From the IMG/VR virus record IMGVR_UViG_3300024503_000207, positions 1-35,068 of that record: a stretch of DNA of 35,068 bases; one strand, 5' to 3'. Every line of letters begins with the position of its first letter. Positions within the stretch are counted from its first letter, which is position 1. Origin of the DNA: a virus. Positions 1 to 35,068 of this stretch are shown in pieces. The position numbers were made by a program, and so were the translations under genes. Under the pieces are notes generated by a model. It was not told the origin of the DNA. It did not search any database and was given only the letters and a program-made list of their open reading frames with translations.

Positions 1-476
1 CTAAGGGCATCTATGATGAAAAAATTAAGTATGTAACCGGCAATGTTATACAGGTTGATGATAGTTTTTATACAAATATCAGACCTTGTATTAATATTAA
101 ACCTTTAGAATCTAACGATTGGGAAACTTACTGGGATTTAATTACAATTCCTACTAACTACGGACCTTGTGATACTATTGAAGTGTTTGCAGAGGGCCGA
201 AGATTAGTAAAAGACCCGCAGGTTGTTTGGAGTGAAAATAACGGTATAGATGGATTTATTGTAACTGAAGCTGATTTTTCAGTTGACGGGTCATCAAACT
301 ATCTACGCTTAACTAACCCGTTAAAAGCTGGAACACGTATAACTTTAATTAGAAGAACAGGAAAAACCTGGTACGATAGAAGCGAAACATCGGCAAGTTC
401 GGGTGTTACTTTGTTGAATAACAACACTCCTGTAGCTAAATTCATAGCGCAGAAGACCACTTCTATACCTGAATAA
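1..476 (+). CDS. 3' end of a large virion structural protein (partial)
   Basis: The reading frame is open from the first complete codon at position 3 to the stop at 476, so the gene begins outside the window and about 157 residues are visible. They have the flavour of a beta-rich repeat domain seen in very long marine phage structural proteins: an acidic stretch, then a motif like IEVFAEGRRL, then a segment ending in RITLIRRTGKTWYD and a terminal FIAQKTTSIPE tail. It lies directly upstream of another structural candidate and the fibre genes, which supports a tail or baseplate role. An internal GTG at 183 could be mistaken for a start but is not needed. The exact protein is not identified. Confidence 0.7.
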   Translation, partial: KGIYDEKIKYVTGNVIQVDDSFYTNIRPCINIKPLESNDWETYWDLITIPTNYGPCDTIEVFAEGRRLVKDPQVVWSENNGIDGFIVTEADFSVDGSSNYLRLTNPLKAGTRITLIRRTGKTWYDRSETSASSGVTLLNNNTPVAKFIAQKTTSIPE

Positions 477-479
477 ATA
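472..479 (+). promoter_or_regulatory. possible T4-type late promoter box (AATAAATA)
   Basis: AATAAATA differs by one base from the T4 late consensus TATAAATA and lies at the junction between two genes. If it is used, transcription would start about 6-7 bases downstream, beyond the first ATG at 481, which would favour initiation at the later ATG at 508. In AT-rich DNA such a match can arise by chance. Confidence 0.3.
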
Positions 480-480
480 T

Positions 481-1155
481 ATGATGATGGAGTCAAACGA
501 GAATAAAATGTCGCAAAATCAAGAAAAAACTACACAGCCGCAGGAAAAACGCCCAAACGAAACGGGCGGATTCCATTTTGAAGGGCATATTAAAATCTTC
601 GATCCCGAGACCAAAGAGGTGTTTATTGATAAACGCAACGCTATCCATTACGAAAATATGTCAGTTGCAATGGTACAATCGTTGTCAAATCAAGGTCAAG
701 GAACAGTATATCAAATGGTGTTTGGAACAGGCGGAACAACAGTAGATCCAACAGGGTTAATAACATATCTAACTCCAAATACAACTGGTATTAATTCTAG
801 CTTATATAACCAAACTTATTCAAAAATTGTTGATCAGAATTCGTCATCAAATACTGACCCGTTGAGAAATAAAATGGAAATTAGACATATCAGCGGAGCA
901 ACTTATAGCGACATTTTAATTAGTTGTTTATTAGACTACGGCGAGCCTTTAGATCAAGAAGCATTTGATAACTCTGTTGATATGAATGGAGAATTTGTAT
1001 TTGATGAACTGGGACTAATGAGCTACAACCCCAACGGAACAGGCAAATTGTTAACCCACGTAGTTTTCCACCCAGTTCAAAAATCGTTAAACAGATTATT
1101 ACAAATTGACTACACAATTCGTATACAAAGTTTAACTGGATTTACAGGAGCTTAA
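481..1155 (+). CDS. Probable tail/baseplate structural protein, 224 aa
   Basis: No enzyme motif is visible. The protein begins with a hydrophilic Gln/Asn/Glu-rich tail (about residues 1-30), followed by a mixed alpha/beta body containing FEGHIKIFDPETKEVF and ending in HVVFHPVQKSLNRLLQIDYT. I recall similar sequences in marine T4-like phages, annotated as hypothetical or structural. It sits four bases upstream of the first fibre gene and just behind a large structural gene, so a role as a tail or baseplate component or fibre attachment protein is plausible. The start is uncertain: ATGs at 481, 484, 487 and 508 are all in frame and no good Shine-Dalgarno sequence separates them. Confidence 0.6.
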   Translation: MMMESNENKMSQNQEKTTQPQEKRPNETGGFHFEGHIKIFDPETKEVFIDKRNAIHYENMSVAMVQSLSNQGQGTVYQMVFGTGGTTVDPTGLITYLTPNTTGINSSLYNQTYSKIVDQNSSSNTDPLRNKMEIRHISGATYSDILISCLLDYGEPLDQEAFDNSVDMNGEFVFDELGLMSYNPNGTGKLLTHVVFHPVQKSLNRLLQIDYTIRIQSLTGFTGA

Positions 1156-1158
1156 TAA

Positions 1159-3270
1159 ATGCCATATATTGTTAATTTTACAGATAGTGCAAATAAGACT
1201 CCTATAACAGTATTTGATAATACATCAAACACTGATACTAGTTTAACATTTCCAGGTAGAAACGTTACTGGGTACGGTCAGATTGTAGCCGAAAACTTTT
1301 TAGCATTATTAGAGAATTTTGCTTCAACAGACGAACCAATGAATCCTACAGAAGGACAACTTTGGTATAAGAGCGATGACGGAATTCTAATGATGTGGGA
1401 CAACACAAGTTGGAAAGCAGCATCGGGAATTCAAAAGGGAACAACAGAACCAGCAGTTGCAGAAAGCAAGGTTGGTGAATTATGGGTAGATACAACTAAT
1501 CAACAGCTTCGTATTTTTACAGGCACACGTTGGCTATTAGTTGGTCCTGCAGAAAGTTCTGTAGACGGTTTAAGATACGGACCAGTAGTTGAAAGTATTT
1601 CCGATTCGGATAACATCACTCGATATATTTTAACATTTTATATTGCAGATATTCCTGTAATTATTTTTTCTAAAGACAGTTTTACCCCAAAAGTTTTAAT
1701 TACCGGATTTGATATTATTCGATCAGGTATGAATATTTCATTGCCAACAACAGACTCTGCAATAAATGAGTTTGTTGGAGGGTACCTTCCTACTTTATAT
1801 GGAACAGCTAAAAATGCAAATGCCTTAAACATTGGCGGCGTTGAAGTTGCTGCCGGAAAATTTTTAAGATCTAATACAGTTAATACTACTGACTATGCGT
1901 TTAATATTAGAAATAATAACGGCTTAACCGTAGGTATTGACGGAACATTTAATATCGGAACTACTGCTACCACCGCTAAGATTTATAATTCGGCAGCAGG
2001 CAGTTCGATTGATATACAGACAAACAGAAATGGTATTCCTTCTACTATTCTTAAAGTAGTTGATAATACAGTTGGTATTAATCAAGCCAGTCCTACTGAA
2101 GCATTAGATGTTGACGGAAACATTAAACTTACTGGTTCTGTTATTGTAACAGATATTACAGCAAGTACAAATTTAAATAACGGAAGCATCAGGACCGCCG
2201 GCGGTGTAGCAATTTCTAAAAATCTTTTAGTTGGCGAGGGTGCTAGTATTGCTGGAGTATTAGAATCTAATACAATACAACCAAAAACAACTGATACCTT
2301 TAATCTAGGAACCGGATTAAAGAGATGGAATACAGTACAGGCTAAAACAATTATTGCAGATACCATTCAAGGCGTCCTTGATGGAAATATTAGTGGTAAT
2401 TCTAACACAGCGACATCATTAAAAAATGTTACAACATTTCAGTTATCCGGAGACGTTGTTAGTCCTGCAATTCAGTTCGACGGGCAAACAGGAAGTTACA
2501 CTAAGATTTTTAACACAACTCTTACTGCAAACATTATTTCTAGTAAGTCCGAACCATTTCCTAAAGTATCTAAAAAGACAGATTATGTATTAACATATAG
2601 AGCAAGCGAATCTACAACTATATCGTCTGGTTTATTAAAACAAACAAGAGACACATTTGTTGGAGATATGGGTATTCCAATCGGTGGCATCATTCCATAT
2701 GCAGGCGCAACAGCACCTTATGGTTTTTTATTTTGTGATGGATCAGAAGTTGAAAGATCAAAATTTCCAGATCTATACGATGTAATTGGAACAACATATA
2801 ATGGTACAGGTTCGTTAACTGGAGTCAACACATTTAGAATTCCGGACCTAAGAGGAAGATTCCCGTTAGGTAAAGATAATATGGACAACGGAGGCACAGT
2901 TCCAATATCAACAGGTGGATATGTTGATGCAGGTGGCGGCACAGCAGGCAGAGTAACTGACACTAAGGCCCAGACTCTAGCAGGTACAGCCGGTCAAAGT
3001 TCTGTGACATTGACATTATCAAATTTACCAGAACACTCTCACTCTTTAAGTTCGTCAAGACAAGATTATAATGTTATTGCAGTCACAACTACCATTGATC
3101 CGGATGCAGTTACTGGACCAGGTCCAACCGCTCCAGGTCAGGCACAATATTTAAAAGACTCCGGAGGAATTAAAAAACCAACTGGAACAACATTAGGTAC
3201 GGCTGTTGGTATTATGAATCCCTACTTGACTATTAATTATATTATTAGATCAGGTCCACCGTTATTCTAA
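1159..3270 (+). CDS. Tail fibre protein with C-terminal phage tail-collar domain, 703 aa
   Basis: First of four paralogous fibre genes. The N-terminal ~140 residues carry the shared module, with ENFLALLENF near residue 47 and two GQLWY/GELWV-type motifs (near residues 66 and 105), each followed by a short beta hairpin. The middle is low-complexity, Thr/Asn/Ser-rich and beta-prone, as in trimeric fibre shafts. From about residue 510 comes a tail-collar domain: IGGIIPYAG, FLFCDGSEV, then FRIPDLRGRFPLG, followed by a His-containing NLPEHSHSLSSS segment and a terminal MNPYLTINYIIRSG. This architecture belongs to receptor-contacting fibres. The start ATG follows the previous stop after three bases. 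Which host receptor it binds cannot be told from sequence. Confidence 0.85.
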   Translation: MPYIVNFTDSANKTPITVFDNTSNTDTSLTFPGRNVTGYGQIVAENFLALLENFASTDEPMNPTEGQLWYKSDDGILMMWDNTSWKAASGIQKGTTEPAVAESKVGELWVDTTNQQLRIFTGTRWLLVGPAESSVDGLRYGPVVESISDSDNITRYILTFYIADIPVIIFSKDSFTPKVLITGFDIIRSGMNISLPTTDSAINEFVGGYLPTLYGTAKNANALNIGGVEVAAGKFLRSNTVNTTDYAFNIRNNNGLTVGIDGTFNIGTTATTAKIYNSAAGSSIDIQTNRNGIPSTILKVVDNTVGINQASPTEALDVDGNIKLTGSVIVTDITASTNLNNGSIRTAGGVAISKNLLVGEGASIAGVLESNTIQPKTTDTFNLGTGLKRWNTVQAKTIIADTIQGVLDGNISGNSNTATSLKNVTTFQLSGDVVSPAIQFDGQTGSYTKIFNTTLTANIISSKSEPFPKVSKKTDYVLTYRASESTTISSGLLKQTRDTFVGDMGIPIGGIIPYAGATAPYGFLFCDGSEVERSKFPDLYDVIGTTYNGTGSLTGVNTFRIPDLRGRFPLGKDNMDNGGTVPISTGGYVDAGGGTAGRVTDTKAQTLAGTAGQSSVTLTLSNLPEHSHSLSSSRQDYNVIAVTTTIDPDAVTGPGPTAPGQAQYLKDSGGIKKPTGTTLGTAVGIMNPYLTINYIIRSGPPLF

Positions 3271-3285
3271 TTAGGTTAAAAAAAT

Positions 3286-5100
3286 ATGGCATATCAAATT
3301 AATAAAACAGACGGTACAATCGTAGCAACAGTAGCAGACGGTCAAATTGATGAATTATCAACTGACATAACTCTTATTGGAAAAAATTACAGCGGGTTTG
3401 GCGAAGCATTAAATGAAAACCTAATTAAAATATTAGAAAATTTTTCAAGTACTACTGCTCCAGAGCATCCTATTAAAGGCCAAGTATGGTACGATTCTTC
3501 TGAAAATAAATTAAAAGTTTACAACGGATCGACATTTGTACCGGTAAGTTCTGCAACTATTTCAAATACACAACCAGATACACTAGCTAGCGGAGATTTA
3601 TGGTTTGATAACATTGGCGGCCAATTATATTTTTATGACGGTACAAATCCTATTTTATTAGGCCCAGCATATTCAGCTTCACAAGGATTAAGCGGTTTAA
3701 AAGTTGATAGTATTCTCGATACTCTTAACCAAACTCGAGTTATTACATACTTGTATAATAACGGAATTTTATTAGGAATTTTTTCTAAAGACAGTTTTAC
3801 ACCTAAAGCAGAGATTATTGGATATTCTGGTAGTATCGAACCAGGATTTAATGCAGGAACATTAGACGGATTAAAATTTAATGTAACTGTAACAAATTCA
3901 GAACAACTTGGCGGAGCAGTAGCAACGACCTATGTTCGTAGAGATACATCAAATGCGATTAATGGACAACTACGAATTACCACAGACCAGGGTATAGTTA
4001 TTGGATCAGCCGGTCAATCTAACTTGTATGTTACCAGCGGTGACATTTTTATGTCAAACGCTTCAACCGATAAGAATTTAATTCTTAACGTTCGAAAAGG
4101 CATTAACCAAGAAAACGCAGTTGTTATAGGATCATCTCAACGAACAATCGATCTATATTATGGATATGAAGATAGCCAAGTTAGAGTAGGTGGCGATTTA
4201 ACCATTGTTGGAAATTTAGAAGTTCAGGGAACAACCACAACACTTAATACCAATGATTTAGTTGTAGAAGACAAAAACATAATCATTGCGAGTGTCACTA
4301 ATCCAACAAATTCAACAGCCGACGGTGCTGGAATTACAATCAAAGGAACTACAGACAAAACAATTTCCTATTCTAACGCTGATAACTGGTTAGATGTGTC
4401 AGAAACACTTAACTTAGATTCTGGCAAGGCTCTTTATATTGGCGGCACCAAGGTTATTGATGGAAACAGTTTAGGCTCTAGTATTACTAGTATTCCGGGT
4501 GTTAGTTCTTTTGGTACACAAACAGTAATTAACGTTGGTCCTGGAGCACCTCCGGTAGCTCAAATGAGATTAGAAAACCATAGAATATCTACGGTTTCTA
4601 GTAATTATGACGTTGAAATATTCCCTGACGGTACTGGTAACGTTGTTTTAAATGATTCAGCTAGAATTACAAATCTTGTTGATCCTATTGATCCGCAAGA
4701 TGCAGCCACAAAAGAATATGTAGATAATACAATTGAAACAAGGCCGTTAGTTTTCAGTATGGATTTATCTGATGCTAAATCAAACACCTATATTATTATT
4801 AATATATTAAATAATCTTGCTCCGCCGGCGGAATTTAGGTCTGGTACAGTGGCAAGAATATTATGTACAATTAATACTAATAACGCAGTTACATTGGATA
4901 TCAATTCACTTCCTCCTACAGTTAATACTAACCCCTTCTTAACAGATTTAGGAGGCGCCACAGGCCAAGCTGTTACAGGAATAACTTTTCCAACTGCTTC
5001 GATAACTGCCCAACCAATTGTAACAACTAGAATTATTAAAGAGTTTGTTTTAAACATTGGTGCTTGGATTTGGCAATCAGATACGTTATTACCACCATAA
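3286..5100 (+). CDS. Tail fibre-like protein without collar domain, 604 aa
   Basis: Paralogue of the preceding gene over the N-terminal ~200 residues: ENLIKILENF, GQVWYDSSENKLKVYNG and a second GDLWFD unit, then IFSKDSFTPKAEI, which nearly repeats the neighbour's IIFSKDSFTPKVLI. The central part is Thr/Asn/Gly-rich. Near residue 465 is DPIDPQDAATKEYVD, a linker motif common in phage fibre shafts. The C-terminal ~120 residues differ from the other three paralogues; no collar or chaperone domain is recognisable, and they probably form a distinct beta-rich tip. It starts 15 bases after the previous stop with only a weak ribosome site. Likely a structural fibre or an accessory adhesin. Confidence 0.75.
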   Translation: MAYQINKTDGTIVATVADGQIDELSTDITLIGKNYSGFGEALNENLIKILENFSSTTAPEHPIKGQVWYDSSENKLKVYNGSTFVPVSSATISNTQPDTLASGDLWFDNIGGQLYFYDGTNPILLGPAYSASQGLSGLKVDSILDTLNQTRVITYLYNNGILLGIFSKDSFTPKAEIIGYSGSIEPGFNAGTLDGLKFNVTVTNSEQLGGAVATTYVRRDTSNAINGQLRITTDQGIVIGSAGQSNLYVTSGDIFMSNASTDKNLILNVRKGINQENAVVIGSSQRTIDLYYGYEDSQVRVGGDLTIVGNLEVQGTTTTLNTNDLVVEDKNIIIASVTNPTNSTADGAGITIKGTTDKTISYSNADNWLDVSETLNLDSGKALYIGGTKVIDGNSLGSSITSIPGVSSFGTQTVINVGPGAPPVAQMRLENHRISTVSSNYDVEIFPDGTGNVVLNDSARITNLVDPIDPQDAATKEYVDNTIETRPLVFSMDLSDAKSNTYIIINILNNLAPPAEFRSGTVARILCTINTNNAVTLDINSLPPTVNTNPFLTDLGGATGQAVTGITFPTASITAQPIVTTRIIKEFVLNIGAWIWQSDTLLPP

Positions 5101-5118
5101 TCAATCGGAGCGATATAA

Positions 5119-7527
5119 ATGTCTTACGTTATTAATAAATTTAACGGTGAACAACTAATAGTACTTGACGACGGTACTATAGACACCAGTACCAGCATCA
5201 ACTTAGTTGGAAGAAACTATGTTGGCTATGGTGAAGCACAAAATGAAAATTTTCTGTGGTTGCTAGAAAATTTTGCTAATAATAAACCACCAGCAAGGCC
5301 GTTAACCGGGCAATTATGGTTTGATACTTCGGCCAATTTAGTCAAAGTATATAATTTAGAAGAATGGGTTCCTGTAGGATCAGCAATTTTAAGCCAAGAT
5401 GCTCCAACAACCACAATAGCCGGATCTTTTTGGTTGGACACAAATGCTAATCAATTAAAAGTGTATACTGGCTCCGAATGGCAATTAATAGGACCAGAGG
5501 CGGTTAGAGGATTTGGATCGACTAAAGTTCGAGCAACTACACTAGATGATACTGTAGGAAATCAACGTCCTGTTCTTATATTTGAAACAGATGATGTTCC
5601 TTTTGCAATATGTACAGCATCGGCGTTTACTATAAATCCTTATGCTGCAATAGATGGATTCGAAACTAATTTAACCGCTGGAATTAATTTATCATCAGCA
5701 TCAAAAATAAATGGAAATGTTACAGGTAATGCTGGAACAGCTGACGCATTAAAAACTAGTCGAAATATTAACGGAGTACCTTTTAACGGAACTTCAAACG
5801 TAACTATTAAATCTTCTACAACACGTTCTTTGATTAGCGGATCATATATTGTAGGAAATGATTTTGACGGAGCTCAAGAAACTACTTGGTCAGTAGACGC
5901 ATCATCTACTAATGCTATTGGAAAAATTGTAGCTCGTAACAGCGAAGGCGGGTTTTCAGCAGGTACAATTACGGCTACATTTGTAGGAAATTTAACTGGC
6001 AATGTAACTGCAACCAGCGGAACTAGTAGATTTAATATTATTGAAGCTAATTCTTTTGTTGGCGCAACACTTTCGGGAAATGCGGCAACAGCTACTCAAC
6101 TAGCCAATGCAAGAAAAATTAACGGTGTTAACTTTGATGGTACAAGTGATATAACAATACCTGCACCTGCAGGTATATTAACAGGCAATACACTGGCATC
6201 TAACGTATTAATGTCTAGTCTGACTTCTGTAGGAACTTTAACAGGGTTAAGTGTAGCAGATCTTGGAATAACTATAGGAAGTTCATCTCAATTTAATTTG
6301 TTTGTTGACGATAGTGTTCCTACAATTAGATCTGAAACAGGAGCATTAAATTTTGATCTAGGCCCAACTGGACCTGACATAAAACTTGTTGACACGTTAA
6401 CATCGCTGTCATTAGGCGGCCCTAATTCTCCTGCACTAATAGGTGATAACATAACAAATTTAGGCATACCAAGTTACAAGTTTAACAATGTTTATGCTAA
6501 TAATTTTAAAGGAAATGCAGATACTGCAACATTATCCTTAAGAGCAACTAATATTGTTGGCGGTGGCGCTGGCGCTCTAGTTATACAATCAGATCAAGAT
6601 ACAACAACAACGTTGGGTTTAGGACCGGATGGATTTGTTCTGAGAGCTAGACCAGGAGGACCTCAGTGGGAACCGTCAATTGGAATAGAACCAATAACTG
6701 CTGGTAATCATATCACGATGATTAATACTGCTACTAGCGGTAGTTTAAGTTTATACGATTCATCACTTCCGGTTACTATTGGGATAGATGCTACTCCAAA
6801 CAATGTTCCTTTAACCGTTGCATCTCGAGATGTATATGGAAACATAGCTGCAAATTCATTTGTTGGCGGATTATTAGGAAATGTTATTGGTAATGTTTCT
6901 GGAAATGCTGGAACAGTAACAAATGGTGTGTATACTACAGGAACTTATTCTAATCCAAGTTGGATTACTACGTTAGCAGGTTCAAAAGTTACAAGCATTC
7001 CAAATTCATCCTTACAAAATCCATCGATTACTATTAATGGGTATACAGTTTCTCTTGGCGGTGCAGTTAATATTGCACTTGCAGGTATTCCGTCAGGGGG
7101 AATTATTATGTGGAACGGATTAGTAGTATCAATTCCCTCTGGTTGGGCGTTGTGTAACGGCTCCAACGGCACCCCAGATTTACGAGACCGTTTTATAGTA
7201 GGCGCAGGTTCAACCTATGCAGTCGGAGCAACAGGTGGTAGCAAAGATGCGATTGTAGTAAGCCACTCGCACTCGGCTTCAGTTAATGACCCAGGGCACT
7301 CGCACAGTAATGTAACGCAATATGGCAACCCAATAACTCGAATGGGATCTGGAACAGGAAGGCAAGCCGGTACATCTCCTGACTCGGCGTTAGGAAAATC
7401 TGATAACGGATCGAACACAGATAACGCTAGTACAGGTATTTCAGTAAGCATTAGCTCAACAGGATCTTCGGGCACTAACGCAAACTTACCTCCGTACTAT
7501 GCACTTTGCTTCATTATGAAACTGTAA
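5119..7527 (+). CDS. Tail fibre protein with phage fibre repeats and His-rich collar tip, 802 aa
   Basis: Longest of the four fibre paralogues. The N-terminus has the shared ENFLWLLENF and GQLWFDTSANLVKVYN motifs. The shaft carries repeats of the type NAATATQLANARKINGV (near residues 205-225 and 320-345), typical of phage tail-fibre repeats. From about residue 660 a collar-like tip begins (GGIIMWNGL, SGWALCNGSNGTPDLRD), followed by the His cluster HSHSASVNDPGHSHS and a terminal NLPPYYALCFIMKL. Spaced His-x-His pairs in T4 long-fibre tips bind iron, so metal binding here is a reasonable inference. A GGAG ribosome site precedes the ATG. Probably the receptor-binding fibre or one of several. Confidence 0.85.
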   Translation: MSYVINKFNGEQLIVLDDGTIDTSTSINLVGRNYVGYGEAQNENFLWLLENFANNKPPARPLTGQLWFDTSANLVKVYNLEEWVPVGSAILSQDAPTTTIAGSFWLDTNANQLKVYTGSEWQLIGPEAVRGFGSTKVRATTLDDTVGNQRPVLIFETDDVPFAICTASAFTINPYAAIDGFETNLTAGINLSSASKINGNVTGNAGTADALKTSRNINGVPFNGTSNVTIKSSTTRSLISGSYIVGNDFDGAQETTWSVDASSTNAIGKIVARNSEGGFSAGTITATFVGNLTGNVTATSGTSRFNIIEANSFVGATLSGNAATATQLANARKINGVNFDGTSDITIPAPAGILTGNTLASNVLMSSLTSVGTLTGLSVADLGITIGSSSQFNLFVDDSVPTIRSETGALNFDLGPTGPDIKLVDTLTSLSLGGPNSPALIGDNITNLGIPSYKFNNVYANNFKGNADTATLSLRATNIVGGGAGALVIQSDQDTTTTLGLGPDGFVLRARPGGPQWEPSIGIEPITAGNHITMINTATSGSLSLYDSSLPVTIGIDATPNNVPLTVASRDVYGNIAANSFVGGLLGNVIGNVSGNAGTVTNGVYTTGTYSNPSWITTLAGSKVTSIPNSSLQNPSITINGYTVSLGGAVNIALAGIPSGGIIMWNGLVVSIPSGWALCNGSNGTPDLRDRFIVGAGSTYAVGATGGSKDAIVVSHSHSASVNDPGHSHSNVTQYGNPITRMGSGTGRQAGTSPDSALGKSDNGSNTDNASTGISVSISSTGSSGTNANLPPYYALCFIMKL

Positions 7528-7538
7528 GAAGTTTAACT

Positions 7539-7546
7539 AATAAATA
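7539..7546 (+). promoter_or_regulatory. possible late promoter box (AATAAATA) before the fourth fibre gene
   Basis: The 45-base gap before the gene at 7573 holds AATAAATA, one base off the T4 late consensus, 26 bases upstream of the ATG. This is a better distance for a promoter plus a short leader than the box at 472. A GGGA stretch before the ATG could be the ribosome site. The call rests on sequence similarity and position only. Confidence 0.4.
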
Positions 7547-7572
7547 TATAAACATTTTGGGACTATTAAACT

Positions 7573-9381
7573 ATGGCATACGAAGTTAACAAATTTAATG
7601 GAACGTTTTTAGTATCAGTTGCAGACGGTACAATTGATACAACTACAGATTTACGTTTCATTGGTAAAAATTACGCCGGGTACGGCGAAGTTCAAAACGA
7701 AAATTTCCTACATTTGCTAGAAAATTTTTCAAATACTACACCTCCACCGAAGTCTGTAACAGGTCAAATTTGGTATGATTCTCAAAATAAAAAATTAAAA
7801 TTTTATGACGGGTCAAAATTTAAAGTTGCTAGCGGTGCAGAAGTTAGTTCTACAGCACCGTCTGGTTTAGCAACAGGTGATTTTTGGTGGGATTCGTCAG
7901 CAAAACAGTTGTATGCCTATAACGGAACTGGATATACGTTAGTTGGTCCAGTGTCCAGCCCAGACCTAGGAACTTCAATTATAGCTGGTGAAGTTGTAAA
8001 AGGAACTATTTCGTCTGATATTGGACCTCATACAATATTAAAAGTAATTACAAATGATAAAGTTGTTGGTATTTTCAGTAGAACTGAATTTACACTTGAT
8101 AATGCACAAAATCCTATCGAAGATTTTACATATATTAAGAAAGGATTTACTCTAGCTAAATCACAAACAGGTGTTTCAACAGACGACTACGTTATGTGGG
8201 GCACAGCTCAAAATGCGAATCAGTTAGGCGGAGTCAATGCTGATCAGTATATTAGAGTTGGTGATAACGCATTTACATCTGAAGTAGCATTCAGCGATCC
8301 TGGATTTACAGTAGGCGATGCAACCGGCGGTGATCTAAGAATTCGTGTTGAAAACGGCGACGAAACTATTATTGAAAACCGGTTAGGAAATCCTATATAT
8401 TTTAGAATTTCAGTAGTTCCAACAGTTGATGAAAGAGATGTTGCTGTGATAACATCAACAGGTATTGTGCCTGGAGATAACAGCACTTATTCGTTAGGCA
8501 CTGACAGCAGTAAATGGGTCAACGTTTATTCTACTACATTTACCGGAAGTCTTGTTGGAAATGTTACTGGAAATTCAACAGGAACGCATACAGGAAGTGT
8601 TTTAGCCACCGACTCTACAGTATTAATAGACGGAACTACAAAACAGATTGGATACACTGGTGCAACCTTAGTAGGAACATTAACTGGTTCTGTAACAGGA
8701 TCAGCATCGACCGCAACTAATGCTGGAAAATTAAATGACCTAGAAGCAACTAGTGATATTCCTGCAGGCGGCGTAGCATCTATCCCAATTAGAGATACAA
8801 GTGGTAACATTACTGCTAATCAATTTATTGGAACGTCTAATAATACAGATAAATTATTCCTTGACAAAACCAATGCAGTTACAGATCCTGCTTGGAGTGA
8901 TTCAACAGAATCTACACAATATAGAACAGCAAGATTAACAGCAACTGCCTATTCTATTGCTGCTAGAGATTCTAGCGGAAATTTAACAGCAAATATATTC
9001 AATGGTACAGCAACAGCAGCTAGATACGCTGACTTGGCAGAAAAATATCTAACAGATAAAGAATATGAACCAGGTACAGTTGTTATAGTAGGCGGAGAAA
9101 AAGAAGTTACAGCAGCAGATGTTAATACTCGTGCAATTGGTGTAGTTTCAACTAATCCTGCTTATATGATGAACAAAGATCTAGAAGGCGGAACATATAT
9201 TGCTCTAAAAGGTCGTGTTCCTTGCAAAGTTTACGGCGCAGTTAAAAAAGGAGATCGCTTAGTTGCAGGACCAGGCGGCGCAGCTATTGCTGCACACGGC
9301 AATTATGCTAATGTATTTGCTGTGGCATTGGAATCAAACGGTAACGATGGCGTTAAATTAATCGAAGCATTGGTGTTATAA
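7573..9381 (+). CDS. Tail fibre-like protein with possible C-terminal chaperone/peptidase-G2-like domain, 602 aa
   Basis: Fourth fibre paralogue. The shared N-terminal module is clear (ENFLHLLENF, GQIWYDSQNKKLKFYDG, then GDFWWDSSAKQLYAYNG). The middle has a shaft with ADQYIRVGDNA and LVGNVTGNSTGTHTGS repeats. The last ~125 residues, starting near ARYADLAEKYL, contain IGVVSTNPAYMMN and GRVPCKVYG. They resemble the C-terminal module found at the end of many phage fibres, related in layout to intramolecular chaperone (peptidase G2-type) domains that trimerise the fibre and may cleave themselves off. I cannot identify the catalytic residues with certainty, so self-cleavage is an inference. Starts behind a possible late promoter. 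Confidence 0.75.
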   Translation: MAYEVNKFNGTFLVSVADGTIDTTTDLRFIGKNYAGYGEVQNENFLHLLENFSNTTPPPKSVTGQIWYDSQNKKLKFYDGSKFKVASGAEVSSTAPSGLATGDFWWDSSAKQLYAYNGTGYTLVGPVSSPDLGTSIIAGEVVKGTISSDIGPHTILKVITNDKVVGIFSRTEFTLDNAQNPIEDFTYIKKGFTLAKSQTGVSTDDYVMWGTAQNANQLGGVNADQYIRVGDNAFTSEVAFSDPGFTVGDATGGDLRIRVENGDETIIENRLGNPIYFRISVVPTVDERDVAVITSTGIVPGDNSTYSLGTDSSKWVNVYSTTFTGSLVGNVTGNSTGTHTGSVLATDSTVLIDGTTKQIGYTGATLVGTLTGSVTGSASTATNAGKLNDLEATSDIPAGGVASIPIRDTSGNITANQFIGTSNNTDKLFLDKTNAVTDPAWSDSTESTQYRTARLTATAYSIAARDSSGNLTANIFNGTATAARYADLAEKYLTDKEYEPGTVVIVGGEKEVTAADVNTRAIGVVSTNPAYMMNKDLEGGTYIALKGRVPCKVYGAVKKGDRLVAGPGGAAIAAHGNYANVFAVALESNGNDGVKLIEALVL

Positions 9382-9382
9382 T

Positions 9383-10288
9383 ATGACTACAAACGGATCA
9401 GATATCTTATCTTCTGATTATAATTCTATCAGAGCCAAAGCAGTATCGTTGTTAGGCACAGGTTCAGGGCAACGTGGATATAATCAGACGATTCAATCGT
9501 CCGATGTGTTTGCAGGTAATCAAATCACTAAAGCCCAATGGGACGCATTGCGTTATGATATTGTTAATATTAAGTACCATCAGGATGGTGCTGTTCCTAA
9601 CATAGTAACTATTAACTCCGGTGATTTAATTGGATACGGAGCATCTTATCCTAATAACAATTATGACACAATAATTAATTCTGCAGTAGAAAATAAGTTT
9701 AATATTTCTCCAAGTACTTCCACAGTAACAACAAAAATAGGCCAAACAACAACATCGACTTGGTCTTCATCAGCCACAGTAACAGTTACAGTAACATTCT
9801 CCTCATCTGACGAAGCAAGATATTTCTTCAACAGTGGAGGAAAAATTAGAGTATCGTCGGCTTTTTCCGGAAATACATCAACATTACAAAATGGAGCCTG
9901 GGCTTATTTGTTATTAACTGTAGGTACAGTATCGTTTGGAGCAAATACTCATCCAACATTAAATTATTACACTATGACTAATTCCTACCAAACGGTTTTT
10001 AGTCAAGCTCAAAGTACACCGTATTCTGCAAATAATTACAGCATAGAAGTTAAAACAGACGTAGCTGATAATTCAGAAGGTACTGCAAAAATATTATATT
10101 TTAAAATAACATTAAATGACGGATATACCGATCCAAGTCCAGGAAATCCACCTCCTCCGGGCGATTCTGTTAGCGGGACACTTTCGGTTGCTATTTCAGA
10201 ATTAAAGGCTTCGGGAACACTATTACCAACCGGAAATTGGACAATAACTAGTCCTACATATTCAATTTCTAGTTATTCAGTTTATTAA
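9383..10288 (+). CDS. Putative virion protein, 301 aa, paralogue of the next gene
   Basis: Begins one base after the stop of the last fibre gene. The N-terminal ~75 residues (SDYNSIRAKAVSLLGTGSG, then QWDALRYDIVN and YHQDG) look helical and are shared with the next gene. The rest is Ser/Thr/Asn-rich and beta-prone, with the shared motif ARYFFNSGGKIRVSS and a proline-rich linker (PSPGNPPPPGD) near residue 250 before a final beta segment. No enzyme signature is visible. Position at the end of the fibre block and composition suggest a structural or fibre-associated adhesin. I recall similar hypothetical proteins in marine T4-like phages, but no function. Confidence 0.65.
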   Translation: MTTNGSDILSSDYNSIRAKAVSLLGTGSGQRGYNQTIQSSDVFAGNQITKAQWDALRYDIVNIKYHQDGAVPNIVTINSGDLIGYGASYPNNNYDTIINSAVENKFNISPSTSTVTTKIGQTTTSTWSSSATVTVTVTFSSSDEARYFFNSGGKIRVSSAFSGNTSTLQNGAWAYLLLTVGTVSFGANTHPTLNYYTMTNSYQTVFSQAQSTPYSANNYSIEVKTDVADNSEGTAKILYFKITLNDGYTDPSPGNPPPPGDSVSGTLSVAISELKASGTLLPTGNWTITSPTYSISSYSVY

Positions 10289-10304
10289 ATAATTAAATAA
10301 CGAC

Positions 10305-11225
10305 ATGGCTGTTAATGATCTAATTAAAGTTGCGGATTACAATTCTATTCGTGCAAAAGTGGCTCAGGTATTTGGGACCGGCTCAGTAACCTACGGTTAC
10401 GGACAAACATTACTAAGCAGCGATGTTTCAGTAAGCAGCAAAGTTACAATTAATGAATGGGCAAATTTAAAATATGATATAATAAATGCTTATGTACATC
10501 AAAACGGAACACTTCCTACTATTTTAACAGTAAACGAGGGAGGTACTGTACGTTACAGTACAACAGATGCTCCAGTTACAACGTATGATACTCTTGCCAC
10601 ATCTATAGAAACTAATAGATTTTCAGTAGGAGCTGGTTTATCATTAGTTACCAGTACGGTGTCAACTTCTAGAAACGGATCCTGGAGCAATTCTGCAAAG
10701 GCAACTGTGCAATTTTATTGGGCCAATGCTACTCAAGCAAGACATTTTTTTAACAGTGGCGGAAAAATTCGAGTATCTGCTTCTTTAGGAACAGACGGTA
10801 CTGCATCTGCACAAAATCAAAAGTGGAGAGAATTACTAGCAGCAGTTGGTTCTAGAGATTTTGGCGGATCGACATCTACAACTCCGGCAAACGGAGCAAG
10901 TTGGTACCAGTGTAATAATTCATTCCAAACATATTATAGTGCCAATGCTTCAAGTCCATACGGAAGCAATTCTATTCAATTAAAATCTAGAGTTGTTGAT
11001 CAACCTTTGAATGTAAACGGACTTGCTGCGTCTGGCGAAATCGAAATAAATTTAGTTGACGCATACTCCGATCCAGGTTTTCCTCCACCAGGGGACTTAG
11101 TTGACGGAACAGTAACAATGAATGTTAGTGTAGTTTATCCAACCGGAATCCTTTACCCTTTAGGAACAGGCAATTTTACTGTTACAAATCCAACGTTTAG
11201 TATTGGATCAATCACGTTCTCTTAA
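10305..11225 (+). CDS. Putative virion protein, 306 aa, paralogue of the previous gene
   Basis: A tandem duplicate of the preceding gene: ADYNSIRAKVAQVFGTGS, EWANLKYDIINAYVHQNG, ARHFFNSGGKIRVSAS and the proline linker FPPPGDLVDGT occur in the same order at similar positions. The central parts have diverged considerably, which is the usual pattern for surface-exposed structural proteins under diversifying pressure. No catalytic motif is seen. It is the last gene of the structural block; a run of seven T follows its stop at 11226-11232, but no stem precedes it, so a terminator is not called. Confidence 0.65.
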   Translation: MAVNDLIKVADYNSIRAKVAQVFGTGSVTYGYGQTLLSSDVSVSSKVTINEWANLKYDIINAYVHQNGTLPTILTVNEGGTVRYSTTDAPVTTYDTLATSIETNRFSVGAGLSLVTSTVSTSRNGSWSNSAKATVQFYWANATQARHFFNSGGKIRVSASLGTDGTASAQNQKWRELLAAVGSRDFGGSTSTTPANGASWYQCNNSFQTYYSANASSPYGSNSIQLKSRVVDQPLNVNGLAASGEIEINLVDAYSDPGFPPPGDLVDGTVTMNVSVVYPTGILYPLGTGNFTVTNPTFSIGSITFS

Positions 11226-11250
11226 TTTTTTTCTCCCTACAATCCCACAA

Positions 11251-11258
11251 CATAAATA
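11251..11258 (+). promoter_or_regulatory. late-promoter-like box (CATAAATA)
   Basis: CATAAATA is one base off the T4 late -10 consensus. It lies in the 58-base gap that separates the structural block from the modification cassette, 25 bases upstream of the ATG at 11284. Its last four bases are also the first four of a perfect palindrome. A TTGGAG ribosome site follows at the palindrome's far edge. Confidence 0.55.
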
Positions 11259-11274
11259 ATGTGCGCACATTATT
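11255..11274 (+). repeat. perfect 20-bp palindrome overlapping the promoter box
   Basis: The half-site AATAATGTGC is followed at once by its exact reverse complement GCACATTATT. If transcription starts 6-7 bases after the promoter box, the start falls at the centre of the palindrome. This fits a protein-binding operator on DNA better than an RNA hairpin. In RNA, an 8-bp stem with a GCGC loop is possible only if transcription starts further upstream. Confidence 0.8.
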
Positions 11275-11283
11275 GGAGATTGT

Positions 11284-11631
11284 ATGGACGACCTTTTGAA
11301 AAAATCGTTAGACTTTTCTAACTACCAACAAACTTTTTCAATTCAACGTAAAATCCTTAAAGAAAAAATTGAAGCCAAATTAACATACGGTGTTAATGGT
11401 GGAATATTTTATATTGATCAAACACTTCTAACTTTTGTTGAGATGCTTTGCAATAAAGGAAGGACAGATAGCATTATTCTAGATAAAAATAACACACCGA
11501 TTTTAATCGAAAGTTTAGAAGATTTTAAAAATGAAATTTTTAATAGATATTTTGAATCGTCAAATGAATATTATACGGCCTATCAAAATTTAAAGAAAAG
11601 CCGATCTGTTGAAAAATTATTAGAACAATGA
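11284..11631 (+). CDS. Small conserved phage protein of unknown function, 115 aa
   Basis: First gene of the modification cassette. It is hydrophilic, without membrane segment or signal peptide. The N-terminal part is helical (SLDFSNYQQTFSIQRKILKE), followed by GGIFYIDQTLLTFVEML, a short VILDKNNTP-type turn (here IILDKNNTPILIE), and a charged helical end (YQNLKKSRSVEKLLEQ). I recall similar sequences next to glycosyltransferase and radical SAM genes in other marine phages, but no assigned role. A TTGGAG ribosome site precedes the ATG. It overlaps the next gene by ATGA, suggesting coupled translation and a shared task. Confidence 0.65.
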   Translation: MDDLLKKSLDFSNYQQTFSIQRKILKEKIEAKLTYGVNGGIFYIDQTLLTFVEMLCNKGRTDSIILDKNNTPILIESLEDFKNEIFNRYFESSNEYYTAYQNLKKSRSVEKLLEQ

Positions 11632-12488
11632 ATACAGGTATTTTAATTTATGCTCACAATAATCGAACTCTCGATTACGCATTAATGTCTTTAATATCTG
11701 GAGGCCTTGCTAAAAAAAATTTAAATGTTCCTGTATCTTTAGTAACTGATCCTTCGACTGTTGAGTGGATGAAAGAATCAAACATATTTGAAAAAGCAAT
11801 GTCAGTATTTGAAAATTTAATTATTATAGATAGACCGATTACAAACAATCAAAGAAAATTACACGACGGTGAGGAGTCTACAACTGTGCCGTTTATAAAT
11901 TCTAATCGACATAGTGCCTGGGAATTAACACCTTACGATAGAACATTATTAATTGACAGTGATTATTTAATTTTTTCAGATCATCTAAACAAGTACTGGA
12001 ATGTTGATTGCGATGTTATGATAGGTGAATCTATTAACGACATTTATAGTAATGATAGATTAGGTTATTTAGATAAACATATATCTGATACTGGAATTAA
12101 AATGTATTGGGCAACCACTGTAATGTTTACTAAGAATGAAAATTCTAAACTATTTTTTGATATGGTAGGTTTAATAAAAGAAAATTATGAATATTATTCA
12201 GACATTTTTGGATTTAATCCTACACAGTATAGAAATGATATTGCTTTCAGTATAGCAAAACACATATTAGACGGATTTGAACAATCCTCAGTCAACTCGC
12301 TTCCGCCAGTGTTAACAACATTAGACAAAGATATTTTGTACAGCGTAGACAATGACAAATTAAAATTTTTAATAAATTACAATCTTGACAGTAATTATTT
12401 TCCTTCGTCTGTGAGCAATATAGATATTCATATTATGAATAAACAAAGTATTATTAGGCACAAAGATAAATTATTGGATTTAATATGA
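11628..12488 (+). CDS. Putative GT8-like (GT-A fold) glycosyltransferase, 286 aa
   Basis: The N-terminus ILIYAHNNRTLDYALMSL and the segment LTPYDRTLLIDSDYLIF (about residues 103-119) match the start and the DxD (here DSD) metal/nucleotide-sugar site of GT-A enzymes related to family 8. Typical length for a single GT-A domain. It is followed by a clear paralogue, and the two differ most outside the fold core. Donor sugar and acceptor are not predictable. Linked on both sides by ATGA overlaps, so translation is probably coupled. It could be a nucleotide-diphospho-sugar binding protein that has lost activity, but the DSD is present. Confidence 0.7.
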   Translation: MNTGILIYAHNNRTLDYALMSLISGGLAKKNLNVPVSLVTDPSTVEWMKESNIFEKAMSVFENLIIIDRPITNNQRKLHDGEESTTVPFINSNRHSAWELTPYDRTLLIDSDYLIFSDHLNKYWNVDCDVMIGESINDIYSNDRLGYLDKHISDTGIKMYWATTVMFTKNENSKLFFDMVGLIKENYEYYSDIFGFNPTQYRNDIAFSIAKHILDGFEQSSVNSLPPVLTTLDKDILYSVDNDKLKFLINYNLDSNYFPSSVSNIDIHIMNKQSIIRHKDKLLDLI

Positions 12489-13324
12489 ATTTTGGATATT
12501 TGTTAATTGTTGCCGAAAACAAAACTGTAGATTATTTACAGTTGGCATATGCATTGGCACTTAGTATAAAAAACACACAAAAAGAAGGCTATGATAAAGT
12601 TGCCATAGTCATTGACGACAAATCTAAATTAGACAAATTAAAAAGCTCTTGGGTATTTGATCACGTTATCGAATGGAGTCAAGAAACATTCTGGGATGGT
12701 AGAAGTTGGATGGATAAACTAACTCCATTTGACCATACGGTGTGTCTTGACGTCGATATGTTATTTTTTAGAGATTACAGCCACTGGATTGATTATTTTG
12801 TTGAAAATTCTGAATTATATGTAGCTAATGACACGTATACATATCGTGGAGATTTAGTAACTAACGATTTTTATAGAAAAACTTTCACAAAAAATGATCT
12901 TCCAAATCTTTATTCTATGTGGACATTCTTTAAAAAAGATTCTAATTTAGCAGACGACTTTTTTAAGTTAGGTCGATATATAATTAAAAATCCAACTGAG
13001 TATTCTAATTTGTTTTTAACACAATATAAACCAAAGGTGTTAGGAACTGATGAAGCATTTGCCTTGTCTGCAAAAATTTTAGATATTGAGGCAGAAATAG
13101 CCTATAAATTAGAATTTCCTAAAATTGTACATATGAAGCCAATGATACAAAATTGGCCTTGGCCGTCTGACAAGTGGAGCAATCATATTGGATTTTATTT
13201 GAATAAAAAAGGAAATTTAAAATTAGGAAATTTTCAACAACATAATATTGTTCATTATGTTGAAAAAGATAAAATTACAGAAGAAATAGTTAGCATTTTA
13301 GAGGAAATAGTATGGAAGAAATAG
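12485..13324 (+). CDS. Putative GT8-like (GT-A fold) glycosyltransferase, 279 aa
   Basis: Paralogue of the preceding gene. It has FGYLLIVAENKTVDYLQLA at the N-terminus, then KLTPFDHTVCLDVDMLFF (about residues 79-96), which carries the DxD site as DVD. The end includes IVHMKPMIQNWPW, where a His of the GT-A metal site is often found. A full single domain with no signal peptide, so probably cytoplasmic. It starts in ATGA overlap with the upstream gene and overlaps the next by 13 bases. Two adjacent paralogues could add successive sugars to one acceptor; that is inference. Confidence 0.7.
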   Translation: MNFGYLLIVAENKTVDYLQLAYALALSIKNTQKEGYDKVAIVIDDKSKLDKLKSSWVFDHVIEWSQETFWDGRSWMDKLTPFDHTVCLDVDMLFFRDYSHWIDYFVENSELYVANDTYTYRGDLVTNDFYRKTFTKNDLPNLYSMWTFFKKDSNLADDFFKLGRYIIKNPTEYSNLFLTQYKPKVLGTDEAFALSAKILDIEAEIAYKLEFPKIVHMKPMIQNWPWPSDKWSNHIGFYLNKKGNLKLGNFQQHNIVHYVEKDKITEEIVSILEEIVWKK

Positions 13325-13935
13325 TAATTGATGATTTTGATGTATGGTTAGCTAATTTTAAAATTGCTGAAGTTAATTACGTTGCAGTCTTCGATCCTTT
13401 TTCCGGAAAAGTAATTTCCGTAGGGCCTGACACAGCATTTAAAGATGAAAAACATAAAGTAAACATTGACACCTTAATTGCTGAATCTATTATTGATGGA
13501 AAATTGGGTATTGAAAAGTGTTTGGTTGATATTAACTCTAATGAATTTGAAATTTCTGAAATTCGTACATTAACAAAGTTAGACGATATTTTACATAGAG
13601 TTGTTTCTTTAAAATATTCCGAAATAGAAAAACCAGATGTGTACATAACACACATAGCTGATAGCGGTGTTTTAATTATAGAGTTATCTGAAGAATTTGG
13701 CGGAACAAAAAAGGTAAACCAAGAAGTTAAAAAACGAAATTTTGTTTGGGACGGAGATACTGAGATGAAATTTTACATCACCGAATATAACGATCCTAAC
13801 TTGATTTTTGATACAATTTCTGTTAAAATTAATGAACTTATCGGAGATTCCAAGGTTATTAACGATATAGATTATAGTACGTTTAGCGTTTATACAAGAC
13901 GTCTGTTTAAAAATTATGTGATTGAATACAAATGA
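13312..13935 (+). CDS. Unknown protein within the glycosyltransferase cluster, 207 aa
   Basis: I do not recognise a family with known function. Visible segments are VNYVAVFDPFSGKVISVGP at the N-terminus, an Ile/Val-rich beta core, NFVWDGDTEMKFYITEYND in the C-terminal half, and the end SVYTRRLFKNYVIEYK. There is no membrane segment, signal peptide or Cys cluster. A GAGG ribosome site lies inside the previous gene, and the gene joins the next by ATGA. Its conserved placement between glycosyltransferases suggests a partner or substrate of the cassette. I recall similar phage proteins, always hypothetical. Confidence 0.6.
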   Translation: MEEIVIDDFDVWLANFKIAEVNYVAVFDPFSGKVISVGPDTAFKDEKHKVNIDTLIAESIIDGKLGIEKCLVDINSNEFEISEIRTLTKLDDILHRVVSLKYSEIEKPDVYITHIADSGVLIIELSEEFGGTKKVNQEVKKRNFVWDGDTEMKFYITEYNDPNLIFDTISVKINELIGDSKVINDIDYSTFSVYTRRLFKNYVIEYK

Positions 13936-14831
13936 AAACTATAGAATTTGATGTTATCTTTTTAAGTTACGACGAACCCAATGCAGATTTACACTACGCT
14001 GATCTTTGTACCAAAGTGCCTTGGGCAAAACGTGTACACGGTGTTAAAGGCAGTGATCACGCACACAAAGCAGCAGCAGAACAAAGCGAAACTGATTGGT
14101 TTATTACTGTTGATGCAGATAATATTGTAGATCCTAGATTCTTTAATATTGATTTAGATATGAGCGATCCAAAGATACAGGTCTATGGATGGTGCGGCCG
14201 CAACGTTATCAATGGCCTGCGTTACGGTAATGGTGGATTAAAAATCTGGAAAAAAGATTTTGTTCTTAATATGAAGACACACGAGAACTCGGATAGTGAT
14301 AGAGGACAAGTAGATTTTTGTTGGGAAGATGGTTATCGAAATTTTCCTTTAAGTTTTAGTGATAGCATTATAACTGGAAGTCCGTTCCAGGCCTGGAGAG
14401 CAGGATTTCGTGAAGGCGTAAAAATGACTCTCCTTGACGGTGTCAAAGTACCTCCTATGGAAATTAAACAACACATATGGTGGCACAATATTCATAGATT
14501 ACGTATGTGGTCAACAGTTGGAGCTCACGAAGAACACGGTACTTATGCAGTATTAGGTGCTCGTATGGGAACCTGGATGACTAATTGTACAGATTGGAAT
14601 TATGTTGACGTTAGAGATTTTGAAATCCTAAGAGAAATATATGAAACAAAAGTTAATCATACCTTTGTAGAAGAAGATGCACAAGATTACGGAACTAAAA
14701 TTAAACACGAATTAGGATTAGACTGGCCGTGGTTAGATGCACGTCAAAGCAAATATACATTAGATTTATACAATGAAACAATGAATCTAAACGATACATA
14801 TTTTAAGATGCCGGTACCTGCAAATGTATGA
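13932..14831 (+). CDS. Stand-alone GT-A (GT2-like) glycosyltransferase, 299 aa
   Basis: The N-terminus FDVIFLSYDEPNAD is followed by AKRVHGVKGSDHAHKAAAE and WFITVDADNIVD (about residues 56-67), where DAD is the DxD-like metal/nucleotide-sugar site. The block GLRYGNGGLKIWKK matches a later block of the same family. The C-terminal half (QAWRAGFREGVKM, WSTVGAHEEHGTYAVLGARMG) is shared with the end of the next protein, giving an internal check on the family. No signal peptide, so probably cytoplasmic. Acceptor unknown. It overlaps both neighbours (ATGA upstream, 8 bases downstream). Confidence 0.75.
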   Translation: MKTIEFDVIFLSYDEPNADLHYADLCTKVPWAKRVHGVKGSDHAHKAAAEQSETDWFITVDADNIVDPRFFNIDLDMSDPKIQVYGWCGRNVINGLRYGNGGLKIWKKDFVLNMKTHENSDSDRGQVDFCWEDGYRNFPLSFSDSIITGSPFQAWRAGFREGVKMTLLDGVKVPPMEIKQHIWWHNIHRLRMWSTVGAHEEHGTYAVLGARMGTWMTNCTDWNYVDVRDFEILREIYETKVNHTFVEEDAQDYGTKIKHELGLDWPWLDARQSKYTLDLYNETMNLNDTYFKMPVPANV

Positions 14832-16413
14832 TATTTTTTATGTTTCTAAAACTGAAGGAAATGACGATACTTGGCTAAAAATAAAATCTAAGTATCCGTT
14901 ATCTCAACGTTTGACAAACATAACAACATATGATCAGATTAAATCTAAATCTTTTACAAAAATGTTCTGGGTTATCTGGGACGATATAGATTTAGTAGAT
15001 ACGTTTAATTTAACAGAGTACAAAGCCACTAAGTGGGACGATATGTATGTTCACGTTTTTAAAAACAGTGAACACTATGATGGTATATGTTTGTTTCCTA
15101 AATCAACTACAATTTCTCAAAGAGAATTTGATAATAGATTTTTTACAGACAAAAAAGAAATAGATATAGTTGCCAGTGTTCCGTTAGGATACGATAAATT
15201 TAATATTAATAATTACGATGATTATTTAAATGCTATTGAACATTCTAATACAGATATGTTTTGGGCAATTTGGCCTGACGTAAATGTCAAAAAAGATTTT
15301 AAATTTAATTATAAAGTTCCTAAGCATAATTCTAATATTGTCCATATTTTTAAAAATGGAGAATTTTTTGACGGCATTTGCTTATTTCCAAAAAATGTAA
15401 AAGTTTCTAAGAGAGAATTTTATCATAGATTTTTTGCAGATAAAAAAGAAATAGATATTGTTGCAAGTACACCGAAAAAATATAGTGTATATTCTCCTAA
15501 TACATTTGAAGAATATCAACAAATTAAAGATGATATGTTTTGGGTCGTATGGCCCGAGACTAAAATTATAAATGAATCGGTACTTGATTTATACTTTAGT
15601 CATCATAATACATATGATCGTAGAGAAAATCATATTTTTAAAAATTTATGTAATGATGTTGAGTCTTATATAAGCGGCATGGTTCTTTGCAGTAAGTATA
15701 AACAGATGTCCCCAACAGAGTTTGAAAGTCAATATGCCACTGATAAAAAAGAATATAATATTGTAGCAAGCAAATTTCAATATCCAGTATACAATATATC
15801 AACATACGATCAATATTTAGAAATTGTTAAAAACGAAAAACAAAAAATGTTTTGGTGCATATGGCCTAACATTGAAATTTTAGATAATACTATTTTTGAT
15901 TTATATTTTGATCCTAACGACGGCAAATATGATCACGATAGAGAAGAAAATCATATGTTTAAAAATTTATGCAATGATAAAGAATCCTATTTAAATGGTC
16001 TTGTTCTATGTTCAACATCTAAAATTATTTCTCAAAGAGAATTTAATAGACGATATTTAATTGATAAAAAAGAACACAATCGTGTTGTTAGCCGATATAG
16101 ATATAATAGATATACGTTAACTACCTATGATGAATATCAACAAATTATAGAAAAAGAAACTCAACCTTTGTTTTGGGGAATATGGCCAGAAATTGATATA
16201 ACTGACGAAACAGTTTTTGATTTATATTTTGATCCTAACGACGGCAAGTCCGATCACGATAGAAAAGAAAATCATATGTTCAAACATATGTTTAACGGTA
16301 CAGAAATTTATATTAACGGGTTAGCATTATTTTCAAAGACAAAGGTTATAGGTCATCGAGAATTTAAACATCGATTTTTAATAGAAAGAAAAGAACACGA
16401 TCGTTTAGTTTCT
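14824..16413 (+). repeat. five tandem protein-level repeats, ~290-350 bp each
   Basis: Approximate units: 14824-15177, 15178-15468, 15469-15771, 15772-16092 and 16093-16413. Units 4 and 5 are the most alike and share FDLYFDPNDGK and the DNA around gatcctaacgacggcaa, which points to a recent duplication. Units 1 and 2 share DGICLFPK and KKEIDIVAS. The array therefore seems to have grown by more than one duplication event. Confidence 0.75.
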
Positions 16414-17106
16414 AAGCATCGATTATATGACGTTGTTTTTATCAGTTACAACGAACCTAATGCAGATGAAAATTATAATAGATTGCTGGTCAAGTGTCCT
16501 CGAGCAAAAAGAGTCCACGGTGTTAAAGGAATACATCAAGCGCATATTAAGGCAGCTGAAATGTGTAACACTGATATGATATGGATAGTTGATGGCGATG
16601 CAATCATTGAAGATAATTTTAATTTTGATCTAACTATGTCTAGTTATGACATAGATTGTGTTCACGTGTGGCGTAGTAGAAACCCAATAAACGATTTAGA
16701 ATATGGTAACGGTGGTGTAAAATTATTACCAAGACTATTAACATTATCAATGGATGTAACAACTCCGGATATGACAACTTCTATATCTAAAAAATTTAAA
16801 GCTATGGATGATGTATCGAACATTAATTCGTTTAATACAGATGAGTTTGCAACCTGGAGATCAGCATTTAGAGAATGTTGTAAATTATCAAGTCGTGTAA
16901 TTGAACGTCAATATGAAGATGAAACACAACAAAGATTAGATGCTTGGTGTTCATTAGGAATTGATAAACAATATGGCAAGTATGCAATTGCAGGTGCTAT
17001 TGCAGGACGTAAGTACGGAGAAGAAAATAAAAACAATCCCGATGCATTAAGAAAAATTAATGACTTTGAATGGTTAAAGGAACAGTTTAGTGGAATACAA
17101 CCGTAA
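14824..17106 (+). CDS. Multi-repeat protein: five degenerate GT-A modules plus one intact GT-A domain, 760 aa
   Basis: Residues ~531-760 form a GT-A domain closely resembling the preceding 299-aa protein: YDVVFISYNEPNADEN, AKRVHGVKGIHQAH, MIWIVDGDA (585-593, DxD as DGD), LEYGNGGVKLLPR and ATWRSAFREC. Residues 1-530 hold five units of about 95-107 residues. Each has an FWxxW core (47-54, 145-152, 238-245, 342-349, 449-456), an H-[IMV]-FK block and a closing KKE-type block ([DE][KR]KE) (109-118, 206-215, 307-316, 414-423, 521-530). The units line up with the first half of the GT domain, but the DxD site is replaced by WDD, WPD, WPE, WPN or WPE, so they are probably catalytically dead and serve in binding or scaffolding. 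The acceptor is unknown. Confidence 0.75.
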   Translation: MYDIFYVSKTEGNDDTWLKIKSKYPLSQRLTNITTYDQIKSKSFTKMFWVIWDDIDLVDTFNLTEYKATKWDDMYVHVFKNSEHYDGICLFPKSTTISQREFDNRFFTDKKEIDIVASVPLGYDKFNINNYDDYLNAIEHSNTDMFWAIWPDVNVKKDFKFNYKVPKHNSNIVHIFKNGEFFDGICLFPKNVKVSKREFYHRFFADKKEIDIVASTPKKYSVYSPNTFEEYQQIKDDMFWVVWPETKIINESVLDLYFSHHNTYDRRENHIFKNLCNDVESYISGMVLCSKYKQMSPTEFESQYATDKKEYNIVASKFQYPVYNISTYDQYLEIVKNEKQKMFWCIWPNIEILDNTIFDLYFDPNDGKYDHDREENHMFKNLCNDKESYLNGLVLCSTSKIISQREFNRRYLIDKKEHNRVVSRYRYNRYTLTTYDEYQQIIEKETQPLFWGIWPEIDITDETVFDLYFDPNDGKSDHDRKENHMFKHMFNGTEIYINGLALFSKTKVIGHREFKHRFLIERKEHDRLVSKHRLYDVVFISYNEPNADENYNRLLVKCPRAKRVHGVKGIHQAHIKAAEMCNTDMIWIVDGDAIIEDNFNFDLTMSSYDIDCVHVWRSRNPINDLEYGNGGVKLLPRLLTLSMDVTTPDMTTSISKKFKAMDDVSNINSFNTDEFATWRSAFRECCKLSSRVIERQYEDETQQRLDAWCSLGIDKQYGKYAIAGAIAGRKYGEENKNNPDALRKINDFEWLKEQFSGIQP

Positions 17107-18523
17107 TATAAAAGGCAACGAGTTGAAAGAAATAAATGGCAAGTATGAATCTAGATACTTTGCCGACGCTGACTACGTTCAAAAAAAACTTAATGAAGTA
17201 AGTCCTAGTTTTTGTTTGGCTAAATGGTATAATGTTAGTATACATATTCCTACAGGTAAGACACACAGTTGTTACCATCCTAGAGCACATCAAGTTCCAT
17301 TAGAAGAAATACGTATTGATGTTAGTGCATTGCATAATACAAAGTATAAAAAAGAACAACGAAAGTTAATGTTAGAGGGAACTCGTCCTAACGAATGCGA
17401 ATTTTGTTGGCAAATTGAAGATAGTGGAACACAGTTAAGTGATCGTGCTTACCGTAGCAAGGATGTGTGGGAAGATGGTTTAATTGATGAAGCACAGTTA
17501 ATAGGCTACTTGGGTAATTCTAATCCAAGATATGTCGAAGTTAATTTTAACCAAGCCTGTAATTTTAAATGTAGTTATTGCAGTCCTCATCTATCTACTG
17601 CCTGGCATAAAGACGTTCAAGCAAATGGAGCATTTATTTTAAAGGATAGATGGCACAATGATATCAATTGGATGAAAAGTCTTAATATTGATAATGGTCC
17701 TGATAATCCCTATTTGTTAGCATTCTGGGAATGGTTGCCTCAAATATACCCAACACTACATACTTTCCGTATGACTGGCGGCGAGCCGCTAATGGACAAG
17801 AACACATTTCGTATGTTTGATTACGTTAAAGAACATCCTAAAAAAGATTTACATTTAAGTATAACTAGTAATTGTTGTCCACCTGGCGATCAGTGGAAAA
17901 AGTTTATGACAAGTCTTAAAGAAATTACTGATGCAAACGCCATTGATCATTTTATGTTATATTGTTCTTTAGATTCTTGGGGAGAACAAGCAGAATATAT
18001 TCGCAACGGGATGGATTTTAATTTACTGTATAACAACGTATGTGATTATTTGCAAAATAGTGAAAAACATAGTTTAACATTTATTATTACTTTTAATGTG
18101 TTAAGTTATACAGGATTTTATAACTACATTGAAAATATTCTTAAATTGAGAAAACAATTTAATAAAGGTCGTCAATTAATTTGGTTTGATGTTCCTCAAT
18201 TAATGGATCCTGATTTTTTAAATCCTAAATTAATGCCTGAACTAGTTTCTGAATTAGAGCGAACAATTGACTTTATGAAATACAATCCGGAAACACGTTG
18301 GAATGAATTTAAAGGATTTAGTGATTTTGAAATCAGTAAAGTTCAACGATTAGTTGATTGGATTAAATCGAATACAGGATTTAATACAGAGACAGCTAAA
18401 GAAAATTTTTATTTATTTTTTAGCCAGCACGACGAGCGAAGAGGTACAAATTTTTTAAATACATTTCCAGAACTAACTAATTTTTGGAAACAATGCGAGG
18501 CAATATGCAAGAAAGTAGAGTGA
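17090..18523 (+). CDS. Radical SAM enzyme with N-terminal twitch-type Cys motif, 477 aa
   Basis: The radical SAM cluster site is Cys157-x3-Cys161-x2-Cys164 (ACNFKCSYCSP), followed by MTGGEPLMD, the SAM-binding GGEP motif. Before it, FCLAKW, SCYHPRAHQVP and NECEFCWQIED supply Cys42, Cys61, Cys103 and Cys106, the layout of a 'twitch' domain that can hold an auxiliary iron-sulphur cluster. The C-terminal ERRGTNFLNTFPEL segment recurs in the next gene. The substrate is unknown; related SPASM/twitch enzymes mostly modify peptides or proteins, some act on small molecules or sugars. The start is a GTG preceded by AAAGGA at good spacing, inside the previous gene. Confidence 0.85.
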   Translation: MEYNRNIKGNELKEINGKYESRYFADADYVQKKLNEVSPSFCLAKWYNVSIHIPTGKTHSCYHPRAHQVPLEEIRIDVSALHNTKYKKEQRKLMLEGTRPNECEFCWQIEDSGTQLSDRAYRSKDVWEDGLIDEAQLIGYLGNSNPRYVEVNFNQACNFKCSYCSPHLSTAWHKDVQANGAFILKDRWHNDINWMKSLNIDNGPDNPYLLAFWEWLPQIYPTLHTFRMTGGEPLMDKNTFRMFDYVKEHPKKDLHLSITSNCCPPGDQWKKFMTSLKEITDANAIDHFMLYCSLDSWGEQAEYIRNGMDFNLLYNNVCDYLQNSEKHSLTFIITFNVLSYTGFYNYIENILKLRKQFNKGRQLIWFDVPQLMDPDFLNPKLMPELVSELERTIDFMKYNPETRWNEFKGFSDFEISKVQRLVDWIKSNTGFNTETAKENFYLFFSQHDERRGTNFLNTFPELTNFWKQCEAICKKVE

Positions 18524-19866
18524 CATTTATTAAAAATGTTCGAGATAGATTAAACAAAGTAGGTGAAGGGTTTTGTGCAATGAAATGGTTGCACCAAACT
18601 TTATATCTGCACACAGGCGATAACCATAGTTGTTATCATCCACGTCCACACCATATACCATTAGATGAAATAGCAATTGATCCTAGTGCATTACATAATA
18701 CAAAATGGAAAATGCAACAAAGAAAAACAATGTTAGAAGGTGGAAGACCGGAAGAATGTTACTATTGTTGGAACATAGAGGATCTACCAGGCGAACATAT
18801 TAGTGATCGAATGATACATAGCTCTAGTGATTTTTCAGAACCATTGATAGAATCGTTAGCAGAATTGCCGTGGGATGCTCCTATCAATCCGCGGTATCTA
18901 GAGGTCAGCTTTGGTAACGGTTGTAACTATCGTTGCGGATATTGCTGTCCACAAGCTAGTACAATGTGGATGGAAGAAATTAAAAAACACGGCAATTACG
19001 ACCTAACATATAATCAATACGGAATTGAATTTTTAGAACACGGAACATACTATGGACCTAAAGATGAAAATCCCTACATTGAAGCATTTTGGAAATGGTG
19101 GCCTAGTTTACGTAAAGACCTTCATACACTTCGTATTACTGGCGGAGAACCGTTAATGAATCCAGGAGCAATGAAATTTTTTGATTTGCTAGAAGATGAA
19201 CCAGCCCCCCATTTAGAAATTACTCTAAACAGTAATTTAGGAGTTACCTTTGATAGAGTTGATAGATTAATTACTCGAGTTACTAGTTTAGTTAAACAAA
19301 AGAAAATTCGTAAATTTAGTTTTTTTACTAGTATTGATAGTTGGGGCGAACAAGCAGAATATATGCGCACAGGGTTAAAATGCGACCACTGGGAACGCAA
19401 TATGATTGAAGTTATTAAAGCTGGTGCAACTGTTAATTTAATGTGTACCTATAATGTTTTATGTGTGACTAATTTTCAAAAGTTATTACATAAGGTAATT
19501 GAATGGCGTGAAAAGTTTGGATTTGAATCAGTATCCTTTGATACACCGTACCTAAAAGAACCTCCTCACTGGATGATTAACATACTTCCAACAGAGTTTA
19601 TTAAATATCAAGAAGAAACATTACAATTTATTTTAGATAATAAACAATGGTTCACAGATGTTGAGTATGAAAAAATGTTAAGGGTAACTGATTATATGAA
19701 AGAGAACCCAGTTAGTCCTGAAAAAATAAAACAAGGTCAGAGAGATTTTTATTCATTTTTTACAGAAAACGATAAAAGATTAGGAACAAGTTTATTAAAA
19801 ACATTTCCTGAATATACAGAATTCTACAATTACTGTAAAACAATTTATGACAACTATGATAACTGA
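18505..19866 (+). CDS. Radical SAM enzyme with N-terminal twitch-type Cys motif, 453 aa
   Basis: Close paralogue of the previous gene: FCAMKW, SCYHPRPHHIP and CYYCWNIED (Cys24, Cys43, Cys85, Cys88) precede the cluster site Cys140-x3-Cys144-x2-Cys147 (GCNYRCGYCCP), then ITGGEPLMNP. SIDSWGEQAEYMRTGL has an almost identical counterpart in the upstream protein. I chose the ATG at 18505 because GAGG lies five bases before it; TTG 18484 and ATG 18493 are upstream alternatives. The start is 19 bases inside the previous gene. A duplicated pair implies two related substrates, two steps on one substrate, or a heterodimer; the sequence cannot choose. Confidence 0.85.
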   Translation: MQESRVTFIKNVRDRLNKVGEGFCAMKWLHQTLYLHTGDNHSCYHPRPHHIPLDEIAIDPSALHNTKWKMQQRKTMLEGGRPEECYYCWNIEDLPGEHISDRMIHSSSDFSEPLIESLAELPWDAPINPRYLEVSFGNGCNYRCGYCCPQASTMWMEEIKKHGNYDLTYNQYGIEFLEHGTYYGPKDENPYIEAFWKWWPSLRKDLHTLRITGGEPLMNPGAMKFFDLLEDEPAPHLEITLNSNLGVTFDRVDRLITRVTSLVKQKKIRKFSFFTSIDSWGEQAEYMRTGLKCDHWERNMIEVIKAGATVNLMCTYNVLCVTNFQKLLHKVIEWREKFGFESVSFDTPYLKEPPHWMINILPTEFIKYQEETLQFILDNKQWFTDVEYEKMLRVTDYMKENPVSPEKIKQGQRDFYSFFTENDKRLGTSLLKTFPEYTEFYNYCKTIYDNYDN

Positions 19867-21079
19867 AAAAAATAAAAACTCTTGGTGTGTAAATGCGTTT
19901 CACGCAATGAGTGCCAACAATGATGGCAGTACAAAAATGTGCTGTATGATTGTAGATTCTTATCAAAATTTAATGTTTTTTCCTAATAAATTAATGATTG
20001 GTAAAACATCTATCCAAGAAAATTTTAACAATAAAATAGCTGAAAAAATTAGAAATAATCTAGATAAAGGCGTTCGCGATCCGGCTTGTAAATTTTGTTG
20101 GGAAGAAGAAGATGGCGGCAGAAAAAGCAAACGTCAACGAGATAATGATCGATACTTTCACGAAATAGAATGGCGCGATCGAACTCCCTATACTGGCCTG
20201 GCAAAATTTGAATTAAATCTAGGAAACACCTGTAACATTAAATGCAGAACGTGCCATCCTTCTATTAGTTCTTTATGGATGAAAGAAGCCTATGACTTAG
20301 ATCATAGTAGCAAAATGTCTTATAAGGAATATAGCGAAGGGATGAAGAAATATCATCAACAATACGATGAAGACAGTCCATTTTGGGATGACCTTGCTAA
20401 TAATTTAGAAACAATAAAACAGTTTGATTTTTATGGCGGCGAACCGTTCCTGAGCAAGAAGATGTGGGAAATATTACGTATTTGTGTCGACAAGGGTTAT
20501 GCAAAAGATATAGAGTTGCATTATAATACAAATGGAACCACCTGGCCAAAAGAAACAGAATTATGGCAGCATTTTAAATATATTAATCTAAGTTTTAGTA
20601 TTGACGGAATTGGAGAACAATTCGAATATATGAGATTTCCAGCCAATTGGAATGAAGTTTGTATTAATATGCAACAGGCAAGATCTTATAAAGATACATA
20701 CAAAAATATGTCCATTAGTTGGTGTATTACCTTAAGTTCTATTAACATATTTTACCTTCCTAACATTTTAAATGAATATTATAAATCTTACCCTGACCTA
20801 GGAGTTTATCTAAATTTAGTACACGGCCCAGAACATTTTAATATTGGTAAAATGCCAGACAATGTTAAAGAAGAAGTAATATCTAGATTAGAAAAAATTC
20901 CAAAAGAATACGTAAGTGCGTGGTATCAAATTCCTGGAATCATTGGATTTATTAAAAACGGTAAATTTAAAGATGCTGTTTGGCAAACATTTATTTCAAC
21001 AATAAAAAAACATGACCAGTACAGAAATCAAGAATTTTCAAAGGTATTTCCTGAGTATTCGAAAATAATAGGTATGTAA
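19847..21079 (+). CDS. Radical SAM enzyme, twitch-type, 410 aa
   Basis: Third radical SAM gene, more distant from the first two. The cluster site is Cys129-x3-Cys133-x2-Cys136 (TCNIKCRTCHP), followed by DFYGGEPFLSKKMW. The N-terminal part has SWCVNAFHAM, MCCMI and CKFCWEEEDGG (Cys14, Cys32, Cys33, Cys81, Cys84), consistent with an auxiliary cluster. SIDGIGEQFEYMRFP matches the position of SIDSWGEQAEYMR in its neighbour. The substrate is unknown. The ATG at 19847 is inside the previous gene; an ATG at 19856 is equally possible, and neither has a strong ribosome site. Confidence 0.85.
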   Translation: MTTMITEKNKNSWCVNAFHAMSANNDGSTKMCCMIVDSYQNLMFFPNKLMIGKTSIQENFNNKIAEKIRNNLDKGVRDPACKFCWEEEDGGRKSKRQRDNDRYFHEIEWRDRTPYTGLAKFELNLGNTCNIKCRTCHPSISSLWMKEAYDLDHSSKMSYKEYSEGMKKYHQQYDEDSPFWDDLANNLETIKQFDFYGGEPFLSKKMWEILRICVDKGYAKDIELHYNTNGTTWPKETELWQHFKYINLSFSIDGIGEQFEYMRFPANWNEVCINMQQARSYKDTYKNMSISWCITLSSINIFYLPNILNEYYKSYPDLGVYLNLVHGPEHFNIGKMPDNVKEEVISRLEKIPKEYVSAWYQIPGIIGFIKNGKFKDAVWQTFISTIKKHDQYRNQEFSKVFPEYSKIIGM

Positions 21080-21080
21080 T

Positions 21081-22334
21081 ATGAACTTTTGGAATTTTAA
21101 TGAACTAACTCAGATGCACATAGAATTGACTAATGCTTGCAATGCTGCTTGTCCTATGTGCGTAAGATTTTATAATAATAGTCCTTTGACACGGCCCGAT
21201 CTAGAAATAGGTCAAATAACATTAGAACAATTTAAAAAATATTTTCCTCCTGAAATTATTCAACGTTGTAGTTTAATATTATTTTGTGGTGTACACGGGG
21301 ATCCTTGTGTTGCTAGAGATATGTACGAAATATGTGAATATATAGATTCTGTAAATCCTAATATTTCTGTTAGAGTCAACACAAATGGCGGAATGCGCAG
21401 ATCTATCTGGTGGGAAAAATTAGGAAAATTATTTTCTAAACATCCTTGGAGCAGTTCAAATTATTGGTCAGTTACATTTAGCATAGACGGTCTTGAAGAT
21501 ACTAATCACATTTATAGACGAAATGTTGATTGGAAAATTCTTATGGAAAATGCAGAATCGTTTATTAATGCTGGTGGTCCTGCTATATGGGATTTCCTTA
21601 TTTTTAAACACAACGAACATCAGATAATTGAAGCAAAACGTTTTTCTGAAAAGATGGGTTTTAAAGAGTTTGTTCCTAAAAAAGCACTAGGCGTTGACAA
21701 CGGAACAGAGCTAGTACATTTGGTAGCTCTTAATAAAGAAGGAGAACTTGATTATACTATAGAAGCTCCTGTTGATCCAAAAAATAGAAATTTAGAAAAT
21801 CCAACAGGTGTATCTCCAATAAAATATTATCCTTTTAAAATAGATAACTATCGATCATTAAAAGAAACAAAATCTACCGGTAAAGATTTTCAAAATCAAG
21901 TGTTAACTGTTTACGAAGATAAAATTTTAAAAACTGATAATACAAAATATGACGGGTGCAAAATTAATTGCAAATCAAAAGTTTGGACAAATGGAAAAAA
22001 AGAAATATTTGTTGATAATTTTGGTCGAGTAATGCCTTGTTGTTATATTGGTACTCGATTAAATGGATTATATTCAGAAGCAGCAACATTGCAATTACAT
22101 AAACATATGAATGATTACGGATGGGATAAGTTTGATCTAAATATTCATTCGTTAGAAGAAATTTTATCAAGTGGACATTTAGATCGTGTATTTGCAGATA
22201 GTTGGTCTAAGGACACTATTAAAGATGGAAAATTACTTTATTGCTCTGAAACCTGTGGCGTTCATAGCAGTATTGATAGAATTTTTACTCACGAAATAAT
22301 TAAAGAAAATCCAAGATGGGCAAAAACTGTATGA
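21081..22334 (+). CDS. Radical SAM enzyme with C-terminal SPASM-like Cys cluster, 417 aa
   Basis: The cluster site is near the start: Cys20-x3-Cys24-x2-Cys27 in ELTNACNAACPMCVRF. Unlike the three genes before it, the extra cysteines are in the C-terminal third (KYDGCKINCKSKVW, then VMPCCYIG and YCSETCGVH), as in SPASM domains, which bind auxiliary iron-sulphur clusters. SIDGLEDTNHIYRRN is a typical post-core radical SAM segment. So the cassette ends with an enzyme of a different architecture, suggesting a separate step. It starts one base after the previous stop and shares ATGA with the next gene. Confidence 0.85.
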   Translation: MNFWNFNELTQMHIELTNACNAACPMCVRFYNNSPLTRPDLEIGQITLEQFKKYFPPEIIQRCSLILFCGVHGDPCVARDMYEICEYIDSVNPNISVRVNTNGGMRRSIWWEKLGKLFSKHPWSSSNYWSVTFSIDGLEDTNHIYRRNVDWKILMENAESFINAGGPAIWDFLIFKHNEHQIIEAKRFSEKMGFKEFVPKKALGVDNGTELVHLVALNKEGELDYTIEAPVDPKNRNLENPTGVSPIKYYPFKIDNYRSLKETKSTGKDFQNQVLTVYEDKILKTDNTKYDGCKINCKSKVWTNGKKEIFVDNFGRVMPCCYIGTRLNGLYSEAATLQLHKHMNDYGWDKFDLNIHSLEEILSSGHLDRVFADSWSKDTIKDGKLLYCSETCGVHSSIDRIFTHEIIKENPRWAKTV

Positions 22335-23911
22335 GTTTAGAAATATTATATTCTGGTCAAGTTAGGTTTGCAGAAGCTGCTAAACGTCAAGCAGAATGTT
22401 TTAAAGATGTAAATCACAATAATATTTTTAGCGTACTTGATTATCTGCAAGATTCGCATTCATCTCTTTCATTAAAATCTACTCATATGATAGAGGAAGA
22501 TAAAACTTTTGAATTTGCATTAGACCACTTAAAAAACAAATTAAAACCTACTGTTGTCGATGTCTACAATAGGAGTCATTTGGTAGAATGGTATAAGTCT
22601 GCATACAAGGTCAGTGAAGAAGATAATTACAAAGTTTTTTATATTCAGCATATATATTCTTTTATACAAGGATTAAAAAAAACTAAATCCGAAGTTGTAA
22701 TATCAATTACAACTGATTTAATAGTTGAAGGTGATATTAATGCATTTTTAAAAAATGTAACTCAAGATAAACCAAAAGTTTGGGTACATAGACATTCAGA
22801 TTTAATTACTCCTCACGTTATAGCTTTAAACAGGCCTGCAATAGATACTATATGCCAACGCGGAGATGAATTTTTAAATAATTTTTTTAATCTGTATTCT
22901 AACTCAGAATGGGAGAGATCGGAAAAAATATGGGAATTATTGTTTGAATTTTGTAATATTGAATTTAATAGTTTGTCAAATATATATCAATGTAAAATAA
23001 GACCTCTTATGACAATTAATGATGTAGACAAATCAATAAATCAATTGTCGATGATGTTTAAAAATTGGAGACAATACAAAGATATAAGCACAAATAGATC
23101 AAATTTTAAATTTGAAAAATCTAAAGTAACGAGAATTGTTGCATATGGTTGTAGTTATACAGCCGGAGATGAATTTTTAGATTATCAATTAAATCCCGAT
23201 GCAGAAAAAATTAAAAGAGAAAAAGGAATAGAAGCTTGGTTTAAAATAAAAGAATCTTATGATCCTTTATTAAGAAAAAAACTAATAGAAAAACAAAAAT
23301 TATTAGCTTGGCCTGCAATATTAGCAAATAAATTGCAGGTAGAATTATCTAATAGATCTGAAGGAGCAAATTCTCTTCCTAATATTTTGTATCAAATTGA
23401 ACATGATATTTCAGAAGGTCTAATATCTGATACTGATTTAGTCTTTGTAGGATTGACTTCTATTGAGCGTTCTATATATTTTGGCAAACAGAAATCAAAA
23501 GCGGTATTATTAAAAATGAAAGAGCAATTTCCTTTACACCTTCAAGATTATCAAGCGCCTATAATAGAATTTAAAAATGCTATGTATATGTTTTATTTCT
23601 ATTATCTATGTTGGTCTCGATTAATACAAATATCAGAAAAAAATTTAAACAACAAACTGTTAATTGTTCCTTGCATAAACGACGGAGGTTATAAACATTT
23701 TAAAGCTTCTTTTGAAGAGTATTTCAAAAAAGATATTGCTAGAATGCAACAAGAATGTTTATCACATCCTTCTTTTATTACAGATAAAAATCTCTATGAT
23801 TTTGTAAATGATAAATCTACCGAAATTCACGGATGCGGACATCCTACTCAAATAGTACACAATAGATTTGTTGAGAATATTTTAAAAGTTTTAAAAGATT
23901 CCGTTAGTTGA
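22331..23911 (+). CDS. Two-domain protein with C-terminal SGNH-hydrolase-like domain, 526 aa
   Basis: The C-terminal half begins with VTRIVAYGCSYTAGDEF, which fits the block I G-x-S of SGNH/GDSL-like hydrolases (Ser275); a late HGCGHPTQIVHNRF segment could give the catalytic His. Such domains in glycan pathways are often O-acetyl esterases or transferases. The N-terminal ~250 residues (LEILYSGQVRFAEAAKRQ, VFYIQHIYSFIQGLKK, VISITTDLIVEGD) faintly resemble GT-A-like sugar-processing domains, with weak support. I chose the ATG at 22331 because it overlaps the upstream stop as ATGA; an ATG at 22316 would add five residues. Last gene of the cassette, meeting a convergent gene. Confidence 0.65.
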   Translation: MSLEILYSGQVRFAEAAKRQAECFKDVNHNNIFSVLDYLQDSHSSLSLKSTHMIEEDKTFEFALDHLKNKLKPTVVDVYNRSHLVEWYKSAYKVSEEDNYKVFYIQHIYSFIQGLKKTKSEVVISITTDLIVEGDINAFLKNVTQDKPKVWVHRHSDLITPHVIALNRPAIDTICQRGDEFLNNFFNLYSNSEWERSEKIWELLFEFCNIEFNSLSNIYQCKIRPLMTINDVDKSINQLSMMFKNWRQYKDISTNRSNFKFEKSKVTRIVAYGCSYTAGDEFLDYQLNPDAEKIKREKGIEAWFKIKESYDPLLRKKLIEKQKLLAWPAILANKLQVELSNRSEGANSLPNILYQIEHDISEGLISDTDLVFVGLTSIERSIYFGKQKSKAVLLKMKEQFPLHLQDYQAPIIEFKNAMYMFYFYYLCWSRLIQISEKNLNNKLLIVPCINDGGYKHFKASFEEYFKKDIARMQQECLSHPSFITDKNLYDFVNDKSTEIHGCGHPTQIVHNRFVENILKVLKDSVS

Positions 23912-24196
23912 ATCTTTGATATCTTTTTTTAATTTATCGATATCGACTTTAAAATCTATTTTTTTAATTTCTTCTTTATATTCTTGCAGCGTATTAATTA
24001 ATGTGTCTGCAATTGATTCTGGAGTTTGTTTTACTAATTCTGTTTTAATGTCAATCTCCCATACTCTGCCATCGCTAAATTCTAGATGTATTAATTCTAG
24101 ATAAGCGACTGGCATAGTATTCATATAGAGATCTTCAAAGACCTCTGGCCACTCTTTTATTAAGTGGCGTGGAGGCTTAAACAACGGATTAGGCAT
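23891..24196 (-). CDS. Small conserved phage protein of unknown function, 101 aa
   Basis: Last gene of the leftward arm. The N-terminus has PPRHLIKEWPEVF; the middle is beta-prone (LELIHLEFSDGRVWEIDI); the C-terminus is a charged, probably helical or coiled tail (TLQEYKEEIKKIDFKVDID). No catalytic motif is seen. It starts 8 bases inside the upstream gene and its 3' end overlaps the convergent + strand gene by 21 bases. T4 has a small late-transcription protein, gp33, near RNase H; position and size are compatible but I see no sequence basis for that name. Confidence 0.6.
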   Translation of the reverse strand: MPNPLFKPPRHLIKEWPEVFEDLYMNTMPVAYLELIHLEFSDGRVWEIDIKTELVKQTPESIADTLINTLQEYKEEIKKIDFKVDIDKLKKDIKDSTNGIF

Positions 24197-24842
24197 CGGC
24201 TGATTCTTCTGCCTTCTTGACGGTTTTCTTAGTAGGCGGATCTAGTGAATCTGCTTCACGTCTTAATCTTGCTGCTTCTTTGTACATTGCATCTGCCTGA
24301 CTACGATAAGAACGAGCAATATCTTTATCAGTTAGTGCTTCGTTGGTGCTTGCCTGCGCTCTTAATGGTGCAGGAATATCAGGATCTACAATAGGCTCAG
24401 ATTCTTGTACTGTTTTAGTTGCGGTTTTTTCAGTTTTCTTAGGAGCACCCGAAACGAATGTATACAAATCGTCGATTGAACAATTCTTTTGTTCAGCAAT
24501 TAAAACATTTAATTCAGACAACGCAATACTTGTTGTTGGAGTTGGAGTCATAACAACTGTATCTGTAGCAACCTTGTGTAAACGGTTATCTGCCTGCATT
24601 GCTTGTAGCATTGGGCGACCGTCTGGAAAACTACGCATAAACATAATTTCACCAAATTCAAAAGCATCCTGTGCCTGTGGAGTTTCAACAACTTCCATAA
24701 TAGCGTCGTGATAGCTGTCGGGTAAATTTGCCACAGGTAGTACTAATGCTGTGTTTGCTTCTCCGGGCAATGTTCTAAATACTACAAGAACCTTTGCACC
24801 AGTATTGGCCATTTTGCCAACGTGTTTATATGGACCTGCCAT
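24189..24842 (-). CDS. Conserved phage protein of unknown function, 217 aa
   Basis: Two parts are visible. Residues ~1-125 form a compact domain (KHVGKMANTGAKVLVVFRTLPGE, then NLPDSYHDAIMEVVE and FMRSFPDGRPMLQAM). Residues ~150-217 are Lys/Glu/Ala-rich, with DIARSYRSQADAMYKEAARL, and probably helical, ending in a Lys-rich tail. A GGAGG ribosome site lies just before the ATG. I recall the same domain next to small replication-arm genes in other marine T4-like phages, without function. A DNA-binding or scaffold protein would fit the tail composition, but this is a guess. Confidence 0.65.
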   Translation of the reverse strand: MAGPYKHVGKMANTGAKVLVVFRTLPGEANTALVLPVANLPDSYHDAIMEVVETPQAQDAFEFGEIMFMRSFPDGRPMLQAMQADNRLHKVATDTVVMTPTPTTSIALSELNVLIAEQKNCSIDDLYTFVSGAPKKTEKTATKTVQESEPIVDPDIPAPLRAQASTNEALTDKDIARSYRSQADAMYKEAARLRREADSLDPPTKKTVKKAEESADA

Positions 24843-24844
24843 GA

Positions 24845-25075
24845 TTAAGCCTCCTTTTTAGACACAGCTTCTAAGAAAGCATTCAGTTTGTTAAACACCT
24901 TACCAACTGCTTCTAATTCTGCTGCTTTGAACGCTCCTCTTGTTGTTGCAACTTCGATAATATTTTTTAACGCAGCTAGATCGCTGATATTTAAATCGGG
25001 ACCTTGTGCTGGCTGTTGCACTGGCGCTGCCTCTGGAGCAGCTGGTGCTTCTTGTTTTTGAACTTCGTCTGTCAT
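24845..25075 (-). CDS. Small conserved phage protein, Ala/Pro-rich N-terminus, 76 aa
   Basis: The first ~35 residues are a disordered Ala/Pro/Gln tract (EAPAAPEAAPVQQPAQGP); the rest is a helical domain with DLAALKNIIEVATTRGAF and KVFNKLNAFLEAVSKKEA. I recall this helical part in many marine T4-like phages, function unknown. The start at 25075 has AAGGAG seven bases upstream and overlaps the upstream stop as TAATG; the longer frame from 25099 would add eight residues inside the previous gene and is less likely. Confidence 0.65.
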   Translation of the reverse strand: MTDEVQKQEAPAAPEAAPVQQPAQGPDLNISDLAALKNIIEVATTRGAFKAAELEAVGKVFNKLNAFLEAVSKKEA

Positions 25076-25344
25076 TAGTTTCTCCTTAACATTGGACACG
25101 CTAGAATAAAATAAGTTAATTCTTTTTGATCTTCAAATCCGATATAAAAAGTAGATCGTAAAGAACCGTTTTTATCAATTCCTGGTTGTTTATTGATAAA
25201 ATATCTACCCTTCAATTTTGTTTTGACCCAGTCTTCCAATCCACTAAAAAGTTCATTTTCTGTAACACTGATTTTTTTAAAATGCGGCGGCACAATATGT
25301 ACTTTTCTTTGTTTTAAAACGTCAATAGGATTAAGATCAAACAT
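25075..25344 (-). CDS. Small unknown protein, possibly translated from a leaderless late transcript, 89 aa
   Basis: No family recognised. Motifs are FDLNPIDVLKQRKVHIVPP at the start, LEDWVKTKLKGRYFI in the middle and FYIGFEDQKELTYFILACP near the end. It is soluble and mixed alpha/beta. The only in-frame ATG is at 25344, and it lies just eight bases after a perfect TATAAATA box with no ribosome site between them, so the mRNA would have almost no leader. It joins the downstream gene by TAATG. Confidence 0.6.
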   Translation of the reverse strand: MFDLNPIDVLKQRKVHIVPPHFKKISVTENELFSGLEDWVKTKLKGRYFINKQPGIDKNGSLRSTFYIGFEDQKELTYFILACPMLRRN

Positions 25345-25352
25345 CGTGAAAA

Positions 25353-25360
25353 TATTTATA
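25353..25360 (-). promoter_or_regulatory. late promoter box, perfect TATAAATA
   Basis: Read on the - strand, the box exactly matches the T4 late -10 consensus and lies in the 24-base gap between the stop ending at 25369 and the ATG at 25344. It is the best promoter match I see in the window. By the usual spacing, transcription would begin within about two bases of the start codon. Confidence 0.65.
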
Positions 25361-25368
25361 AGTGTGAG

Positions 25369-25770
25369 TTATTCTGACACTGATTCTTGGCTAAGTCTTT
25401 TTGACAGGGCCTTGTTATGACCCATTTTTCGAATGTCTCCGGAAAATAGATATAGCTCAAAAGCAGATTTTTCTTTCATTACAATAATGTGTTTTTTGTT
25501 GATAAAAAATGGAGAATCTATAAAATTATCTAACCAAATAAGAACCTGCGGTGTGAAAGCAAATTCTTGAGGAAAGTCTATTTTGTATGTTTTTATTTTA
25601 GCATACTCTTCAATAAAATTCAAAGCCTGCTCAGTCAATCTTAAACCGCCAGAATTTTTTGAACGAATGTTCCACCACCAAACGGCCTTATACTTTTTGA
25701 TAGTATCTGGATCAGTTGCTAATCCTGCCGCCTCCAAGAATACCCGTGTATAGGTATCCTTAGTATCCAT
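25369..25770 (-). CDS. Conserved phage protein of unknown function, 133 aa
   Basis: Features include an aromatic segment YKAVWWWNIRSKNSGGLRLT near residues 26-45, a helical stretch LTEQALNFIEEYAKI, and a C-terminal half with FTPQVLIWLDNFIDSPFFI and a basic end. The layout (SGGLRLTEQ followed by helices) recalls winged-helix or DNA-binding folds, but this is only an impression. GAGG precedes the ATG, which follows the upstream stop by one base. Probably part of the late, replication-proximal block with its neighbours. Confidence 0.6.
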   Translation of the reverse strand: MDTKDTYTRVFLEAAGLATDPDTIKKYKAVWWWNIRSKNSGGLRLTEQALNFIEEYAKIKTYKIDFPQEFAFTPQVLIWLDNFIDSPFFINKKHIIVMKEKSAFELYLFSGDIRKMGHNKALSKRLSQESVSE

Positions 25771-25771
25771 A

Positions 25772-26056
25772 TTATTTTACCTCTTCACCGGTGGTAAGTT
25801 TATAAACTGCGAAGTCTGAAGTTTTAAAAAGTTTGTTTAATTTCTTTGCTAGGTTATATGCGTGACCAGGATTTGAAAATGATACTTTTTTATATTTAGG
25901 TCCTGGATAACTAGCAACCAAACTTCCGCTCTTTAAATTAAAAGGCTGGCCTTTATAGAATACAGCCCAGATGGCTTCACTATCAAGTATTTGTTCAATT
26001 TTGAACGTTTCCTTGTTAGCGTATTCTAATAAGACAGTCGGTTTTGGTCTACTCAT
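25772..26056 (-). CDS. Small conserved phage protein behind a late-type promoter, 94 aa
   Basis: First gene behind the CATAAATA box at 26088-26095. It contains PTVLLEYANKETFKIEQIL, IWAVFYKGQPFNLK, YPGPKYKKVSFSNPGHA and LAKKLNKLFKTSDFAVYKL. The basic middle could bind nucleic acid, but no known motif is complete. I recall similar small proteins in marine T4-like phages, function unknown. Its ribosome site (AGGAAA) lies in the loop of an inverted repeat, so translation could respond to folding of the leader. Confidence 0.6.
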   Translation of the reverse strand: MSRPKPTVLLEYANKETFKIEQILDSEAIWAVFYKGQPFNLKSGSLVASYPGPKYKKVSFSNPGHAYNLAKKLNKLFKTSDFAVYKLTTGEEVK

Positions 26057-26057
26057 A

Positions 26058-26088
26058 ATATACGTGTTTCCTAATTAACCACGTATAT
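26058..26088 (-). repeat. 9-bp perfect inverted repeat around the ribosome site
   Basis: On the - strand, ATATACGTG is followed by a 13-base spacer holding the ribosome site AGGAAA and then by its exact complement CACGTATAT, which ends one base before the ATG at 26056. The upstream arm shares one base with the end of the promoter box at 26088-26095. The repeat could be a DNA operator. An RNA hairpin exposing the ribosome site in its loop is possible if the transcript includes the upstream arm. Confidence 0.75.
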
Positions 26089-26095
26089 ATTTATG
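26088..26095 (-). promoter_or_regulatory. late-promoter-like box (CATAAATA)
   Basis: Same one-base variant of the T4 late consensus as at 11251, here on the - strand in the 43-base gap between two genes, 31 bases before the ATG at 26056. Both CATAAATA boxes are followed directly by an inverted repeat, which strengthens the idea that the pairing is functional. Confidence 0.55.
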
Positions 26096-26099
26096 CCTT

Positions 26100-26348
26100 T
26101 TAAAATGTTCCACCATCAAACTTAACATCAATTTGGGTAGATGCTTGTTTGATTTCAGATAATAATTGGTGTATTTCAGTAACAGTTTTACCTAACTTTG
26201 ATGTTAGGACGGCTAACTCAGAAGTAAGATCGCGAGCTTCTTGTATGGTAATTCTTATTTCTTTTTGCTGGCTTTTTTCAGCTATGGAAATTCGTTGAAT
26301 TAACTTTTCAATAGTTGGTAGTGTAGTAGGAAGATTATTTTGAGACAT
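26100..26348 (-). CDS. Small helical protein of unknown function, 82 aa
   Basis: Mostly amphipathic helix, with TIEKLIQRISIAEKSQQKEI, TIQEARDLTSELAVLTSKL and VTEIHQLLSEIKQASTQI, likely forming a coiled coil; the tail DVKFDGGTF is extended. No enzyme motif. It overlaps the upstream gene by 14 bases with AGGTG as a possible ribosome site. Small helical proteins next to T4 RNase H include DsbA, but the sequence does not match my memory of DsbA and I do not use that name. Confidence 0.6.
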   Translation of the reverse strand: MSQNNLPTTLPTIEKLIQRISIAEKSQQKEIRITIQEARDLTSELAVLTSKLGKTVTEIHQLLSEIKQASTQIDVKFDGGTF

Positions 26349-26811
26349 TAGACAACACCTGTTTCATTTCAATCTCAGTTTTAAAAGGTCCTTTAAAAGG
26401 ATAACGTTCAAGAGTAATTTTTTTAGGACAAAAACTCTTAACCCATCCTTTATCAAATTTAATAGTGTAATATCCTGCACAATACAAACTTTTACTATCT
26501 CCACTCTTTGTAAATAGCGGAAGTTTTTTTCGAATATCAAACATAGCATTATGCGGTTCTGTACTTGTAGGATAACCGTGAACCTCATTAGGCAAGGCGT
26601 TGTGAGATTCTTTAACAATTTTAACTGTAAAGAATGTCTTACCAAATTCTTTTGTTAGACTTTCTTTTGTTTCGTAAATCTTTATTCCGGATTCGTTACT
26701 CATTACATATCGATCGTCTTCGTTTTTTCTCAACGTCGCGACCTTTTCTCCGTCTTGTTCTACGATCCAAAATTTATCTGCAATGATGGCTTTAGCGTGT
26801 AACTCTGTCAT
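26335..26811 (-). CDS. Conserved phage protein of unknown function, 158 aa
   Basis: The N-terminal part DKFWIVEQDGEKVATLRK is a short beta meander; later GYPTSTEPHNAMFDIRKKLP and SLYCAGYYTIKFDKGWVKSFCPKK suggest a compact fold with two Cys that could pair or bind metal. I chose the ATG at 26811 because GGAGG lies just upstream of it; the longer frame from 26841 has an ATGA overlap with RNase H, so coupling to that start is also possible and would add ten residues. I recall related proteins in marine T4-like phages, role unknown. Confidence 0.6.
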   Translation of the reverse strand: MTELHAKAIIADKFWIVEQDGEKVATLRKNEDDRYVMSNESGIKIYETKESLTKEFGKTFFTVKIVKESHNALPNEVHGYPTSTEPHNAMFDIRKKLPLFTKSGDSKSLYCAGYYTIKFDKGWVKSFCPKKITLERYPFKGPFKTEIEMKQVLSNVSK

Positions 26812-26837
26812 AATTTCCTCCGTCAAACTATTTGTTA

Positions 26838-27848
26838 TCATAGGGACATTGTTTCTCTTTGATTACTACTGTATTTGGCATTTAATGGTTCTGCGTAAGA
26901 CTGAGCCTGTTCTGAAATCTTTTTTAGATCCCAAGTATTACAGAATTTCATTAATCTAATACCGACTTGTGTAACATCCTTATTTGCAGAGACGGCCTCT
27001 GCAATAGTTGTGGCAATAATTTCTTTAATATGGTCTGGTTGATGAGATAAGTCGATCAATCTGCGATTACGCTCGTAATCTTCTAATACACGATGCTCTA
27101 CACCTTCGTGGTCAGTCCATCTCTGAAGCATGAGATTGTTCCACGCAAATCCTTTGCTTTTACGATCTTCGAACGCTTCTGTAAGACCCACTTTGTTTTT
27201 TGTGCCTTTAGTACGCACACCTGGATACGCTGAGAAGACATTATCACTGGTATCACCACGCATACATTTTTCAAACAAGAGCCATTCTGGGTTGGGCGCC
27301 GCTTTTGGTTCTTTAGTTTTTTTGTCAATAATTGATTTGCCTTTGTCATCAAAGAATCCTTCGTGTGTAATAGTTGTTTCCATTACACCGTTATATTGTT
27401 TCACATTGGGCGCAATTAACTGTGCAAAATCACTGTCTGTTGAAATGATCACGTGTTGATCCTGCGGATGACTTTGGATCCAGCCTGCAATAAGATCATC
27501 TGCTTCTAGTTGCGGATGTTGCATAACTGTGCAGTTAGTCTTATCTTTGATAAACTCTTTAAAGGTATCAAATGCTTCCCAAAACAGTTTATCTTCTTCT
27601 TGCTCACGTTCGTTCAAGGCAGCACGGGTTTCTTGACGATTACGCTTATACGGAGCATAATAGTCTTTTCGCCAGCTGCGACCTTCTAAACAGAAGATAA
27701 CGTGATGACCTTGGAATTGTTGCCACGCTTTACGGATTGAATTTAAAGTAATATGAAAAGCCATACCGAGTTTAATATCAGCATCGCCGTTGATTACGTG
27801 TCGTGCGCGAAAAAAAGTATTCGCAGTATCAACTAAAATATAAGCCAT
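26838..27848 (-). CDS. rnh: T4-type RNase H / 5'-3' flap exonuclease, 336 aa
   Basis: Removes RNA primers and 5' flaps during lagging-strand synthesis, probably with the phage polymerase and single-strand binding protein. Visible signatures are ILVDTANTFFRARH at the start (metal Asp7), VIFCLEGRSWRKDYYAPYKR, the acidic pair in QLEADDLIAGW, ISTDSDFAQLI and KCMRGDTSDNVF; together these make the two-metal site of the FEN-like family. Length fits phage members (T4 about 305). The start codon overlaps the upstream stop as TAATG. Its presence marks this arm as a replication region. Confidence 0.9.
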   Translation of the reverse strand: MAYILVDTANTFFRARHVINGDADIKLGMAFHITLNSIRKAWQQFQGHHVIFCLEGRSWRKDYYAPYKRNRQETRAALNEREQEEDKLFWEAFDTFKEFIKDKTNCTVMQHPQLEADDLIAGWIQSHPQDQHVIISTDSDFAQLIAPNVKQYNGVMETTITHEGFFDDKGKSIIDKKTKEPKAAPNPEWLLFEKCMRGDTSDNVFSAYPGVRTKGTKNKVGLTEAFEDRKSKGFAWNNLMLQRWTDHEGVEHRVLEDYERNRRLIDLSHQPDHIKEIIATTIAEAVSANKDVTQVGIRLMKFCNTWDLKKISEQAQSYAEPLNAKYSSNQRETMSL

Positions 27849-28285
27849 TAATTGTTCTTCTTTACGCTCTGTATGTCTATAACACCTGTATTAACAGGAC
27901 CGCCGTAGTCGCCATCGACAACCACGTTTGCACAAAGTTCACGGAACCAACGATCTACGATTTCCTCGTCATTATCGCCATCGGCACCATATCCTTCTTG
28001 CTTTAATTTTAACACAAAATGCTCGTTCCAGTCAAGCTCAAAAAAACCGTTGCGAATGTTATCTTGGTTAACGTGTGTATTTAGTACCCCCACCCACGGT
28101 TCTTTTTTACGATTAGCACGTTCTTTTGGACTCAGTTTAGCCAATTCTTCAGCTTCCTTGGCCTTTTCTGCAGCCTCTGCAGCCTTTTCGGCAATTTCTT
28201 TAGATGCTTCAGCAGCCTTTACAGCAGCCTCTGCTTCTGCTTTGATTTTATCAATACCTAGTAATTTTTCAATAAATTTGTTCAT
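27848..28285 (-). CDS. Conserved phage protein with N-terminal coiled coil, 145 aa
   Basis: Residues ~10-50 are an Ala/Glu/Lys-rich heptad-like stretch (AEAAVKAAEASKEIAEKAAE) that should form a coiled coil. Then comes a conserved C-terminal domain with KKEPWVGVLNTHVNQDNIRN, GFFELDWNEHFVLKLKQEGY and EIVDRWFRELCANVV. I recall the same C-terminal domain in marine T4-like phages without function. It could be a structural or assembly protein that oligomerises through the coil. Joined to both neighbours by TAATG. Confidence 0.65.
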   Translation of the reverse strand: MNKFIEKLLGIDKIKAEAEAAVKAAEASKEIAEKAAEAAEKAKEAEELAKLSPKERANRKKEPWVGVLNTHVNQDNIRNGFFELDWNEHFVLKLKQEGYGADGDNDEEIVDRWFRELCANVVVDGDYGGPVNTGVIDIQSVKKNN

Positions 28286-28458
28286 TAATTTTTACCCCAT
28301 TGCACCTTAAGCCAAATTCTTTCCATTATATAATGTACCGCTGTTAGAATAATATGAATAAGAACAGCATCGCTTAACCCTGTCCAAATTGCAGTAATCA
28401 ATAACGCAATAATTCTATAACTTACTGTCCGTACTACTGTTCTTGTTTTGGTCTCCAT
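28285..28458 (-). CDS. DUF2061-type small membrane protein, 57 aa
   Basis: The sequence TRTVVRTVSYRIIALLITAI followed by WTGLSDAVLIHIILTAVHYI and MERIWLKVQWG fits the DUF2061 pattern of a short basic start, two hydrophobic segments and an aromatic end. It would sit in the cell membrane. DUF2061 has no known function and occurs in bacteria and in marine phages. The start at 28458 overlaps the queE stop (TGATG); the in-frame ATG four codons upstream lies inside queE and is less likely. Confidence 0.7.
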   Translation of the reverse strand: METKTRTVVRTVSYRIIALLITAIWTGLSDAVLIHIILTAVHYIMERIWLKVQWGKN

Positions 28459-29318
28459 CAGGTTCCCCACTCGTTCTTGAAGAGAGGCACTTGTAGTCGA
28501 TCACTGTACCGCCATCCTTTTCGCATTGCCATTTCTGCCACGTTACGATTGTTAAGGGTATACACGCTGTCAACTCCACCAACAGGCATAATATAAACAG
28601 GGCCCGTAAAACCTGCCTCGCGATATTCCTTAACAGCTCGTTCTGCATCTTTCAAATCCTCCTCAGAGGCTACTACAAATTTTAAGTATACATAACCCCA
28701 GTTTTGATAATCACAAACTATTTCTGGACGAATAGCATCTTCCCACTTTTCTCCAGAGCAAGGTAATTTAGCACTAACACTAAATGTAATTTCTTTGTTG
28801 TAATCTGGATGAGGCATTGTCCATTCTAACAAATAATCTTTAAAACTTTCTGACAGTTCTTGGGTGCCGTTTGTTTCAAAGGTAATTTCTTTTAGACCTG
28901 TCATCTTGGGATGACGCAACAAGTCTGGATAGGCACGTTGCCAACCTAGCAAAGGTTCACCACCTGTGATAACTAGGTGTTCGTCCTGCCATTCGTTGTG
29001 TGGAAGAATTTCCATAATGCGTTCAGCAATAGCATCGCTAGTTAGCATTGGACTTAGGTCTTTAAACTCTGGATGCCAACTAGCATAGCTATCACAACCT
29101 GTAGATACCAACGGCAATGCTTCGTATTTTTCGTAAGGAGATCTCTTGTGTTGAATAACAATATCATCTGCCTCTGTGCTTAGTTCACCTCTAGGCATAC
29201 CAAACCCGGCACACTTGAAGTTGCAACCAAATATACGTAAGAAAACAGAAGGCACACCCATATAGCGGCCTTCACCTTGAATGCTGTAAAACAGCTCTGC
29301 GATTTTAATTTTACTCAT
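28458..29318 (-). CDS. queE: 7-carboxy-7-deazaguanine synthase QueE, radical SAM, 286 aa
   Basis: QueE converts 6-carboxytetrahydropterin to 7-carboxy-7-deazaguanine, a step to preQ0 and to queuosine or 7-deazaguanine DNA modifications. Visible signs: FYSIQGEGRYMGVPSVFLR at the start, GCNFKC (Cys32, Cys36), GCDSYASW (Cys75) and ITGGEPLLGWQ. The usual CxxxCxxC is split: the third Cys lies 39 residues after the second, in a segment matching the canonical CDTxYAW. Phage QueE forms with such an insertion exist, so the enzyme is probably active. It starts 8 bases inside the upstream gene. With FolE at 33019 it suggests a deazaguanine pathway; QueD and QueC are not in the window. Confidence 0.85.
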   Translation of the reverse strand: MSKIKIAELFYSIQGEGRYMGVPSVFLRIFGCNFKCAGFGMPRGELSTEADDIVIQHKRSPYEKYEALPLVSTGCDSYASWHPEFKDLSPMLTSDAIAERIMEILPHNEWQDEHLVITGGEPLLGWQRAYPDLLRHPKMTGLKEITFETNGTQELSESFKDYLLEWTMPHPDYNKEITFSVSAKLPCSGEKWEDAIRPEIVCDYQNWGYVYLKFVVASEEDLKDAERAVKEYREAGFTGPVYIMPVGGVDSVYTLNNRNVAEMAMRKGWRYSDRLQVPLFKNEWGT

Positions 29319-29529
29319 TGTTTATTATACCTTTTTTTACAAAATTTGTCAAGTCTTCTTTGATCAAACTCCAAGTGCCATCTTCGTTATCGATCCAAAT
29401 TAAATTATCGCCTTCTTTCCAACCTGCTTCTTTTAATAGGTCTGGAGGAAATGGTAATATACAATCTCCTGTTTCAGGATCTTCTTCAACATTAAGGGTC
29501 CAACTTTTAGATTCTATTTTTTTCGTCAT
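29311..29529 (-). CDS. AbrB/MazE-like small protein, 72 aa
   Basis: The segment CILPFPPDLLKEAGWKEGDN followed by LIWIDNEDGTWSLIK has the order of a swapped-hairpin AbrB/MazE-type domain (beta strand, P-[DE]-LL-GW-GD, beta strand), usually a DNA-binding antitoxin or regulator. The N-terminus SKSWTLNVEEDPETGD would form the first strands. No toxin partner is recognisable next to it. Similar phage proteins are usually hypothetical. It could regulate transcription of the phage or host; this is inference. Confidence 0.55.
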   Translation of the reverse strand: MTKKIESKSWTLNVEEDPETGDCILPFPPDLLKEAGWKEGDNLIWIDNEDGTWSLIKEDLTNFVKKGIINNE

Positions 29530-29710
29530 TTTCTTTCTTCCAATGCTCGTAGTGTAATTTTCTACACTCTTCTTTAACTTTATTGGGAATATCCGGATGC
29601 CATTCTGCCATTCCGCAATCGTATATTCTTGTTTGAGGTTGCTTAGAACCTACTAAAATTAAAATAAAAAATATAGCAAAAATTGAAACTACAACAAGAA
29701 TGTTTTTCAT
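29507..29710 (-). CDS. Small membrane-anchored protein, 67 aa
   Basis: The first ~21 residues (KNILVVVSIFAIFFILILVG) are one hydrophobic segment; the rest is hydrophilic with two Cys (RIYDCGMAEWHPDIPNK and VKEECRKLHYEHWK). This predicts a single-pass membrane protein with the C-terminal part outside or inside depending on topology. I recall marine phage proteins with the same YDC...VKEECRKL arrangement. The start overlaps the upstream stop as ATGA and the end runs 23 bases into the next gene. Function unknown. Confidence 0.6.
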   Translation of the reverse strand: MKNILVVVSIFAIFFILILVGSKQPQTRIYDCGMAEWHPDIPNKVKEECRKLHYEHWKKENDEKNRI

Positions 29711-29907
29711 ATGTATTCACTTACTAGTATCTTGCACATAAGTCCATCGTGTTCATTATGAAAATGAAATTTCATACATTCTGTACTAACTTCAGTTCTA
29801 TATCTATCTCCTGGCAATCCAAATTTTTCTACAATAGTTGCAGTTACATTATTCCAAAATGGCATATTATTTGTTTTTTCGTTCCACGGAACATTAATGG
29901 TTACCAT
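29707..29907 (-). CDS. Small unknown protein, 66 aa
   Basis: No family recognised. It begins MVTINVPWNEKTN, and the body NVTATIVEKFGLPGDRYRTE followed by CMKFHFHNEHDGLMCKILVS is mixed alpha/beta, with His and Cys residues but no complete metal motif. Soluble. It overlaps the upstream HIT gene by 7 bases and the next gene by ATGA, so it is probably co-translated with both. Confidence 0.5.
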   Translation of the reverse strand: MVTINVPWNEKTNNMPFWNNVTATIVEKFGLPGDRYRTEVSTECMKFHFHNEHDGLMCKILVSEYI

Positions 29908-30293
29908 TTACGATAGTTTCCTTTTTCTGGAATAACGTGACGAACACCTCCTGTGGGGTCTTCCATATCACCTTTACGTCTTGGAATAAGATGAACGTGT
30001 GGCCAAGGAACTGTTTGTCCAGCAGCTGGGCCGTAATTCATACCTATGTTAAATCCGTCCCATTCGCCTTGTTGTACTCTCTTAATACCGTCTCTAACTG
30101 CATCTTCAAAACAATCCATTAGAACAGCAACGGTATTATATTTAGGTACAAATAAAAGATGACCCTCTGTTACCGGATAGATATCACGAAATACTTTTAC
30201 GTGATAATCTTCTTCTATAAGTTCTGTCCACGGCGCTTTAGAATCTTCGATAAAACTAGGCTCGGCGGGAAATATTTTGTTTATATCGGTCAT
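29901..30293 (-). CDS. HIT-family protein, 130 aa
   Basis: The segment GQTVPWPHVHLIPRRKGD (about residues 92-109) is the histidine triad region of HIT hydrolases, which cleave nucleotidyl bonds in dinucleotides or nucleoside phosphoramidates. EGHLLFVPK and DGFNIGMNYGPAAGQ fit the family core. The first His of the usual H-x-H-x-H triad is replaced by Trp97 (W-P-H99-V-H101), while the two later His are present; catalysis depends mainly on the second His, so activity is still plausible. I recall the same change in other phage members. Overlaps both neighbours. Confidence 0.8.
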   Translation of the reverse strand: MTDINKIFPAEPSFIEDSKAPWTELIEEDYHVKVFRDIYPVTEGHLLFVPKYNTVAVLMDCFEDAVRDGIKRVQQGEWDGFNIGMNYGPAAGQTVPWPHVHLIPRRKGDMEDPTGGVRHVIPEKGNYRKW

Positions 30294-30880
30294 TTTTCTA
30301 TAAGTTCCTTTATTATATTATATACAATTTTATTACCGTTGTCAGTATAATGATTTGTGTAACCTCTTTCTTTGCTCCAAAGAGTTGAAAAATCTGTATG
30401 ATATTTTTCTATGGCTAATTCGGCAGCAATCTCTAAATGCGAAATACTAATATATTTTGTTTTTATTAAATTGTTTATTTTGTCTCGAATTAAATTATAG
30501 ATATCAATTTGATATTCGTCGTCGTAGTGATATCTAAAAAATAGTTTAGCTGACAATAGATTAAAGTTAAAAGGATTAAAATGATTTTCGATATCGTGAT
30601 ATATTAAGTCACAATTTTTTCTAAATCCTGATTTTTGTATAGGATGATTTTTTGTATGAACCCTGCTAGGACTTGTATGACTGACTATCACAACATCAAA
30701 TGATGTCGTGTTTACACTTTCTATTTGTTTTAGAATTTTGTATTCGCTTATTCCAGGTTCTGATAAATTAGTAACATCGTAATCTTTAGCCAACAGATTA
30801 ACCCAGCCTGTGTTTGAATCAGGCCAAACTGCTGAAAAACTATCTCCAGCAATTAATATTTTTTTAAACTGGTTAACCAT
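30290..30880 (-). CDS. SGNH-hydrolase-like protein, 196 aa
   Basis: Starts with KILIAGDSFSAVWPD, a GDS block I motif of SGNH/GDSL hydrolases. The segment DVVIVSHTSPSRVH is the likely oxyanion strand region, and the end HYTDNGNKIVYNIIKEL holds a possible Asp-His area. Members of this superfamily include acyl and acetyl esterases, and acetyltransferases acting on glycans. The gene starts 28 bases inside the next SGNH gene and joins the HIT gene by ATGA. Substrate unknown. Confidence 0.65.
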   Translation of the reverse strand: MVNQFKKILIAGDSFSAVWPDSNTGWVNLLAKDYDVTNLSEPGISEYKILKQIESVNTTSFDVVIVSHTSPSRVHTKNHPIQKSGFRKNCDLIYHDIENHFNPFNFNLLSAKLFFRYHYDDEYQIDIYNLIRDKINNLIKTKYISISHLEIAAELAIEKYHTDFSTLWSKERGYTNHYTDNGNKIVYNIIKELIEK

Positions 30881-31680
30881 GGAATATAATGTTTGGCAAC
30901 TAATTCGTGATAGCTAGTATTGTAGTGTTCTTTATCTTCAATAAGAAAATTTTCGTGATTAAACCCTAATTGCTTTGTAAATGATTGAACTGTTTTAGAA
31001 GCAATTCTAGTATTTTTAAGTTTTCCGTAATAGTCAAACTGCGTTGGAAATTTTAATCTATCTGTAAAATTAAACAGATGTAAAGGCACTCCGTGGTCTG
31101 CGCAGATATTATCCCAGGTGTAAACACAATTTAAAAATTCTCTTTTTTCTACATAGGTATTAAGTTCGAAAAACAATTTAACCTGCATATATGTATGTTT
31201 TCGAAGATCCGGAACAATTAATCCATCAGTAGCACTAAATTCAACACCCGGATAATTTCCGTAATCGTCGTAAGTTGACTTGTTTAATAGCTGCATTGAT
31301 TTTTCTCTAACAATTGCATCCATATATCTATGAATATTTTCATCGTCTGAATCGCACTTGAAAGTGAAATAATCAGATGGAATACAATCTTCTTTAGAAA
31401 TATCGTCGTATGCTATAATGAATCTATTAAATGATGCTAGACAAATAAAGACCTCATCAATGTCATCGTACAAATTAAACATCGATATAAGCCAATCGGT
31501 ATATAATCTGTTTGATGCACCAGACATAGCATAAACAATGACTGGCTTATTGTTTAATTTACTGTAAATTTCTGCATAGTTGTTATCGTTCCATTGACTA
31601 AAACTGCCTACGCCTTTACTGTTCAAAACTGAAGTGTAGCCCATTGTGTGACTATCTCCAATGAATAAAGTTCTACCCAT
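30853..31680 (-). CDS. SGNH-hydrolase-like protein, 275 aa
   Basis: Begins MGRTLFIGDSHTMGY, a block I motif with GDSH, and later has VYAMSGASNRLYTDW and CLASFNRFI, in the positions of blocks II and III. The C-terminal DKEHYNTSYHELVAKHYIPW could supply the catalytic Asp/His. I chose the ATG at 31680, which overlaps the upstream stop as TGATG; a TTG one codon upstream is the alternative. Adjacent to another SGNH-like gene and on the strand opposite a third at 22331, so esterase- or transferase-like activity recurs in this phage. Confidence 0.65.
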   Translation of the reverse strand: MGRTLFIGDSHTMGYTSVLNSKGVGSFSQWNDNNYAEIYSKLNNKPVIVYAMSGASNRLYTDWLISMFNLYDDIDEVFICLASFNRFIIAYDDISKEDCIPSDYFTFKCDSDDENIHRYMDAIVREKSMQLLNKSTYDDYGNYPGVEFSATDGLIVPDLRKHTYMQVKLFFELNTYVEKREFLNCVYTWDNICADHGVPLHLFNFTDRLKFPTQFDYYGKLKNTRIASKTVQSFTKQLGFNHENFLIEDKEHYNTSYHELVAKHYIPWLTSLKKY

Positions 31681-31901
31681 CAATATCCCTTATTTTCTTT
31701 TGGTAGAGAATCTTCGCGAATAACAAATTCTCTCCCACCTAGGCTACCAACAAACGCTCTAGTATTCTCTTTATATACCATTTTAATTTTTAAAGTTTGA
31801 AAAGCAACTTCTAAAAATGCTTTAGGTTTGTAACCTAAAACGTGCATATCAAAATCTTTACCTGCATCTGTGCAATGTACCTTAACCTGTGCGTCGATCA
31901 T
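31680..31901 (-). CDS. Small unknown protein, 73 aa
   Basis: MIDAQVKVHCTDAGKDFDMH opens a short beta-rich protein, followed by VLGYKPKAFLEVAFQTLKIK and MVYKENTRAFVGSLGGREFV. No known family is recognised, though I recall it next to phosphoribosyltransferase genes in marine phages. The ATG at 31901 overlaps the upstream stop as ATGA; a longer frame from 31937 would lie inside that gene and is less likely. Confidence 0.55.
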   Translation of the reverse strand: MIDAQVKVHCTDAGKDFDMHVLGYKPKAFLEVAFQTLKIKMVYKENTRAFVGSLGGREFVIREDSLPKENKGY

Positions 31902-32389
31902 TTTGCCCACCAATCTTCGTAAGGAAATTCTATCCAAACATCGTTTTCTGCCTTATTGACCTCAAATCCAACATAGTCCATTTTAACATTACACCCGCTG
32001 GCAAGATTATCTACAATTACAGCAAAGCGTACACTATTGTTCCAAATCATATCCCAACGCTCATCGTGAGGAAAGCAACTGCTACGCCAATCGTCCATAA
32101 TCCAATTAAGTGTAGCACCGCTATCGTTAATATCGTCTACAATAAGAATCTGTTTACCTGCAAATGCATCATCAGCCATCCATAGATTGCTTTCACTTGC
32201 TGTATGATCACGTAGGCTTACATTGAGTGAGTGCATTGGCACATCTAACCAATGACTAATCATAACAGCAGGGAGCAAACCTCCCCGTGTAAGTCCTACA
32301 ATGTAATCAGGTCGCCAAGTACCAAAGCTACGGCAAATTTTACTAACGTTTACTGTAAATTCATTAAAATTAATTATGTGCTTGTTCAT
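31898..32389 (-). CDS. Phosphoribosyltransferase, 163 aa
   Basis: The PRPP-binding loop is ILIVDDINDSGATL (residues 81-94), preceded by YIVGLTRGGLLPAVM, as in purine or xanthine-type phosphoribosyltransferases that join a base to PRPP. Length suits a single-domain salvage enzyme. Base specificity cannot be read safely; xanthine/hypoxanthine/guanine type is the closest impression. Salvage of host nucleotides for phage DNA synthesis is a sensible role. The gene overlaps the upstream cupin gene by 20 bases. Confidence 0.8.
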   Translation of the reverse strand: MNKHIINFNEFTVNVSKICRSFGTWRPDYIVGLTRGGLLPAVMISHWLDVPMHSLNVSLRDHTASESNLWMADDAFAGKQILIVDDINDSGATLNWIMDDWRSSCFPHDERWDMIWNNSVRFAVIVDNLASGCNVKMDYVGFEVNKAENDVWIEFPYEDWWAK

Positions 32390-32807
32390 ATCGTGTTTTT
32401 AAATATTGTTCGTGTTGTACCCATTTACCGTTAACATCAAATCCCCATTCACGTTGTTTAGGGCCTGGCATAAAGATTGTCCAACATTCTACGCCCGGTT
32501 CTAATTCTACACGATGAAAACTTTTTGCCTTACAAATTCTAAAGTGTCCAGGTCTTCTCCAAAAGCGACCTTCTGGAGTAGTTTCCCAATAACCACCTTT
32601 TAGAATAAGTGTGGCATAAGGCCAGGGATGATCGTGAAGATCATCTGGATCACCTTTTAAAAACTTGTGTAGGAAAATGTTAAATGGAAAACGGTCTCTA
32701 TCTTTTAGAAATAGATAGTAGCGTTCTAAATATGGTTCGTCAGCTTCACGATCCATAACAATACGTTTACGACCCATACGTTCTAAGAGATTAAGAAACC
32801 ATTTCAT
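32370..32807 (-). CDS. Cupin-like protein, 145 aa
   Basis: Residues ~56-100 show a cupin-type barrel signature: DLHDHPWPYATLILKGGYWE (His58, His60, Glu75) and then KAKSFHRVEL with His98, the right set for a metal site. Similar small proteins in marine phages are annotated as cupin-domain or hypothetical. The reaction is unknown; isomerase, oxygenase or binding functions are all possible in this fold. I chose the ATG at 32807 since it overlaps the upstream stop as ATGA; the frame is open for six more codons. Confidence 0.7.
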   Translation of the reverse strand: MKWFLNLLERMGRKRIVMDREADEPYLERYYLFLKDRDRFPFNIFLHKFLKGDPDDLHDHPWPYATLILKGGYWETTPEGRFWRRPGHFRICKAKSFHRVELEPGVECWTIFMPGPKQREWGFDVNGKWVQHEQYLKTRYEQAHN

Positions 32808-33022
32808 ACACGATCCTTTAACCAAGCATCAACTGTTGCTTCTGCTTCTTCTTGGGTAACTGCATACGCATAAATCCAATAGCAATCGTCTTTGCCCTTA
32901 ATATCAAAAGGTACAGGACCATTAAACAGAATGCCATCTTCTAGCATACGTTTTACTTCAAACTTCTTTAAATTTTTAGCACGATTAATTAAATCGTTAG
33001 CCATATCTACGGAATTACTCAT
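32804..33022 (-). CDS. Small conserved phage protein, 72 aa
   Basis: Begins MSNSVDMANDLINRAKNLKK, followed by ILFNGPVPFDIKGKDDCYWI and AYAVTQEEAEATVDAWLKDR. Soluble, with no recognised motif. It is joined to both folE and the cupin gene by ATGA overlaps, which suggests linked expression rather than a clear role. I recall similar small proteins next to FolE in marine phages. Confidence 0.55.
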   Translation of the reverse strand: MSNSVDMANDLINRAKNLKKFEVKRMLEDGILFNGPVPFDIKGKDDCYWIYAYAVTQEEAEATVDAWLKDRV

Positions 33023-33768
33023 CGCGGTGCAAACTCCTGTTGTAGTTTAATGTTATCAAAGAATTCCTTCTTTGTACCTGGATCATCTTTAAACGCACCT
33101 TTCAATACTGTAGTCTGCGTTAAAGAACTATGTGCCATAATACCACGGTTTTCACAACAACCGTGAGTGGCTTGGATGTAAACACCGAGGTCGGATGCAG
33201 CAGTGGCACGTTCTATTTCTCTAGCAATATCGTTGGCTAGTTCTTCTTGTAAGGTACCGCGACGAGCGCACCACTGAGCAATACGAGTGTACTTAGACAA
33301 ACCAATAAGTTTTTGTGCGGCGATGATGCCAATGTAAGCGACACCACTAACGGGCTGATGATGATGACTGCACATAGAGCGCAACTCACTACGTACCACC
33401 AACATACCTTCGTAGCGATCTTCTGAGTCATTTGGAAATGCTGTTGCGCTTGGTGATGGGTCATATCTACCTGCCATAATTTCGTTGAAGTACATCTTAG
33501 CCAGTCGACGTGCTGTACCTTTTGAGTTAGGATCTGTTTCTCGATCGATTAGCAAACGATCAAGAACTAGTTCAAATGCTTCAGTTGCTTCTTCAATTAA
33601 GATTTCTTTATCTTCTTCGCTGACATAATCACTGATATTGTCACCAGCCCAAAAACGTTTGCCTTCGCGTTTCATTTTAAAGCGAAGATGATCGCCTAAG
33701 TATGCTTCTTCATAGCCACCATCGCCTGCCATAGCGTCTAGTGCTGTTTCTTGTTTTTTTAATTTCAA
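33019..33768 (-). CDS. folE: GTP cyclohydrolase I FolE, 249 aa
   Basis: FolE converts GTP to dihydroneopterin triphosphate, the entry to folate and to the 7-deazaguanine (preQ0/queuosine) route. Zn-ligand motif MCSHHHQPV (Cys133, His136), KLIGLSKYTRIAQWCARR and HGCCENRG (Cys204 or 205) are present; the usual Glu in C-E-H-H is Ser134. Length is a little above the common ~220. The start appears to be TTG at 33768, with GGAG seven bases upstream; an in-frame stop is directly before it, and an ATG at codon 13 is the alternative. With QueE, it suggests phage-made deazaguanine. Confidence 0.9.
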   Translation of the reverse strand: MKLKKQETALDAMAGDGGYEEAYLGDHLRFKMKREGKRFWAGDNISDYVSEEDKEILIEEATEAFELVLDRLLIDRETDPNSKGTARRLAKMYFNEIMAGRYDPSPSATAFPNDSEDRYEGMLVVRSELRSMCSHHHQPVSGVAYIGIIAAQKLIGLSKYTRIAQWCARRGTLQEELANDIAREIERATAASDLGVYIQATHGCCENRGIMAHSSLTQTTVLKGAFKDDPGTKKEFFDNIKLQQEFAPR

Positions 33769-33807
33769 TTAAATTCTCCGAGTTAATGTCGTGGATGACA
33801 TAATAAG

Positions 33808-34881
33808 TTATTTTAGCATCTCTAAGAGATTATCGCAACTAAAATAATTCTTAGTTAAACGATCTACCTGTTTATTTAGGCGAGGTAGATAGGATTCGTA
33901 ATTTTCCATATAATGGACAATTCGATCTACTATTGCTCCTCTATGTGCCCTATAAGAATTAAAAGATTCTGTCCACTCTGAAGGATAAGAAAAATCTTTT
34001 AATGCCATTTCACTGTAACTGAGTCTGTCTGGAACCATAGGAATAGTTTTAGTAATAGCACCTTCGTACCAACTAATTCCAAGTGTTTCTTGTAGGTTAG
34101 CACTAAACACTAGTTTAGATTCGCCTAGCATATTATGATATTCGTTTTTTGTAAGTTGACGTTCTTGACAAACAATAAACTCATATTGAGGAAGTTGTTC
34201 TTTTAAGTCATAAAATATATCGACTTGTTTCTCTGGAGCAATACGATGCGGGAAAAGAATAATGTTTTTCTTTTCCATTTCGCTGTACATACTTAAGGTA
34301 TCTACCATATATTCCATTGGCCAACCTGTACGCATAATTTTATGTTTGGCAAACTCTCTAACAATGTTGGAGTTTTCATAACCTAACAGATTTTTACAGA
34401 ACATTTCGATATGAAATTCTGTAGCGAACCAATTATAATCGATTGCGTGATAGAATGCTTTTTCTGAGTGTCTAACCCAAGGAGTGTCACCAATAAGTCG
34501 ACCTAAGAAATCTTGAGGATCATATGATCCGGCGTGCCACAATGCGTGAATTTTTACAGGAATCTGTAAAAGCTCACTCATATATTTTAAGTTTATGATG
34601 CCAGGGTGCCAAGCATCAGTAAAGATAAAGTGATCATTAGGAGCCACTGATCCATTGCAAAACAACCGACCCATTTGCTCAACTTGACTAGACTTATATA
34701 TATTGGTGCCACCAAAATTAAGAAAAGCGCCAGGAGTGGTTGCACTAGGAATATCCGTAGGGCCAGATATAATTTGAACATCGTGTCCTCTCTTTTTAAG
34801 AAGTGCAGGAAGGTGGGTTTTCCACTCGCCTGTGTAACGAGTTTCTACTGCCTCAAGGTCGACTAGGAAAACCCGTGCCAT
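33808..34881 (-). CDS. GT-B (GT4-like) glycosyltransferase, 357 aa
   Basis: The N-terminal MARVFLVDLEAVETRYTGEW segment and a middle with FIFTDAWHPGIINLKYM precede a GT-B C-terminal half: ILFPHRIAPEKQVDIFYDL and the EX7E motif (the two Glu in QETLGISWYEG) of retaining GT4-type enzymes. It would transfer sugar from a nucleotide donor; the acceptor could be DNA, protein or surface glycan. I recall near-identical proteins in marine T4-like phages. I chose the ATG at 34881, directly after the upstream stop; the longer frame to 35058 is the shadow of another gene. Confidence 0.8.
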   Translation of the reverse strand: MARVFLVDLEAVETRYTGEWKTHLPALLKKRGHDVQIISGPTDIPSATTPGAFLNFGGTNIYKSSQVEQMGRLFCNGSVAPNDHFIFTDAWHPGIINLKYMSELLQIPVKIHALWHAGSYDPQDFLGRLIGDTPWVRHSEKAFYHAIDYNWFATEFHIEMFCKNLLGYENSNIVREFAKHKIMRTGWPMEYMVDTLSMYSEMEKKNIILFPHRIAPEKQVDIFYDLKEQLPQYEFIVCQERQLTKNEYHNMLGESKLVFSANLQETLGISWYEGAITKTIPMVPDRLSYSEMALKDFSYPSEWTESFNSYRAHRGAIVDRIVHYMENYESYLPRLNKQVDRLTKNYFSCDNLLEMLK

Positions 34882-34882
34882 A

Positions 34883-35068
34883 TCAACGACCTCTGCGATC
34901 GTAGTTATTGTTTCGACCTTCGTAGTTATTACTACGACCTTCAAAACGTGGCTTATTACCTTGGTAAGGTCTACGAGGACGCTTACTTGCCAAGTAGGCT
35001 TGGTAATTTGCAGAATCTTTGCGATAAAGATCTGCAGGATTAAAATCACGCAACTCAAATCTGCAGAA
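34883..35068 (-). CDS. 3' end of an Arg/Asn-rich protein (partial)
   Basis: The frame is open from the window edge to a TGA at 34883, giving 61 residues. The visible part has FNPADLYRKDSANYQAYLAS followed by an Arg/Gly/Asn/Tyr-rich tail with two EGR-x-NNY units and a terminal RRGR. Such tails are usually disordered and often bind nucleic acid or mediate self-assembly. The beginning is outside the window, so no family can be assigned. Confidence 0.6.
   Translation of the reverse strand, partial: FCRFELRDFNPADLYRKDSANYQAYLASKRPRRPYQGNKPRFEGRSNNYEGRNNNYDRRGR
34901..34942 (-). repeat. two tandem 21-bp units coding EGR-[SN]-NNY
   Basis: Units at 34922-34942 and 34901-34921 differ at only a few bases and each encodes seven residues. 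They look like a recent in-frame duplication in a disordered tail. Confidence 0.8.

Follow-up and report, generated by a model that had tools for sequence, protein, structure and literature searches.

Islands in which fibre genes stand together with glycosyltransferase (GT) and radical SAM genes are already known from pelagimyophages. The host recognition cluster of pelagimyophages and cyanomyophages is described as a hypervariable island that combines tail fibres with GT8 glycosyltransferases and additional cassettes of radical SAM genes; it is nonsyntenic, lies between VrlC and gp14, and its freshwater members are described as lacking radical SAM and LPS genes (PMC7029224). In mycobacteriophages, virion glycosylation with glycans on capsid and tail tube has been reported (Freeman et al. 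2023, cited in PMC12619734).

The locus described here is part of a window of 35,068 nt, the whole stretch of DNA that was analysed (IMG/VR record IMGVR_UViG_3300024503_000207). It resembles the pelagimyophage cluster in that T4-type phages carry fibre, GT and radical SAM genes in one island. Going by the description of that cluster, it differs in a block of six genes (A-F) that is syntenic in the loci examined, a late-promoter-like box and a repeat GT; the rest is nonsyntenic. Phage GTs are shared with the mycobacteriophages, where glycans on virion proteins were seen, whereas here only the genes are, and radical SAM enzymes are added here. The literature text searched, including PMC7029224, PMC12619734 and PMC6102473, contained no description of the A-F block. 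The phages that carry it are known from environmental DNA alone. The features of the locus are listed below.

9383..10288, + strand: f6, fibre-locus protein, candidate acceptor or partner, without family match
10305..11225, + strand: f7, fibre-locus protein directly 5' of A, without family match
11251..11258, + strand: T4-late-promoter-like box CATAAATA, 33 nt 5' of gene A
11255..11274, no strand: 20-bp perfect palindrome AATAATGTGC/GCACATTATT, overlapping and following the box
11284..11631, + strand: gene A, 115 aa, family unassigned, first of the fixed block
11628..12488, + strand: gene B, 286 aa, GT8-like putative glycosyltransferase, DSD at 110-112
12485..13324, + strand: gene C, 279 aa, GT8-like putative glycosyltransferase, DVD at 89-91
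13312..13935, + strand: gene D, 207 aa, family unassigned, evolving fast yet retained
13932..14831, + strand: gene E, 299 aa, putative GT-A, akin to the GT domain of F, DAD at 61-63
14824..17106, + strand: gene F, 760 aa, N-terminal module, four repeats of 97-107 aa and C-terminal GT-A (model 532-670)
17090..18523, + strand: gene G, 477 aa, N-terminal-twitch radical SAM enzyme, CX3CX2C at 157
18484..19866, + strand: gene H, 460 aa, N-terminal-twitch radical SAM enzyme, CX3CX2C at 147
19847..21079, + strand: gene I, 410 aa, N-terminal-twitch radical SAM enzyme, CX3CX2C at 129
21081..22334, + strand: gene J, 417 aa, radical SAM enzyme, possible SPASM-like C-terminus, accessory
22316..23911, + strand: gene K, 531 aa, N-terminal part without family, C-terminal SGNH-like domain (GCSYTAGDE ... 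HPTQ), accessory

The region 11284-23911 contains eleven plus-strand ORFs and forms the 3' end of a run of same-strand genes in a 134,843-bp contig. A protein of 4,618 aa is encoded upstream. A previous sequence-only reading had counted ten genes, although its own list also sums to eleven. Its description of mostly overlapping ends is correct: nine of the ten A-K junctions overlap (in order -4, -4, -13, -4, -8, -17, -40, -20, +1 and -19 nt). No 19-residue segment in A-K reaches a Kyte-Doolittle value of 1.6, and no membrane segment is thus predicted. Since gene I is encoded at 9 IMG/VR loci, 7 of them at 100% identity, a chimera is ruled out.

The promoter-like box reported earlier is found 33 nt before A, and its position is conserved in relatives. 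Among 97 distinct upstream sequences, 89 contain [ACT][AT][AT]AATAA 28-38 nt 5' of A, and the exact ATAAATA precedes A in 68; the base-shuffle control refers to a related pattern (63 of 97 against 3.6 expected), not to the broader one. The exact TATAAATA is rarer in the window than by chance (1 found, 6.7 expected), and the case for a late box is therefore made by its conserved placement ahead of A. A predicted hairpin below -2 kcal/mol lies by the box in just 32 of 89 relatives, so that the palindrome is not a general feature. Siting in a late locus is no proof of late function. Sigma-70 promoter sites occur at chance level (79 found, 84.3 expected, positions 9000-25000), as do intrinsic terminators (5 found, 6.3 expected).

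DXD-type motifs are found in B, C, E and F. For B and C, the motif part of the former assignment to GT8-like enzymes holds, as the Asp pairs are invariant in 22 aligned rows of each; in the wider sets, D.D is present in 117/117 B and 121/121 C ORFs when counted anywhere in the protein. As for the family, neither protein has a Pfam hit. C matches phrog_1903, a PHROG without assigned function (E=1.3e-4), and the sole PDB match of the B profile is a weak one to glycogenin (E=0.16). Together with the motifs and the author's reading of the sequence, these matches suggest that both are putative GT8-like enzymes.

The C-terminal domain of F has a GT-A fold in a confident model (pLDDT 87.2). Its fold matches (Z 9.2-11.6, mostly over 125-141 residues) include same-fold nucleotidyltransferases as well as the peptide or protein GTs SunS, ThuS and GalNAc-T; chondroitin polymerase and RmlT, an enzyme of wall teichoic acid, rank first among the Foldseek matches. 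D590/D592 are invariant in 21 F rows and D61/D63 in 19 E rows. In the wider sets, the spelled catalytic motif is present in 108 of 115 E ORFs and in only 68 of 108 F ORFs. E is a putative GT-A protein by homology to the GT domain of F. The repeats of F form a variable array of units of about 105 aa, derived from half a GT-A domain, and its N-terminal module is read by the author as a putative degenerate GT-A. Profile searches of the PDB with C, D, E and F gave zero matches, and A, C and E had no match in 50,697 phage records (A at E 0.1). A and D are the two unknowns (115 and 207 aa) named before. For D (model pLDDT 82.5), the best solved match has a Z of 5.1 and is not informative; three viral models match at E < 0.001, two of them uncharacterised and one an unnamed protein.

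Four radical SAM enzymes had been proposed, and all four are confirmed. G, H and I are members of the NCBIfam family N_Twi_rSAM (NF033640) by score (309.8, 296.1 and 309.2 bits; cut-off 170). J is not a member (42.1 bits) and passes the Pfam Radical_SAM model (33.3, cut-off 29.5), with a weak SPASM match (E=0.062). The CX3CX2C cluster motif is found in all four, and among relatives in 26/26 G-, 110/110 H- and 59/59 I-type ORFs above 350 aa, where the subtypes cross-match and the G/H/I labels are approximate. N_Twi_rSAM is named after its domain layout, its hit table lists no function, and the literature search yielded no description of its chemistry. H has no phmmer match in the PDB at 0.1 and G no tblastn match in phage records at 1e-5. 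With I, tblastn finds 40 phage records, nearly all of them distant radical SAM proteins of Vibrio phages (~20-27% identity); in K566 and KVP40 the matching regions contain no annotated fibre. Gene H starts with TTG, and in-frame ATGs follow a few codons further. In K, GCSYTAGDE and HPTQ correspond to the Gly-Xaa-Ser block and His of SGNH domains, and the best PDB match of its profile is the SGNH esterase Est2A (E=0.0014, weak). The SGNH domain claimed for K is thus putative: motifs and this match suggest it, and K has no Pfam hit.

The genomic neighborhood was compared in three overlapping sets of environmental loci: the 80 loci with the closest matches to E, the 80 with the closest matches to A (gene A has relatives at 470 IMG/VR stretches), and the best 80 of at least 587 f5-centred relatives. 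Only the f5 set is independent of the cassette; the sets contain near-identical contigs, and the f5 loci encode 58 different E proteins. A-F are complete in all 53 f5-centred loci that are long enough for this count (at least 7 kb behind f5), presence of F meaning its GT domain, which in L186 and L220 is fused to a radical SAM domain and comes without the repeat array. Where at least 5.8 kb are available behind A, the six genes are contiguous, that is, with no other profiled gene between them, in 47/47 f5-, 45/45 A- and 55/55 E-centred loci. Even the overlaps recur; the commonest are, in order, -4 (60/76), -4 (71/75), -13 (48/70), -4 (58/68) and -8 nt (38/61). In one relative, B and C are 1.5 kb apart. 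Where 1.7 kb or more are available, F is followed by a radical SAM gene in 45/45 f5-centred loci, recognised by profile in 44 and by Pfam in L186, and such a gene adjoins F in all 18 complete F-to-n1 intervals, which were filtered by distinct F protein and include one contig twice (L012/L222) plus close variants.

The 3' part varies by genome and comprises extra radical SAM genes, J, K or SGNH-like genes, GT9-like genes, epimerases and GTs; PF01370 epimerases (E 2.2e-42 and 1.3e-39) occur in the variable region of two relatives. Genes behind F lie on the opposite strand in 5/45 loci. A-K are therefore not one unit: A-F form a fixed block, followed by a changeable 3' end. Of the cassette proposed earlier, the genes are all present, and co-conservation extends to A-F and the radical SAM gene next to F; the number and type of the radical SAM genes vary, and these genes, J and K are gained, lost or inverted.

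Fusions of the two enzyme types were found as well. In the phage loci L220 and L186, a single ORF at the place of F behind E consists of an F-type GT followed by an N_Twi-type radical SAM domain; an Oligoflexia contig (L365) encodes the reverse order, a J-type radical SAM domain and then an F-type GT. These fusions make it probable that GT and radical SAM enzymes work in one pathway. Gene order and fusions thus support the suggested coordinated pathway for A-F and one radical SAM enzyme, and not for the variable radical SAM genes, J and K. Among bacterial hits, whose neighbours were covered for starts 4000-16500, E/F-type GTs and I/J-type radical SAM genes share a locus in four Bdellovibrionota contigs (L359, L360, L365, L366). 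A contig binned as Bdellovibrionales keeps the order f6-A-B-C, a 163-aa ORF without match to D, E (42% identical) and radical SAM genes. In 13 Roseobacter-type loci, E has no adjoining radical SAM gene, and the one neighbour checked is a group-1 GT.

The nearest profiled gene 5' of A is f6 or f7 in 77/77 f5-, 65/65 A- and 56/56 E-centred loci. Because their genes are always directly upstream of A, f6 and f7 are the first acceptor candidates. f7 cross-matches the f6 profile, and neither protein matches a fibre or other family. YS[LFI]S is present in 67 of 114 f6-family tails and is thus no general acceptor site. Pseudomonas phage Cassandra has an f6 homologue and no cassette, and f6 is therefore independent of the cassette. 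E is conserved at core level, with rank 8 among 88 proteins and rank 14 among 70 by identity in two contigs that were fetched by similarity to E, whereas D and the fibres have diverged; such conservation is perhaps not what an enzyme specific for the fibres would display.

Seven cultured relatives were compared at this site. Five have no cassette there. In Sinorhizobium phage Phosso and Agrobacterium phage Atu_ph07, a different radical SAM/SPASM cassette lies behind the f5 homologue and surrounds a protein of about 300 aa ending in CHxSCHASCHxSRSRR. In Atu_ph07, this protein is gp170, reported as the first CDS of a cluster rich in virion proteins (170-215; PMC6102473); in Phosso, the corresponding same-strand run starts with annotated baseplate wedge proteins. 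The likeness to the present locus consists in related phages, the same site and several radical SAM-like genes in one run. The differences are that no A-F profile matches in the regions covered, no N_Twi score exceeds the cut-off, and the radical SAM proteins are weakly peptide-maturase-like. Profile comparison of the tail protein with f5, f6, f7, A and D gave nothing.

What is observed here is which genes are present and in what order, to which family or fold several of them belong, their conserved motifs and the GT-radical SAM fusions. The explanation with slightly better than an even chance is late cytoplasmic glycosylation of virion proteins, most likely those of the fibre locus, with exchangeable tailoring by radical SAM and SGNH-like enzymes. 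Decoration of a virion protein is favoured over remodelling of the host surface because of the late box, the constant position behind the fibres, the lack of predicted membrane segments and the different radical SAM cassette that two cultured relatives have at this site. The sequence-only reading had left both options standing; the virion side gains from these results, and both halves of that interpretation stay inference. Expression time, every activity, donor, acceptor and step order are likewise inferred in the following scheme. The box would switch on A-K together with the fibres. B, C and E would attach the first sugar to protein side chains and lengthen it into a short glycan, and F would dock along the elongated acceptor via its row of half-GT modules and add further sugars. 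On that substrate, the radical SAM enzyme encoded beside F, which in some phages is one protein with the GT, would carry out a radical modification; additional radical SAM, SGNH and NDP-sugar genes would diversify the final structure. A and D may be adaptor or assembly proteins. More tentatively, and rather doubtful as a whole, the locus could be a fibre-operon modification line in which six fixed genes make a glycan on fibre proteins, a GT with a variable docking ruler of dead half-GTs along the fibre passes the product to a radical SAM partner (in some cases fused to it), and an exchangeable radical SAM/SGNH end provides every phage with a fibre chemistry, and hence a receptor choice, of its own.

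If glycosylation of fibre-locus proteins is true, host-range parts carry sugars or radical-made changes that are invisible to sequence-based host-range models, and the variable operon end is the site where fibre chemistry diversifies. The repeat protein F and the GT-radical SAM fusions would be new phage enzyme architectures. The idea can already be tested with the cultured relatives that have another radical SAM cassette at this site.

It is unlikely that the enzymes instead alter the O-chain or the capsule of an infected host and so block co-infection. The Pfam hits of the region include no flippase, polymerase or lipid-carrier family, A-K lack predicted membrane segments, a late-promoter-like box would be poor timing for excluding rivals, and the block stands behind the fibre locus at every locus examined. 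These points are set against the GT8-like enzymes, SGNH-motif proteins and NDP-sugar epimerases, which look like those of polysaccharide loci, the top fold matches of F, and a group-2 GT nearby in one Bdellovibrionota relative (L359); host-surface remodelling has also been argued for the GT8 enzymes of the comparable pelagimyophage island (PMC7029224).

A distinctly less probable explanation divides the locus into two systems, with glycosylation by A-F and a radical SAM block for a RiPP-like or other modification plugged into the operon end. It is consistent with the variable number, type and strand of the radical SAM genes behind a fixed A-F, with the non-homologous cassette and its Cys-His-Xaa-Ser tail protein at the same site in two isolates, and with the resemblance of I, among many weak matches, to a His-Xaa-Ser maturase (E=3.1e-4). 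However, GT and radical SAM domains are fused in two phages and one bacterium, a radical SAM gene follows F in 45/45 loci, and tails with at least two Cys are absent from the f1-f7, A and D proteins of relatives, which speaks against a RiPP precursor among these.

That most genes are unrelated passengers at a permissive, hypervariable operon end is highly improbable: the 3' part (radical SAM genes, J, K, epimerases, SGNH-like and GT9-like genes) does differ between genomes and five cultured relatives are empty at the site, but the order and overlaps of A-F are constant, E ranks high by identity, and GT and radical SAM genes fuse. DNA glycosylation is not favoured because of the position at the fibre locus.

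The cassette at positions 11284-23911 consists of eleven + strand ORFs (A-K), with overlaps at nine of the ten junctions. The sequence-only reading had described such a gene cassette and was right about it, except that it counted ten genes and gave two family labels for which no model offers confirmation. The radical SAM (rSAM) proteins G, H and I score above the curated cut-off of N_Twi_rSAM and J above that of Pfam Radical_SAM, and CX3CX2C is present in all four. B and C carry DXD motifs and are weakly linked to GT8, E is 31-37% identical to the C-terminal domain of F (seven rows), and the C-terminal half of K is SGNH-like. A known family was found for neither A nor D. Upstream of A lie the fibre-locus proteins f1-f7, of which f2 (which has a tail-collar domain), f3 and f5 have matches among phage tail or virion families. 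The collar domain match of f4 is below the cut-off, for f1 the matching family is of unknown function, and family searches with f6 and f7 gave no match. The genes 3' of A-K are encoded on the opposite strand. A 101-aa ORF (23891-24196, - strand) converges on the end of K, and an ORF of 101-102 aa on this strand precedes n1 in 18/18 F-to-n1 intervals.

The phage of the 35,068-bp window is also found on a 134,843-bp contig, where A-K form the 3' end of one same-strand run. The first genes of the counterpart run in Sinorhizobium phage Phosso are annotated as baseplate wedge proteins, alongside a giant virion structural protein. Capsid protein identities (Phosso, 72%; Vibrio phage 2.275.O, 71%; Pseudomonas PA5oct group, 67.5%) indicate a relative of T4-type jumbo phages.

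The viral contigs used to assess co-conservation were retrieved with the fibre protein f5 rather than with cassette genes, and of at least 587 relatives the best 80 were retained. Where the locus extends 7 kb or more beyond f5, each of the six genes A-F occurs (53/53 f5-centred loci); counting both strands, 20 of the same 53 loci contain G, 45 contain H, 16 contain I and 5 contain J, many loci stopping before the later genes. All 45 f5-centred loci that continue for 1.7 kb or more past F contain an rSAM gene (44 by profile, L186 by Pfam). It is the same-strand ORF following F by profile in 39/45 and by Pfam in L186, and in 5/45 the genes after F lie on the opposite strand. In three overlapping locus sets, A-F are uninterrupted by other profiled genes (47/47, 45/45 and 55/55 loci that extend 5.8 kb or more past A) and preceded by f6 or f7 (77/77, 65/65 and 56/56). 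The 18 F-to-n1 intervals start with an rSAM gene, followed by a changing set of further rSAMs, SGNH-motif proteins, DUF6492, NAD-dependent epimerases and a weakly GT9-like protein (E=0.016). The cassette is therefore made up of a fixed core, A-F plus one rSAM, and of an exchangeable tail to which J and K belong. The single pathway proposed for the whole cassette has support for this core but not for the entire set of genes. Compared with two related contigs, both retrieved by E similarity and hence biased in its favour, E ranks, in protein identity, 8th of 88 (86%; median 65%) and 14th of 70 (84%; median 74%), above f2-f7, A-D and F; H shows 44% identity in the first and 90% in the second. A cytidylyltransferase of the same phage (PF01467; L099:4917-5360; 73% and 91% identity in two relatives) might provide the activated donor.

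A box resembling a late promoter (11251..11258) lies 33 nt before A. The T4 late promoter is TATAAATA. Among 97 distinct sequences upstream of A, ATAAATA occurs in 68, [ACT][AT][AT]AATAA at 28-38 nt before the start codon in 89, and [AT][AT]AAATAA in 63, with 3.6 expected from base shuffles. On the 134-kb contig, 15 of 20 NATAAATA sites are located at most 75 nt before a same-strand ORF start (ORFs of at least 90 aa; a count without shuffle control). A 20-bp palindrome (11255-11274) overlaps and trails the box, and a hairpin or palindrome is predicted there in 32/89 relatives, e.g. ATAAACT-ACGC-AGTTTAT.

The glycosyltransferase (GT) F has the following organization:

F, 760 residues: N-terminal module, then four units of 97-107 residues, then a full GT-A domain (residues 532-670)

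We read the N-terminal module as a degenerate GT-A start. A profile built from 55 units of relatives matches the GT domain of F in 21/21 rows (16.9-24.4 bits) and gives no significant match to the E rows; in hhalign, the alignment lies around the DXD and the residues that follow (P 3.7e-5, probability 71%). Among 42 distinct complete F proteins with a MYDIFYVS start, lengths form a ladder of 345-355, 441-457, 542-557, 643-667, 755-771, 875 and 972-973 aa, corresponding by length to zero to six units; the array of half-GT modules varies in copy number. Fold matches of the F model (pLDDT 87.2) are headed by polysaccharide and teichoic-acid enzymes and include the peptide/protein glycosyltransferases SunS, ThuS and GalNAc-T as well as nucleotidyltransferases of the same fold, which means that the acceptor cannot be read from the fold.

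Virion glycosylation with radical tailoring is the best fit, held with about even confidence; change of the host surface by the cassette enzymes is a less likely alternative. Pelagimyophage islands have been described that hold radical SAM cassettes alongside fibres and GT8 enzymes, with a proposed role in O-chain modification against co-infection (PMC7029224), and 'moraphages' have four glycosyltransferase orthogroups in their core, virion glycosylation being raised as one option (PMC12619734). A description of the A-F block was not found in the literature searched.

A further alternative, that A-F and the rSAM block are two separate systems sharing one locus, is opposed by single-ORF GT-rSAM fusions in two phage loci and one Oligoflexia contig:

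L220:5188-7113, - strand, 642 aa, F-type GT (1-227) then N_Twi-type rSAM, CX3CX2C kept
L186:15869-17785, + strand, 639 aa, F-type GT (1-226) then N_Twi-type rSAM, CX3CX2C kept
L365:8804-10708, + strand, Oligoflexia contig, 635 aa, J-type rSAM (1-396) then F-type GT (396-631)

These three are the only fusions in a set of 51 bacterial and 3,788 viral ORFs that hit at least one profile. In the two phage loci, the fused gene lies directly behind E and the repeats are absent. Fusion in both domain orders is a direct sign that GT and rSAM share one target; it makes the two-system explanation, unlikely before, somewhat less likely still and marginally strengthens virion glycosylation with radical tailoring.

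Some cultured relatives lack a cassette at this site and others carry a different one. In Pseudomonas phage Cassandra, opposite-strand genes come after f1, two f4/f5-like proteins and an f6 homologue, and the 30.6 kb examined contain no match to A-K. In Vibrio phage 2.275.O and RaK2 (by profiles) and in XaC1 and 121Q (by annotation only), f1 and one further gene precede opposite-strand genes; the surrounding gene order is rearranged in RaK2, XaC1 and 121Q. Behind their f5 homologue, Phosso and Atu_ph07 each encode four rSAM-like genes, three of them annotated as such; among the best matches of the four are peptide maturases, with scores far below the respective cut-offs. A protein of about 300 aa whose C-terminus is CHTSCHASCHSSRSRR or CHSSCHASCHNSRSRR lies between the first two. 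Three phage records contain a match to it, of which two belong to the same phage. Two such proteins have these coordinates:

L369:24300-25217, CHxS-repeat-tail protein of a cultured jumbo phage, among rSAM-like genes
L370:25062-25949, CHxS-repeat-tail protein of a cultured jumbo phage, among rSAM-like genes

The CHxS-type tail is reminiscent of His-Xaa-Ser maturation systems, and RiPP-like modification of a virion protein is possible. By locus tag, the Atu_ph07 protein is gp170. Most Atu_ph07 virion proteins detected by mass spectrometry are reported to be encoded in three CDS clusters, among them 170-215 (PMC6102473), and we infer that gp170 itself was detected. Although not homologous to A-K, this cassette puts rSAM chemistry at the same site, next to a likely virion protein.

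A single genome scan, run with E and with the GT domain of F, yielded 23 loci outside the phage collection, six with I- or J-type rSAM genes (L346, L349, L359, L360, L365, L366). L349, binned as Bdellovibrionales, shows the order f6-A-B-C-(163 aa)-E-rSAMs, encodes an F-type GT on the opposite strand and is probably a phage contig; L346, with an F-type GT of 528 aa, may be one too. In the Bdellovibrionota loci L359 and L360, an E-type GT is found together with I- and J-type rSAMs and with a QueC-like PP-loop protein. No rSAM was seen in 13 Roseobacter-type loci. The one same-strand neighbour tested, in L345, is a group-1 GT, and the one opposite-strand neighbour tested, in L347 (Roseibium; 5106-8030) near the E-like gene, is a caspase-domain/Sel1 protein (PF00656). 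ORFs of 967-1072 aa occupy its position in 11 of the 13 loci, the domain having been tested in L347 only.

Elsewhere in the window, two further proteins (30290-30880 and 30853-31683, both - strand) show SGNH-like GDSF/GDSH motifs by eye, with no Pfam matches. A QueE-like rSAM (28458-29318, Pfam score below cut-off), a phosphoribosyltransferase (31898-32389, PF00156) and a GTP cyclohydrolase I (33019-33768, PF01227, E 4.8e-38), all on the - strand and close together, possibly belong to a 7-deazaguanine pathway.
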